Assembly (NCBI GenBank): GCA_934617135.1
Contig: CAKTUC010000003.1
Span: forward strand, 1-51,274
Direction: 5' to 3'
Length of the DNA: 51,274 nt
Source of the DNA: an uncultured Collinsella sp.
GTDB taxonomy: Bacteria; Actinomycetota; Coriobacteriia; Coriobacteriales; Coriobacteriaceae
In this document: positions 1-51,274 of the stretch, piece after piece
Layout of the letters: every line of letters starts with the position of its first letter
How positions within the stretch are numbered: the first letter of the stretch is position 1
Notes under the pieces: model-generated
Seen by the model: only the letters and a program-made list of their open reading frames with translations
Databases searched by the model: none
What the model was told of the DNA's origin: nothing
Translations under genes and position numbers: made by a program

Positions 1-3
1 CTT

Positions 4-79
4 TGGTGGGCCGTCAGGGGGTCGAACCCTGGACCTTGGGATTAAGAGTCCCCTGCTCTACCAACTGAGCTAACGACCC
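4..79 (-). tRNA. tRNA-Lys (anticodon CTT)
   Basis: Cloverleaf on the minus strand with a 7-bp acceptor stem (GGGTCGT paired with ACGGCCC), D-loop, T-arm GGTTCGA and anticodon loop CTCTTAA, which reads codon AAG. The terminal CCA is encoded. It is a near-identical twin of the tRNA at 123-198, about 43 bases away. Confidence 0.95.
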
Positions 80-122
80 AAAGCTAAAGTCCGTTGTGGC
101 GGACTTTAGAGGAGATATCGTG

Positions 123-198
123 TGGTGGGCCGTCAGGGGGTCGAACCCTGGACCTTGGGATTAAGAGTCCCCTGCTCTACCAACTGAGCTAACGACCC
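123..198 (-). tRNA. tRNA-Lys (anticodon CTT), second copy
   Basis: Same sequence as the tRNA at 4-79, with anticodon CTT and encoded CCA. The two copies and the following tRNA-His all read leftwards and probably share one transcript. A tandem duplicate raises the dosage of this tRNA and may reflect AAG-biased codon use in a GC-rich genome. Confidence 0.95.
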
Positions 199-220
199 GA
201 TATCAACACGAAGCAAGAAC

Positions 221-298
221 TGGGGTGGGTAAAGGGACTCGAACCCTCGACCTACGGGACCACAACCCGTCGCTCTAGCCAACTGAGCTACACCCACC
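221..298 (-). tRNA. tRNA-His (anticodon GTG)
   Basis: Minus-strand cloverleaf with anticodon loop TTGTGGT. The 5' end starts GGTGGGT and the 3' end is ACCCACC followed by CCA, so the extra G at position -1 pairs with discriminator C73. That is the identity feature recognised by histidyl-tRNA synthetase. The CCA is encoded. Confidence 0.95.
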
Positions 299-463
299 GT
301 GTCCTGTGCGCTTCGCGCTCGACTATTATTGCAAGGAACGCCACGCGATGCAAGCCCCAATTTTCAAGAATTTTGAAAAGAGTTTTTCGAGCGCGTTTCG
401 AGCAATTCCCACCGGTTTCATAGGAGTAAACTTGCCCCACTGCAAATGCTCGAAAGGACAAGC

Positions 464-1645
464 ATGAAAGAACTCTCCAACCGTACGGCGACATTTACCG
501 ATTCGGTCATCCGCCGCATGACGCGCATCTCCAATAAGTACGGTGCCGTCAACCTCTCGCAGGGCTTCCCTGACTTCGATCCTCCAGCGCAGCTGCTCGA
601 GAGTCTCAGCACCATCGCGACAGACCCCAAGCCGCTCTATCACCAGTACTCCATCACTTGGGGCTCCCAGGCCATGCGCGAGGCGCTAGCGGCCAAGCAG
701 GAGCACTTTATGGGCATGCCGATCAACCCCAACGAGAACATCGTAGTCACATGCGGCTCCACCGAAGCCATGATGGCCGCCATGATGACGGTTACGAACC
801 CCGGAGATAAGGTCGTCATCTTCTCGCCGTTCTATGAGAACTACGGTGCCGACACGATTCTCTCGGGTGCCGAGCCCATCTACGTGCCGCTCAACCCGCC
901 CACGTTCGGCTTCGATCGTGAGGTCCTCGAGGCGGCCTTCCGCGACAACGACCCCAAGGCTATCGTCCTGTGCAACCCGTCCAACCCCTGCGGCAAGGTC
1001 TTTACGCGCGAGGAGCTCACCTTTATCGCCGACCTCTGCAAAAAGTACGACGCCTACTGCATCACCGACGAGGTCTACGAGCACATCGTCTATGCGCCCC
1101 ACGAGCATGTCTATATGGCCACGCTGCCCGGGATGTTCGAGCGCACCATCAGCTGCAGCTCACTGTCCAAGACCTACTCCATCACCGGTTGGCGCCTGGG
1201 CTACACCATCGCCCCCGCCGAGATCACCGAGCGCATCAAGAAGGTCCACGACTTCCTCACGGTGGGCGCCGCCGCTCCCCTGCAGGAGGCCGTCGTCACC
1301 GCCCTCAATTTCGACGATAGCTATTACCAGAAGGTCCTCGACCTCTACACCGCCAAGCGCGACCTGTTCTGCCAGGGCCTCGATAGCATCGGTCTCACGC
1401 ATAACGTGCCGCAGGGCGCCTACTACGTGATGATGGACATCTCGGAGTTTGGCTACGACAGCGACCTCGACTTCTGCGAGGATCTCGCCTCCAAGGTTGG
1501 CGTGGGTGCCGTGCCCGGTTCGAGCTTCTTCCGCGAGCCCGTCAACCACCTGATCCGTTTCCACTTTGCCAAGCGTGACGAAACGCTCAACGCCGCACTC
1601 GAGAACCTCAAGTCACTGCGAGATAAAATCAAGCCGCGCGGGTAG
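464..1645 (+). CDS. PLP-dependent aminotransferase, class I/II
   Basis: A 393-residue pyridoxal-phosphate aminotransferase of fold type I, in the aspartate/kynurenine aminotransferase-like group that moves amino groups between amino acids and 2-oxo acids. Visible marks are the N-terminal NLSQGFPDFDPP substrate/PLP segment, the CNPSNPCGKV and DEVYEH cofactor contacts, and the PLP-binding lysine in SSLSKTYSITGWRLGY near residue 237. The ATG at 464 is chosen over the one at 446 because GAAAGGA at 452-458 is correctly spaced only for it. Monocistronic: the divergent tRNAs lie upstream and a strong terminator follows. Exact substrate cannot be told from sequence; the GFPDF motif fits KAT/MalY-like or aspartate-type enzymes. 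Confidence 0.9.
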   Translation: MKELSNRTATFTDSVIRRMTRISNKYGAVNLSQGFPDFDPPAQLLESLSTIATDPKPLYHQYSITWGSQAMREALAAKQEHFMGMPINPNENIVVTCGSTEAMMAAMMTVTNPGDKVVIFSPFYENYGADTILSGAEPIYVPLNPPTFGFDREVLEAAFRDNDPKAIVLCNPSNPCGKVFTREELTFIADLCKKYDAYCITDEVYEHIVYAPHEHVYMATLPGMFERTISCSSLSKTYSITGWRLGYTIAPAEITERIKKVHDFLTVGAAAPLQEAVVTALNFDDSYYQKVLDLYTAKRDLFCQGLDSIGLTHNVPQGAYYVMMDISEFGYDSDLDFCEDLASKVGVGAVPGSSFFREPVNHLIRFHFAKRDETLNAALENLKSLRDKIKPRG

Positions 1646-1670
1646 ATACGGTCCAACAACTAAAAGCACC

Positions 1671-1713
1671 AAAGAGACCTCGCAAACCCGTTGGGCTTCG
1701 AGGTCTCTTTTTT
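1671..1713 (+). terminator. Rho-independent terminator of the aminotransferase gene
   Basis: An 11-bp perfect stem (AAGAGACCTCG with CGAGGTCTCTT), a 13-base loop and a run of T residues, 25 bases after the stop codon. Confidence 0.9.
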
Positions 1714-1746
1714 ATAGCGCTTTCTTAATTATTTTAGAGCGCTATA
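1713..1746. promoter_or_regulatory. Inverted-repeat operator overlapping the -10 box of the ROK kinase gene
   Basis: TATAGCGCT at 1713-1721 is repeated in inverse as AGCGCTATA at 1738-1746, 16 bases apart. The right arm overlaps a -10-like TATACT at 1743-1748, 40 bases before the kinase start. Placement across the promoter suggests a repressor site, perhaps for a sugar-responsive regulator. No regulator gene is adjacent. Confidence 0.45.
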
Positions 1747-1787
1747 CTTTAGAGAACAAACAACTCGTACCGGAGGGGGGGAACACT

Positions 1788-2681
1788 ATGGCAGAGCAGC
1801 AGCTTATCGGAGCGCTCGAGGCCGGCGGCACCAAGATGGTCTGCGCCACGGGCTATGCGGACGGTACGGTCCTGGAGCGCGAGCAGATTGCGACCACGAC
1901 CCCGCAGGAGACCGTAGAGGCCGTCAACGCATGGTTTGCAGACAAGGACATCGCCGCCCTGGGCATCGGTGCCTTTGGCCCTACCGCGGTTAACCCCGCC
2001 TCGCCCCAGTACGGCAAGATCTTGGAGACGCCCAAGACCGCATGGCGCTACTTTGACCTGCTGGGCGCCATCAAAAACGAGCTCAACATCCCCTGCTGCT
2101 ACGATACCGACGTCAACGTCGCCTGCCTGGGCGAGGTCACCTTTGGCTGCGCCAAGGGTCTCACCGACGTGGTCTACCTGACCATTGGTACCGGCGTGGG
2201 CGCCGGCGTGCTCTCGGGCGGCAAGCTCGTCCACGGCATGATGCACCCCGAGGCCGGCCACATCCTGGTCACGCGCGACCCGCGCGACACCATCAGCGAG
2301 CACAGCGCCTGTCCCTTCCACGACAACTGTCTGGAAGGCCTCATCGCCGGCCCCGGCGTCAAAAAGCGCTGGGGCGGTAAGTCCGCCGGCGAGATGGCCG
2401 ACGACCCGGAGGCCATGGACCTGCTCGCAGGCTATCTGGCGCAGGCGCTCATGACCTACACGCTGTGCTATGCCCCGCAGAAGATCATCATCGGCGGTGG
2501 CGTTGCCGATCACACCCCCATCGTGCAGCTCGCCCGCAAAAAGTGCGCCGAGATGCTCAACGGCTACATCGTCACGCCCGAGGTCAACGATATCGACACC
2601 TACATTGTCAACAATAGTCTCGAGGGCAAGCAGGGCATCATGGGCTGCCTGGCCCTAGGTGCCGCCGCGCTTCAGCAGTAG
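1788..2681 (+). CDS. ROK-family sugar kinase, probable fructokinase
   Basis: A 297-residue cytoplasmic ROK kinase that would phosphorylate a hexose with ATP. It opens with the phosphate-binding GALEAGGTKMVCA motif. It has the catalytic DTDVNVACLGE segment, the ROK signature LTIGTGVGAGVLSGGKLVHGMMHPEAGH, and a zinc site H-x2-C-x2-H-x2-C (EHSACPFHDNC, near residue 170). The EAGGTK start and the zinc site match fructokinases of the ScrK/YdhR type better than glucokinases. The ATG at 1788 follows a purine-rich CGGAGGGGGG ribosome-binding site; upstream in-frame codons run into the previous gene and its terminator. Single gene between two terminators, with its own promoter and operator-like repeat. 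Confidence 0.9.
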   Translation: MAEQQLIGALEAGGTKMVCATGYADGTVLEREQIATTTPQETVEAVNAWFADKDIAALGIGAFGPTAVNPASPQYGKILETPKTAWRYFDLLGAIKNELNIPCCYDTDVNVACLGEVTFGCAKGLTDVVYLTIGTGVGAGVLSGGKLVHGMMHPEAGHILVTRDPRDTISEHSACPFHDNCLEGLIAGPGVKKRWGGKSAGEMADDPEAMDLLAGYLAQALMTYTLCYAPQKIIIGGGVADHTPIVQLARKKCAEMLNGYIVTPEVNDIDTYIVNNSLEGKQGIMGCLALGAAALQQ

Positions 2682-2765
2682 GCGCGCCAAAGGGGCGCCG
2701 CAACGTTCAGCAATCCCATCCTACGGGATAACGCCGCCACGCCCCGTATAAGCACCCAAACAAAG

Positions 2766-2809
2766 AAAGGCCGCCTAGGACCAAGCAACGTGTCCTAGGC
2801 GGCCTTTTT
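2766..2809. terminator. Bidirectional terminator between the ROK kinase and VanZ-like genes
   Basis: A stem of about 13 bp (GGCCGCCTAGGAC with GTCCTAGGCGGCC) with A residues before it and T residues after it, so it can stop transcripts from both sides. The minus-strand VanZ-like gene ends inside it: its TAG stop is part of the CCTAGG stem. Confidence 0.85.
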
Positions 2810-3244
2810 GGCACATATGAGCGATCGTAGAAGATATCGAAGCACAACGCCCGTCATCGCTCCGCAGCAGTCGATCATCACGTCGGTGATCATGCCGGCG
2901 CGACCGGGCACAAAGAGCTGAATCGTCTCGTCAATCGAGGGAATCAGCAGCAAGAACACCGCCGTGGGAAGCAGCACGTCAAAGGTGCGACGGCCATCGA
3001 CATCGAAAGCGTGCGTCGCCAGAATGCCGAGCACCATGTACTCGGTAAAATGCGCGCATTTTCGAACGACGAAGTTGGTCACCCACTCATACGGAAGCCC
3101 CATGCCGTGCAGAAAGCCGCGAACGGCCTCCATAATCGACAGGCTCAATGAACCGGACCCCGTGCCGGGAACCATCGAATTGCCCCAGATGAGCAGCACC
3201 ATCAGGCAGGTCGCGACCGCCCATTTTCGATCGAGTTTAAGCAT
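2795..3244 (-). CDS. VanZ-like family membrane protein
   Basis: A 149-residue membrane protein with the VanZ-family pattern: an N-terminal membrane segment (WAVATCLMVLLIWGNSMVP), RKCAHFTEYMVLGIL near residues 60-75, and a conserved acidic loop DETIQLFVPGRAGMITDVMID before a last hydrophobic stretch. VanZ proteins are linked to teicoplanin resistance or cell-envelope roles, but most homologues have no known function. The start MLKLDRK (ATG 3242-3244) follows GGAGG 12 bases upstream. It lies 7 bases after the stop of the upstream membrane-protein gene, so the two are cotranscribed. Confidence 0.8.
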   Translation of the reverse strand: MLKLDRKWAVATCLMVLLIWGNSMVPGTGSGSLSLSIMEAVRGFLHGMGLPYEWVTNFVVRKCAHFTEYMVLGILATHAFDVDGRRTFDVLLPTAVFLLLIPSIDETIQLFVPGRAGMITDVMIDCCGAMTGVVLRYLLRSLICAKKAA

Positions 3245-3251
3245 GCAGAAG

Positions 3252-4721
3252 TTATGCCTCCGCACAGAGCGGCTCAAAGCTGGCGGTGCCACCCTCGATA
3301 ACGCTCAGATAGGCACGGCCCGTGCGCCTCACCGCTGCAGACTGCAGGCGGTCGATCTCCTCCTCGAGAATCTGATTGACGCGCTCGTGACGACGGTTCT
3401 CCATGATGCCGGCAGCGATGGCCTCGGCACGCTCGATACCTTCGCGCGAGATGTGGGCGGTATCCTCGGGGAACACGGCGCTGTGGCGACCAACGTACGC
3501 GGGGGCAGCGGGCTGAGGAGCAGGCGTAAACACCGGAGCGGCAACGGGAGTAGGCTCGACGACCTCGTCCAAAATTGCGGCAGCGGCTGCCCACATGCCC
3601 TCGTGGCCCGAATAATCGGCCATGGGGACGTCTTCCTCGGAAGTTGCATGGACAGGCTCGTCGGCAGCGACGGACTGGTACGCGGAGGCCGGGACATCGA
3701 CCGGGGCAGCGACCACATACGGCATGTCGTTCGAGATGACCGGCTCGTCAAGGTCATCGAGATCGACGGCCACGGCAGAAGCATCGCTGATGATCGGCAT
3801 GTTGGCGATATTGGTATTGTACGGTACAGCACCTGCCGCCTGCTGCTGTGCGGGAGCGCCCCACAGCGAGCTTTCGGCAGCACGACGGGCGGCAATAGTC
3901 TCCTCGTCGACGGCCAGCGGCTCGTCGGCGTAGGGGTCAACGGCGGTGGCGGCAGCCGGAGTCACGGGCACGGCAGTGTCATACGTAACGGATTGAGCCG
4001 TGGCGGCGTTGTTGGCGGCGTTAGCCACGAGCGCCACAAAGGCGGCCGTGCTGCCCGCAGGGGCGGCATGAGAGCCCGAGACGGCGCGTGCCGCGGCAGC
4101 GATATCGTCACGGTTGTAAGAGCCGGTCTGGCCGCCGTAGGTGAGTTCGTCGATAGCGACCTGGTACACATCGCGCGAGCGCGCAGGATCGCAGCTGATC
4201 GGCGAGTCATCGTCGAGCATGCTGTCGATCATGGACCAGGCATCGGCCTCGCTCATGGCGTCTGCGGCGCGGGCGATGGTGGGAACGCCATCGTCGGCAC
4301 GACGGCGCTGGAAGGCACCGGTCAGGCCGGAGAAAACCGAAGAGGGCTGCGCGGCGTTTGCCTGAACGGCAGGAGCCGCAGTAGCAACGCCCTGAGGGGC
4401 AGCCCACTGCTGCTGGGCGGGCATCGAGGCGGTCTGGAACTCATTTTGATGCTGGTTGACGTTCGCGGCGCCACCCATGGCGTCGGGCTGGAACAGGCGC
4501 TCGGCATGCTGCGCGCGATATTCAGAAATGCCGAGCGAGGCGGCATAGATACCCACGCCCGCCACCGCACCCACGGCAAAGGGAACAGCGCCCGCGACGA
4601 CCGTCTCGTTCACCGACGAAAACGGCAGCGTGGCAGCATACATCACCACGGGAGCGGCAAGGCCGATTCCGCAGGAAAGTCCAGCAAGGACTGCTCGTTG
4701 TGTTGCATCAGAAGAAGCCAT
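3252..4721 (-). CDS. Uncharacterised Ala-rich membrane-anchored protein
   Basis: A 489-residue protein I do not recognise. After a short N-terminus there are two hydrophobic segments (roughly residues 8-30 and 35-60), then about 350 residues of Ala/Pro/Asp/Gln-rich low-complexity sequence. The C-terminus is a more ordered, charged region of about 75 residues (RHERVNQILEEEIDRLQ) that could form a helix. The ATG at 4721 is chosen because GGGGAG lies 6 bases before it. It heads a two-gene unit with the VanZ-like gene. The architecture suggests a membrane-anchored protein with a long disordered linker, possibly envelope-related. No enzymatic motif is visible. Confidence 0.65.
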   Translation of the reverse strand: MASSDATQRAVLAGLSCGIGLAAPVVMYAATLPFSSVNETVVAGAVPFAVGAVAGVGIYAASLGISEYRAQHAERLFQPDAMGGAANVNQHQNEFQTASMPAQQQWAAPQGVATAAPAVQANAAQPSSVFSGLTGAFQRRRADDGVPTIARAADAMSEADAWSMIDSMLDDDSPISCDPARSRDVYQVAIDELTYGGQTGSYNRDDIAAAARAVSGSHAAPAGSTAAFVALVANAANNAATAQSVTYDTAVPVTPAAATAVDPYADEPLAVDEETIAARRAAESSLWGAPAQQQAAGAVPYNTNIANMPIISDASAVAVDLDDLDEPVISNDMPYVVAAPVDVPASAYQSVAADEPVHATSEEDVPMADYSGHEGMWAAAAAILDEVVEPTPVAAPVFTPAPQPAAPAYVGRHSAVFPEDTAHISREGIERAEAIAAGIMENRRHERVNQILEEEIDRLQSAAVRRTGRAYLSVIEGGTASFEPLCAEA

Positions 4722-4857
4722 GAGCTCTCCCCATCTTCCAGCACCCAAATCGCATCATTCAGTTGGCTGCGCGAGAGAAGATGAAGCGGGGCTATGCCCC
4801 AAAGCAACGGTATATGGTTCGTTTCATCTGCGTTTTCCGTCGCGAAGCTTAACAGCT

Positions 4858-4886
4858 ATTATGCGAAACCCCCTTGGGGAATGCAA
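4858..4886 (-). promoter_or_regulatory. Candidate promoter for the membrane-protein/VanZ-like unit
   Basis: On the minus strand, TTGCAT (4886-4881) and CATAAT (4863-4858) are separated by 17 bases, about 135 bases before the start at 4721. The rest of the gap between 4722 and 5033 holds only the rho terminator. Confidence 0.4.
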
Positions 4887-4964
4887 GCGACGAAGCGGGA
4901 TTGAAACGGGAAAATCGCTGCTTGCCGGTCGTGAGGTCAATAATCGTTGGCGAGCGGCTATACG

Positions 4965-4994
4965 AAAAGGGCCAGGATCTAAACCCCGGCCCTT
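4965..4994 (-). terminator. Rho-independent terminator downstream of rho
   Basis: On the minus strand AAGGGCC pairs with GGCCCTT and is followed by T residues, about 40 bases after the rho stop codon. The gene for Rho is itself closed by a factor-independent terminator. Confidence 0.75.
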
Positions 4995-5033
4995 CTGGCA
5001 TGTCTATGGTTGTTGTCGCGTGCGGCGAGCGAC

Positions 5034-7631
5034 TTAGAACGTCTGCTCGTAATCGCTGTGCTTTTTTGCCGAACGCACCAGGAACTCCTGGTTGGTATTG
5101 GTGCCCTTGAGGCCCTTGATAAACGACGCGGCCGCGCGCTCGGTATTGTTCATGCCGGCGAGGATACGGCGCAGGCCAAAGACAAACGGGCGCATCTGCT
5201 CGTCGACCAGCAGGTCCTCGTTGCGCGTGCCCGAGGCAACGGGATCGATGGCCGGGAAGATACGGCGGTCGGCCAGATCGCGGTCGAGCTTAAGCTCCAT
5301 GTTGCCGGTACCCTTGAACTCCTCAAAGATGACCTCGTCCATCTTGGAGCCGGTATCGATGAGGGCGGAAGCCAGGATGGTGAGCGAGCCGCCGTTCTCG
5401 ATGTTGCGGGCAGCGCCCAGGAAACGCTTGGGCGGATACAGGGCCGCCGAATCGACGCCGCCCGACAGGATACGGCCTGAGGCGGGCGCGGCCAGGTTGT
5501 AGGCACGGGCAAGGCGCGTGATGGAGTCGAGCACCACCACGACGTCGCCACCCAGCTCCACGATGCGTTTGGCACGCTCGATCACGAGCTCTGCCACGCG
5601 AGTATGGTTGTCGGCGGGCATATCGAAGGTCGAGGCCACGACCTCGCCCTTAATGGAGCGCTGCATGTCAGTGACCTCTTCGGGGCGCTCGTCGACGAGC
5701 AGGCAGATGAGGTGCACTTCGGGGTTGTTGATCGAGATAGACTGGCAAATCTTCTTGAGAATCGTGGTCTTGCCGGCCTTGGGCGGCGACACGATCAGGC
5801 CGCGCTGGCCCTTGCCGATCGGCGACACGATGTCGATGGCACGACCGGTGATGGAATCCTTGCCGTGCTCCATACGCAGCGGCTCATTGGGATAGACCGG
5901 GGTAAGGTCGCCAAACTTGGGGCGATTGCGAATCTGCTCGGGATCCATGCCGTTGACGGTCGTGATCTTGGCGAGGCCGGCGCGCTTGTCGCCGCCGCGC
6001 GAGGGACGAAGCGAGCCCTCGATCACGTCGCCCGTGCGCAGACGTGCGGAGCGAATGAGGTAGGCGGGCACGAAGGCGTCGTCATTGGACTTCATATAGC
6101 CGTGAGCATGGATGATGCCGGAACTGTCCGGGCGAATCTGCAGAATGCCCTTAATGTCGCGGAAGCCCTCGGCCTTCGCAGCGGTGGTGTAGATTTCCTC
6201 GACGAGCTCGGCCTTCTTCTTGCCGGTCGTCTCGATCTCGAACTCCTTGGCCTTTTCGCGCAGCTCGGCGACCTTCATAGCCGCAAGTTCCTCGCGCGAA
6301 AGCGTAGGCTCGGTCGGGGCGGCGTTGCGCTCCTTGTTGCGCTGCTTGCGATCGCGCTGACGGTTACGGCGGTCGTTGTTGCGTTCGTCTTTGCGCTCGT
6401 TGCGCTCGTCGTTGCGCTTGTGCTGACGACGGTTGGGACGGGCGTTCTCGTCGGTCTCGGCGGTCGCGGCGCCCTCGGCCGCCGGAGTTGCGGCGTCGGT
6501 GCCGGCCGGGACTTCGTTATCGGCCTTGGTGTCGGCATTGGCATTGGGCTCAGCATCGACCTGATGCTCGGCAGCCTTGGCCTTTGCGGACTTTTTGCGC
6601 GTGCGCTTGGGTTTCTCGGTTGCTGGTTGATCGGCGCTCTCGGTCTCGGGAACGACGTCAGAGGTTGCCTCGGCGACCGCGTTGCCAGAATCCTCGGACG
6701 CGTCCTTTTTCGAACCCTTGGCCTTGGACGAGCGCTTAGCGGCCGTGCGACGGCTGCGACCGGGGCGAACATCGGCGGGCTCGCCCTCGACGGGCGCGCC
6801 GGCCTCGGTGGCAGCGGCTCCCTGGGCAGGAGCGTCGGCGACGGGCGCGGGCGTGGTGGTCATCGCGGCGTCCTGAGCTGCAGCTGCTGCAGCGGCAGCG
6901 GCAGCCTTCTCGGCCTCGACGAAGGCCTTAGGCTTGCGGCCGCGACGATGCGGGCGAAGGGCTGGGTCGACGACAGGAGCCTCGCTGGCCTCGGAGAGCG
7001 CTGCAAAACCAAAGGCCTGCGCGCTCTCCCCCGCTGCGGAACGAGCCGGAGCCTCGGGGGCCGCCTGCTCGGCATCCTGCTGGGCCTTGGTGGTGGCACG
7101 GCGACGCGTACGGGGAGCCGGCTTTTCCACCGGCTGGTCGGCAACGCGAGCCTCGGGAACCGAGGGCGCCTCGGGCGCAGACGGAGCCGCCAGCTCGGTC
7201 AAAGCCGCGGCCTCGCGCTCGGCAGCGCGGCGACGAGCGCGCACGACCTGAGCCTCGCTAATCTGCGCCAGCGCGCGGGCCTGCGCAACCTCGTCGGAAA
7301 CCGGCGTAGAGGGGTCGGTCGCAACGGTGCGCTTGGTTCGCGTCGCGCGCGTGGTGCGGCGCTTGGGCTTTGCGGTCTCCTCACCGTCCGCCACCGGCTT
7401 AGCCACACGACGCGTACGCTTGGGCTTTGCGGGCGCGGCATCCTCGCCAGCAGAGGACGCGACGGGCACGGCCTTCTCACCCGCAGCGGATGCGGCTGCC
7501 GGGATAGCCTTGGGCGCCTCAGGAGCCGAAACCTGGGCCGGTGCGGGCATCGCGACCTGGTCCGACGCAACCGGTGCAGCGGGAGCGGTATGCGCCGTCG
7601 TTATTTCATTTTCTTTTTGTTGATCAGACAC
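5034..7631 (-). CDS. rho: Transcription termination factor Rho with a long N-terminal extension
   Basis: An 865-residue Rho, the hexameric RNA-dependent ATPase that ends transcription. The conserved body begins near residue 440: Rho_N (EELAAMKVAELREKAKEFEIE), the RNA-binding cold-shock-like domain (GILQIRPDSSGIIHAHGYM), the Walker A motif SPPKAGKTT near residue 615 and Walker B VVVVLDSITRLARAYN. The first 440 residues are an Ala/Pro/Glu- and Arg/Lys-rich insertion ending in an Asn/Arg-rich tract (about residues 385-430). E. coli Rho has about 419 residues in all; actinobacterial Rho proteins commonly carry such extensions, which add RNA contacts. The start is GTG at 7631 with only a weak purine tract before it. 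It is followed by a terminator and preceded by a long repeat-rich gap. Confidence 0.96.
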   Translation of the reverse strand: MSDQQKENEITTAHTAPAAPVASDQVAMPAPAQVSAPEAPKAIPAAASAAGEKAVPVASSAGEDAAPAKPKRTRRVAKPVADGEETAKPKRRTTRATRTKRTVATDPSTPVSDEVAQARALAQISEAQVVRARRRAAEREAAALTELAAPSAPEAPSVPEARVADQPVEKPAPRTRRRATTKAQQDAEQAAPEAPARSAAGESAQAFGFAALSEASEAPVVDPALRPHRRGRKPKAFVEAEKAAAAAAAAAAQDAAMTTTPAPVADAPAQGAAATEAGAPVEGEPADVRPGRSRRTAAKRSSKAKGSKKDASEDSGNAVAEATSDVVPETESADQPATEKPKRTRKKSAKAKAAEHQVDAEPNANADTKADNEVPAGTDAATPAAEGAATAETDENARPNRRQHKRNDERNERKDERNNDRRNRQRDRKQRNKERNAAPTEPTLSREELAAMKVAELREKAKEFEIETTGKKKAELVEEIYTTAAKAEGFRDIKGILQIRPDSSGIIHAHGYMKSNDDAFVPAYLIRSARLRTGDVIEGSLRPSRGGDKRAGLAKITTVNGMDPEQIRNRPKFGDLTPVYPNEPLRMEHGKDSITGRAIDIVSPIGKGQRGLIVSPPKAGKTTILKKICQSISINNPEVHLICLLVDERPEEVTDMQRSIKGEVVASTFDMPADNHTRVAELVIERAKRIVELGGDVVVVLDSITRLARAYNLAAPASGRILSGGVDSAALYPPKRFLGAARNIENGGSLTILASALIDTGSKMDEVIFEEFKGTGNMELKLDRDLADRRIFPAIDPVASGTRNEDLLVDEQMRPFVFGLRRILAGMNNTERAAASFIKGLKGTNTNQEFLVRSAKKHSDYEQTF

Positions 7632-7806
7632 AGTGTTTGCTCAACTTTCTTTTCAAGCCCTGTGATCACATGCTCCCTGCATATACCTTCAGGGCGGCTA
7701 AACAGTCTAGCTCCGTCAAAAAGCGACGGACATCATTGATCTGTATCGAGATGATTGCGTCAAATACGCAGCGTTAGTGTAACACAACCGCCGCCACCTG
7801 CAACTT

Positions 7807-7852
7807 AGTCATTTGGGACGTTCTTAAACGACTAGTCAAAAAAGACACTCTT
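7807..7852. repeat. GGGACGTTC-family dispersed repeat, copy 1
   Basis: TAGTCATTTGGGACGTTCTT and the following AAACGACTAGTC closely match 28222-28271. The GACACTCTT that follows is also shared. The copy here is degraded on its right side. Confidence 0.6.
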
Positions 7853-7886
7853 TATAAAGCCGCAGCGACAGCCCCCCCCCTCCTCA

Positions 7887-7957
7887 TAAGTTGCGGTGAA
7901 ATAGTTCCTAAAAATCCCGTCAACCGTCCCAACCAGGAACTATTCCACCGCAACTTA
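7887..7957. repeat. Long inverted repeat, TAAGTTGCGGTGAAATAG type, copy 1
   Basis: A 23-base arm starting TAAGTTGCGGTGAAATAG (7887-7909) is matched in inverse at 7935-7957 with one mismatch; the loop is 25 bases. The same outer 17 bases of arm recur at 34798-34867 around a different inner sequence. Confidence 0.8.
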
Positions 7958-8048
7958 GATGGAGAAGGCATGTTTCTCCTCAAGCACTCCTCAAGCACCA
8001 TAGATGTGACGCAACCGAAGAGCAAGACTGTCGCTCTCGAGATCGGCT

Positions 8049-8210
8049 CGCCACAAAACGCGCCCATCTACTACGTTTGACCCGGGACCCCAGACCATAC
8101 CATCGATTTTCCTAAAATCGCAAGCCCGCTACCTGCGGTTTTAATATCGCGCCTTTCGGCATGGTTCGGGGTATGCGACTAAACGTAGTAGATGAGCCCG
8201 ATTCGTGGCG
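8049..8210. repeat. Long inverted repeat with three-base periodic arm mismatches
   Basis: Arms 8049-8078 and 8181-8210 pair over 30 bases with only four mismatches, each three bases apart. The loop holds the shared central motif AAGCCCGCTACCTGCGGTTT at 8122-8141. It sits in the 926-base gap between rho and argS, which contains no convincing gene. Confidence 0.75.
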
Positions 8211-8282
8211 AACGGTTTCCCAACACGCTCCCACGGGACAAAAATGATCCAATTTCCTCCGTCCCCAAGGGACCATTTTCAA

Positions 8283-8430
8283 AACTATGTCGGTTTACGG
8301 GGACAGAACGACGCAAGCCAACCATAACTTACAATTTAATAAAATGACAAGCCGTCTACCTGCGGTTTCATTTTCACTGCTGTCGCTATAGTCGCCAATC
8401 AGCGATTCAACCCCGTAAACCGGTATAGTT
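8283..8430. repeat. Long inverted repeat with GGGGACAG and the shared central motif
   Basis: Arms AACTATGTCGGTTTACGGGG (8283-8302) and 8411-8430 pair with two mismatches. The loop contains AAGCCGTCTACCTGCGGTTT (8349-8368), the same core motif as in the elements at 8049-8210 and 31708-31830. Confidence 0.75.
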
Positions 8431-8477
8431 GCATTTTTGTAGCATTTTCCAACACGTCAAAAAGCCCTTCCGAACGC

Positions 8478-8512
8478 AAAAAGCCCGACCTCCGCGTGGG
8501 AGATCGGGCTTA
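8478..8512 (-). terminator. Rho-independent terminator of argS
   Basis: On the minus strand AAGCCCGATCTCC pairs with GGAGGTCGGGCTT (one G-T pair) and is followed by TTTTTG, about 45 bases after the argS stop. Confidence 0.85.
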
Positions 8513-8557
8513 AAAGGCTCAACTAAGCCGTACCTACTCGGTCAAACGACCCGTAGA

Positions 8558-10411
8558 TTACATCTGCTCGGGTGCGGAAACGCCAACGAGGGTAAGCACC
8601 AGGGCGAGCGTCACGCGAACGGCGTCGCAAGCGGCCAGACGGGCGCGCGAAAGCTCGGGGTCGACGGGACGGCCCTCGCTCGGCAGCACCTGGCAGGCAG
8701 CATAGAAGCTGTGGAAGTCACCGGCGAGCTCCTCGGCAAAGTGCGTCAGACGGAACGGAGCGCGGTCGCGAGCGCAGCTACCGATAAGGTCGGTGAGCTC
8801 GTTGAGCTTACGCGACAGGGCGAGCTCGGTCGGGTCGGTCAGCAGCGAGTAATCGACGTTCTCGCCAATGGCCTTGGCGGCGACGGCCTTCATGCCCATC
8901 TCGTCAGCCTGCTCGGGCGTAACGTCAGCGGCACGGCGCAGGATGGAGCACACGCGGGCGTGAGCGTACTGCACGTAGTACACCGGGTTGGAGTTGTCGC
9001 GCTTCTTAACGGCCTCGATGTCGAAGTCGACCATCTGGTTGGAGCTCTTGGAGATGAGCGTGTAGCGAGCAGCGTCGGAGCCGACCTCGTCGACGAGCTC
9101 CTGCAGGGTCACCATGGTGCCCTTACGCTTGGACATACGGACGGGCTTGCCGTTGCGCAGCAGGTTGACGAGCTGGCCCAGCAGAACCTCGAACTTGCCG
9201 GGGTAGCCGAGAGCGTCGCAAACGCAGCGGACGCGCTCGATGTAGCCGTGGTGGTCGGCACCCCAAATGTCGATGACGTGGTCAACGCGCTGGAACTTAT
9301 CCCAGTGATAGGCAACGTCGGAGGCAAAGTAGGTGTACTCACCGTCGGACTTGATCAGGACGCGGTCCTTGTCGTCGCCCAGGTCGGTGGAGCGGAACCA
9401 CAGGGCGCCGTCCTTGGTGTAGAGGTAGCCCATCTTGTCGAGCTTCTCGAAAGCGCGGTCGACGGCGGAAGTGCCGGCGGTCTCGCCCTCGGTGTCCTTC
9501 ACGTACAGCGAGCGCTCGGAGTACCAACGATCGAAGTCGCAATTGACGGCGTGGCAGAGGTCGCGCATGTTGTCGACCATCTTTACGTAGCCGCGCTCGC
9601 GGAAGCTCTCCATGCGCTCCTGCGGATCGGCGTCGACCCACTTGTCGCCGTCGGTGCGCCAGAACTCGGCGGCCTCGTCGATGATGTAATCGCCGCCGTA
9701 GGAGTCCTTGCCCAGAGTCTCGGCAAAGTTGTCCTGGTACGGATGGGTCTCGGGATGCTCGTCGTTCTCGTCGGCAACGAAAGCATCGCGGTCGGCGATC
9801 AGAATCTTGTGAGCCTCATCGATATCCACGCCCTGCTTGGCGATGATGTCGGCAAGCTGCATGTAGCGCGTGCTGATGGAGTTGCCGAAGGTGTTCATCT
9901 GAGAGCCGTGGTCGTTGATGTAGAACTCACGCTGAATCTCGTAGCCGGCGTGGTCCATAACACGGCAAAGGGAGTCGCCCAGAGCGGCCCAGCGGCCATG
10001 ACCGATGTGCATAGGGCCGACGGGGTTGGCGGAAACGAACTCGACCTGGGTCTTCAGGCCGCCGCCGACGTTGGACTTAGCGAAATCCATACCCTTCTCG
10101 CGGGCCTCGCCAAAGATGGCGTTCTTGACGGCAACGGAGAGGTAGAAGTTGATGAAGCCAGGGCCGGCGATCTCAACCTTCTCAATCGCAGGGTCCTCGG
10201 GCATATGGGCAACGACGGCCTCGGCGATCTTGCGCGGGGCGCAGTGAGCCAGCTTGGCGGACTTCAGGGCCATGGTGGAGGTCCACTCGCCATGAGAAGT
10301 ATCAGCCGGTCGCTCGATGGCGCAATCGTCAAGTTCAAATGCGGAAAGGTCGCCGGCCTCCTGGGCCGCAGCAAGCGCAGCGCGTACCAGCTCTTCAATC
10401 TTCTCGGGCAT
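8558..10411 (-). CDS. argS: Arginyl-tRNA synthetase
   Basis: A 617-residue class I aminoacyl-tRNA synthetase that charges tRNA-Arg in the cytoplasm. It shows the N-terminal Add-1 domain, the ATP-binding HIGH motif in ANPVGPMHIGHGRW (near residue 125), and MSKRKGTMVTLQELVDEVG in place of KMSKS. The C-terminal DALR anticodon-binding domain ends in ALVLTLVGVSAPEQM, a typical ArgS tail. The start MPEKIEELV (ATG 10409-10411) follows a perfect AAGGAGG 5 bases away; longer in-frame readings lack this. Monocistronic, closed by its own terminator, and divergent from the CarD-like gene across a 342-base gap that shows no other gene. Confidence 0.97.
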   Translation of the reverse strand: MPEKIEELVRAALAAAQEAGDLSAFELDDCAIERPADTSHGEWTSTMALKSAKLAHCAPRKIAEAVVAHMPEDPAIEKVEIAGPGFINFYLSVAVKNAIFGEAREKGMDFAKSNVGGGLKTQVEFVSANPVGPMHIGHGRWAALGDSLCRVMDHAGYEIQREFYINDHGSQMNTFGNSISTRYMQLADIIAKQGVDIDEAHKILIADRDAFVADENDEHPETHPYQDNFAETLGKDSYGGDYIIDEAAEFWRTDGDKWVDADPQERMESFRERGYVKMVDNMRDLCHAVNCDFDRWYSERSLYVKDTEGETAGTSAVDRAFEKLDKMGYLYTKDGALWFRSTDLGDDKDRVLIKSDGEYTYFASDVAYHWDKFQRVDHVIDIWGADHHGYIERVRCVCDALGYPGKFEVLLGQLVNLLRNGKPVRMSKRKGTMVTLQELVDEVGSDAARYTLISKSSNQMVDFDIEAVKKRDNSNPVYYVQYAHARVCSILRRAADVTPEQADEMGMKAVAAKAIGENVDYSLLTDPTELALSRKLNELTDLIGSCARDRAPFRLTHFAEELAGDFHSFYAACQVLPSEGRPVDPELSRARLAACDAVRVTLALVLTLVGVSAPEQM

Positions 10412-10753
10412 AGATCCTCCTTGTGTTAAAGCCCCCGAGCTCTTGGTCACTCGTAGGGCAAAAGCCAGAGTTTGTAGCACTCTATCACAAGCGACGCACA
10501 CTGTCGCAGGGTAAAGCCAATCGATATTGCATATGCACAAAAATGACTACTGCCTACGATGAGTCACTCAAAGATGGCGGTCTGCCTGCAGATTATGCAC
10601 GCGTTGGAACTGCATAAACATGTGGATGAGTGGTGCATTTTATCGAATACTCTTACCTATCGGAGTTGTGTGCTTTTCCTGCATAAAGTAATGGTTTGCG
10701 CACGTCAGCGTGGTATTCTTAGCATACGCAAATTCGTATAAGTTGGAGGTAGC

Positions 10754-11239
10754 ATGTTCTCAATCGGTCAACACGTCATTCATCCGGGTCAGGGAGTCTG
10801 CACCGTCGTCGGTTTTAGGGACGACACGCCGCAGCCCATGTTGTTGCTCGAGACCAAGCAGGGACATGCGCAGACGATCCTTATGTACCCCGTGGCGCAG
10901 GCCGATCGTTTGCATGCCGCCATCTCCCAGCAAGATGCCGAGCATCTGCTAAGCCACTATGACGAGCTCGAGTGCGACACCTTTACCGAGCGCAACAGCT
11001 CACTCGAGGAGACGCACTTTAAGCAGCAGCTCAAGCTGGGTGCGCCCGAGACGGTTCGCGTGGCAAAAACCATGATGCACCGTATTCGCCAGGCCGAGGA
11101 AGCAGATAAAAAGCCCAGCTCCTACTACATGCGCGTACTCAAGGAAGCCAAGCGCCGCTCCATCGAGGAGTTCGCCGTGGCCCTGGGCGTGACCGAAGAG
11201 GATGCCGAAGCCCTCCTAGCCCAAGCCGCCCTCAACTAA
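10754..11239 (+). CDS. CarD/CdnL-like transcriptional regulator
   Basis: A 161-residue protein of the CarD_TRCF_RID family, whose members bind the RNA polymerase beta subunit and stabilise open complexes, often at rRNA promoters. The N-terminal Tudor-like half (FSIGQHVIHPGQGVCTVVGF) is the RNAP-interacting domain. The C-terminal helical half (SSYYMRVLKEAKRRSIEEFAVALGVTEEDAEALLAQA) matches the CarD helical, DNA-contacting region. TTGGAGG lies 5 bases before the ATG. It is followed by a 41-bp palindrome that can act as a terminator. The promoter cannot be fixed with confidence. Confidence 0.85.
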   Translation: MFSIGQHVIHPGQGVCTVVGFRDDTPQPMLLLETKQGHAQTILMYPVAQADRLHAAISQQDAEHLLSHYDELECDTFTERNSSLEETHFKQQLKLGAPETVRVAKTMMHRIRQAEEADKKPSSYYMRVLKEAKRRSIEEFAVALGVTEEDAEALLAQAALN

Positions 11240-11252
11240 CCCACCCGCGCCA

Positions 11253-11293
11253 AAAACCACCACAAAGGGGACAGGCACCTTTGTGGTGGTTTT
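11253..11293. repeat. 41-bp palindromic repeat, copy 1 (terminator-like)
   Basis: A 16-bp perfect stem AAAACCACCACAAAGG with a 9-base asymmetric loop GGACAGGCA, then T residues. It sits 14 bases after the CarD-like stop. Five further copies are in this window. Confidence 0.9.
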
Positions 11294-11347
11294 CTTGTTC
11301 TAGTAGCATTCATTCTTAGCGATACCCACGAGCACAAGGAGTCACTT

Positions 11348-11947
11348 ATGGCAGAGCCGCTTACCGCCGGAATCACCCGCGACCGCGCGTTCGAACTGCT
11401 CAACGAGCACAACAAGGACCCGTTCCACATCACCCACGGCGAGACGGTCGAGGGCACCATGCGCTACTTTGCGCGCGAGTTCGACCCCGAGAACGAGGAG
11501 TTTTGGGGCATCGTCGGCCTGCTGCACGACCTGGATTGGGAAGAGCATGAGGACGATCCCATGAACCACACCATCTACGCCGCCGAGATTCTCGAGGCCG
11601 AGGGTGCGACTCCCGAGCTTATCCGCGCCATCCAGACGCACACGTCCGATTTCAATACCTCGCTGCCCAAGCCTGAGCTGCAGATGGAAAAGGTTCTGTT
11701 TGCCTGCGACGAACTCACCGGTCTGATCGGCGCCGCCGTCATCATGCGCCCCAGCAAGAGCGTCATGGACTTTACGACCAAGTCACTCAAGAAGAAGTTC
11801 AAGGACAAGCGCTTCGCCGCCGGTTGCTCGCGCGACGTGATTTCGCAGGGCGCCGAGATGCTGGGCTGGGAGCTCCCCGAGCTCTTCGACCGCACCATCG
11901 CGGCCATGCAGTCCTTCGCCCCCGATCGTGACACCTTCGAGGCCTAA
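11348..11947 (+). CDS. HD-domain hydrolase-like protein
   Basis: A 199-residue cytoplasmic protein with an HD superfamily metal-binding core: a histidine in DPFHITHGE, then the HD pair in GLLHDLDWEEHEDD (near residue 60), a helix with NHTIYAAEIL, and a conserved IQTHTSDF. These residues bind metal in phosphohydrolases of this family. Substrate unknown. AAGGAG lies 7-8 bases before the ATG. It is tandem to the CarD-like gene but separated by a terminator-like repeat, so it is probably expressed on its own, and it converges on proA. Confidence 0.8.
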   Translation: MAEPLTAGITRDRAFELLNEHNKDPFHITHGETVEGTMRYFAREFDPENEEFWGIVGLLHDLDWEEHEDDPMNHTIYAAEILEAEGATPELIRAIQTHTSDFNTSLPKPELQMEKVLFACDELTGLIGAAVIMRPSKSVMDFTTKSLKKKFKDKRFAAGCSRDVISQGAEMLGWELPELFDRTIAAMQSFAPDRDTFEA

Positions 11948-11951
11948 TTCC

Positions 11952-11992
11952 AAAACCACCACAAAGGGGACAGGCACCTTTGTGGTGGTTTT
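11952..11992. repeat. 41-bp palindromic repeat, copy 2 (bidirectional terminator-like)
   Basis: Same stem and loop as copy 1. It fills the gap between the convergent HD-domain gene and proA, with A residues on one side and T residues on the other, so it can serve both. Confidence 0.9.
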
Positions 11993-12007
11993 TCGTTTGC
12001 AACAGGT

Positions 12008-13294
12008 TTAGGGGCGGACCTGGCCGGTGCCGCGGAGCTTGTATTTGTAGGTGGTGAGGGCCTCGGCGGCAAAGGGACCGCGGGCGTGGAGCTTTTGGGT
12101 CGAGATGCCGATCTCGGCGCCCAGGCCAAACTCGCCGCCGTCGGTGAAGCGCGTGCTGGCGTTGGCGTATACGGCCGAAGCATCGATCGCATCCAGGAAG
12201 CGCTCGTAGGCGGCCTCGTCCTCGGCAACGATGGCCTCGGAATGCATGGTGCCGTAGCGGTTGATGTGCGCGATGGCCTCGTCCTCGTTTGCCACGACCT
12301 TCACGCTCATCTCGAGCGCCAGGTACTCACGGCCCCAGTCCTCCTCGGTTGCGACAACGTAGTCGTCGCCCTCGACAAGCTCGGCGTCGGCGCACGCGGC
12401 GCACGTGGCCTCGTCGCCGTGGATCAGCACGCCATGGTCGTGCAGCACGGCCACGACCGCGGGCAGGAACGAATCTGCCACGGCACGATCGACCAGCAGC
12501 GACTCGGCAGCGTTGCACACGCCCACGCGCTGGGTCTTGGCGTTGACGATAATATTGAGCGCCTTGTCAAAGTCGGCGGATTCATGCACGTAGATATGGC
12601 AGTTGCCCGTGCCCGTCTCGATCACCGGCACGAGCGACTCGCGCACGCAGCGCTGGATCAGGCCCGCACCTCCACGCGGAATGAGCACGTCGACGATGCC
12701 GCGAAGCTTCATGAGCTCGCCGGTGGCCTCGCGGTCGGTGGACTCGATCATCGAGACGGCCTCGCGCGGGAAACCCTGGGCCTCAAGCGCATCGGCCAGC
12801 AGCTCGGCAATCATGGCGCACGAGTGATAGGCAAGCGAACCGCCGCGCAGGATGCAGGCGTTGCCGGTGCGGATGCAGATGCCCGCGGCATCGGCCGTCA
12901 CGTTGGGGCGCGCCTCGTAGACCATGGCAACCAGACCCAGCGGCACGCTCACGCGGGTGAGGTCCACGCCGCTTGCAAGCACGCGGTGGTCGAGCACGCG
13001 GCCGACAGGATCGGGCAGCTCGGCGAGCTTCTCCAGGCCGGCGGCCATGCCCTCGACGCGCTCGGGCGTCAGCAACAGGCGATCAAGAAGCCCCGCCGAG
13101 GTGCCCGCATCGCGCGCGGCAGACATATCAAGATCGTTGGCGGCAACGATGGAATCGGCACCATCGCGCAGCGCCGCGGCCATGGCGCGCACGGCCTCCT
13201 GGCGCTGCTCATCGCTCGCCGTGGCAAGCGAGGCCGACGCTGCCTTGGCGGCAACAGCAAGATCGTGGACATACGTGGCTATATCGACCGACAT
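12008..13294 (-). CDS. proA: Gamma-glutamyl phosphate reductase (proline biosynthesis)
   Basis: A 428-residue ProA, which reduces gamma-glutamyl phosphate to glutamate semialdehyde with NADPH, the second step of proline synthesis. It belongs to the aldehyde dehydrogenase superfamily. Visible are VPLGLVAMVYEARPNVT, RGGSLAYHSC, the DVLIPRGGAGLIQ segment, and the catalytic cysteine in QRVGVCNAAESLL near residue 275. The C-terminal GEFGLGAEIGISTQKLHARGP is a ProA signature. AGAAAGGG precedes the ATG. proB, which makes its substrate, is 1.8 kb away on the same strand, but an opposite-strand peptidase gene lies between, so the two are not one simple operon. Confidence 0.97.
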   Translation of the reverse strand: MSVDIATYVHDLAVAAKAASASLATASDEQRQEAVRAMAAALRDGADSIVAANDLDMSAARDAGTSAGLLDRLLLTPERVEGMAAGLEKLAELPDPVGRVLDHRVLASGVDLTRVSVPLGLVAMVYEARPNVTADAAGICIRTGNACILRGGSLAYHSCAMIAELLADALEAQGFPREAVSMIESTDREATGELMKLRGIVDVLIPRGGAGLIQRCVRESLVPVIETGTGNCHIYVHESADFDKALNIIVNAKTQRVGVCNAAESLLVDRAVADSFLPAVVAVLHDHGVLIHGDEATCAACADAELVEGDDYVVATEEDWGREYLALEMSVKVVANEDEAIAHINRYGTMHSEAIVAEDEAAYERFLDAIDASAVYANASTRFTDGGEFGLGAEIGISTQKLHARGPFAAEALTTYKYKLRGTGQVRP

Positions 13295-13407
13295 GGGCGG
13301 CCCTTTCTCTTAGTAGTTTGCCCACCATGGTAGCCGATTTGTGCATGCCCTCGCGCGCGGCGGTAGAATTGGTCAACCCGAAACACCGCAACGAACGGAA
13401 GTACCGC

Positions 13408-14826
13408 ATGGCCCTCATCACTTCGTACCACATCCCCGGCCTGTATGTCGAGGACCACAGCATCGATGTCCCCCTCGACTGGCGCGGCCTGGAGCCGATG
13501 CTGTTGGCCGTCGGCAGCACCATGCGCCGCGGCGCCATGCCAGCGCCCATCGCCGGAGCGCCCGAGAGTATCAAGCTCTTCTACCGCGTGGTTAGCGCAC
13601 CCGACCGTATCAACGACGATCTGCCGCTTCTCCTCTTTTTGCAGGGCGGCCCCGGTGGCGAGAGCCCGCGTCCGCTGTCACCCACGAGCGACGGTTGGAT
13701 CGAGGAAGCCGTCAAGCATTTCCGCGTCGTGCTGCCCGACCAGCGCGGCACGGGACGCAGCAACTGCGTAGACGGGCGCACGATCGCGGCCCTGGGCGAG
13801 CGCGCGACGGCGGCCGGCTCCGATGCTGCCCGCTCGCAGGCGGACTTCCTCAAGCGCCACCTCGCCAGCTCCATCGTGCGCGATTTTGAGTACCTGCGCC
13901 TCGTGGGCTTTGGCGGCAAGCCGTGGGTCACGCTCGGCCAAAGCTACGGCGGTTTTTTGACGCTGAGCTATCTGTCGCTCTTCCCCGAGGGCGTGGCGGC
14001 GAGCTTTACCTGCGGTGGCATCCCCCACGTCCCGGCGAGCGCCAGCGAGGTCTACGCGCACACCTTCCCGCGCATGGCCGCAAAGACGCAGCAGTATTAC
14101 GACCGCTACCCCGCCGACGTCGAGCGCGTGGCGGCACTGGCCGATACGCTTGAGGAGCAGAAGCCCGTGCTGCCCGACGGCTCGCCAATGACGGTGGAGC
14201 GCCTGCAGCTTATGGGCAGCGACTTTGGCATGAAGCCGAGCTTTGAGCGCATGCATTGGATTATCGATCACGCTTTTGCTGACGGCGACGGCACGCTGAG
14301 CTGCGGAACCTCGGTATCCGATAGCTTTTTGATGCGCGCCTTCGAGCGAACCAACACGCGCACGAATCCACTGTACTGGACGCTGCAGGAGTTCATCTAC
14401 GCCGACGGCGACACCATGCCCATTCGCTGGGCCGCGGCAGAAGAGAAAGCTCATCGCGCCGAGTTCGACACACTCGCGCGCCCGCTCATGTTTACCGGCG
14501 AGGCCATGTTCCCGTGGATGTTTGAGCAGATGCCCGAGCTTAAGCCCTTCAAGCCGGCGATGGACCTGCTGATGGAGGACACCAGCTGGGACAAGATCTA
14601 CGACCCGCAGCGCCTGGCCTGTAACGAGGTGCCGCTCCAAGCCGCGGTGTACTTCGATGACATGTACGTGGATTCGGGCATGCAGCTCGACACGCTCAGC
14701 CGCGTGGGCAACTCGCACGCCTGGGTGACGAACGAGTTTGAGCACGACGGCCTGCACGGCAGCGTGGTATTCAAACACCTCTACAACGAAGCCCTCAACC
14801 GCGGAAACCTGCGCCAGATCTTCTAG
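13408..14826 (+). CDS. Proline iminopeptidase-type alpha/beta hydrolase
   Basis: A 472-residue alpha/beta-fold peptidase of family S33, which removes N-terminal proline (or similar residues) from peptides. It has the oxyanion motif LFLQGGPGGESPRP, DQRGTGRS, the nucleophile elbow GQSYGG with the catalytic serine near residue 180, and late VDSGMQLDTL and HDGLHG segments that would carry the acid and histidine. Length fits the longer PIP subgroup. The ATG at 13408 follows CGGAAG; earlier in-frame sequence overlaps proA on the other strand. Lying between proA and proB, it suggests a proline theme: peptide proline recovery next to de novo synthesis. Confidence 0.85.
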   Translation: MALITSYHIPGLYVEDHSIDVPLDWRGLEPMLLAVGSTMRRGAMPAPIAGAPESIKLFYRVVSAPDRINDDLPLLLFLQGGPGGESPRPLSPTSDGWIEEAVKHFRVVLPDQRGTGRSNCVDGRTIAALGERATAAGSDAARSQADFLKRHLASSIVRDFEYLRLVGFGGKPWVTLGQSYGGFLTLSYLSLFPEGVAASFTCGGIPHVPASASEVYAHTFPRMAAKTQQYYDRYPADVERVAALADTLEEQKPVLPDGSPMTVERLQLMGSDFGMKPSFERMHWIIDHAFADGDGTLSCGTSVSDSFLMRAFERTNTRTNPLYWTLQEFIYADGDTMPIRWAAAEEKAHRAEFDTLARPLMFTGEAMFPWMFEQMPELKPFKPAMDLLMEDTSWDKIYDPQRLACNEVPLQAAVYFDDMYVDSGMQLDTLSRVGNSHAWVTNEFEHDGLHGSVVFKHLYNEALNRGNLRQIF

Positions 14827-14835
14827 CAAAGAAGC

Positions 14836-14872
14836 GTCCCCACCTGCCGGCACATAAGGAACGTCCCCAAGT
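14836..14872. repeat. GGGGAC-family dispersed repeat, copy 2 (partial)
   Basis: GCCGGCACATAAGGAACGTC and the following CCCAAGT are the same as at 28301-28327, showing a mobile or recombining short sequence. The copy here lacks the left half present at 28228-28280. Confidence 0.7.
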
Positions 14873-14974
14873 ACCACCCAAGTGCCGGTAACAGCAACAT
14901 CGCAGGAAGAGGACAGAAAGCGAAAACGCCCCTAAGCGAGTGGCTTTAAATCGTAGGTCGAACAAAAGAAGCGA

Positions 14975-15074
14975 GCGCCGCCCAGAGCGAACAAGTTGGC
15001 ATGAAAAAGGCGAGGCATAGACCTGATGGTCATGCCTCGCCTTTTGAATGACAAATTGTCGCTCTGGGCGGCGC
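14975..15074. repeat. Nested 100-base double hairpin (terminator inside a long stem)
   Basis: The outer 16-bp perfect stem GCGCCGCCCAGAGCGA (14975-14990 with 15059-15074) encloses an inner 14-bp perfect stem AAAAGGCGAGGCAT (15005-15018 with 15032-15045) flanked by A and T runs. The inner hairpin can terminate both proB from the right and the peptidase gene from the left. Confidence 0.85.
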
Positions 15075-15088
15075 GCAGCGTCGACCCG

Positions 15089-16216
15089 TTAGGCGAAGAC
15101 GATAAGATTATCTCGATGGATCGCGGGCTTCTCTGCAAGATCTGCGAGCAGGCGGTTGCTGGCAATCTGGTCCTGACGGCGGCCCGCTGCAAGCTCCAGC
15201 ACGTCCGAATCAGCCTCGGCGATACCGCGGGCGACGACCATACCGCTCGGATCGCACACGTCGAGCACATCGCCCTCGGCAAAATCTCCATCGACCTGGC
15301 GAATGCCCACCGCGAGCAGCGATGAGCCACGGCTGACCAGCGCCTTCGCGGCACCGTCGTCAACCGTTACCGAGCCATGTGCCTTGTCACCCAGCGCGAT
15401 CCACAGCTTGCGCGGCGCAATGTCCAGACGCTCCGCCGGCGGATCGAACAAGGTTCCCACGCTCTCGCCGCGGGCCAGACGCACGAGCGCATCGGGCTCC
15501 TCGCCCGAACAGATCACGCTCTGAATGCCCGCCGTCATCAAAATGCGGCTCGCGCGGATCTTGGTAATCATGCCGCCGGTTCCCACCGACGTCGAAGAAT
15601 CGCCCGCCGAGGCAATGATCTTGGCATCGATCTTATGCACGACCGGGATAAACTCGGCCGTCGGGTCCTCGTGCGGATTGGCGGTGTAGAGGCCGTCGAT
15701 GTCCGAAAGTGTCACGCACAGGTCCGCCGAAACCAAGCAGCTCACGAGGGCCGCGAGCGTATCGTTGTCGCCGAACTTGATCTCGTCGACGGTAACGGTG
15801 TCGTTTTCGTTGACGACCGGCACCACGCCCAGCTCCACCAGGCGCAGTAGGGCGTCGCGCGCGTGCAGGTAGGACGTACGGCGCGCCGTGTCGTGGCGCG
15901 TGAGCAGTACGAGCGAGGTGAGTAGGTCACGCGCATGGAACTCCTCGTCGTAGGCCGACGAGATGATGCACTGGCCGGCCGAAGCGCATGCCTGCAGGCT
16001 CGGCAGGTCACCGACCGGCTTGCGGTCGAAGCCCAGCACGGGATAGCCACAGGCAATGGCGCCGGAGCTCACCACGACCAAGCGCCAGCCGAGCTTGCGC
16101 AGGGCCGAGGCCTGATCGGCCAGGCCACCGATAAACGCGCGGTTGACCTTGCCGTCGGCGCCCACCACCGTGGACGAGCCGATCTTTACCACCATCGTTT
16201 TATAAGAAATCGTCAT
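15089..16216 (-). CDS. proB: Glutamate 5-kinase with PUA domain
   Basis: A 375-residue ProB, which phosphorylates glutamate with ATP in the first, feedback-inhibited step of proline synthesis. The amino-acid kinase domain shows VVKIGSSTVVG, VVVSSGAIACG, VVPVVNENDTVTVDEIKFGDND and SVGTGGMITKIRAS. A C-terminal PUA domain follows (about residues 275-360, KAHGSVTVDDGAAKALVSRGSSLL). No good ribosome-binding site is visible before the ATG at 16216 or the alternative at 16195; a leaderless transcript is possible. It lies 80 bases downstream of pncB. A nested terminator hairpin sits just after its stop. Confidence 0.96.
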   Translation of the reverse strand: MTISYKTMVVKIGSSTVVGADGKVNRAFIGGLADQASALRKLGWRLVVVSSGAIACGYPVLGFDRKPVGDLPSLQACASAGQCIISSAYDEEFHARDLLTSLVLLTRHDTARRTSYLHARDALLRLVELGVVPVVNENDTVTVDEIKFGDNDTLAALVSCLVSADLCVTLSDIDGLYTANPHEDPTAEFIPVVHKIDAKIIASAGDSSTSVGTGGMITKIRASRILMTAGIQSVICSGEEPDALVRLARGESVGTLFDPPAERLDIAPRKLWIALGDKAHGSVTVDDGAAKALVSRGSSLLAVGIRQVDGDFAEGDVLDVCDPSGMVVARGIAEADSDVLELAAGRRQDQIASNRLLADLAEKPAIHRDNLIVFA

Positions 16217-16264
16217 ACGTCAAACCAATCGAATGTCGAGCGTTCGGGCGAACGGGCGAGCGAG

Positions 16265-16302
16265 AAAATGATCCGTTTTCCTCCGTCCCCTTCGGATCAC
16301 TT
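16265..16302. repeat. GATCC hairpin repeat at the pncB 3' end
   Basis: AAATGATCCG pairs with CGGATCACTT around TTTCCTCCGTCCCC. The left arm and loop recur at about 8243-8264 (AAAATGATCC then TTTCCTCCGTCCCC), so this is a dispersed element. The pncB stop codon is inside it. Confidence 0.6.
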
Positions 16303-17802
16303 TGCCCAGGGGAAGGCCGAAGCCGCGGCCATGTTCTTGCGCACGAGCTCGTCGCGCACCTGGGCCAGGCCCTGCTCCATGCCCACCACGTAGGTCTGCG
16401 GATACAGGAAGCGCTTGTAGGCGGCGTCCAGATGATCGAGCGCCCAGGCACAACGCTCGCGCGCGTCCCCGATGCTCTCGCGAGGAGCCACCGCGCTGCC
16501 GTCGCGCACGATCGGCACCAGCAGCTCACGATACTCGAGCTCGGACACATCGGTCACCAAGGCAGCATCGTTCACGGCCACAAGGGTATTGCCGCGCGCG
16601 GCGCCCTCCCCTGTCAGATGGTCCTCGTCATAGATCATGTCGCAGACCGGACCGCCAAAGCCGTCGTAATAGCGGCGCACACGCTGCACGCCGGGGATCG
16701 TGCGCTTGTAGGGCTGCTCGGAAAGCTTCACCACCGGCGTCCACGGCTCCGCGTCGCTCGCACGGCGGGCCGAAAGCTTGTACACGCCGCCCAGCGCCGG
16801 CTGATCGTAGCAGGTCGCGAGCTTGGTGCCCACGCCAAAGCTATCGATGGGCGCGCCCTGGTCGAGCAGCGACTGAATCGTGTACTCGTCCAGGTCGTTG
16901 GAGACCGAGATCCCCACATAGGGCAAGCCCTCGGCGTCAAAACGGCCGCGGACATACTTGGACAGCTTGGCGAGGTCGCCCGAGTCGATGCGAATGGCCG
17001 ACAGGCGCTCGCCCGTCGTCTCCATCTCCTTGGCAACCGTAATGGCATGCTCGCAGCCCTCGCGCACGTCGTACGTATCGATAAGCAGCGTGCAGTTCTT
17101 GGGGCTCGACTTGGCAAACGCACGGAAGGCCTCGAGCTCGGAATCGAAGCTCATCACCCAGCTGTGCGCATGCGTGCCAAAGACGGGAATGCCGTAGCGG
17201 CGCCCGGCAAGCACGTTGGACGTGGACGAGCAACCGGCCACGTAGCTCGCGCGCGCAACAGCCAGGCCGCCATCGGGACCCTGGGCACGGCGCAGGCCAA
17301 ACTCGGCGACGGGGCGACCATCGGCCGCCAGTACTACGCGCGCCGTCTTGGTGGCGACAAGTGTCTGGAAGCCGACGATGTTGAGCAGTGCTGTCTCGAG
17401 CAGCTGGCACTCCAGCGCGGGGCCGGTGACACGCACCATGGGTTCGCGCGGAAAGACAAGCTCGCCCTCGGGGACAGCGTCGATGTTTACATGCGCACGA
17501 AAATCGCGCAGGTAGTCGAGGAATTCAGGCTTGAACATCGCGCCGCCGGCCGGAGCCTGGAGCGAAGCTAGATAGTCGATGTCCTCGGGCGTAAAGCGCA
17601 GGTTCTCGACAAGCTCGGGCAGCTCAGCGGTGCCGCACATGACGGCATACGCGTTGCCAAAGGGATGATCGCGGTAAAACGCGGTAAAACAACCCTGCTC
17701 ATTGGCCTTGCCGCTCTCCCACAGGCCCTGGGCCATAGTGAGCTCGTACAGATCGGTGAGCATTGCGATGTCGGTGGGATGCGAGATGTCGGTCAAAGCC
17801 AT
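16297..17802 (-). CDS. pncB: Nicotinate phosphoribosyltransferase
   Basis: A 501-residue enzyme of the Preiss-Handler NAD salvage route, joining nicotinate to PRPP with ATP hydrolysis. It opens with MLTDLYELTMAQGLWESGK, the family N-terminal signature. It has EFGLRRAQGPDGG, GTHAHSWVMSF (catalytic histidine loop), LLIDTYDVREG and IRIDSGDLAKLSK, followed by VGTKLATCYDQPALGGVYKL. AAAGGT lies 7 bases before the ATG. The order pncB then proB on the same strand with an 80-base gap makes cotranscription possible, although a hairpin repeat lies between. Confidence 0.95.
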   Translation of the reverse strand: MALTDISHPTDIAMLTDLYELTMAQGLWESGKANEQGCFTAFYRDHPFGNAYAVMCGTAELPELVENLRFTPEDIDYLASLQAPAGGAMFKPEFLDYLRDFRAHVNIDAVPEGELVFPREPMVRVTGPALECQLLETALLNIVGFQTLVATKTARVVLAADGRPVAEFGLRRAQGPDGGLAVARASYVAGCSSTSNVLAGRRYGIPVFGTHAHSWVMSFDSELEAFRAFAKSSPKNCTLLIDTYDVREGCEHAITVAKEMETTGERLSAIRIDSGDLAKLSKYVRGRFDAEGLPYVGISVSNDLDEYTIQSLLDQGAPIDSFGVGTKLATCYDQPALGGVYKLSARRASDAEPWTPVVKLSEQPYKRTIPGVQRVRRYYDGFGGPVCDMIYDEDHLTGEGAARGNTLVAVNDAALVTDVSELEYRELLVPIVRDGSAVAPRESIGDARERCAWALDHLDAAYKRFLYPQTYVVGMEQGLAQVRDELVRKNMAAASAFPWAK

Positions 17803-17886
17803 GGGGCGACCTTTCGGATGTGTTGTGCAGGGGTTGAGGGTTGGAGAAGGGCAGAGTGTTCGGGCATGGCACCCGGCGCGAATCGG

Positions 17887-18357
17887 CTAGAGCAGGCCCA
17901 TGCTGGTCAGGATCGTGTAGCCCATAAAGACGATAAACGCGATGAGGGCGAGCACGATGATGATTTTTTGAGCCGGAGCCATGCCGGGGATCTCATTCTC
18001 GCCCGTAGGCTCCTTGGAGGTGACCATGCGCTGGGCAAAGGTCATCTCGTCACGGCTCGGTTTGGGCTCGATGGGCTTGGGGTGAGCGGCTTTTTTGGGC
18101 TGAGGTTTGGGTGCGGTTGACACGGGCTTCGCGGCGGCGGGCTTGGGCGCGGGTGCAGGCTTGGGCGCGGGCGCCGGCTCGGATGCGGCCTTGGCAGCGG
18201 CTGCCTCGGCCTTCTTGCGCTCGGCACGCAGGGCGGCCAGCTCCTCACGCTCGCGACGAGCCTTTTCCTGCTCCTCGCGGCGGGTCTTCTCGGCGCGGAG
18301 CTCTTCCAACTCGGCGCGCTCCTCGGCAGACAGTGGTTGGGACTCAAGCTCGGCCAT
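17887..18357 (-). CDS. Tail-anchored protein with charged coiled coil
   Basis: A 156-residue protein of unknown function. Residues 8-60 are a highly charged helix (EERAELEELRAEKTRREEQ), then comes an Ala/Pro/Lys-rich linker to about residue 105. The last 30 residues hold a single membrane segment (KIIIVLALIAFIVFMGYTIL) just before the C-terminus. This layout points to an inner-membrane protein with a cytoplasmic coiled coil. The start MAELESQ is chosen because GAAAGGG lies 7 bases upstream; longer readings run back through the tRNA-Ala gene. Confidence 0.7.
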   Translation of the reverse strand: MAELESQPLSAEERAELEELRAEKTRREEQEKARREREELAALRAERKKAEAAAAKAASEPAPAPKPAPAPKPAAAKPVSTAPKPQPKKAAHPKPIEPKPSRDEMTFAQRMVTSKEPTGENEIPGMAPAQKIIIVLALIAFIVFMGYTILTSMGLL

Positions 18358-18376
18358 GGTGCAGCCCTTTCTTTTT

Positions 18377-18408
18377 AAAAAAAGCCGCCGACACAATGTC
18401 AGCGGCTT
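18377..18408 (-). terminator. Terminator downstream of tRNA-Ala
   Basis: On the minus strand AAGCCGC pairs with GCGGCTT, followed by a T run, just after the tRNA and about 20 bases before the next start codon. Confidence 0.75.
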
Positions 18409-18422
18409 ATCAAATCCAAGGG

Positions 18423-18495
18423 TGGAGACGAAGGGAGTCGAACCCTCGGCCTCTGCCATGCGACGGCAGCGCTCTCCCAACTGAGCTACGTCCCC
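18423..18495 (-). tRNA. tRNA-Ala (anticodon CGC)
   Basis: Minus-strand cloverleaf starting GGGGACG, acceptor partner CGTCTCC, D-arm AGCTCAGTTGGGAGAGC, anticodon stem CTGCC/GGCAG with loop GTCGCAT (anticodon CGC, codon GCG), T-arm GGTTCGA. Unlike the Lys and His tRNAs here, the CCA is not encoded (genomic sequence after the discriminator is CCC). Confidence 0.93.
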
Positions 18496-18599
18496 AGGAC
18501 AAGTTGATATTTTACCTACGGCACGCCAACTGTCAACGCCCAATACCCAGTCTTTTTGGGACGGGGCTGTTTTGACAACTTTTAGAGCAAGCAATCCTC

Positions 18600-18680
18600 T
18601 CGATGATTTTTCTGGGACGGGGATTAAAAAATCACCATGTACCGAATGATTTTTAATCCCCGTCCCAGAAAAATCATCGA
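18600..18680. repeat. 31-bp perfect inverted repeat with GGGACGGGG arms
   Basis: Arms 18600-18630 and 18650-18680 are perfectly complementary over 31 bases, centred on CTGGGACGGGGATT, with a 19-base spacer. A related GGGACGGGGCT string lies at 18558-18568 and, inverted, near 31983-31994. Confidence 0.9.
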
Positions 18681-18688
18681 CGAACGCG

Positions 18689-19627
18689 CTACTTTGCGCT
18701 GGTGAGGACACCGGTGGTGTCGAAGGCTGGGGTGAAGCTCTCGTCTACCGCGCCGCCCTCTTGCCAGAACATCGTCGTAAAGCCCAGGTCGTCGGCATGA
18801 TCGAGCACCTGCTCGTACTCCTCGCGCGTCACGGCGCGTGCTAACTCGCCGCCTTGCTCGCGCATGGGCGCATTAGGCGTGTACTGGTTCATGACCGAAA
18901 TCGGCACGTCACCCACCGTCTGCCACACCAGATCCAGTACGCGACACGAATCGTCCGCATGCCCCGGCAACACCAGGTGACGCACGATTATGCCGCGCTT
19001 CATGAGCCCCTCGTCGTCCACCAGCTCTCCCCCGCGGCGCTCGATCTCGCGCGCCATCTGTGCCAGGCCCGACACGGCCACGCGCGGGTAATCCTTAATA
19101 TGAGATAGCGACTGTGCAAGCCCGGCATCGGCATATTTAAAGTCGGTGAGCCACACATCGACCAGATCGCCGAGCGCCGCCACGGCACTCGCGCGCTCAT
19201 AACCGCTCGTGTTGTAGACGATTGGGATGACCAGCCCGCGCGCCCGTGCCGCGGCAATCGCCGCCGGCAGCAGGTGCGCGTAGTGCGTCGCCGTCACCAG
19301 GTTAATGTTGTTCGCACCCTGGTCCTGCAGCTCCAGCATAATCTCGACCAGGCGCTCGGGCGAAATCTCAAGCCCAAAATTGCCCGTCGAGATCTCGTGG
19401 TTTTGGCAGTAGACGCATTTGAGCGAACAGCCGCTAAAGAAAATCGTGCCCGAGCCGGCCTCACCCGAGATGGGCGGCTCCTCCCACATATGGAGCGCCG
19501 CGCGGGCGACCTTAAGCGTGTCGTCGGCGCCGCACACGCCACGTGCGCCCTCGTCGCGTGCCGCGCCGCAACGACGTGGACACAAATGGCAGGCGGGCGA
19601 AAAAAGTTCGGTCAACGACGTCGGCAT
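18689..19627 (-). CDS. Radical SAM protein, PflA-like
   Basis: A 312-residue radical-SAM enzyme with the 4Fe-4S motif CSLKCVYC (CxxxCxxC, near residue 75) in FFSGCSLKCVYCQNHEIS, preceded by a cysteine-rich N-terminus CHLCPRRC. The SPERLVEIMLELQDQGANNINLVT segment is typical of pyruvate formate-lyase-activating-enzyme-like proteins (COG1313). The target is unknown; no glycyl-radical enzyme is adjacent. The ATG at 19627 is preferred because TTGGAG lies 9 bases before it. The gene starts opposite the candidate 6S-like RNA region. Confidence 0.85.
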   Translation of the reverse strand: MPTSLTELFSPACHLCPRRCGAARDEGARGVCGADDTLKVARAALHMWEEPPISGEAGSGTIFFSGCSLKCVYCQNHEISTGNFGLEISPERLVEIMLELQDQGANNINLVTATHYAHLLPAAIAAARARGLVIPIVYNTSGYERASAVAALGDLVDVWLTDFKYADAGLAQSLSHIKDYPRVAVSGLAQMAREIERRGGELVDDEGLMKRGIIVRHLVLPGHADDSCRVLDLVWQTVGDVPISVMNQYTPNAPMREQGGELARAVTREEYEQVLDHADDLGFTTMFWQEGGAVDESFTPAFDTTGVLTSAK

Positions 19628-19742
19628 AAAAACATGCTCCAAAACAACGATTCAGCAGCTCAAACGTAAAGGCCTGGACCGCACAGACAGCTCCAAGCCC
19701 AAGGCGCCGTAATCGTCCGACACGAATTTTGTAATGTCAAGA

Positions 19743-19771
19743 CTGGAATCAACAAAGTGCCGCTTTATGAT
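19743..19771 (+). promoter_or_regulatory. Candidate promoter of the 6S-like RNA
   Basis: CTGGAA (19743-19748) and TATGAT (19766-19771) are 17 bases apart. This predicts a transcript start near 19778, which fits the start of the structured region. Confidence 0.4.
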
Positions 19772-19777
19772 GTAGGT

Positions 19778-19925
19778 ATTCCGCCCCCCGCGGAGCAACT
19801 GGGTGAACCGTCGCGTTTATTTAGGGAGCCCACACAGTCGTACTTAGTACAGGTATCCTTCGTTGTTAAGGACGCTGGAACGGTCGATGAGGGCACCCAC
19901 CTGTTTTAGGTGGGTTCATTTTCGT
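19778..19925 (+). ncRNA. Candidate 6S-like small RNA
   Basis: About 145 bases with no reading frame but strong structure. The 5' and 3' parts can pair (ACCGT near 19815 with ACGGT near 19880; GCCC with GGGC), with short hairpins between (GTAC-TTA-GTAC; TCCTT-AAGGA). The 3' end GGGCACCCACCT resembles the 3' part of 6S RNAs, which mimic an open promoter and bind RNA polymerase. It ends in an 8-bp hairpin ACCCACCT/AGGTGGGT followed by TTCATTTT. It is also short for 6S RNA. The identity rests on memory of the motif and is uncertain; a structured RNA is more certain than its name. Confidence 0.4.
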
Positions 19926-20164
19926 AACGTGGGGGGTGGTTTTCTTTTGCCGATTTTGCCAAGAATTGCCATCGCAGATCCCGTATGACACCCAACAACG
20001 GCACTCGGCAGAACCTCCGCCAACATCCCAATATCTGGTAAGCGCGTGATAATCGCACGGCGCAAACCCCCGCACCCCCTCGGTCGAGTATCATGGGTCA
20101 GCTATGCCCTTTTGCGCGTAGCGCCCTTTGACCTTTTCCTTCGACGCTTGGCGGTTTTCGATTC

Positions 20165-21364
20165 ATGGCTTCATCCACGAGCTTCATACCGTACTTATGC
20201 GTGGCGGCCGCTGCCTTTATCACGACCTTTCTCACGGTGCCCCTGGTCAAGCGCCTGGCAATTAAGCTCGACGCCGTCGACTATCCCTCAAAGCGCCGTA
20301 TCAACACCAAGCCCATTCCGCGCATGGGCGGCACGGCAGTCTTTTTGGGCCTCGTCGTGGCCTGCGTCGTGCAGATTCTGGGCACCTGGTACCTGGGCTG
20401 GCCGCCCGTTTTGGTGCCGCACCCGCGCCTGCACATCAGCTATCCCATGCTGGCGCTCTCCTTTACCGTAATCTATGCGACCGGCGCGATCGATGATGTC
20501 TTCCAGCTCAAGCCCAAGCAAAAGCTGGCCGGCCAAGTACTCGCCGCGCTCATCGCCTGCATCGGCGGCTTAAAGATCGGCGTCATCGTCAACCCGTTTG
20601 CCCCCGGCGAGATCTTGCTCGGTTGGCTCACCTACCCCATCACGGTGATCTACCTGGTGGCGTTCACCAACATCATCAACCTCATCGACGGCCTCGACGG
20701 CCTGGCCACGGGCATTTGTGGCATTGCATCGTTCACCATGTTCACGATGGCCATGCTTTCGGGCCGTATCGACGCCGCCGCGCTTTCTATCGCGCTCTTC
20801 GGTTCGTGCATGGCTTTTCTGCATTACAACTTCAACCCCGCGAGCATCTTCTTGGGCGACTCGGGGTCGTTGCTGCTGGGTTTCGCCCTGGGTTCCATCT
20901 CGCTGCTCAACGTAAGCCGCACCGCCGCGCTTACCTCGCTCATCATCCCGCTTATCGTCGCCGGCGTGCCCATCATCGACACGTTCAGCGCCATCGTGCG
21001 CCGCAAGCGCGCCCACATTAGCATCGGACAGGCCGACAAGGGCCATATCCACCACCGCCTGATCCAAGAGGGCTACAACCAAAAGCAGGCCGTGCTGCTT
21101 ATCTATGCCTGGTGCATCATGCTTTCGGCCGGCGCCGCCGCGATCAATCAGGTCGAGGTCCCCACACGCGTGCTCATCTTTACCGTGCTCGCCATTGGCT
21201 CGGCTGCCTTCGCAAAGCACCTGCACCTATTTGAGCCCGTGTTGCGCCACCACTACAACAAGCGCACGCACGAAGACGAGCTGGTGACCCCCGACGACCC
21301 CGCCTTTAAGCAGGAGGAGCAGGCAGCCGAGGAACGCAAGGAGGAGCGTCACCACAGGCGCTAG
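20165..21364 (+). CDS. Undecaprenyl-phosphate GlcNAc-1-phosphate transferase (WecA/TagO-like)
   Basis: A 399-residue polytopic membrane enzyme of the MraY/WecA family that moves a sugar-1-phosphate from UDP-sugar to undecaprenyl phosphate, starting cell-wall polymer synthesis. It has about ten hydrophobic segments and the family loops in order: DYPSKRRINTKPIPRMGG, GAIDDVFQLKPKQKL (DD motif), NIINLIDGLDGLATG (catalytic Asp), IFLGDSGSLLLGF, and the RAHISIGQADKGHIHHRL histidine loop typical of WecA/TagO rather than MraY. The C-terminus is a charged cytoplasmic tail. The ribosome-binding site is weak. It is followed by trpS after 156 bases. Confidence 0.9.
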   Translation: MASSTSFIPYLCVAAAAFITTFLTVPLVKRLAIKLDAVDYPSKRRINTKPIPRMGGTAVFLGLVVACVVQILGTWYLGWPPVLVPHPRLHISYPMLALSFTVIYATGAIDDVFQLKPKQKLAGQVLAALIACIGGLKIGVIVNPFAPGEILLGWLTYPITVIYLVAFTNIINLIDGLDGLATGICGIASFTMFTMAMLSGRIDAAALSIALFGSCMAFLHYNFNPASIFLGDSGSLLLGFALGSISLLNVSRTAALTSLIIPLIVAGVPIIDTFSAIVRRKRAHISIGQADKGHIHHRLIQEGYNQKQAVLLIYAWCIMLSAGAAAINQVEVPTRVLIFTVLAIGSAAFAKHLHLFEPVLRHHYNKRTHEDELVTPDDPAFKQEEQAAEERKEERHHRR

Positions 21365-21520
21365 GGTTTGCTGCCGAGGATGCGCCCAGGCGCCGCTGGC
21401 CAAGCGCGGCCGCGCACCCATTGCGCAAGCCGCCCTCTCTCGACCCTCTCCTGCTTACACCCCACCCCCTTCAATAAACGCGTTATCATCTTGACCGATA
21501 CGCATACGTAAGGAGCAATC

Positions 21521-22570
21521 ATGCCAAACGAGAACAGCTACGAAGTCGCGCTGCAAAAGAGCAACGCCATTCGCGAGGGCCTGGCCAAAACGCCCGAAAA
21601 GTTCACCATGCTTACCGGCGACCGCCCCACCGGCCGCCTGCACCTGGGCCACTACTTTGGCACCCTCAAGGGCCGCGTGGAGCTGCAGAACATGGGCGCC
21701 AAGACCAACGTGCTCATCGCCGACTACCAGGTCATCACCGACCGCGACACGACCGAGCACATCCAGGACAACGTGTACAACATGGTCATGGACTACCTTG
21801 CCTGCGGTATCGACCCCGACAAGACCATGATCTACGCGCACTCCGCCGTACCCGCCGCCAACCAGCTCATGCTGCCGTTCCTGTCGCTGGTCTCCGAGGC
21901 CGAGCTGGCGCGCAACCCCACCGTCAAGGCCGAGATGGAGGCCTCGGGCCACGAGCTCACCGGCCTTCTGCTCACCTACCCGGTGCACCAGGCCTGCGAC
22001 ATCCTGTTCTGCAAGGGCAACGTGGTGCCCGTCGGCCGCGACCAGCTGCCGCACATCGAGCTCACCCGTACCATCGCACGCCGCTTTAACAACCGCTACG
22101 GCAAGGTATTTCCCGAGGTCGAAGCGCTGCTGTCCGAGACCCCGCTGCTTCCCGGCCTGGACGGTCGCAAGATGAGCAAGAGCTACGGCAACGCCATCAA
22201 TATCTCGATGACCGCCGAGGAGACGGCCAAGCGCATCAAGAAGAGCCAGACCGACTCCGAGCGCATGATCACGTTCGATCCCGAGAACCGCCCCGGCGTG
22301 TCCGGCCTGCTTTCGACGGCCGCCATCTGCACTGGTCGTTCCGAGGTCGAGATTGCCGAAGAGATTGGCATGGGCGGCTCCGGCCAGCTCAAGAAGTACG
22401 TGACCGAGGCCGTCAACGACTACTTCGCCCCGATCCGTGAGCGTCGTCAGCGCTACGAGAACGACCTGGATTACGTGAAGGACGTGCTGCACGAGGGCAA
22501 TCGCCGCGCCAACGAGATCGCCGAGCAGACCCTGGCCGAGGTTCAGGACGCCATGGGCATGGTGTACTAG
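21521..22570 (+). CDS. trpS: Tryptophanyl-tRNA synthetase
   Basis: A 349-residue class I synthetase that charges tRNA-Trp. The HIGH-type motif is HLGH in GDRPTGRLHLGHYFG and the KMSKS motif is KMSKSYGN near residue 220. The long KSQTDSERMITFDPENRPG and YFAPIRERRQRYEND segments match the TrpS catalytic and C-terminal regions. Length is close to the usual 330-350. AAGGAG lies 7 bases before the ATG. A strong terminator follows. Confidence 0.96.
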   Translation: MPNENSYEVALQKSNAIREGLAKTPEKFTMLTGDRPTGRLHLGHYFGTLKGRVELQNMGAKTNVLIADYQVITDRDTTEHIQDNVYNMVMDYLACGIDPDKTMIYAHSAVPAANQLMLPFLSLVSEAELARNPTVKAEMEASGHELTGLLLTYPVHQACDILFCKGNVVPVGRDQLPHIELTRTIARRFNNRYGKVFPEVEALLSETPLLPGLDGRKMSKSYGNAINISMTAEETAKRIKKSQTDSERMITFDPENRPGVSGLLSTAAICTGRSEVEIAEEIGMGGSGQLKKYVTEAVNDYFAPIRERRQRYENDLDYVKDVLHEGNRRANEIAEQTLAEVQDAMGMVY

Positions 22571-22596
22571 CCGAGAACAATAAACAGCAGTCAAAC

Positions 22597-22642
22597 AAAA
22601 CCGCCGCGATGAGCACAATCCTCATTGCGGCGGTTTTGTTTT
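22597..22642 (+). terminator. Rho-independent terminator of trpS
   Basis: A 17-base stem AAAACCGCCGCGATGAG with CTCATTGCGGCGGTTTT (one wobble pair) and a trailing GTTTT, 26 bases after the stop. Confidence 0.9.
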
Positions 22643-22793
22643 CTTCAGAGGTCGTTCGCCTAGGTATTCAGCCGCTCGGCAGAACCCCTAAGTCGCAAGC
22701 ACCCTAAGACTATATTCTGTTAAGCAATGACGCCCTATTGTTTTAACATGCGGCAGCGTTTTACAGCAGAGCCGACCGACCGGAAGGAGCCCC

Positions 22794-23087
22794 ATGAACT
22801 CAGTTGCGTTTTGTACATGCAACGACCGGAAATGCCCGTTTAACCCTGTCAACCACGACAAGGGCTGCACGCCTTGTATCGCCAAGAATCTGCACGAGCA
22901 CGAGATTCCAACGTGCCTGTTCAACGCGATTTCTCCCGATCGGCTTGAGGCCGATAAAGACGAGTGGTCGTGGCAAGCGTTCGCGCGACATGTAGAGGCG
23001 TATCTGGGAAGCAACAGCCCAAGAATCCCCGCGGGCGAAGAGACGCCGCAGGGGCTTACAAAGATCAGTTGCTGCAAGCGGGACTAA
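22794..23087 (+). CDS. DUF6485-like small cysteine-rich protein
   Basis: A 97-residue protein with a cysteine pattern at the N-terminal half (CTCNDRKCPFNP, then GCTPCIAKNLHEHEIPTCLF) that resembles the DUF6485 family of small putative metal-binding proteins. It may bind zinc or a cluster; function is unknown. GGAAGGAG lies 5 bases before the ATG. It is isolated between trpS and a repeat-rich gap of 366 bases that holds a hairpin (23170-23214) and a 41-bp palindrome but no gene. Confidence 0.7.
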   Translation: MNSVAFCTCNDRKCPFNPVNHDKGCTPCIAKNLHEHEIPTCLFNAISPDRLEADKDEWSWQAFARHVEAYLGSNSPRIPAGEETPQGLTKISCCKRD

Positions 23088-23169
23088 CAATCAAAGTTTG
23101 TGCCGCCCTAAGGCCAAACGTCGGCACCTCATTTTGGGATAACGAACCCGATGTTTTGTCCCATGATTA

Positions 23170-23214
23170 CGGGAAAGCGCCCGCCGGCCATGGCAGCCGA
23201 CGGGCGCTTTCCCG
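23170..23214. repeat. Hairpin CGGGAAAGCGCCCG after the DUF6485-like gene
   Basis: A 14-bp perfect stem CGGGAAAGCGCCCG with CGGGCGCTTTCCCG and a short inner pairing CGGC/GCCG. It has no T run, so it is not a classical terminator. It may protect the transcript end. Confidence 0.7.
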
Positions 23215-23396
23215 AAGTACACCGTTGAATCGCACAGAGGGGAGGAATGCGAATCAAACTCAACAGGGCAGACTTTTTCATCGCCTATTGCCTGCTCCGT
23301 TGCTGAAACCAATATAGTTCACCCTGGTTTACTTACTAACGGCAAAATACGCCGTCACACCCTCTCCATAAGTTAGCCCCGGTAAACCTGCAACGG

Positions 23397-23437
23397 AAAA
23401 CCACCACAAAGGGGACAGGCACCTTTGTGGTGGTTTT
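23397..23437. repeat. 41-bp palindromic repeat, copy 3
   Basis: The same 16-bp stem and GGACAGGCA loop as copies 1 and 2. It lies 16 bases beyond the minus-strand MGMT-type gene stop and can terminate it. Confidence 0.9.
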
Positions 23438-23453
23438 GGCCACGGCGGAGCCG

Positions 23454-23774
23454 CTAGAGCCCTGCTGGCCAGCGACAGACGGCCAAGTCGACGTGCATGT
23501 CGTCCTTAAACGTCACGCCCTCCCCTAGCAAAAGCTCACGTTGAGCATCGGGGCCGCCAAACGCAAAGCCCTCGCAAATGCGGCCATCGGCAAACACCAC
23601 ACGATGGCAGGGAATCTGACCAGGGCGCGGATTGCTGTGCAGCGCATAGCCCACATAGCGCGCGCTTCGTGGACGACCGGCGAGCAGCGCCACCTGACCG
23701 TACGTGGCGACCATCCCCTCGGGAATCTGCTCGACCACCTCGTACACCCGCTCAAAAAAGCCCTCAGACGCCAT
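23454..23774 (-). CDS. MGMT-type methyltransferase-like protein (DNA-binding domain only)
   Basis: A 106-residue protein equal to the C-terminal DNA-binding and active-site domain of O6-alkylguanine-DNA alkyltransferases. It has VAT-YGQVALLAGRPRSARYVGYAL and the active-site PCHRVV with the acceptor cysteine kept, so it is not a PWHR-type alkyltransferase-like protein. It lacks the N-terminal domain of full Ogt. It may act in alkyl-lesion repair or damage recognition. The ATG at 23774 follows GGGAG; a longer reading runs into the palindrome. Flanked on both sides by 41-bp palindromes. Confidence 0.85.
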   Translation of the reverse strand: MASEGFFERVYEVVEQIPEGMVATYGQVALLAGRPRSARYVGYALHSNPRPGQIPCHRVVFADGRICEGFAFGGPDAQRELLLGEGVTFKDDMHVDLAVCRWPAGL

Positions 23775-23802
23775 TGCTCGCTCCCTTCCACCCGGAATAG
23801 CA

Positions 23803-23843
23803 TAAACCACCACAAAGGTGCCTGTCCCCTTTGTGGTGGTTTA
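23803..23843. repeat. 41-bp palindromic repeat, copy 4 (inverse orientation)
   Basis: Stem TAAACCACCACAAAGG with the loop in the opposite orientation (TGCCTGTCC on the plus strand). It lies 11 bases after the degV-like gene stop on the minus strand. Confidence 0.9.
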
Positions 23844-23854
23844 TGGCAAGTCGG

Positions 23855-24709
23855 TTAGTTGGCGGGCTGGAAGAAGGCTACGGCGACGGCGCCGGGGCCC
23901 ACGTGGGTGCCGATGGTAGCGCCGATGGTGTGGACGGGTAGCTCGCCCTCGGTGTGACCGGCCCACAGCGCCGCGCTGTCCTCGATATATTTCTTGAGCA
24001 CGGCATCCGAAAGACCCGTGTAGCCGAGCGCCAGCGGCATGGAAAAATCGACGCCGCCCGCCTTCTCGACCTTCTGGTTCAGTAGGTTGCGACCGTTCTT
24101 GGAACCGCGCGCCTTGCCCAGCTGCACAATCAGGCCATCCTCGGCGGCCACGACCGGCTTCACGTTGAGGAGCGTACCCACAGCGCCCGCTGCGGCAGAC
24201 AGGCGGCCGCCGCGCACCAGGTACTCCAGCGTCTCGAGCAGGCCGATGACGACCACGCGGTCGCGCACGGCCTCGACAGCCGCCGCGATCTGGGACGCAC
24301 TACGGCCCTCGTCCACCAGACGCAGGGCATACTCGACCAGCACGCGCTCACCCAGGGTAACGTTATTGCTGTCCACGACGAACACGTCGCCGCCCGGCGC
24401 CTCGGCAAGTGCCGTACGAGCACTCTGGTTGGTGCCCGAAAGCTTGGCGCCCACGGTAATAATCACCGCCTCGTCGCCGGCTTCACGAGCCTCGGCGATG
24501 GCCTGCGAAAAGGCGTACGGGTTGACCTGACCGGTCTTGGGCAGCTCATCGCGCTCCACGAGCATCTCGTAAAAGCGCTGGTGATCGATGTCGACGCCAT
24601 CCATGTACACATCGGTTCCAAAGGTGACGGACAGCGGTAAAACGGAAAGCGCCGGGTGCTCAGCCGGCGACATATCGCTGGCGGAATCGGTAATAATGCG
24701 GACGGACAT
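23855..24709 (-). CDS. DegV family fatty-acid-binding protein
   Basis: A 284-residue DegV protein. The family binds fatty acids and, in Gram-positives, the FakB members supply exogenous fatty acids to FakA kinase. It shows RIITDSASDMSP, LPLSVTFGTDVYMDGVDI, KTGQVNPYAF, the binding loop AKLSGTNQSAR and VVDSNNVTLGERVLV, then LEYLVRGGRLS and the C-terminal GATIGTHVGPGAVAVAF. The ATG at 24709 follows AAAGGATT. It is preceded 119 bases upstream by the marR-type gene on the same strand and may be controlled by it. Confidence 0.93.
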   Translation of the reverse strand: MSVRIITDSASDMSPAEHPALSVLPLSVTFGTDVYMDGVDIDHQRFYEMLVERDELPKTGQVNPYAFSQAIAEAREAGDEAVIITVGAKLSGTNQSARTALAEAPGGDVFVVDSNNVTLGERVLVEYALRLVDEGRSASQIAAAVEAVRDRVVVIGLLETLEYLVRGGRLSAAAGAVGTLLNVKPVVAAEDGLIVQLGKARGSKNGRNLLNQKVEKAGGVDFSMPLALGYTGLSDAVLKKYIEDSAALWAGHTEGELPVHTIGATIGTHVGPGAVAVAFFQPAN

Positions 24710-24828
24710 AGCGAATCCTTTCTTGCGCAGGTCTCGCGCAGGGAATTTTGACAACAATGTCCCGGCACGGCATGCGCGCTCAAACGGGACGATGCAGTTG
24801 TTGGCCGAAAGCTAGCGCCAGCGCGGCT

Positions 24829-25278
24829 CTACATCTCGCGCAGGGTGTTGAGGATCGTGCGCAACGACGCATACATCTGCTCGCGCTGCTCCGCGCCCAT
24901 GGCTTTGCCGGTGGTATCGAGCACTTCGCGAATGATGCGATCGGCCTCGCTCATGCTCTCGCCGCCCAGCGTGGTCAAGCGCACCGGGGCGCGGTACTTG
25001 ACGGCAGCATCGCCCGAGTCGTCGACCTCGACATAGCCGCCCTCCTCCAGGTGAGCCAGCGTGCGAGAAACAGCTGCACGGGTCACGCCGGCCATGCGGG
25101 CGAGGTCGGCACCGGTCAGGCCGTCCTTGCTGCGCTCAAGATAGTACAGGCACATGACGTCGGAGCCCTTGAGGCCCAGCTTTGCGCCCTCGGATGTCTT
25201 GATGCGCTGAATCTCCTTATAGAGGCCGCTGATCAGTCCGACAAAGTCCTCAAAACGTGTCTCGTCGTTCTGCTGCAT
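24829..25278 (-). CDS. MarR-family transcriptional regulator
   Basis: A 149-residue DNA-binding protein with the MarR winged helix: LKGSDVMCLYYLERSKDGLTGADLARMAGVTRAAVSRTLAHLEEGGYVEV, followed by a wing and a C-terminal dimerisation helix (IIREVLDTTGKAMGAEQREQMYASLRTIL). Such proteins usually repress neighbouring genes and release DNA on ligand binding. Neighbour degV is the natural candidate target. The purine-rich GAAAGGCGG before the ATG is somewhat distant. Confidence 0.88.
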   Translation of the reverse strand: MQQNDETRFEDFVGLISGLYKEIQRIKTSEGAKLGLKGSDVMCLYYLERSKDGLTGADLARMAGVTRAAVSRTLAHLEEGGYVEVDDSGDAAVKYRAPVRLTTLGGESMSEADRIIREVLDTTGKAMGAEQREQMYASLRTILNTLREM

Positions 25279-25382
25279 GAGAGACGACCGCCTTTCGCTT
25301 GCATGATGCTAACGGGTAAACATCTTAGCCGCAACAGACAACACCCATACCCAAATATCCCATTTGTTAACCCATCAACATA

Positions 25383-25423
25383 AAAACCACCACAAAGGGG
25401 ACAGGCGCCTTTGTGGTGGTTTT
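25383..25423. repeat. 41-bp palindromic repeat, copy 5
   Basis: Same stem; the loop side has GGCGCC instead of GGCACC, a single change. Placed 28 bases beyond the minus-strand B3/4-domain gene stop. Confidence 0.9.
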
Positions 25424-25451
25424 GACCGGCGAACATGATCCGCAGGCGTCG

Positions 25452-26171
25452 CTACAGCTCCACAAGGGGATTGTCGTGGGTCACAAGCGTCTTGACGACA
25501 ACCGTTGCACCCAGATAGCGCTCAAGCAACTCAGCGAGACGATCGATCGCAGCCTGGCAATCCCCCATCCGCACAGGCTCCACGCACTCAATCGCAAGGA
25601 ATGCATCCGCAGAGTCATCGGACAGCGCCGTACGAACGCCGTCGCGCCAGTTCCAGCAACGGCACACGGCGCCTGCGTCGTCAATATAGGCAAGCTCGCC
25701 GGGCAGCGTCGGATCATCAGCCTCCTCGCCGAGCGGTAGGAACGCGTCGCCGCCGTCGGTCACCGTCAGGCGCAGATTGCCCTCAATAGCATGCAGATCC
25801 TCACCGCCGACGGGCAGCGCATAGGTCAGCGAAACCGTATTGTAGATATCCACCGCCGGCGTGATGTGGCCGACCGGCTTGCCTTTGAGCACGCGCTTGA
25901 GCAGGTTCTCAACTGAGCAACGCGCGCCCTTCTTTGTCTTGAACAGGCGATACGCCTCGCGCCATGCCTTAACCGGCGCATTCTCGCTGATGGTATCGCT
26001 GGTCAGATGGCGCTCCGCATCGATGTTGGCGCGGTCGAGCAGCGCGGCGATTGCATCCACGTCCTCCTGGGGAATCTGAGCCGCGGGCTTCATGCCCTTT
26101 ACGACCACAACGCCGATAGCTGCCTGCGGAAACAGCTCCCAAAACGAATCCTCGGCAACGAAACTCTTCAT
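25452..26171 (-). CDS. B3/4 domain-containing protein (PheRS beta-like)
   Basis: A 239-residue protein of the COG3382 group, equivalent to the B3/B4 editing-like domain of phenylalanyl-tRNA synthetase beta standing alone. Seen are PVKAWREAYRLFKTKKGARCSVENLLKRVLKGKPV, DIYNTVSLTYALPVGGEDL and the late CRCWNWRDGVRT, all characteristic. It may hydrolyse mischarged aminoacyl-tRNA or free substrates, but this is unproved for the family. The ATG at 26171 follows GGGAG by 7 bases. Monocistronic, ended by palindrome copy 5. Confidence 0.8.
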   Translation of the reverse strand: MKSFVAEDSFWELFPQAAIGVVVVKGMKPAAQIPQEDVDAIAALLDRANIDAERHLTSDTISENAPVKAWREAYRLFKTKKGARCSVENLLKRVLKGKPVGHITPAVDIYNTVSLTYALPVGGEDLHAIEGNLRLTVTDGGDAFLPLGEEADDPTLPGELAYIDDAGAVCRCWNWRDGVRTALSDDSADAFLAIECVEPVRMGDCQAAIDRLAELLERYLGATVVVKTLVTHDNPLVEL

Positions 26172-26342
26172 ATGTTCTCCCTTCATAGCGGACGCCCGAG
26201 CCCGGACACCTAAACAAAAAGCGCCCTTACAACGGCCACCTTCAAAGTCCTACGGTGCCGCCACAAGAGCGCTTACGCTGTCCCCATCCGGAGAAGGGGA
26301 CGATATGTCAGGCGTATTGTAGCCCGAGTATTCCGCCCAAGC

Positions 26343-26383
26343 AAAACCACCACAAAGGTGCCTGTCCCCTTTATGGTGGTTTT
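26343..26383. repeat. 41-bp palindromic repeat, copy 6 (inverse orientation)
   Basis: Same stem with one mismatch (CCTTTATGG on the right arm) and the inverse loop, as in copy 4. Lies 15 bases past the pckA stop on the minus strand. Confidence 0.9.
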
Positions 26384-26398
26384 TGGTCTGAGGCGACG

Positions 26399-28069
26399 CT
26401 AGTGGCGGAGTCCCAGCAGGCCGCGGCCGCGATGACGGGCGTCGGCGTGCACCTGAGCGTGCGGACCGGCGGCCTTGACGGACTCGGGCAGGTGCGAGTA
26501 CTTCTTCTCGAAGTTCTCCTCGAACATGACGGCCAGGTTGTGCGCGGCCTCGTCGTAGCGAGCGGTGCTCTGCCAGTACTGGCGCGGCACCAGGATGCCG
26601 TCGGGTACGCCGTGGCACGTGGTGGGAATGTCGACGTTAAAGATATCGTCGTGGACGAACTCGCTGTCCTCGATGGTGCCGTCGAGGGCGCGCGCGACCA
26701 GAGCGCGCGTGTAGGCCAGCTCAATGCGATGGCCCACGCCGTAGCCGCCGCCAATCCAGCCGGTGTTGACCAGGTACACGCGCGTGCGGCCGTCGGCGAT
26801 GCGCTCGCCGAGCATCTTGGCGTAGACCATGGGGTCGAGCGGCATAAACGGCTCGCCGAACAGCGAGGAGAACGTGGGTGTGGGTTCGGTGACGCCAACC
26901 TCGGTACCGGGGATCTTGGCCGTAAAGCCCGTCACAAAGTGATACATGGCGGCGTCGGCCGTCAGACGCGAGATGGGCGGCAGTACGCCAAAGGCGTCGC
27001 AGGTCAAAAACAGCACGACGCTCGGGGTGGTGCCCATGCCCTTGGTCCATGCGTTGGGAATGTGCTCCACGGGGTAGGCCACGCGCGTGTTGTGCGTGAC
27101 CGAGACGTCGTCGTAGTTGGGCTTGCGGTGCTCGTCGAGCACCACGTTTTCGCAGATGGCGCCAAAGCGGACGGCGTTGAAGATCTCGGGCTCGTGGAAG
27201 GCATCCAGGCCTTCGCACTTGGCGTAGCAGCCGCCCTCGATGTTGAAGATGCCCATGTCGGACCAGCCGTGCTCGTCGTCGCCGATCAGCAGGCGCGTGG
27301 GGTTGGCCGAAAGCGTGGTTTTGCCGGTGCCGGAAAGACCAAAGAACACGGCGGTCTCGTGCGTGACGGGATCCATGCTGGCAGAGCAGTGCATGGGCAG
27401 CACGTCGTCCTCGACGGGCAGCAGGTAGTTCATAACGCTGAAGATGGACTTTTTGATCTCGCCGGAGTAGCCGGTGCCCGCGACCAGGATCACGCGCTCC
27501 TGGAAGTTGATGACCACCGCGGCGCTGGAGTTGAGGCCCTTGATCGCAGGGTCGCACTTATAGCCGGGGGCTGCGAGCACGCAAAAGTCCGGCTCGCCGG
27601 TGCGCGCGATTTCGCGGGCAAGCGGGCGCGCGAGCATCTGCTTGATAAAGAGTGCCTGGCTGGCACGCTCGCAGGCGACGAGCAGGCGGCGCGTGTGGTT
27701 ACGGTCGGCGCCGGCCATGCCGCGGGTGACGAACACGTCGCGCTCGTTGAGGTAGTTGACGATGCCGGCCTTAATGGCCTCGTAGCTCTCGACGGACAGT
27801 GGGCGATTGACGGCGCCCCAGGCGATCTTGTCGTGCACGTCGGGCGTGTCGACGATAAAGCGGTCGTTGGGCGAACGGCCGGTGCGTTCTCCCGTCTCGA
27901 TCACGAGCGCGCCGTTGGAGGCCATGCGGCCCTCTTCGCGGCGGATGGCATACTCGACGAGCTCGGCCGCCGGCAGGTCGACCAGCAGGCGGGGCTGGTT
28001 CTCGGCGGGATCTTCGACCAACGTAAGACCAAAGTTGGACAGTACTTCTGCAGGGGTAACACCAGGCAT
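26399..28069 (-). CDS. pckA: Phosphoenolpyruvate carboxykinase (ATP)
   Basis: A 556-residue ATP-type PEPCK interconverting oxaloacetate plus ATP with PEP, CO2 and ADP. It has the RTGRSPNDRFIVD substrate segment, the P-loop GLSGTGKTTLS near residue 243, IGDDEHGWSDMGIFNIEGGCYAK with metal-binding residues, and LVNTGWIGGGYGVGHRI. An ATP enzyme in a gut-type anaerobe often runs in the carboxylating, ATP-forming direction. A perfect AAAGGAGG lies before the ATG. Ended by palindrome copy 6. The lactate permease gene upstream on the same strand is separated by a repeat, so separate transcription is likely. Confidence 0.97.
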   Translation of the reverse strand: MPGVTPAEVLSNFGLTLVEDPAENQPRLLVDLPAAELVEYAIRREEGRMASNGALVIETGERTGRSPNDRFIVDTPDVHDKIAWGAVNRPLSVESYEAIKAGIVNYLNERDVFVTRGMAGADRNHTRRLLVACERASQALFIKQMLARPLAREIARTGEPDFCVLAAPGYKCDPAIKGLNSSAAVVINFQERVILVAGTGYSGEIKKSIFSVMNYLLPVEDDVLPMHCSASMDPVTHETAVFFGLSGTGKTTLSANPTRLLIGDDEHGWSDMGIFNIEGGCYAKCEGLDAFHEPEIFNAVRFGAICENVVLDEHRKPNYDDVSVTHNTRVAYPVEHIPNAWTKGMGTTPSVVLFLTCDAFGVLPPISRLTADAAMYHFVTGFTAKIPGTEVGVTEPTPTFSSLFGEPFMPLDPMVYAKMLGERIADGRTRVYLVNTGWIGGGYGVGHRIELAYTRALVARALDGTIEDSEFVHDDIFNVDIPTTCHGVPDGILVPRQYWQSTARYDEAAHNLAVMFEENFEKKYSHLPESVKAAGPHAQVHADARHRGRGLLGLRH

Positions 28070-28227
28070 GGGGCCTCCTTTAAAAGCGCGTCACGCGGGC
28101 GCGGCGCGCACTTTACTCACGTAAAGCTCGTTGTACCCGATATGCAAAAACGTTTTTGCGGCAACCGCAGAGCATCCCGCCCAACGGTCAAAAATCGCAC
28201 GCAAGCGGCCTAGTCATTGGGTAGTCA

Positions 28228-28325
28228 TTGGGGACGTTCTTAAACGACTAGTCGTTGGGGACACTCTTGAACAGGTAACATTCAAGGAGTGTCCCCAGAT
28301 GCCGGCACATAAGGAACGTCCCCAA
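28228..28325. repeat. GGGGACGTTC-family element, most complete copy
   Basis: Two inverted repeats are joined. The outer TTGGGGACGTTC (28228-28239) pairs with 28314-28325, and the inner GGGGACACTCTTGAA pairs with 28281-28296 with one bulge. Its left half recurs at 7807-7852 and its right half at 14836-14872. It lies in the gap between lctP and pckA. Confidence 0.85.
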
Positions 28326-28332
28326 GTGCCGA

Positions 28333-29904
28333 CTATAGCGGCAGGCCTTGGCCGAGCATGGCGATGGCGCTCATGAGGATCAGCATGCCGGCAGCGTAGG
28401 GCAGCACTGCGCCCAGGAGCTCGGCGTCCTTGCCGCGCACGTGCACGGCAGCGAGGCCAATCGCGAGTGTCTGCGGCGAGATCATCTTGCCGGCGGCGAC
28501 ACCCAGGGCATTCAGCGCGACCATCCAGTAGTCGCTCACGCCCAGCGCCGTAGCGGCCTGGCTCTGGATGGGACCGAACAGCATGCCCGAGGACGTGCCC
28601 GAGCCGGTCACGAACGCTCCAACGGCACCGATCCACGGAGCCAGGATCGGGTACAGACCGCCGGCGACGGCAATGCAAAACGCGCTGATCGACGAGATCA
28701 TGCCCGCATAGCCCATCACCTTGGCGCAGCCCAGCACCGAAAGCATCGTGATCACCGTCGGCATCATCTGCCTGACGGTCGCGGCCAGCACCTCGCCCAT
28801 CAGGCGCGGCGAAGCGCCCTGAATCGCGCCGCCGACAAACGCCGCCAGGAAAATCCAGACACCCGGCGTGTTGATCCAAGAAAACGTAAGCGTACCGGGG
28901 TTCTCGCCGCAATACACCTGCACGTGGCTCGCAAACGGCGCGAGCGCAGCGTGCACGGCGGGCACCAGGTTGGAGGTACCCAGCAGCAGCACAAAAATCA
29001 GGATGAAGCACGACCAGGCCGAAAGCGCCGACTTAACGGTAAGCTGCTCGCCGGCCTCGATATTCATATGGAAGCGCGCATCCAGGTGATCGGACTTCTC
29101 GGCGCGCATGGCAAGCGCGGCGGTCAGCGCAAGCGACACGATGGAGCCCACGACCACGGCAAGCTCGGGGCCCACAAACATGGCGACGACCAGGGCCGCG
29201 CCGACAAAGGACGCGCCAGAGAGCAGCGCGATACCGGCCACGCCATGCAGGCGCTCGCCCACACTCGCAACGTTGCCCTGATCGTCGGCCACGCGGCCCG
29301 CGACCAACACAATAAGCAGCGGCATGACTACAAAGAACGGCGCAAGCTGCACCAGCTGAACAGTCGCTAGGTGCAGGGAATCCAGGCCCACCAGGTCGGC
29401 AACGGACACCGTGGGAATGCCGATGGAGCCGTAAGGCGTGGGCACGCCGTTGGCCAGCAGGCAGATGAGCACGGCGGGGACGGCCTCAAAGCCCAAGCCC
29501 GCGAGCATGCCGGCGGGGATGGCGACAGCGGTACCAAAGCCGGCCATGCCCTCCATAAAGCCGCCGAAGCACCATGCCACGAGCAGCGCCAGCAGGCGGC
29601 GGTCGCCGCTGATGGAGGTGATCATGCTGCCGATCACGTCCATGGCGCCCGTGCGCACGCACAGGTTATACGTAAAGACCGCGGCGATAATCACCAGCAC
29701 GATGGGCCACAGGGCCATCAAAAAGCCCTCGAGCGAGGCCGTGGCGATCTGAGCCGCCGGCAGGTGCCACCACGCAAAGGCGAGCACGCACGAAAGAACA
29801 AACGAGCCGATGGCGGCTTTCCAAGCTGGCCACTTAAAGCACAGCAGCATCACGACAAGCCAGATGATCGGCACAAGAGCCAGCAAAAATGCGGCGACAT
29901 CCAT
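28333..29904 (-). CDS. lctP: L-lactate permease family transporter
   Basis: A 523-residue inner-membrane transporter of the LctP family (proton-coupled lactate/glycolate uptake). It has about 13 hydrophobic segments. Family signatures include FGGFMEGMAGFGTAVAIPAG, ANGVPTPYGSIGIPT and the late FVTGSGTSSGMLFGPIQ with NALGVAAGKMISPQTLAIG. AAGGAG precedes the ATG. It could export or import lactate, linking with PEPCK-based C3/C4 metabolism nearby. No lactate dehydrogenase lies in the window. Confidence 0.92.
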   Translation of the reverse strand: MDVAAFLLALVPIIWLVVMLLCFKWPAWKAAIGSFVLSCVLAFAWWHLPAAQIATASLEGFLMALWPIVLVIIAAVFTYNLCVRTGAMDVIGSMITSISGDRRLLALLVAWCFGGFMEGMAGFGTAVAIPAGMLAGLGFEAVPAVLICLLANGVPTPYGSIGIPTVSVADLVGLDSLHLATVQLVQLAPFFVVMPLLIVLVAGRVADDQGNVASVGERLHGVAGIALLSGASFVGAALVVAMFVGPELAVVVGSIVSLALTAALAMRAEKSDHLDARFHMNIEAGEQLTVKSALSAWSCFILIFVLLLGTSNLVPAVHAALAPFASHVQVYCGENPGTLTFSWINTPGVWIFLAAFVGGAIQGASPRLMGEVLAATVRQMMPTVITMLSVLGCAKVMGYAGMISSISAFCIAVAGGLYPILAPWIGAVGAFVTGSGTSSGMLFGPIQSQAATALGVSDYWMVALNALGVAAGKMISPQTLAIGLAAVHVRGKDAELLGAVLPYAAGMLILMSAIAMLGQGLPL

Positions 29905-30049
29905 GGGTAGAAACTCCTTGGTACCGCGAGGGCGGCATCGGGGGGTCAGAAAACTTCAACAGAATACCGCACGCTTACCGACAAATTGATGCCGCCCGCC
30001 GAATTTATTGAACAACCTGTTCAAAAACACGAATCGATACCTTCGCGGC

Positions 30050-30055
30050 TATACT
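30050..30055 (+). promoter_or_regulatory. Candidate -10 box of the flippase gene
   Basis: TATACT lies 27 bases before the chosen TTG start, so transcription would begin near 30062. That excludes the more upstream ATG at 30008 as the start. No clear -35 box is seen. Confidence 0.4.
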
Positions 30056-30082
30056 AGAGCGCAGCAACAGAAAGGAACCACC

Positions 30083-31660
30083 TTGAGCATCACGCCCCTC
30101 GATAGCATCCGCCGCGCCATCGCCCGCCACAACGGCGTCGCCGACCCCGCCGTGTTGGGCGACGGGGCACACGGGCAGGGCGGACGCATCGAGAACGGTC
30201 TGTTCCCCGCCTCGCATACCGCCGAGGAGCTCGCGCGCATCCAGGAACTGAGCCAGCGCAACGCCGGCGGGCCCGACAGCGGCCAGGCCACGCGCCGTCG
30301 CCGCGAGCACGAGCGCGAGCCCGGCCCCATCCGTCGCATGGTCGACGCCTGGTGGAACCGCCTGCTCGGAGCCGTCTACGGCGGCGGCTTCTCCACGCAA
30401 GAAGCCGAGTACGAGGAGCACGCCACCCGCCGCGACTACCTGTGGAACACCCTGGGCACCGCCGTATGGGGCATGTCGTTTCCGCTGCTCACCATTGTGT
30501 CCACGCAACTCGTGGGCGCCGAGGAGGCCGGCAAGTTCTCCATCGCCTTTGTCACCGGTACGCTCATCATGATCGCGTGCAACTACGGCGTGCGCAACTT
30601 TCAGGTCTCGGACATCGACGAAAAGACGTCCTTTGCCTCCTACCAGCTCAACCGCTGGCTCTGCGGAGCGCTCGCGCTGGCATGCGGCCTGGTATACAGC
30701 AGCGCCCGCGGCTACGATGCGCAGATGGCCACGATCGGCCTGGGCGTCTACCTCTATAAGGTAATCGACGGCGTGGCGGACGTGTACGAGGGCCGCCTGC
30801 AGCAGGCCGACAAACTCTATTTGGCCGGCATAAGCCAAACGCTACGCTCCGTCGGCGTCATCGTCGTCTTTAGTGTGGCGCTGTTCCTTACGCGCAGCAT
30901 GCCCATCGCGGCCATGGCCATGGGTGTCACCGCGATCGCCTCGCTCGTGCTGGTCACCGCCCCGCTCGCCCTGCTCGAAACCGAAAAATCACGCCGCATG
31001 AGTCTCCGCGAGGCTGGCCACCTGTTTATCCAATGCGCCCCGCTCTTTGGCGCGCTGTTCCTGTTCAACCTCATCGAGAGCATGCCCAAGTTCGTGATGG
31101 AAGGCACGCTGGCCTACAAATACCAGCTGTACTTTAATGCACTGTTCTTTCCGGCGCAGGCCATTTTGTTGAGCATTGGATTTATCTATAAACCGCAGCT
31201 TTTGCGTCTGTCGAGCATTTGGGCGAATCCGCGCAAGCGTCGCCGCTTTGACCTGATTATTGTTGCCGTTATGGCACTGATCGTGATCATCACCGGAGCG
31301 TGCGCCGCATTTATGGCAGGCCCCGGCATTCCCCTCATGAGCTTTATGTACGGCCTTAACTTTGAGCGCTACCGCACGCTGGCACTGCTTATGGTTGTCG
31401 CCGGCGGCATCACCGCTGCAATCGACTTTATCTACGCCATCATCACGGTGCTGCGCCACGCTGGAGACGTCACCAAGATCTACTTGATCTGCTTTGCCGT
31501 GAGCGTGGTGCTCCCGGTGATCCTGATTAAGCTGCTGGGTCTGATGGGCGCTGTGGTGAGCTACCTAGCCATCATGGCCCTGCTCCTGGTGCTACTGATT
31601 ATCGAGTACGCCCACATCCGCCAGCGCATCGAGCGCGACCGCAACCCGTACGGCGCCTAA
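30083..31660 (+). CDS. Polysaccharide/lipid flippase-like membrane protein (MOP family)
   Basis: A 525-residue membrane protein. After about 100 polar residues it has 12 or so membrane segments in the pattern of Wzx/MATE-like flippases (RDYLWNTLGTAVWGMSFPLLTIV, VGAEEAGKFSIAFVTG, YQLYFNALFFPAQAILLS). It would move lipid-linked saccharides across the membrane. The start is TTG at 30083: AAAGGA lies 6 bases before it. No glycosyltransferases are adjacent; the WecA/TagO-like gene 9 kb away could start the same type of polymer. Confidence 0.78.
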   Translation: MSITPLDSIRRAIARHNGVADPAVLGDGAHGQGGRIENGLFPASHTAEELARIQELSQRNAGGPDSGQATRRRREHEREPGPIRRMVDAWWNRLLGAVYGGGFSTQEAEYEEHATRRDYLWNTLGTAVWGMSFPLLTIVSTQLVGAEEAGKFSIAFVTGTLIMIACNYGVRNFQVSDIDEKTSFASYQLNRWLCGALALACGLVYSSARGYDAQMATIGLGVYLYKVIDGVADVYEGRLQQADKLYLAGISQTLRSVGVIVVFSVALFLTRSMPIAAMAMGVTAIASLVLVTAPLALLETEKSRRMSLREAGHLFIQCAPLFGALFLFNLIESMPKFVMEGTLAYKYQLYFNALFFPAQAILLSIGFIYKPQLLRLSSIWANPRKRRRFDLIIVAVMALIVIITGACAAFMAGPGIPLMSFMYGLNFERYRTLALLMVVAGGITAAIDFIYAIITVLRHAGDVTKIYLICFAVSVVLPVILIKLLGLMGAVVSYLAIMALLLVLLIIEYAHIRQRIERDRNPYGA

Positions 31661-31707
31661 TTGGCGCAATGGGGGGTCTCGTTGCGGACAATATGCATCA
31701 CGCAAAA

Positions 31708-31830
31708 CTAAGTGAGTAGACTTTTGCTGAATCCCTGACCACACCGGCAAAACACAAGTCAGTGACCTGCGGTTTTGTTGAGGCAAATTTGCCGGCTGCT
31801 CGGCATTTCCAAAAAAGTCTACTCACTTAG
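31708..31830. repeat. Long inverted repeat CTAAGTGAGTAGACTTTT with the shared central motif
   Basis: An 18-bp perfect arm (31708-31725 with 31813-31830). The 87-base interior contains AAGTCAGTGACCTGCGGTTT at 31756-31775, the same core as in the elements at 8049 and 8283. It lies in the 355-base gap between convergent genes, which holds no gene. Confidence 0.85.
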
Positions 31831-31850
31831 CCAGCGGGCAGCCAAAAAAG

Positions 31851-31888
31851 AACCGTCGCGGCGTCGTTTGACTCCGTTGCGACGGTTT
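31851..31888 (-). terminator. Terminator of the metallophosphatase gene
   Basis: On the minus strand AACCGTCGCAACG pairs with CGCCGCGACGGTT (one mismatch) and is followed by a T run (TTCTTTTTT). It may also weakly stop the flippase transcript. Confidence 0.7.
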
Positions 31889-32015
31889 ATCGTGCATTTT
31901 CGCGCAGCCGCGGACGCAGACGCTCCTCATTTCTAGCGCTTACCGAGCAAGAAGGCGCTACTCTCCGAAAGTAGTCAAAAAAGCCCCGTCCCAAATTAGC
32001 TACCCCTTGCACCGG

Positions 32016-32855
32016 TTATTCGCCTGGGTTGATGTTCGCGTAAAACTCGGCCCCGTCGTCTAGACGCAGGATACCTACGCGGCCAAACTCCGACCCAGTG
32101 GCGGCGGCGCAGTCGATGTCGATGCGATCGGGCACGCCGGCGGTATCCTCGCCGCCCAGGCGCACAATCTGCCCACGGCCGGACTCCTCATCGAGCCCCG
32201 CCAGGCCGCCTACCTCGCAATAACGCCCGAGCGACACCGTTGGCGTGTGGCCGCTCACCACGACCGGACCCTTGCCCTCGGCAGAAAGCAACCCCGTCGG
32301 CGCGTCCCAATAGCCGTGACGAATCCACAGCAAGTCATCGGACGACTGCACCGCAAGCATCTGCTTCAGCAGTTCGCGATCGGCATCCACCGCCCCCGCA
32401 CCATCGGCACAATCAACCCCGTGTTCAAGCAAAAACGCCCGCGCCGCCTCGGTCTGGATGCCGGCATGCACCAGCAGGTACGGGCGCTCGTCAGTCTCGA
32501 CCACCGCGTAGAGCGGCAGCGGCGCCATCCAACGCACGAGCTCCTCGTACGCCTCGAATTCCATATCGTTGAGCTGCTGACGGGTAGTCCAACCGCCGTT
32601 GATATCCCAGGTCTCAGCATCGAGCGGATCCTGGCCAATGATGGCATCGAGCATAATCTGCTCGTGATTGCCCTTGAGCACGCGAGCGTTGGGTAGTGAG
32701 CGCACGAGTTTAATAACGCCAACCGGATCGGGCCCGCGATCGATCATGTCGCCCAGCACGTACAGCGTATCGTCAGACGCCAGCGAAATCTTGGACAGGG
32801 CCTCGTCAAGCGCACGCACGTGCCCGTGAGCATCGGATGTCACATAGATCGCCAT
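32016..32855 (-). CDS. Metallophosphoesterase (Ser/Thr phosphatase / Ap4A hydrolase-like)
   Basis: A 279-residue cytoplasmic calcineurin-like phosphoesterase. The three metal-binding motifs are all present near the N-terminus: SDAHGH (residues 7-12), GDMIDRGPDP (about 35-44) and GNHEQ (about 62-66), with a late VSGHTPT. The spacing is that of PrpE/ApaH-type symmetrical enzymes and bacterial PPP phosphatases. It could remove phosphate from protein serine/threonine or cleave dinucleoside polyphosphates. AAGGAGAG lies 8 bases before the ATG. A candidate promoter lies at 32931-32959. Confidence 0.87.
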   Translation of the reverse strand: MAIYVTSDAHGHVRALDEALSKISLASDDTLYVLGDMIDRGPDPVGVIKLVRSLPNARVLKGNHEQIMLDAIIGQDPLDAETWDINGGWTTRQQLNDMEFEAYEELVRWMAPLPLYAVVETDERPYLLVHAGIQTEAARAFLLEHGVDCADGAGAVDADRELLKQMLAVQSSDDLLWIRHGYWDAPTGLLSAEGKGPVVVSGHTPTVSLGRYCEVGGLAGLDEESGRGQIVRLGGEDTAGVPDRIDIDCAAATGSEFGRVGILRLDDGAEFYANINPGE

Positions 32856-32930
32856 GGAACGCCTCTCCTTGCATTGCGGCCGAAGCCCGGCACCGCAACT
32901 AAAACTTCAAGTTGAACTTAAACGTTACCC

Positions 32931-32959
32931 ATTGTACTCCGTTGCAATAAAGCTGGAAA
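32931..32959 (-). promoter_or_regulatory. Candidate promoter of the metallophosphatase gene
   Basis: On the minus strand TTTCCA and TACAAT are 17 bases apart, about 75 bases before the start codon. A short inverted repeat (AAGTTCAACTT) follows and may be an operator. The remaining sequence up to 33180 shows no other gene. Confidence 0.4.
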
Positions 32960-33180
32960 GGGTTGCATACCGTCAACGGTCGCCAGCGCACGCCTGCCAA
33001 CCCGTGCCGCTCACGCCACGCCGTCAGGCCCAGCGCCCCGACCAGTGTCGCACACGCCGCAGCCTCGTGTCGAAAATGCGCACGCCCGCAATCCAGGCCC
33101 ATAAACCCACCATCTTTGGGTACAAATAAACGCAGACAACTGACCGTGCCACGCCAACCACCCAGGAGCGGACACTATCC

Positions 33181-34782
33181 ATGAACCAGATACTTCTCTT
33201 TATCGGCCTCGTCATTATTCTGTGCCTGACCATCAAACCCGTCGGCAAAAAGCTCCCCTTCCCCACCCTGCTCATCTTTATCGCGCTCGGTATGCTGCTG
33301 GGCGTCAACGGCCCGGCGCACATCGACTTTAGCGACTACGCACTCACCGAGACCGTCTGCAGCACGGCGTTGCTGTTCATCATGTTCTACGGCGGCTTTA
33401 ACACCAACATCGACCGCGCCAAGCCCGTCGCCGTGCCCGCGGTGCTGCTGAGCACGCTCGGCGTCGTCGTCACCGCCGGCATTACGGGCGCGTTTGCGCA
33501 CCTTGTACTGGGCTTCGACTGGATCAGCGGCCTGCTGCTGGGCTCCGTTGTGGCGTCCACCGACGCGGCGAGCGTCTTTAGCGTCCTGCGCGAGCACAGT
33601 CTGTCGCTGCGAGATGGCACCGACTCGCTGCTCGAGGTCGAATCGGGCTCCAACGACCCCGTCGCCTACATGCTCACCGCGGTGCTCGCGACCCTCGCGG
33701 CCGGCGGCGACATCGACATTCCCGTGCTGCTGGCCAAGCAGATTATCCTGGGCGTGGGGCTGGGCCTTGCCATCGGCTGGACATCCAGCCGCCTGATTGA
33801 GCGCGCACACGCAACGGCCGAGGGCGCGCAGACTATCTTTTTGTTCGCCGTGGCGATCGTCGCCTACGCGCTGCCGAGCTATCTGGGCGGCAACGGCTTT
33901 TTGGCCGTGTACCTGGCAGGCATTGTGCTGGGTGCGAGCGACATCACCGGCAAGGTCGAGATGGCGCACTTCTTCGATACCCTCACCGAGATGGCCGAGA
34001 TGACCATCTTCTTCTTGCTCGGCCTGCTCGTGACGCCTGCGCGCCTGCCGCAAATGCTGCTACCCGGCCTGGCGCTCATGGCGTTTATGCTCTTCGTGAG
34101 CCGCCCCATCGCCGTCGGCCTGCTGCTGGCGCCCTTTAAGACGAACCCTCGCCAGGTAGCGCTTGTAAGCTGGGCGGGCCTGCGCGGCGCCGCGTCGGTC
34201 GTCTTTAGCCTCTTTGCCGTGGTGACCGGCGTTCCCGGAGGCCACGACCTGTTTGACCTGGTGTTTGTAATTGCCGTGTCGAGCATTGTGGTGCAGGGCT
34301 CGCTGCTGCCGGCGGTGGCGAAGAAGCTCGACATGATCGATGCGGAAGGCGATGTTCGCCGCACGTTTAATGACTACCGTGACGAGGACGGCATGTCGTT
34401 CGTTAAGCTCAAGGTAGGCGCGGGACATCCGTTTGCCGGGCGCTCGCTTGCCGATATTGGCAGCGCTACTAATATGCTCGTCGTGCTGGTGCTGCGCGAC
34501 GGAGCGCACCCGGTGCTGCCCAACGGCGACACCGTGATCAAGGAAGGCGACCTGTTAGTGATGGCTGCCCCAACGTTTGAGGAGCGCGCCGAGGTTACGC
34601 TGCGCGAGGTCACCGTAACGCCCCACGGTCGCCTTGCCGGCCAGCATCTGCGCGACGTGCCGCAAGGCAAGCACCCCTTTATCGTGGTGATGCTCAAGCG
34701 CGATGGCCAAACAATCATCCCCGACGGCAACACCCTCATATACGCCGGCGACGAAGCAGTCATCGCCACGCTCGCGTCGTAG
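33181..34782 (+). CDS. CPA1-type potassium/proton antiporter with RCK_C domains
   Basis: A 533-residue transporter: about 13 membrane segments (residues 1-390) of the monovalent cation/proton antiporter type, with SDPV-like STDAASVFSV and SGSNDPVAYM motifs that hold the transport aspartates. Two cytoplasmic TrkA_C/RCK_C-like regions follow (about 400-465 and 475-533; LADIGSATNMLVVLVLRDG, VIKEGDLLVMAAP), which sense ligands in NhaP2/CvrA proteins. It probably exchanges K+ or Na+ for protons in pH or turgor control. The AGGAG before the ATG is 12 bases away, longer than ideal. Confidence 0.9.
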   Translation: MNQILLFIGLVIILCLTIKPVGKKLPFPTLLIFIALGMLLGVNGPAHIDFSDYALTETVCSTALLFIMFYGGFNTNIDRAKPVAVPAVLLSTLGVVVTAGITGAFAHLVLGFDWISGLLLGSVVASTDAASVFSVLREHSLSLRDGTDSLLEVESGSNDPVAYMLTAVLATLAAGGDIDIPVLLAKQIILGVGLGLAIGWTSSRLIERAHATAEGAQTIFLFAVAIVAYALPSYLGGNGFLAVYLAGIVLGASDITGKVEMAHFFDTLTEMAEMTIFFLLGLLVTPARLPQMLLPGLALMAFMLFVSRPIAVGLLLAPFKTNPRQVALVSWAGLRGAASVVFSLFAVVTGVPGGHDLFDLVFVIAVSSIVVQGSLLPAVAKKLDMIDAEGDVRRTFNDYRDEDGMSFVKLKVGAGHPFAGRSLADIGSATNMLVVLVLRDGAHPVLPNGDTVIKEGDLLVMAAPTFEERAEVTLREVTVTPHGRLAGQHLRDVPQGKHPFIVVMLKRDGQTIIPDGNTLIYAGDEAVIATLAS

Positions 34783-34797
34783 CCACCCCGCCCCTCC

Positions 34798-34867
34798 TAA
34801 GTTGCGGTGAAATAGGGACTGAATAGGCCTTCTAGCAGCCTAAACAGTCCCTATTTCACCGCAACTT
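34798..34867. repeat. Long inverted repeat, TAAGTTGCGGTGAAATAG type, copy 2
   Basis: A 23-bp perfect stem (34798-34820 with 34845-34867) with a 24-base loop. The outer 17 arm bases match the copy at 7887-7957; the inner bases differ but stay paired (GGGACT here, TTCCT there). It marks the left border of the defence island. Confidence 0.9.
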
Positions 34868-34898
34868 ATTGAGGAATGGGGTTGAGGGGCGGTTGTGG

Positions 34899-35120
34899 TT
34901 ACCAGCCCTCGCCTGTATCGTAACCGTCGTCCTCATCGGCGACGGCAAAGTCGCGGAGGTCGAGGCCTTCGCACTCGGCTCGGGCTAGCAGCTCTTGGGG
35001 CGACTCATCCTCGATATCCACTACGTCGAGCATGGCAGCCGGAAAACCCACGCCGGCTGCACTCCCCGCACGGTCGAGCAGGCTCTCGCGCAGCTGGTCA
35101 ACATCAACATCGATCTTCAT
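34899..35120 (-). CDS. Small acidic hypothetical protein next to the BREX genes
   Basis: A 73-residue acidic protein (MKIDVDVDQLRESLLDRAG at the start, a run of Asp/Glu near the end). I do not recognise it. AAGGGG precedes the ATG. It begins 26 bases after the stop of the 450-residue gene, so it is the last gene of the minus-strand defence unit. Confidence 0.6.
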   Translation of the reverse strand: MKIDVDVDQLRESLLDRAGSAAGVGFPAAMLDVVDIEDESPQELLARAECEGLDLRDFAVADEDDGYDTGEGW

Positions 35121-35146
35121 GGTGAACCCCTTACCGGAACAGGCCC

Positions 35147-36499
35147 CTACTCAGCAGCGCCGAGCACATTCACGGCTGCAACAAAAGCTGCAACCTGCTT
35201 GTCATCCATCTGCGTGGCCAAACGCCCCACGGGCTCGTCGTAGGCAAACTGCACTTTATCGATAAAGCAATCCCAAGCACGCTCGTCCACACGCACGGCG
35301 GTCTCGCAATACTGGCTGAGCTTTTTGAGTCCATACCAAAACGCACTCACATGGCGCACGGGATCCTCGTCCAGCACGCCATCGTAGCGGAGCCCGTTAA
35401 ACTCGCGCATGCGCGCCACGGCAACCTCGAGCGAGTCGCCGCCGTCGGCCGAAGCCTCGTCCACAAGCTCGGGAATCGCAACTTCGCGCCGAACATTGTG
35501 CCTGGTAGCACCGTCATACTCGCCCACCAACACGTCTTCGTCAAACCGATCATCGTAGTCGAAAAAGCTACTGCCGCGGCAAATCCCATGCGGCGAACCG
35601 GCACCAAAGGCACAGAACAACCCGCCGTCGGTAACAACGCGCCTATAGGTCTCAAACGACTTCTTAACCTGAGCGAGCAACTCGGCAAGCACCCCGGCAT
35701 CGCACCCCGTCTCGCACGTAATGCAAACAAGCCCCGGCAACGATACCGGCTTCACCGTGCTCCCTGCAACTCGGGCAGCGCGTTCGGCCCGATACGCTTG
35801 GGCTGCCAAGCGCGCTCGCTGCGCAGCGCCGCGCACATTAGTAAGCTCGCACTCCAGCGCCACATCGCCAGCCACATCGCTCGCAAACGTGTCAGCACCC
35901 TGCGGGCCGGTCGCACTCAGCTCGGACTCAAACGTCGCTGTGATCATGCCGGCAAGGTCCGTTGTATCGGCGGCGCAACGCAGCTGCTCCAGCTGCGTGC
36001 ATAGCAGATCGGCATCCAAGGGTGCGGCATCCACAACGCGCACGTCACTCAGACGCGCCGCGCCCTGCAACACCAAAGCCCCCGCAGCATCGTATGCCGC
36101 ACGAACCCTGTCCGCCGTATTGGCACGCAGCTTTACCTCGATAAACGCAAGCGTCTGCTCCAAGCGGGCCAACAGCTCGGCCTTGTCCTCCATACGCAAA
36201 AAGGCAGCGTAGCGCCGCTCCATCTGCAACGGGCCCACAACGCCTACCTGCTTGCGAGCGCGCGCAAGAGAATCAAATTCAACGCGGCGTACATACCCGT
36301 CAACGGCCTTCACGGCAGACTCGCGCGCAGCACGCTCGGCGGCCTCGACGCCCCCGATCACGCCCAGCAGCTCGCGGGAGCGCGCCTTGCGCAATAACTC
36401 CCCGCGATCGTACTGCTCAAGCGCCGTCTGACGCTTTGCTACCGACTCAAAGCCAAAAAGCTCATCGAGCAGCTCACCAACAGAACGCTCTTCTATCAT
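35147..36499 (-). CDS. Unrecognised 450-residue protein downstream of brxL
   Basis: No known domain is visible. The first 200 residues are Ala/Arg/Glu/Leu-rich and look helical (MIEERSVGELLDELFGFES, ARARKQVGVVGPLQMERRY). The C-terminal half is more globular, with a CITCETGCDAGV cysteine cluster near residue 260, GGLFCAFGAGSPHGICRGSSFFDYDD and a DEDPVRHVSAFWYGLKKLSQYCE stretch. It may bind metal, but this is inference. GAGGAGG lies 7 bases before the ATG. It lies 93 bases after brxL on the same strand, with a 14-bp hairpin between them, so it is a candidate accessory gene of this BREX cluster. Confidence 0.7.
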   Translation of the reverse strand: MIEERSVGELLDELFGFESVAKRQTALEQYDRGELLRKARSRELLGVIGGVEAAERAARESAVKAVDGYVRRVEFDSLARARKQVGVVGPLQMERRYAAFLRMEDKAELLARLEQTLAFIEVKLRANTADRVRAAYDAAGALVLQGAARLSDVRVVDAAPLDADLLCTQLEQLRCAADTTDLAGMITATFESELSATGPQGADTFASDVAGDVALECELTNVRGAAQRARLAAQAYRAERAARVAGSTVKPVSLPGLVCITCETGCDAGVLAELLAQVKKSFETYRRVVTDGGLFCAFGAGSPHGICRGSSFFDYDDRFDEDVLVGEYDGATRHNVRREVAIPELVDEASADGGDSLEVAVARMREFNGLRYDGVLDEDPVRHVSAFWYGLKKLSQYCETAVRVDERAWDCFIDKVQFAYDEPVGRLATQMDDKQVAAFVAAVNVLGAAE

Positions 36500-36538
36500 G
36501 GCAAGGCCTCCTCACGCGCTGCGCGTCAACATGCCCGC

Positions 36539-36578
36539 GGGCTTGCGTGCGCATCAAACGTCTCGCGCACGCAAGCCC
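36539..36578. promoter_or_regulatory. 14-bp hairpin between brxL and the next gene
   Basis: GGGCTTGCGTGCGC (36539-36552) pairs perfectly with 36565-36578 around a 12-base loop. There is no T run on either strand, so it may be a partial attenuator or an RNA-processing or stability element rather than a full terminator. Confidence 0.6.
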
Positions 36579-36592
36579 ACACGCTCGCACCC

Positions 36593-38932
36593 CTACAGAT
36601 CCAACGCCTTTTTCGCAGCATCGACCGGGTCGCCATCCATGTAGAACACCGGGCTCAACCCCGAGATAATCTCGGACGAAACGCTCTGCAGGCCCGCGAT
36701 GGCGCTCAGCGGCAATATCACGCGCTTGGCACCGGCGTTTTTGGCCACGCGCATAATGTCCTCGAGCCCGCGAATCTCGTCCATAGAACCCGACATGCGC
36801 AAGATTCCCGGAACCGCCAGCGCGGGCATCACCGGGCGGTTGCACGCCGCGGAACACAAGCCCACAAACTCGGCGAGCGAAACCTCCTCGGACAGGCCCT
36901 TGCTCTGCAGGTCGTTGTAGAACAGCAGGTAATCCTTGGAGCCAATGTGCATGCCCGGCGCCACGCGGTTCGCCAGGTTCACAAAGTTGTCGAACGCGGC
37001 CTCCAGCGTATCGCGCACCGGCTTGTTAAAGGCAACACCCTCGTGCTTAAACTTGCACTCGCCGGCAACAGCCTTGTTCTCGAGCTTGTACACGGCAACC
37101 TCGCCGCCCTGCGACCTGCCCACGCCAAACACGTGACCGGACAGCAGCGGCCCGTCGGGGATCAGCGTGTCCTCGGACTGCTCGGGCACGCGCACCACAT
37201 GCACGTCCTGCGGGTTGTCGGCATCCATATAGCCCAGGTTGACATCGATAAACTCGACGCCCGCCATAATCTTGAGCTGCTCCTTTACGCGGCGACGGCC
37301 CTCGATGGCGTAGTCCAGCAGCCAGCGCACGTCGTCCTTGTCCATGGCCTCGTCGGGGAACAGCAGCTTGGCCAGGCCGCTAAAGGTCTTGCGCACGGCA
37401 ATCTCGTCGCGCTTGTTAAAGTCGCTGTTAAAGCGGAAATAGCGGTCGATGTGATGCGTAAAGTCCTTGCGGCGCATCTCCTTGCAAAACTCCGACAGGC
37501 AGTCGGTGATCAGGCCGTAATGCCCGGTCAGCAGGCTCGAGCGCATCTTGGGAATCTCCCAGCCCGGCAGGTAATAGTGGATACGGTCGAAGAAAGCCGA
37601 ATCGTTGTTAAACTCCGGCGGGAACGGATCGAACAGGTGCGTGGTCTTAAGGACGTTTTGCACGGTGTCGTTGATGTTGCCCTCAAAGACCATGGAGGCG
37701 TCGGCGTTAATCTGGTCGCGACCGCGCGCATAGCTGCCGCTCGCCATGTAATCCTTCATGATCTGCACGGCGTTGGTGTCCTTAAAGCGCATGCCGGCGA
37801 CCTCGTCGAACGTCACGCAATCCCAGTGGCCCACCAGGCCCACGCGGTCGGCGCGCATGGAGTTCATGCGGCCGAACAGGTTGGCCGTCGTGGTCTGGCC
37901 GCCCGAAAGCAAAATGGCGTAGGGCGAGACCTCTTTGTAGATGTGGCTCTTACCGGTACCGCGGGGACCTAGCTCGCACAGGTTGTAGTTGCGCTCGATA
38001 AGCGGCACCATACGCTCGATAAAGTGCATGCGCTCCTTCTCCGAAAGCTCGCTGGGCTCATAGCCGGCCGAGCGCAGCAGCATGTTGAGCCACTCGTCGC
38101 GCGAGAAATACTGGCGTTCTTCGACCATAGCATCCAGGTCCAAGTTGGGCATCTGGATGGGCGTGAGCGAAGCCACGCTAAACGGAGAGTCCTCGGGCCC
38201 GCGCTTCTTACGCTTGGCCTTGGAGCGGCGCGGCGCATCGTCGCCAAAGACCTCCATGCCAAACTCGTCTTCCTCATCCAAGGGATGACGATACTCGATG
38301 CTCATGATGCACCAAATGCCGCCCTGCAGAATCTTGGAATAATCGCGCACGTACTCGGCCGGCATCACAAACGGCTCGATGGTCAGGTTGGCAAACGACG
38401 CCACATAAATGTCTTTGTACTCGTCGAGCTTGGCCGTCACCTTGTCAATGATGGTAAAGCGGCCCAGCTCACGGATCTTGGACTTGATGCGCTCGGACTC
38501 GTCGGGGCGCACGTAGTTATCGGTGAGGATCCTGCGAATGCGCTCCAGACCCTCCGCCACAGCTTCCTCGTCGTCGGTTGAGCAGTACATGCCCAGCAGG
38601 TACTCCAGCACAAAGGTGGGCACGTTGGCGCCGCGCTTCATAAGGGCCGTCAGGTCCTTGCGCACGATCTTGCCGCCAAAGTGCTCGAGCAGCTTGCCGT
38701 CCAGCCCGTCCATGTCGTAGCCCTCATCCTCGGGTTCCTCGGCAACAGCCTGGGCATAGCCATCGGTCGAGGATTCGCCCTCGGCGGGCTCGGCAGTCGC
38801 TGCATCCTCAACGGGAGCAGCAGCCGCCGGCTCCGGGGCAGGCGCGACGGCCTCAGCCGCCGCATCCTCCGCCGGCGCGCTCACATCAATCGAGGGAACT
38901 TCCCACAGGTCGTCGTCATGGCTATCAAACAT
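36593..38932 (-). CDS. brxL: BREX protein BrxL (Lon-like, MCM-like AAA+)
   Basis: A 779-residue BrxL, a hexameric AAA+ ATPase with a Lon-like C-terminal domain that is needed for phage exclusion in type 1 BREX. After an unusual 65-residue Ala/Glu/Pro-rich N-terminus it shows VLEYLLGMYCSTDDEEAVAEGL, the Walker A GPRGTGKSHIYKEVSPY near residue 322, VTFDEVAGMRFKD (Walker B) and LFDPFPPEF. The C-terminal Lon-like part (DYLLFYNDLQSKGLSEE to AVPGILRMSGSMDEIRGLEDI) covers residues 640-775. The start ATG at 38932 follows AGGAG by 8 bases. It starts 11 bases after the pglZ stop, so the two are translationally close. Confidence 0.93.
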   Translation of the reverse strand: MFDSHDDDLWEVPSIDVSAPAEDAAAEAVAPAPEPAAAAPVEDAATAEPAEGESSTDGYAQAVAEEPEDEGYDMDGLDGKLLEHFGGKIVRKDLTALMKRGANVPTFVLEYLLGMYCSTDDEEAVAEGLERIRRILTDNYVRPDESERIKSKIRELGRFTIIDKVTAKLDEYKDIYVASFANLTIEPFVMPAEYVRDYSKILQGGIWCIMSIEYRHPLDEEDEFGMEVFGDDAPRRSKAKRKKRGPEDSPFSVASLTPIQMPNLDLDAMVEERQYFSRDEWLNMLLRSAGYEPSELSEKERMHFIERMVPLIERNYNLCELGPRGTGKSHIYKEVSPYAILLSGGQTTTANLFGRMNSMRADRVGLVGHWDCVTFDEVAGMRFKDTNAVQIMKDYMASGSYARGRDQINADASMVFEGNINDTVQNVLKTTHLFDPFPPEFNNDSAFFDRIHYYLPGWEIPKMRSSLLTGHYGLITDCLSEFCKEMRRKDFTHHIDRYFRFNSDFNKRDEIAVRKTFSGLAKLLFPDEAMDKDDVRWLLDYAIEGRRRVKEQLKIMAGVEFIDVNLGYMDADNPQDVHVVRVPEQSEDTLIPDGPLLSGHVFGVGRSQGGEVAVYKLENKAVAGECKFKHEGVAFNKPVRDTLEAAFDNFVNLANRVAPGMHIGSKDYLLFYNDLQSKGLSEEVSLAEFVGLCSAACNRPVMPALAVPGILRMSGSMDEIRGLEDIMRVAKNAGAKRVILPLSAIAGLQSVSSEIISGLSPVFYMDGDPVDAAKKALDL

Positions 38933-38943
38933 AGGACACACTC

Positions 38944-41625
38944 CTAAAAACCAAAGTCAGCAACGGGGGCAAACGAAACGGCGATGGTGTACGTCTCGCG
39001 CCAAACGATCTTGCCCGACTGGGCGTCGCGGCAAACCAGCAAATGCGACGAACCGGACCCAAACGACGCGCCCGTCTTGAGCGTAAAGCGCGCCTCGGTC
39101 ACACGGTCCTGCGGGTTGGGCGAGGTCATGTCCGCATGCACGCGGGCAACGTCGCTCACCTCGTTGCCGGTCTCGTCGGTAAACACCAGCTCGTACTCGC
39201 ACGGCAGCACCTTGCCCGTAGCGGCCTCCTCCTGCAGCAACTTAATGCCAAACAGCGAGTTGGTAACGCGACGGCTCTCGCTGAGCACGCGCAGCTTAGC
39301 GGTTTGCGTGTCGACAAATTCCTTTGAGGACGCGCTCAGGCGGCGATACCCGACCACCGGCACCACGAGTTCCTGCAGGCTTACGCCTCCATGCACGTAG
39401 CGCTTGGTGCCGCCGGGCCGCCTGTAGTGCACAATCCCGCGCGGGGCCAAGCCAACGTAGCCGCCGCCCGGCACCACATGGTCCATGTTCATGGCCAAAT
39501 ACGGGCTGCCGTCCGCGCCGTTGGTGATATCGGCCAAGGCATCGCCCAGGGCGACCACCGCATGGCGCTTCCCAAACAGTACCGGGTCGTCGGGAAGGTC
39601 GTTCTTGCCCAGGAACAGGCATTCCGGCAGCTCGTTGGCCGTATACAAAAAGCCGTGATCGGACGTAATCGTCACACGGGCGCCCGGCGCGTCGGTGCAC
39701 ACGCGCTTGGCAATCGAGACCAGCTCATCCACGCTCTCGGCGCATGCATCAAACACGTCGCTTTCGGTGGCGAGCTTCTCCCCCGTCGCGTCGATCTTAT
39801 TGTGATACAGGTACACGATCTCGCTGGACTTGAGCAGCTCCTTGCGCTCGGCCGCAGACATATCCAGATACGCCGCGGCACTCAGGGCGCGACCCGTAGG
39901 CGCGGCCGCCTGCAGCACCGCCTGACGCTCGACCGTAGAGCCCGTGGGCATGCCATCGAGCAGCACAGCGCCCGTTTCCACGTTGAGCGTCATGACCTGA
40001 TGCGGCAACAGCGCCGGCATGCCCATCTCGGTAATGGAGGGGAACATCGCCTGTACGCTGCCCATGCGCACCTCGCCGCCGCGTTCGCGCTCCAGGGCGG
40101 CCGCCACGTCCTGCGCCACCTCGTAGCGCAGCGCATCGCTGATCAGGACCACCTTGGCCTTGGCGCTTCCGACATACGTGGGCAGCGTCTCCCAATAGAA
40201 CAGGTCCTGGCGGGCGACGCCCTCAACGTAACCGGCATCGCGCCACTGCGCCTGGGCGGCGTTGGCCCAGCACGCGTTGCTCTCGGTCAAATACCAGTTA
40301 ACGTAGTTGTTCTCGGCCCATTCAACCGCGCGACGCTCGGGCTCCTCCAGCGTGTCGACGCCACGCAGCTTGCAGTGCTCGTTGGCCTGACGCAGCGCGC
40401 GATAGGCGGCATCCATGCGCCACCAATCCGTGGTGTAGGCCTCCCACACCTCGGTGGCCTGGGCAATATGGAACCCGCCCGAATGGTCGCGCTTAAAGGC
40501 AGCCATATCGGCCAGCGCCAAAAGCACCTGGTAATAGCAGGCGACATCGTCGTACCAGCACAGGTCGCGACGGGTCGAGGCAACACGACGCGCCTCGTCA
40601 ACGCGATCGGCGCCTTGCGCCAGCGAGGCGAGCAGGTCGCTCAGAATGGCCTCGTCAACGCACGGGAACACATCCAAGCGCAGTAGGTCGTCGGTAGACA
40701 GCCCGCTAAACACATGGCGAAGGCCGCACGCGTCCTGGACCAGCTCGCAAATCTCGCGCAGGTCGTCGGCAGCAGCGGCATCGCCCGCCCACTCGCGGAC
40801 GACGGCGATGCAATACGGCGCATAGGCAGGCGCAATATGGTTGGAGAGCTTTTGCAGCGCGGTCGTCGGCACCAGCGATGCCGAGGCTGTCAGCAGCACG
40901 TGGGCGGCAAAATCCTGCAGCGAATCGCGCTCGAACAGCGCCCCCTCAAAACCCGTGCGCTGACGCACAAAAGCGGCAAGGCTATCGGCAGCCTCGAACT
41001 TTTGCGCCAGCTCCGCCAGTACCTCCGGGCCATCGTGCAGCAGCATAGTCAGGCACGCACGCACGATAAACGGCATGGTGGCGGCACTGGGATCGGAGCC
41101 GCCAAACATGGCAGCCAGCAGGCCCAGCTCAACATCGGCCGCACACGCAGGTGCGGGCATGCACTTGGAAAACTTGGCAACGCGACCCTTGGCGGCAAAG
41201 AACGACTTATGCGCCTGCAGCGCCTTGCGAATATCCCGCGCGTTCGAGGCCCCCAGCTGGTCGGCCAGCAGCGACAGATAATCAGCCGAGAACTGATCGG
41301 CATACAGCTCAACATCGGCCAGCCAATCGCCCTCGAGGCTTCCACGCCCCTGCTGGCGATACACCAGCAGGTCGCTCGTGATGTCCTCGCGTGCGATCAG
41401 GCGCTTGGCCTCAAACATGTGCCCGTCGCAGGCTTCAACAAAGCGTACCGGGCGCGGCAGGCGCTGCTCTATCGCATCGCCAAAGCCGCACTCGGCAAGC
41501 TCGGCAAACGTAGCGGCAAACTCGCCCTCCGCGTCGTGCCACACAACCACGCGGCGCTCACGGCAATCGGACAACGGCTGTTCAAAGCGCGCCGCCAGCT
41601 CTTCAATTACATCGAACTTTGCCAT
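38944..41625 (-). CDS. pglZ: BREX-1 phosphatase-like protein PglZ, type A
   Basis: An 893-residue PglZ, the alkaline-phosphatase-superfamily core protein of BREX. The N-terminal region (DCRERRVVVWHDAEGEF) and LVYRQQGRGSLEGDWLADVELYAD match type 1 PglZ. The phosphatase-like domain shows VVLISDALRYE near residue 495, MFPSITEMGMPALLP and TITSDHGFLYT near residue 655, with the metal-binding Asp/His in SDHG. The C-terminus is a beta-rich domain. No strong ribosome-binding site. It lies 60 bases after the split pglX C-terminal gene and directly before brxL, the normal pglX-pglZ-brxL order. Confidence 0.93.
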   Translation of the reverse strand: MAKFDVIEELAARFEQPLSDCRERRVVVWHDAEGEFAATFAELAECGFGDAIEQRLPRPVRFVEACDGHMFEAKRLIAREDITSDLLVYRQQGRGSLEGDWLADVELYADQFSADYLSLLADQLGASNARDIRKALQAHKSFFAAKGRVAKFSKCMPAPACAADVELGLLAAMFGGSDPSAATMPFIVRACLTMLLHDGPEVLAELAQKFEAADSLAAFVRQRTGFEGALFERDSLQDFAAHVLLTASASLVPTTALQKLSNHIAPAYAPYCIAVVREWAGDAAAADDLREICELVQDACGLRHVFSGLSTDDLLRLDVFPCVDEAILSDLLASLAQGADRVDEARRVASTRRDLCWYDDVACYYQVLLALADMAAFKRDHSGGFHIAQATEVWEAYTTDWWRMDAAYRALRQANEHCKLRGVDTLEEPERRAVEWAENNYVNWYLTESNACWANAAQAQWRDAGYVEGVARQDLFYWETLPTYVGSAKAKVVLISDALRYEVAQDVAAALERERGGEVRMGSVQAMFPSITEMGMPALLPHQVMTLNVETGAVLLDGMPTGSTVERQAVLQAAAPTGRALSAAAYLDMSAAERKELLKSSEIVYLYHNKIDATGEKLATESDVFDACAESVDELVSIAKRVCTDAPGARVTITSDHGFLYTANELPECLFLGKNDLPDDPVLFGKRHAVVALGDALADITNGADGSPYLAMNMDHVVPGGGYVGLAPRGIVHYRRPGGTKRYVHGGVSLQELVVPVVGYRRLSASSKEFVDTQTAKLRVLSESRRVTNSLFGIKLLQEEAATGKVLPCEYELVFTDETGNEVSDVARVHADMTSPNPQDRVTEARFTLKTGASFGSGSSHLLVCRDAQSGKIVWRETYTIAVSFAPVADFGF

Positions 41626-41685
41626 CTAACAATCCCACTGTCATACCGGTCAAAACAATTCGCGTAACGCGTAATCACGTGTGCA

Positions 41686-42654
41686 TTATTTTATCTTTGC
41701 CAGCACATCCTGGAACTTGGCATAGTTGACCTTTACGCCGTCGTCCAGGTCGATCTTGATCATCTGGTCGGCCAGGTGATGTAGTTTTTCCTCGTAGGCG
41801 ACGGTCTCGGTCAGCTGGTCCTTAAGCTTTTTGATGCGCTTGGTCAGCGCGACCTTCTCGCCGCGCTCGGCCGTGGCCAGTGCGTCCTCGGCGTCGGCGA
41901 TCTGCGAGCGATAGCGCTCCTGTTGCTCGTGCACGTAGTCGGTACGAATACGCGCCAGCAGGTCGGGCGTGTAGCGGTGCATGTACACCAGGACCATAAA
42001 GCCGTTCTTTTTGCCCGAATCAAACAGCCAGTAGATGGGGCGCTTCTTGTACGTTTGGCAGTGGTCCTTAAAGAAGTCCTTCAAAAAGTAGGTACGGATG
42101 ACCTCGCGCGAGGTGCCCTTGCCGCCGAGCGCCTCGGCAATAAAGGCCAAGTTCTGTTCGAGCGTCTCCTCGCCGTACACGGTACGCACAAAGTCAATAA
42201 AATAGCGCACGATGTCGTCGTCGAAGTACTCGTCGTCGGTAATGGGCAGCACGTTGTCGCCATCGGGCATAAAGGTCACGTGATCGGGGTCGGGCATCTT
42301 GGCCAGATAGTCGGCGACCGTGGCACCCTGGTCGGCCAGGACCAGCCCGTCCACATCCAACGAGTAGCGGCCAAACATGCAGCCCACGGCATAGCTAATG
42401 AGCGAGGTGATCTCGTCGCGCTTGGTGCGCACGTACTTGTTGCCCTTATAGCTCTCGGGGATCTCGTCGGCGGTATCGAAGATGCGCGCCACCGACACGT
42501 ACTTGTCCTCGACCTCGATGGGCACCTCGCCCTCCATGTTGTAGATCTTGGCAAAGATTCGGTTGAGTTCCTCCTCGTTCGCGCGAAGCTGCTCAAAGCG
42601 AGCATTGACCTCGGCTTTGCGAGCCTCGTATTTATCGGCGAGCAACGTTGCCAT
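41686..42654 (-). CDS. pglX: PglX C-terminal domain encoded as a separate gene
   Basis: A 322-residue protein equal to only the last quarter of BREX-1 adenine methyltransferase PglX. It starts with EARKAEVNARFEQLRANEEELNRIF, runs through ISYAVGCMFGRYSLDVDGL and ITDDEYFDDDIV, and contains KKRPIYWLFDSGKKNGFMVLVYMHRY, the PglX C-terminal hallmark, then a coiled-coil tail. It has no methyltransferase motif. An in-frame TAA lies just upstream, so it cannot be read through from the main gene 7.6 kb away; its own ATG has only a weak GGGA. Whether it works in trans with the truncated PglX or is a remnant cannot be decided from sequence, but the frame is fully intact. Confidence 0.85.
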   Translation of the reverse strand: MATLLADKYEARKAEVNARFEQLRANEEELNRIFAKIYNMEGEVPIEVEDKYVSVARIFDTADEIPESYKGNKYVRTKRDEITSLISYAVGCMFGRYSLDVDGLVLADQGATVADYLAKMPDPDHVTFMPDGDNVLPITDDEYFDDDIVRYFIDFVRTVYGEETLEQNLAFIAEALGGKGTSREVIRTYFLKDFFKDHCQTYKKRPIYWLFDSGKKNGFMVLVYMHRYTPDLLARIRTDYVHEQQERYRSQIADAEDALATAERGEKVALTKRIKKLKDQLTETVAYEEKLHHLADQMIKIDLDDGVKVNYAKFQDVLAKIK

Positions 42655-42826
42655 ATCTCTATCCCATCCAATCAGGACCGATTAAAAGCCCAATAAAACT
42701 AGCTAAGTCAACACAGACAAGTCTACCCGACAGCAAAGCTCATAGCGCCCCATGCAGAGCATTCGCAGGCACCTTTTTGAGGGTACGCTCGTTACGGCCC
42801 AACCCCGCTTTGCAGCCAGCAAGTAT

Positions 42827-42895
42827 TAACTTACTCCACCAGCTCCCCCATTTGTTGAGCAACAAGTGCGAGCGGTAGCCATAGCGCCACGACCG
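42827..42895. repeat. Island-flanking 69-bp direct repeat, copy A
   Basis: A 69-base segment similar to 47769-47837, with a perfect 31-base core (42848-42878, starting CCATTTGTTGAGCAACAAG). Weaker similarity continues rightward (AAAACC-GCAGG near 42965 against AAAACC-TGCAGG near 47932). Between 42655 and 42979 no complete gene is seen. Confidence 0.8.
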
Positions 42896-42979
42896 CAGCA
42901 CCAAATCAAACAGCGCGAAGCGATACGGCCCGCCGTCTCATGGCAAGAGCGCATCGCATTTCCTAAAACCGCAGGCAGA

Positions 42980-43008
42980 TTGACGAACATGTGTTTGGTC
43001 ATTATAAT
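42980..43008 (+). promoter_or_regulatory. Near-consensus promoter of the RNA/DUF3800 module
   Basis: TTGACG (42980-42985), a 17-base spacer and a perfect TATAAT (43003-43008). It is the best promoter seen in the window. It predicts a start near 43015 on the strand opposite the BREX genes. Confidence 0.8.
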
Positions 43009-43014
43009 TTCTAC

Positions 43015-43106
43015 TTGAATAGACTCCTCGTCTCGTGGTACAAATAGGTTGGTACCCTCGAATAGAGGGACCTCCAAGAGCCGGGGGATGTCCCCCGGCA
43101 TTTTTT
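43015..43106 (+). ncRNA. DUF3800-associated structured RNA, copy 1
   Basis: Transcript predicted from the promoter just upstream. The conserved lead TGGTACAAATAGGTTG is followed by hairpin 1 (GGT-A-CCCTC, loop GAATA, GAGGG-ACC; 43051-43072), a linker CTCCAAGA, and hairpin 2 (GCCGGGGG with CCCCCGGC, 43080-43099) with a T run, which is an intrinsic terminator. Bases 43069-43077 (GACCTCCAA) are perfectly complementary to the DUF3800 ribosome-binding site at 43116-43124. Structured RNAs upstream of DUF3800 genes were reported in comparative surveys (DUF3800-I to -XI motifs); which motif this is, if any, I cannot tell. Confidence 0.75.
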
Positions 43107-43129
43107 ATGCGTGAATTGGAGGTCACCTC

Positions 43130-43807
43130 ATGAAGGAACTCTCGATCTTTATCGATGAATCCGGCGACGCGGGGCCTGTATCTAGGTACTACATAGTCAC
43201 GCTCGTCTTCCATGAGCAGGACGAACCTGTTGACCCTCATATCAATAGCTATGAGCAGCTCTTGAAAGATCAAAGTCTAGACATCATGCCATTTCACTTC
43301 GGACCTCTTTTGACCGGGCATGACGACTATAAATGGCAGGATATCCAACGGCGAAAAAAGCAACTTTCCGCCTTCACGATGCTTGTCCAGCACCTTCCCA
43401 TCACCTACCGACCCTTCATCTACGACAAGAAGCAAGGCCTTTACGAGCCGCAGAAGCTCTCCGAAAAGATTGAACGCGATGTTACGCTATTCCTCGCCGA
43501 CCACCTGGCGTACATACAGAGCTTTGACCACGTCAAGATCTACTACGACGGAGGTCAAAGCGTTGTAACGCGAGCGCTTCATGGTGCCATTGAGAAGGCA
43601 ATTTCCCAAAGGGCCACGGTTTATCGCGACGCTTCGCCTAGAACGTACCGCCTCTCCCAGGTCGCCGACTATATTTGCGGAATCGAACTCACGCTCCTTA
43701 AGTTCCAGAATGGAACAGCGACCAAAACAGACACGGAGTTCTTTGGCTCGATCACCCCATTCAAAAAGAACTTCGTTAAGAAGCTAAAGAAAAAGAGTCT
43801 CGATTGA
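43130..43807 (+). CDS. DUF3800 protein, putative RNase H-fold nuclease
   Basis: A 225-residue DUF3800 protein. The family signature FIDESGDAG is at residues 7-15, with later YYDGGQSVVTRALHGAIEKA (about 140-160) and RLSQVADYICGIE (about 182-194). These three acidic blocks are compatible with an RNase H-like metal-dependent nuclease, as suggested for the family; no activity is established. GGAGGT lies 6 bases before the ATG. The gene runs against the surrounding minus-strand BREX genes, has its own promoter, follows an RNA with a terminator and is followed by two more copies of that RNA. The target, and whether the RNA is regulator, antitoxin or guide, are unknown. Confidence 0.88.
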   Translation: MKELSIFIDESGDAGPVSRYYIVTLVFHEQDEPVDPHINSYEQLLKDQSLDIMPFHFGPLLTGHDDYKWQDIQRRKKQLSAFTMLVQHLPITYRPFIYDKKQGLYEPQKLSEKIERDVTLFLADHLAYIQSFDHVKIYYDGGQSVVTRALHGAIEKAISQRATVYRDASPRTYRLSQVADYICGIELTLLKFQNGTATKTDTEFFGSITPFKKNFVKKLKKKSLD

Positions 43808-43829
43808 GTCAACCATTCGCGCTGGAGCC

Positions 43830-43897
43830 ATGGTATAAATGGGTTGCGTTCCTTTATGGAAGGCAGTCAAGGGCCGGGGGATCCCCCCGGCATTTTT
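43830..43897 (+). ncRNA. DUF3800-associated structured RNA, copy 2 (diverged)
   Basis: Starts 22 bases after the DUF3800 stop. The lead TGGTATAAATGGGTTG differs from copy 1 by two transitions. Hairpin 1 has a different sequence but the same shape (TTCC, loop TTTAT, GGAA, extended by GC/GC). Hairpin 2 is GCCGGGGG-ATC-CCCCCGGC with a T run. The anti-ribosome-binding-site linker is not kept here. No separate promoter is visible. Confidence 0.7.
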
Positions 43898-43958
43898 GTT
43901 TTTACGTCAACCGTAAGTCGCGTGAAACGCCTCAAGTAGACCCGACGTGTGGCTTCTG

Positions 43959-44025
43959 CTATAAAGATATTGGTACCCTCGAATAGAGGGACCTCCAAGA
44001 GCCGGGGGCTTCCCCGGCATTTTTT
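43959..44025 (+). ncRNA. DUF3800-associated structured RNA, copy 3
   Basis: 39 bases (43970-44008) are identical to 43049-43087 of copy 1, including hairpin 1 and the CTCCAAGA linker. The terminator hairpin is one pair shorter (GCCGGGG-GCT-TCCCCGGC) and the downstream ATTTTTTATGCGTG is also identical. It is followed by GGAGG like copy 1, but then by the helicase gene end rather than by a DUF3800 start. Confidence 0.75.
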
Positions 44026-44047
44026 ATGCGTGGAGGCGCCGCGACTC

Positions 44048-47000
44048 CTACTTAGCTTCCTTCGGGGCGTTTTCGATTGCGTCGGCAATCACCTCTATGC
44101 CTTCTCCCTGGCCCAGAATGAAGCACTTCCAGTCGATGTCTTGGGTATGCGCAAACTCATCAGCACGCGAAGCGCTAAAGAGCATCACGCGGCTCTTCTT
44201 CCACAGCAGAGCGGGGTGCAGCTTAAACTCGGTGCTCTCAATACAGACCATCGCGTCTTTGCGAGGCATCTCCAGCTTGCTGCTTTTGACCAGCTCTTTT
44301 AGCTTTTGAATATCGGCAATCTCCTGACCAACGGAACAGCTGTTGAGCAGGTCTTTCCATACGCGAAAGTACGGCTTTCCCTCATAGGAGGCCCCTTCGG
44401 CAACGACAGATGTCGACAGGCCGGTGGGCCGCTTGGCCACCGCATGCCTAACCTTGGGCGTCGCCCTGGCAGAATCCTCCGCCGGTTTCTCGTCGATGCC
44501 AAGAACCTGGGCAACGTAGTCGTCGTTACCCAAGAAGTACTCCTCCACCACGTCCCATCGCTCGGAGTCGCTCATCGTGGAGCGGAAGAAGCCCTTAATG
44601 ACCTTGGACGAATACTCATGACGGTCGTTAAGCTCGCGCAGCACGCCATTGGAATACTTGCTGTCCGAGGCGAGCGCCTTGACCTTCGAAGCATCGTTAA
44701 GACGGATGAAAATCTCCGGATTGTCGCCGCCCTTTACCGTATACGTGGCAAGCTTAAGAATCTCCAAGATCTCGGCCAGCGCGTAGCGAGCATCAAGAGC
44801 CTTGTTATCCAGATATCGCCTGCAATGCTTGCTTCCAGCGGGCGGCTGCAGCCTTCCCAGCGTCTGAGCTAAATTGCTCATGGACGTCTGAAGCTCGCGC
44901 CCAATAACGCCATAGCGAACATCCTGCACGCGGCTATAGGTGTTCTTCGAAGACCTATTGAATCGCTTGATGCACTTAAAGGAACGGTCGGATCCAAAAT
45001 GCGCGCTACCATCGACCGGGCGGACAAACGCATTCAGCAACGCAGACGGCTTCTTAACCTCCAAGGACGTTCCCTCAAGCTGGCGGCCCAGCTCTTTCGT
45101 AAACTCCTTCTCCGAAAAATCGCCCTCGCGCGCCAAGGCCATAAACGTCTTGTGCAGCGCCTCGGCAAATACAGACAGCGTCGACGTGGCCTTATCAAAG
45201 GGCATGGAGTAATTGATGTCGAGCGCAAGACGGTTCGAGAGCGCAGGCTCCCCCGTCGGCGAACAAATCTCGCCCTTAATCAGGCGGCGTTTAAAATCGG
45301 CAAAGGTCAGATCGCTAAACTCATTGGCCCACATGTCGCCAACATTAAGCTCATAGATGGCACCCATGTCCGAAATCTTGACGGCATGCTGCCCCGCGCG
45401 ATTCTCGTAGCGTGTATGGGCCTCGCTGATTTTTCGCAGGTACTTGCCGTAGGACGTGGTAAAGCTGCGCTCGGCCGCCTGCTCAATGCAAACAAATTGC
45501 TTGGTGTACGACACCTTGGGACGCACGACAATAACCGGGAAGTTGAACTTATCCTCAAGGTCGCGCGATATCATCATAAGGGCCGACTTAACGCGGTTGG
45601 TCTTGCGGTCCTCGTCCTTCTCGTTCGTAAACAGGTACGAGAACGTATTGGGCGACACCAAGAAGTTTTGGCTGCGGTCCTTTTGCGGCGCAGAGGCATA
45701 AACCTCGTACAGCTTGGCCATGATCTCCTTAAGCTGCCACTGGCTAAACTTAGACAGCGCATACAGCGTCTCGGAATAGCGAACGTCCTGCATAAAGAAG
45801 TCGATGCAGGCCTTGGCCCCCAAGCCACGCTTACGGCCGCCACGTCCAATTTCCTGAATATAGTCGGACAGATTGCCCGTCGGCGCATAGTGGTACACGG
45901 CATCGATATCGTCGATGTCGATGCCCATGCCAAACGCCTTGGTGCTCACGAGCACCCTGCAGCTACCCGACGCAAACGCATCTTGAACGATCTTCTTGTA
46001 CGCAGCGTCCTTTCCGCCGTGATATCCCAAGACTTTGGAATTAGAGACGTTGCGCGAATCAATAATCGCATTAACGTGGCTCTGATACGGGCAGTAAACG
46101 ATGGCATGCCGGTTGTCGCGCACCGCCTTGTCAATCCACTGCTCGGCAAGGTCGGTTTTAACCTCCTCAATAGGCCCGGGCAGCTCGCTCTTGCTTCTCC
46201 AGACAATATCGAAGGAAATATCGTTGCGACGGGGATTGCCCAGGAACGTCTTGCAGTTGCCAAGCTCCAGGTCGGCAACCGTATGCGAGACCACGTCATC
46301 GCATCCACCGTAAACGGCAGTAGCGGTGAGGCAGAAGATGGGGAAGCTCATGCCGTTTTTACGGAGCTTGGACAGGTAAGGGCCCAGATACCAGTAGTCC
46401 GGGCGGAAATCTTTACCCCAAGAGGTTACGGTATGGACCTCGTCAATAACGACAAGGCCAAGCTCGCGACCGTTAAGAATTGCCTGAATCGAAGACTCCA
46501 ACAAGAGCTCCGGCGACAGGTAGATGATAGAGGCCTCGCCGCTCTTAACGCGGTCAAGCGACTCGAGCCGCTCGCCATAGGGAATGTCCGAGTTAATGGC
46601 AACGACATTCTTAACGCCGCGCTTTCGCAAATTGGCAACCTGGTCGATCATCAGGGCCTTAAGCGGCTCGATGACCAACGTAACGAGCTGGTATTTCCGA
46701 GCAAGATACAGCGCCGGAATCTGGAACAGAATGGACTTGCCCGCACCCGTGGGCGCCGTTACAAACACATTCCTGTAATCGACGGAGCCCGCATGGGCAG
46801 CCTCGGCCTGCTTTACGACAAACTCGGAGATAGCACCCTGAGACACCGTTTCCATCTCGTTGTCAAAGTCGGGGTTCTTGTAAAAACGAAGCTTCCTAAA
46901 CGAGGCGTCCTTGCCCCAGTAATGCTGAAGCACCGAAAGCAGACGGCCCGACTCCTCGACCTTCTCCTCCTGCTCTTGCTGCGCTACAAAGGAAACGGAC

Positions 47001-47740
47001 AGGCCAAGAGCGCGAGAAACGGATGCAACCGTCTCCAGAACAGCTCGATAGCTTTCTCGCTCGCGAGCGTTTACTAAAACAGAAACGGGGCCAACCGCAC
47101 CATCCAGCAAGCTCAAGCGATATTCCAAAAACGCCGTCGACGAAACAGGGACAACGCCCTCAGAAGCCGTCGAAGCATCGCCAAACGTTAAAGAAGCGCG
47201 GTCAAACAGATCGATAACTTCCCACTCAGAGAACTCGTCCGGAATGATCGGCGTAACGAGGTGCGCGGCTCCAACCTTTACCGACTTGGCATAGTACTTA
47301 GACAGCCCCGTCGCATCGGGCGCCATATCGTCAAACGACGTCTCAAAGCTATCGAGCAACTCGGGATCGACGAGAGAAGGAACGCCCTCGCCATCTAGGA
47401 ACAGGTTATTCCGCACCACGACAATCTTGCCGTCAAATAACTCGCCGATGGTACCACGCAGATCAAGAAGCTGCTCAAACAGCATCAAGACCGGGCCATC
47501 TGCCGATAGTATCTGAGCCACGGCCAGCTTCTTTTGGCGAACGAAGCCAGTCGGAGAAAAGAACGGAGCAGCATCGCTCGCAACAACGCCGGGAATCGAG
47601 CACTCATTACGTGCAAGAGGTTCGGCAAGACGAGACGGCAACCCGCAGAAAGCAAAAATCGTCGGCTGAGAACAATCCCTTAGGAGCTCATCGATTTTAT
47701 GGTTAAGCGTCAATCCGCTGCCATCGCAATACTCGGCCAT
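44048..47740 (-). CDS. Large RecQ-like DEAD/DEAH helicase inserted in the BREX cluster
   Basis: A 1230-residue superfamily 2 helicase. The first 300 residues match nothing I know. The helicase core has the Walker A TAPTGAGKSILFQIPAL near residue 330, a DEVH box (VVIDEVHTVTSWGKDFRPDYWYL) near 430, LTATA, the motif-V STKAFGMGIDIDDIDAVYHY near 600 and motif VI YIQEIGRGGRKRG near 630. The order and GMGID/QEIGRGGR motifs are RecQ-like, but the RecQ zinc-binding cysteines are absent. About 550 C-terminal residues are unassigned. GGAGGAGGG precedes the ATG. Large helicases accompany several defence systems, including BREX variants. The 315-base gap to the AAA_13 gene carries repeat copy B. Confidence 0.9.
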   Translation of the reverse strand: MAEYCDGSGLTLNHKIDELLRDCSQPTIFAFCGLPSRLAEPLARNECSIPGVVASDAAPFFSPTGFVRQKKLAVAQILSADGPVLMLFEQLLDLRGTIGELFDGKIVVVRNNLFLDGEGVPSLVDPELLDSFETSFDDMAPDATGLSKYYAKSVKVGAAHLVTPIIPDEFSEWEVIDLFDRASLTFGDASTASEGVVPVSSTAFLEYRLSLLDGAVGPVSVLVNARERESYRAVLETVASVSRALGLSVSFVAQQEQEEKVEESGRLLSVLQHYWGKDASFRKLRFYKNPDFDNEMETVSQGAISEFVVKQAEAAHAGSVDYRNVFVTAPTGAGKSILFQIPALYLARKYQLVTLVIEPLKALMIDQVANLRKRGVKNVVAINSDIPYGERLESLDRVKSGEASIIYLSPELLLESSIQAILNGRELGLVVIDEVHTVTSWGKDFRPDYWYLGPYLSKLRKNGMSFPIFCLTATAVYGGCDDVVSHTVADLELGNCKTFLGNPRRNDISFDIVWRSKSELPGPIEEVKTDLAEQWIDKAVRDNRHAIVYCPYQSHVNAIIDSRNVSNSKVLGYHGGKDAAYKKIVQDAFASGSCRVLVSTKAFGMGIDIDDIDAVYHYAPTGNLSDYIQEIGRGGRKRGLGAKACIDFFMQDVRYSETLYALSKFSQWQLKEIMAKLYEVYASAPQKDRSQNFLVSPNTFSYLFTNEKDEDRKTNRVKSALMMISRDLEDKFNFPVIVVRPKVSYTKQFVCIEQAAERSFTTSYGKYLRKISEAHTRYENRAGQHAVKISDMGAIYELNVGDMWANEFSDLTFADFKRRLIKGEICSPTGEPALSNRLALDINYSMPFDKATSTLSVFAEALHKTFMALAREGDFSEKEFTKELGRQLEGTSLEVKKPSALLNAFVRPVDGSAHFGSDRSFKCIKRFNRSSKNTYSRVQDVRYGVIGRELQTSMSNLAQTLGRLQPPAGSKHCRRYLDNKALDARYALAEILEILKLATYTVKGGDNPEIFIRLNDASKVKALASDSKYSNGVLRELNDRHEYSSKVIKGFFRSTMSDSERWDVVEEYFLGNDDYVAQVLGIDEKPAEDSARATPKVRHAVAKRPTGLSTSVVAEGASYEGKPYFRVWKDLLNSCSVGQEIADIQKLKELVKSSKLEMPRKDAMVCIESTEFKLHPALLWKKSRVMLFSASRADEFAHTQDIDWKCFILGQGEGIEVIADAIENAPKEAK

Positions 47741-47768
47741 TTGCCCTCCTCCAGCTAAACACTGGCTC

Positions 47769-47837
47769 TAACTTAGCCCACCAACCTCGCCATTTGTTGA
47801 GCAACAAGTGCGAGCGGTAGGTATTGAGCTACGACCG
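47769..47837. repeat. Island-flanking 69-bp direct repeat, copy B
   Basis: Partner of 42827-42895 with the same 31-base core at 47790-47820. Read on the minus strand, both copies would encode LPLALVAQQM followed within a few residues by a stop, which suggests the 3' ends of two related, now truncated genes. The interval 47741-48055 holds no complete gene I can support. Confidence 0.8.
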
Positions 47838-48055
47838 TTGGAGATTGAATAAATGCAGTAGCAACAAGAAAACGTTTGCTCAAGCCGAACCGGTCTCCAC
47901 GTCTATCAAGGAGCACGAAAACGCCATTCTCAAAACCTGCAGGAGATGACATGCAAGCCGAACAGTTCAAATGGACATCATAGTTGCAGTGCTATGTCAT
48001 TAGCACTGCAACCAGTGCAATCGGACTATTGAACAAAGACCAATCCGAGCATCCC

Positions 48056-50266
48056 TCACCTCTCGCCGTCAGTGAGAGAGCGGGTCGTAACGGACTCAAA
48101 CTCGATACCACAGCGCTCAGCCATGTAATCAAAATGAGCAGCTTGGTTATTTGCTTCAAAAATGCACCGCATAACATTTAGATAGTGAAGTAAATAGTCA
48201 CCTGAATCGGTGCATTCGGCATCATCGGTCAAAAGATGAGAACCAGAGTGCGTCCACAAAAGCAATGATCTCCCCAAAGGACGATCGGATGGAGACAGTT
48301 TGGCGATTGTTTCCTCAAGATTCAATCCGTTGACAAAATTGAAATATGTTTCAAGGATTCGACGAATGCTATTGCGAACGGACGTTGACCGATTTCCCGC
48401 ACGAAGCTCTTGCCATAGAGCCTCGTAACCCGTACTTACCGGGTTATCCGAACCAAAAGCCTCGACAATGGAGCTACTAGCCGTTTTTCTAATTACGAAA
48501 TACGCGCTGTTCGATAGGGAGTAACCCGCCGAAGGGTATGTAATTTCGTGATGGAAACTGGCATTGTGCGTTAATACAAACAGCTGGCTGACATCGGAAT
48601 TGTCCTTCCGCCGCGCTTTGGAAGCCAAGTCTCGCACTAAAGAACTAACAAAGTAGAGAACGTTCGCATCCAGGCTGGAAATAGGGTCATCAATAAATAC
48701 AACTGGATGATCGGACGACTTGCTCTCGACGTAACTTAGAAAATACAAGAAGGTAACGATGGTTTTTTCGCCTTCGCTAAGGGTTTCATTCGCACGTTCG
48801 CCACTTCGACGAATAAATGCATAGTCTTTTCCATCGTTAGCTTCATCGAGAGAAAAATTATCAAAGCACAAGTCCCTAAGAATTCGATTGATACGCTCAA
48901 TAGTAGGCTTAGAACTGGTGAGCCGAGACATCAACTCCTCCCGCTCGGCATTCTTTTTTTCAATCGCATTAGAGCAGCTGAGAAGCTTAGATTCGAGCCC
49001 CTTTTTGGCGCCGTTGTAAGCGCGCTCAGCTTTTAAAAATTGCTTCTTTTCTGCATCCAACTTAGTTACGCATTGCCAGCGAATGCGGGAATTAGTCTCT
49101 TCTTTAAACTCATTAAAATGAAGAGCGCGTTCGTTGTGTACGGCAATTTGTTCATTTAGCCTTTCAAGCGAAATGGCCAAGTTCTCACGAGCATCAATCG
49201 TATCTTCAATAATTACTGAGCTGCCCAAATCATTTTGCTTGGCTTTCATACGTTCAAGATTCGTCGAAGCCAAGGCATCAAAGTCAATCAAATCATTGCT
49301 CACTTGAATAATGTCGAATCCCTGATTTCGATAAATGGATAGACCTTCCCTCAGCTGACGTATTTCACTGAGAAAAGTTTCATAAGTAGAGACAGCATCA
49401 GTCAATAGTCTCTGAGCGTCTCGGTAATCATCATCAAAGAAGTTTTCGATACTCTTAGCAAGGGCTTCACTCGTTTGTTGCTGGCAAAAAGGACACGTTG
49501 CCCGATTTTTTAGCCGAAAGTACTGCAAGCCCCTTTCAACCCAGCCAGCATTATTAAGCTCATGGATTAGTTTTGCCGTATTGACATCGCCGCTCCCTAC
49601 AACAGGACGTGAAAAAGCCTCATAAGATTCAGCTTGTTCAAACAATTCAAAATCTGGAATAGCAATCGGTGGAAGCTGCTGTAAGGGTGCTCCCGACGCT
49701 TGTTGGGCAAGAGCTTCCAAATCATCATTACCAATTAGCTTAAAGTCGCTTGGCGCGTCTAACGTCAAAACTCGCTGAAAAAATGATTCTTTTTTAGAAA
49801 GGCATCCACGAAAAGCAGCCTTCTGAGCCTCGGAAAGGGAATTGCGCACGCCCCAACACTTCTGCTTGAACAACTCCTCGGCATCGCTATATTTAGACTC
49901 CTCCCCCTTTAAGACCTCCCCATAACCTTCTAACTGTTTTTCAAGATTAGTGATTTCTTCCCCCAAAGCACTAACGCTCTGTTTAATTTCAATATTGTCC
50001 TCGCCCAAAGTAAAAACGCCCGGGACGCTACTGTTTTGAAATATGCCGTTAATGTAATGCTGGTTGTACACCAGAACCGGACGTGATGAGCCCGACCACT
50101 CTACGCGAGCCTCGTCGTCCACCACTCTAGTTCGCAAATATTCGCTAATAGTAGTTTTTCCGCTGCCATTGGAACCGAAAATATAATTAACCGATTTCAG
50201 GCTATCCAACGACGCGTTATCAATGCCATATGGACCCAAACCGGAAACGGTAATGCGAGATATCAT
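48056..50266 (-). CDS. AAA_13 ATPase, PrrC/RloC anticodon-nuclease-like
   Basis: A 736-residue ABC-type ATPase. It has the Walker A FGSNGSGKTTISEYL near residue 30, a long central coiled coil interrupted by a CPFC zinc-hook motif near residue 256, the signature LSEGEKTIVTFLYF and the Walker B VVFIDDPISSLD near residue 520, then an H-loop LTHNASFHHEI. This is the AAA_13 architecture, which includes PrrC and RloC, tRNA anticodon nucleases. The C-terminal part has R-R-I-L-E near residue 632 and a histidine 34 or 38 residues later, near the spacing of the nuclease triad (Arg, Glu, His) described for PrrC. The match is suggestive, not proof. The ATG at 50266 is one base-step beyond the pglX stop; the sequence is visibly more AT-rich than its neighbours. 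Confidence 0.85.
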   Translation of the reverse strand: MISRITVSGLGPYGIDNASLDSLKSVNYIFGSNGSGKTTISEYLRTRVVDDEARVEWSGSSRPVLVYNQHYINGIFQNSSVPGVFTLGEDNIEIKQSVSALGEEITNLEKQLEGYGEVLKGEESKYSDAEELFKQKCWGVRNSLSEAQKAAFRGCLSKKESFFQRVLTLDAPSDFKLIGNDDLEALAQQASGAPLQQLPPIAIPDFELFEQAESYEAFSRPVVGSGDVNTAKLIHELNNAGWVERGLQYFRLKNRATCPFCQQQTSEALAKSIENFFDDDYRDAQRLLTDAVSTYETFLSEIRQLREGLSIYRNQGFDIIQVSNDLIDFDALASTNLERMKAKQNDLGSSVIIEDTIDARENLAISLERLNEQIAVHNERALHFNEFKEETNSRIRWQCVTKLDAEKKQFLKAERAYNGAKKGLESKLLSCSNAIEKKNAEREELMSRLTSSKPTIERINRILRDLCFDNFSLDEANDGKDYAFIRRSGERANETLSEGEKTIVTFLYFLSYVESKSSDHPVVFIDDPISSLDANVLYFVSSLVRDLASKARRKDNSDVSQLFVLTHNASFHHEITYPSAGYSLSNSAYFVIRKTASSSIVEAFGSDNPVSTGYEALWQELRAGNRSTSVRNSIRRILETYFNFVNGLNLEETIAKLSPSDRPLGRSLLLWTHSGSHLLTDDAECTDSGDYLLHYLNVMRCIFEANNQAAHFDYMAERCGIEFESVTTRSLTDGER

Positions 50267-50275
50267 TCCAACCAC

Positions 50276-51274
50276 CTACAACAAAGGATGACGACCGAAG
50301 CTGTGCGAAATTTCAGAAGAGTTGTAGTCATCCAAAGATTCAGAAATGCAATCCGACGCGAGACGATCGACCTCATCACGAACGTCATCCAGGTCCACGA
50401 GAGGCATGGAGCAAACACCGCCGACTTCGAAGTTTAACGTAGGGCATAAGAAGGAAAGAAAGCTCTGGGCGACACTAGAATTGCAGAATGCGAGCAGGGG
50501 GAGGCCGGTGTTTTCCTCGTTAGGAAATAGGCACAATCCAGCAACGTCGAACAAGTGACCTTCGTCTTTATGCCTGAAAGCTGCGTGGCCGGAAGAGATT
50601 TTAGACCAGGTGATTTCAGGCAAAAACATATACTTTTGACTTCGCGGAACAAGATGCCCGTAATCTCTAGCACGTTTTCCGTCATCTTTCCAGTCAATTA
50701 CCCATTCTTCGTTTCCATACCATTTTCTAAAGTCACCTCCCTTGTTATAGGGAAACCAAGTCGCTCCCGACCGCTTGGCGTCTGAAGCCGACGAAGAGCA
50801 ATAATCGGTTGAGCTATTTCCGACCTCAAACCAAAGCCTTAAAAATCTATCGTTTTCACCCGTCGTCATGCCGTTGCAGCCCCAGGCATGCTCTCTGATC
50901 TTCTCGTTCGACGAAAAAGCCTTATAGGTCATCTCGCTAGCCCAGTAGGCGATGGGGGTGCCGGGGATCTGCTTGAAGGTCTCGGCGTCGCGGCGGTAGA
51001 ACCAGCCGCAGTCGGGGTTGCCGATCGCCTCGAGAGCCTTCGGCGCCTGGACGGCAGCGCCAACAAAGTCCGAAAGACGAACGTAGCCGCCCTTGTAGCC
51101 CTTGATGAATGAGTTGTGGAACGTGTAGGTGCAGATAGGCACAGTCGCCCCAGCAAAGCCCGAATACTCGAGCTGAATGAGGGAGGTCAACGTTCTGTTG
51201 TCGATGATCTCGTTGCGAAGCTTCTCGTAGCTTCCGATAAACATCCAGACGAAGGGTGACATGACACCGCACTC
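50276..51274 (-). CDS. pglX: BREX-1 adenine methyltransferase PglX, partial at the window edge and lacking its C-terminal domain
   Basis: The reading frame is open to the right edge (51274), so the N-terminus and the methyltransferase NPPY motif are outside the window. The visible 332 residues are the region after the catalytic domain: VMSPFVWMFIGSYEKLRNEII, GATVPICTYTFHN, IPGTPIAYWAS, GMTTGENDRFLRLWFEV and NKGGDFRKWYGNEEWVIDW, i.e. the target-recognition part of PglX. It ends at SFGRHPLL, where PglX proteins normally continue into ANEEELNRIF. That continuation is found instead as a separate gene at 41686-42654. The stop is followed within 10 bases by the next gene start. Confidence 0.9.
   Translation of the reverse strand, partial: ECGVMSPFVWMFIGSYEKLRNEIIDNRTLTSLIQLEYSGFAGATVPICTYTFHNSFIKGYKGGYVRLSDFVGAAVQAPKALEAIGNPDCGWFYRRDAETFKQIPGTPIAYWASEMTYKAFSSNEKIREHAWGCNGMTTGENDRFLRLWFEVGNSSTDYCSSSASDAKRSGATWFPYNKGGDFRKWYGNEEWVIDWKDDGKRARDYGHLVPRSQKYMFLPEITWSKISSGHAAFRHKDEGHLFDVAGLCLFPNEENTGLPLLAFCNSSVAQSFLSFLCPTLNFEVGGVCSMPLVDLDDVRDEVDRLASDCISESLDDYNSSEISHSFGRHPLL

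Follow-up and report, generated by a model that had tools for sequence, protein, structure and literature searches.

An RNA that often outlasts its DUF3800 gene in Coriobacteriia, a candidate antidote to a predicted RNase H-fold nuclease

What is a DUF3800 gene doing inside a BREX region together with three copies of a small hairpin RNA, two of them downstream of the gene? The question is raised by a 51,274-nucleotide stretch of DNA from an uncultured Collinsella sp. (contig CAKTUC010000003.1; hereafter the window), in which an initial annotation had noticed the gene and three RNA copies with a common order of parts. These are present as described, the gene being recognized by PF12686: on the plus strand the module reads outer promoter P1, inner promoter P2, RNA copy 1, DUF3800, copy 2 and copy 3, followed by a helicase-like gene on the minus strand. 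Each copy is a unit of about 55 nt that combines an extended -10 element, a covarying hairpin, a linker of the UCCAAG type and a conserved terminator hairpin. Copy 1 (43051..43106), the cognate RNA and of type A, consists of the hairpin GGT-A-CCCTC/GAGGG-ACC, the linker UCCAAGA and the terminator GCCGGGGG/CCCCCGGC. It is followed by the gene for the 225 aa DUF3800 protein (43130..43807), by copy 2 (43846..43897), which is of type B, and by copy 3 (43972..44025, aligned to locus L177), again of type A and with no gene behind it. The sequence bears out that copies 1 and 3 are identical over 39 bases.

The promoter credited with driving the module, TTGACG-17-TATAAT, does exist at 42980..43008 (P1), but its TATAAT at 43003 probably does not set the main start, and each copy has a -10 of its own. 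For copy 1 this belongs to P2 (43015..43044), which reads TTGAAT-18-TACAAA with TGG before the -10 (an extended -10). The extended -10 elements TGGTATAAA of copy 2 (43831..43839) and TGCTATAAA of copy 3 (43957..43965), both read in the sequence and covered by the covariance model matches given below, stand at about the spacing seen in copy 1. Judging from promoter spacing, the main start is probably near 43051, at the first G of hairpin 1 and 7 nt after TACAAA. A TAnnn -10 is present in 69 of the 84 upstream units that were parsed (window included), accompanied by TGn in 63 of the 69 and by a TTG 16-18 nt upstream in 36 (background 6.5%).

The protein itself matches PF12686 with 31.2 bits (E 4.1e-7), above the curated cut-off of 21 bits, and a Pfam scan at E 0.001 finds DUF3800 only, without a ToxN/AbiQ toxin domain. 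While a sequence-profile search of solved structures with DUF3800 returned nothing useful, an AlphaFold2 model with a mean pLDDT of 92.8 has RNase HII as its best Foldseek match (E 1.2e-4), its fold lying near RNase HII and PIWI. Together with the invariant residues D9, E10, D140, D180 and E186, the model has the RNase H fold and acidic active site expected of the RNase H superfamily, and the window DUF3800 is thus a predicted RNase H-fold nuclease.

Is the RNA anything more than a terminator? The 130 bases upstream of 93 DUF3800 genes were compared, and the unit was seen in most of them. A first MAFFT alignment of 61 distinct units (A1) misplaced hairpin 1, RNAalifold found the terminator alone, and the model built from it (R1) was not used. 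Anchoring on the conserved -10 mended the placement of hairpin 1 and gave alignment A2, which comprises the 36 of the 61 units with a common linker length and a clear -10; 8 and then 17 units, mostly with an 8-nt linker, an unusual length or no clear -10, were left aside. These 36 units, all from other genomes and without any window sequence, yielded the covariance model R2, which recovers copy 1 (68.5 bits, E 4.1e-14, 43036-43104), copy 3 (62.9 bits, E 8.7e-13, 43957-44023) and copy 2 (55.1 bits, E 6.5e-11, 43831-43896). Across the 51 kb, R2 found no full-length match beyond the three copies, the remaining hits being the terminators of copy 1 (20.9 bits) and copy 2 (17.7 bits) read in reverse, together with a terminator-only match of 10.2 bits.

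Given the structure, bases pair in 93.4% of 604 cells of A2, and two-sided changes occur in 12 of 17 pairs, among them every one of the 9 in hairpin 1. Such changes were counted in 83 cells, where shuffled alignments gave 31.8 +/- 4.2 (0 of 500 reached the observed value). When the partner is displaced by 1-3 bases, pairing falls to 62.1% or less, a control that leans towards the chosen structure because this was picked knowing the folds of these sequences. Pairing exceeds chance, and the RNA is real and selected, as the initial annotation had proposed. Its opposite, that the copies are plain terminators found throughout the genome, is ruled out by the R2 scans of the window and of a phylum-wide sample. 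The suggestion that the RNA could be a guide looks unlikely, since the only variable unpaired stretch in A2 is the short loop of the hairpin (by eye). Two further candidates were set aside: a UUGG/CCAA pairing or pseudoknot with the linker is unsupported by eye, since CGG/CCA combinations occur, and a match of Rfam anti-hemB to copy 2 (43809-43900; 22.8 bits, cut-off 49.5), which has the same plan of a hairpin plus a terminator, was taken as a chance likeness.

Starting from three loci, relatives of the DUF3800 gene were collected from 120 of 396 sampled genomes of the class Coriobacteriia (loci L010-L097 come from this sample). An R2 match (E <= 0.01, within 250 bases upstream) lies before 84 of the 93 DUF3800 genes, 36 of which trained the model; the RNA is associated with DUF3800 genes. 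Among the genes lacking such a match, L068 and L078 offer just 122 and 88 upstream bases, L070 and L076 have weak matches in the correct place (E 0.29 and 0.031), L096 and L097 carry the Rfam RNA DUF3800-XI, below and above its cut-off respectively, and L095 has neither RNA. L047 and L048 have a strong DUF3800 behind one 245-base upstream sequence that is common to two genomes, lacks the RNA and resembles the end of an insertion element (by eye). Overall, R2 matches occur in 125 of the 396 class genomes, with both RNA and DUF3800 in 94, RNA only in 31, DUF3800 only in 26 and neither in 245 (Fisher odds ratio 28.6, p 2e-39, related genomes not being independent). Eleven of the 26 DUF3800-only genomes carry DUF3800-XI, 9 of them above cut-off. 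When restricted to genomes with a strong DUF3800 (E < 1e-50), an R2 match is present in 82 of 86, the exceptions being G182 and G238 (the L047/L048 sequence), G193 (L070) and G329 (L076). The phylum-wide sample contained R2 in 14 of 396 genomes, all of them already in the class sample, the share of that sample lying outside the class being unstated. Collections of phages, plasmids and viruses gave one weak phage match, one Collinsella record and no viral match.

DUF3800-associated RNA motifs reportedly stem from a comparative survey of 2017. The Rfam models of these motifs were run on the window and all fell below cut-off: the best, RF02975 (DUF3800-XI), reaches 12.5 bits at 43067-43095 against a gathering score of 37.8, and has no match at copies 2 or 3. 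No other Rfam DUF3800 RNA family reached its gathering score in the window or in a scan of 20 related loci, and a further 20 loci yielded two tRNAs and one DUF3800-XI (L097, 41.3 bits); within the class, 31 of 396 genomes have DUF3800-XI above cut-off. Both RNAs have a small hairpin, a short linker and a G+C-rich terminator-like hairpin directly upstream of DUF3800 in the same bacterial class, but they differ in their linkers and in their partner proteins. In a protein tree of 99 sequences, a branch with 100/100 support separates all 13 DUF3800-XI-associated proteins from all 79 R2-associated ones, the 7 proteins with weak, other or no RNA having been labelled "other" before the tree was built. 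The window protein lies outside the DUF3800-XI clade. One of the proteins labelled "other", the second gene of L093 (R2 32.3 bits, DUF3800-XI 22.5 bits), is an exception on the DUF3800-XI side. By sequence comparison, the window RNA family is a new sister of DUF3800-XI. The initial impression that flanking repeated copies inside a BREX operon look new needs amending: the RNA lies below every Rfam cut-off, but the family is not wholly new, because a sister in the same class is already in Rfam.

Likeness between RNAs also follows likeness between proteins (Mantel rho 0.41, 0 of 999 permutations), and RNA type is matched to protein lineage. This bears on a rival account of the layout, in which the hairpin and terminator form a cis attenuator that merely sets the DUF3800 mRNA level on some signal and has no role beyond its own gene. 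A terminator does stand between promoter and gene at nearly every locus, as in a classical leader; however, neither a conserved linker nor a match to the protein lineage is needed for attenuation, and copies without a gene retain their promoter and pairing. We therefore regard an attenuator as decidedly unlikely.

The relation between RNA type and protein can be followed in close relatives of the window. The nearest relative found, L185 (genome G233), has a PglX part 98.8% and a PglZ 95.5% identical to those of the window. At the corresponding place it has a single RNA, without DUF3800, copy 2 or copy 3, and the class-sample search found no DUF3800 match in G233. Compared with copy 1, 0 of 55 RNA sites differ in L185, against 36 of 324 sites plus gaps in the intergenic flank (Fisher p 0.005); in the promoter stretch 42979-43044, L185 departs from the window at 2 of 66 sites, and L177, whose BrxL part is 98.5% identical to that of the window, has this stretch almost unaltered. 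Behind this near-constant promoter, L177 has an RNA of type B, a DUF3800 of the same type (identity 65% with that of L088 and 41% with that of the window) and then, downstream, an RNA resembling copy 3 with its -10. The comparison of the window with L177 therefore indicates that a change of RNA goes with a change of protein while the promoter stays constant. L178 (2259-3109) likewise combines a type-B RNA with a DUF3800 in two pieces, downstream of which lies one more RNA unit.

These comparisons also change the interpretation of copy 2. Its hairpin, TTCC/GGAA in place of CCCTC/GAGGG, had been cited as a change that keeps pairing. Pairing is indeed kept, but the change is a difference between lineages and not drift in place: the 35-nt core of copy 2 is present, with at most one mismatch, in 3 of the 396 class genomes, always upstream of a DUF3800 of the L088 lineage, which in G164 is split into two pieces. 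The likeness between the window and L177 stops just past the copy 2 terminator, where a type-B gene would start (by eye). We read copy 2 as the putative footprint of a lost type-B DUF3800 of the L088/L177 lineage that is absent from the window. The RNAs nearest to copies 1 and 3 are those of L010, L025 and L011, and the proteins nearest to the window DUF3800 in the tree are those of L010 and L011. The copies represent relics, or spare units, of modules that have undergone turnover.

How often does the RNA occur without the protein? Among the 150 R2 matches listed, 91 precede a listed DUF3800 on the same strand by no more than 150 bases, another 10 are placed differently but within 2 kb of such a gene, and 49 have none nearby. 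Forty of these 49 were examined by searching with the 93 DUF3800 proteins. A DUF3800 piece was found beside 16 of the 40 (in L140 and L157 the contig ends inside it) and none beside 24, of which 22 are informative, because the sequence of L139 and L147 stops some 60-100 bases beyond the RNA. Eight of the 24 share with a DUF3800-bearing locus a nearby reading frame that does not overlap the RNA (at least 70% identity over 100 residues); L158 and L161 also share a neighbouring frame with such a locus, but there the frame touches the RNA. Neighbours of the gene-less RNAs include polA, glutamine synthetase, S-adenosylmethionine synthetase, ychF and DUF4143 ATPases. No neighbour is common to many of them, DUF4143 ATPase genes occurring in 4 of 24 (20 neighbouring proteins scanned). 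Near ychF, the RNA stands alone in L156 and L163, and the whole module is present in L028 (at a slightly different spot) and L033. In L028 the 3' end of ychF appears, by eye, to be repeated beyond the DUF3800 module (~960-1025 and after 2169), as if the module had been recombined in. The same inequality is seen for DUF3800-XI, where the gene is complete in 13 of 30 loci, reduced to a piece in 9 (L196 near a contig end) and not found with these queries in 8.

That the RNA often outlasts DUF3800 points to an antidote to a nuclease. Unequal loss would be expected of a toxin and its antidote because losing the antidote first would be harmful. On the other hand, gene-less RNAs may be recent leftovers, the genomes may be incomplete, and distant DUF3800 homologues may have been missed. 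It is quite possible, if short of probable, that the gene-less copies, copies 2 and 3 included, are inert leftovers whatever the cognate RNA does. Several of the extra copies score low with R2 (22.8-43.5 bits), and the terminators of L156 and L163 are beginning to mismatch (by eye), as inert remnants would. Against this, L185 keeps its RNA without a single difference, and L177 keeps the unit resembling copy 3 with its -10. In the 24 DUF3800-less stretches, pairing in the 27 RNAs is close to that of the cognate set (92.4% against 93.4%, with two-sided changes in 12 pairs), although this is no fair comparison of decay rates because the best-scoring matches were chosen, the alignment was fitted to R2 and two of the units overlap in L155.

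The BREX setting recurs but is not required. In the window, BrxL (36593-38941) and PglZ (38944-41625) lie on the minus strand, as does the C-terminal part of PglX that adjoins the module (41686..42654; PADLOC PglX, E 3.2e-121), while the middle part of PglX lies on the far side of the intervening genes (50276..51262, minus strand; PADLOC PglX, E 1.5e-98). Between the two separated PglX parts are a large DEAD/helicase protein (44048-47740; PADLOC C3a193, DpdF-like) and an AAA_13 ATPase (48056-50275; PADLOC PDC-S06). Within the stretches examined, a pglX piece occurs at 10 of 91 other DUF3800 loci. Extra RNA units (E <= 0.05) are present at 8 of 11 pglX-side loci (window included), against 4 of 81 others (Fisher p 8e-7, manual count), these four being L025, L034, L038 and L058, with L038 on the contig of the pglX-side locus L010. 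Given this excess and the 10 of 91 loci, the BREX site is best seen as a place of seeming module turnover, not a requirement.

The recurrence beside pglX might instead reflect a partnership in which DUF3800 and the RNA together form an active defence nuclease, the RNA being an activator or scaffold and the complex possibly aiding BREX. A predicted RNase H fold close to those of RNase HII and PIWI would suit such a role, as would the presence of DUF3800 among the accessories of some Cas12 and Cas13 loci (PMC10910872, PMC12669027). The window protein belongs to the same domain family as the DUF3800 of Cas12a2 and type VI-F loci and is likewise predicted to have an RNase H fold, but those proteins, some of them TPR-fused, are described as CRISPR accessories, whereas the window DUF3800 stands alone with its RNA. 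A Legionella Tn-seq study, in the part accessible, lists a DUF3800 gene, a different homologue, among accessory genes scored essential (PMC7811196); this is easier to reconcile with a useful protein than with a toxin and counts against the toxin reading, since a toxin gene should not score essential. However, a scaffold RNA would not be expected to survive without its protein, no variable stretch able to serve as a guide is apparent by eye, and most of the 91 loci have no BREX gene in the stretch examined. We consider such a partnership unlikely, while giving it some weight.

Gene-less units beside unrelated genes could also be remnant ends of a mobile element, with the hairpin unit as a recombination or insertion site and DUF3800 as the recombinase. 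Copies 1 and 3 as direct repeats around the gene, and the repeated ychF end adjoining the module in L028, speak for this account. Yet the cognate unit lies 5' of the gene, usually one per gene, carries a promoter and terminator fit for transcription, and varies by compensatory change, unlike a fixed end, making this account highly improbable.

We lean, with modest confidence, towards a toxin-antitoxin module that is type III-like, has a toxin of RNase H fold and leaves RNA footprints of lost toxins. An antitoxin was one of the roles first listed for the RNA, and association, covariation and unequal loss all support it. A short promoter would make an RNA of about 55 nt ending at the strong terminator, and DUF3800 mRNA would arise from occasional read-through past it; with mRNA made only in this way, the RNA would be in excess over the protein. 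The RNA would bind and silence its own DUF3800, the predicted nuclease being freed once the RNA becomes scarce, as might happen if a phage halts host transcription. After decay of the toxin gene, the RNA and its promoter would tend to persist, perhaps as protection against related toxins nearby or arriving later. Copies 2 and 3 in the BREX locus would then be RNAs without a gene of their own, copy 2 being the footprint of a type-B toxin. A tentative extension, about which we are somewhat doubtful, holds that RNAs with a single hairpin unit work in trans and persist as immunity RNAs once the toxin is gone, so that the BREX locus records past toxins, copy 2 guarding against type-B and copies 1 and 3 against type-A DUF3800.

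The order of promoter, RNA, terminator and gene, the covariation, the match of RNA type to protein lineage and the unequal loss come from computation, and binding, toxicity, release and protection are inferred. In the accessible text of PMC12373285, the AbiF motif RNA was shown to silence the toxic AbiF by binding, in cis and in trans, and in AbiF/RCd22 of C. difficile, as in the window module, the protein gene is immediately preceded by an RNA that has a promoter and a terminator of its own. That system differs in that AbiF belongs to the Abi_2 family, RCd22 carries two motifs per RNA, and its functions were tested experimentally. PMC12373285 and PMC5086642 state that the terminator of type III toxin-antitoxin systems keeps the RNA in excess. 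ToxIN, CptIN and TenpIN, as far as the text of PMC5086642 available to us goes, share with the window the order of RNA gene, terminator and protein gene, and an RNA type that follows protein type; here, too, the RNA lies directly upstream with a rho-independent terminator before the protein gene. They differ in their tandem repeats, pseudoknots and ToxN-type toxin, as opposed to a single hairpin unit and a protein whose predicted fold is RNase HII-like, with no ToxN/AbiQ domain.

The repeat structure argues against a toxin-antitoxin system, as type III antitoxins are repeat arrays, often with pseudoknots, and the window and most of the 93 genes have one unit (L001 and L023 have two before the gene). 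The strong DUF3800 of L047/L048 without the RNA, L095 with neither RNA type and the off-clade second gene of L093 also argue against it. An RNA antidote nevertheless remains the best supported, if unproven, reading, and it is the unequal loss of protein and RNA, in both the R2 family and DUF3800-XI, that points to it. If true, an RNase H-fold toxin would join the RNA-controlled modules, and this would suggest a route by which CRISPR loci may have acquired their DUF3800 accessories. A literature search that missed most subscription journals found no publication describing DUF3800 as an RNA-controlled toxin, and the portions of text searched held no statement on the role of DUF3800-associated RNAs.

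Several loci show unusual arrangements of the RNA unit. In L155 (1964-2070), two units overlap on opposite strands with an apparently common terminator region, and in L137 the units at 592-660 and 754-822 point apart with about 90 bases between them and no DUF3800 piece in the stretch examined. L131 has a gene-less unit flanked by a Schlafen AlbA_2 protein on one side and a reverse transcriptase on the other (254-1711 and 2527-3957). In L133 (1051-3691), DUF3800 is in separate pieces with three nearby units at 69.5-72.8 bits. Finally, the two units upstream of DUF3800 in L001 (4661-4898) and L023 (1158-1397) are in tandem, with a G+C-rich, hairpin-like stretch between them.
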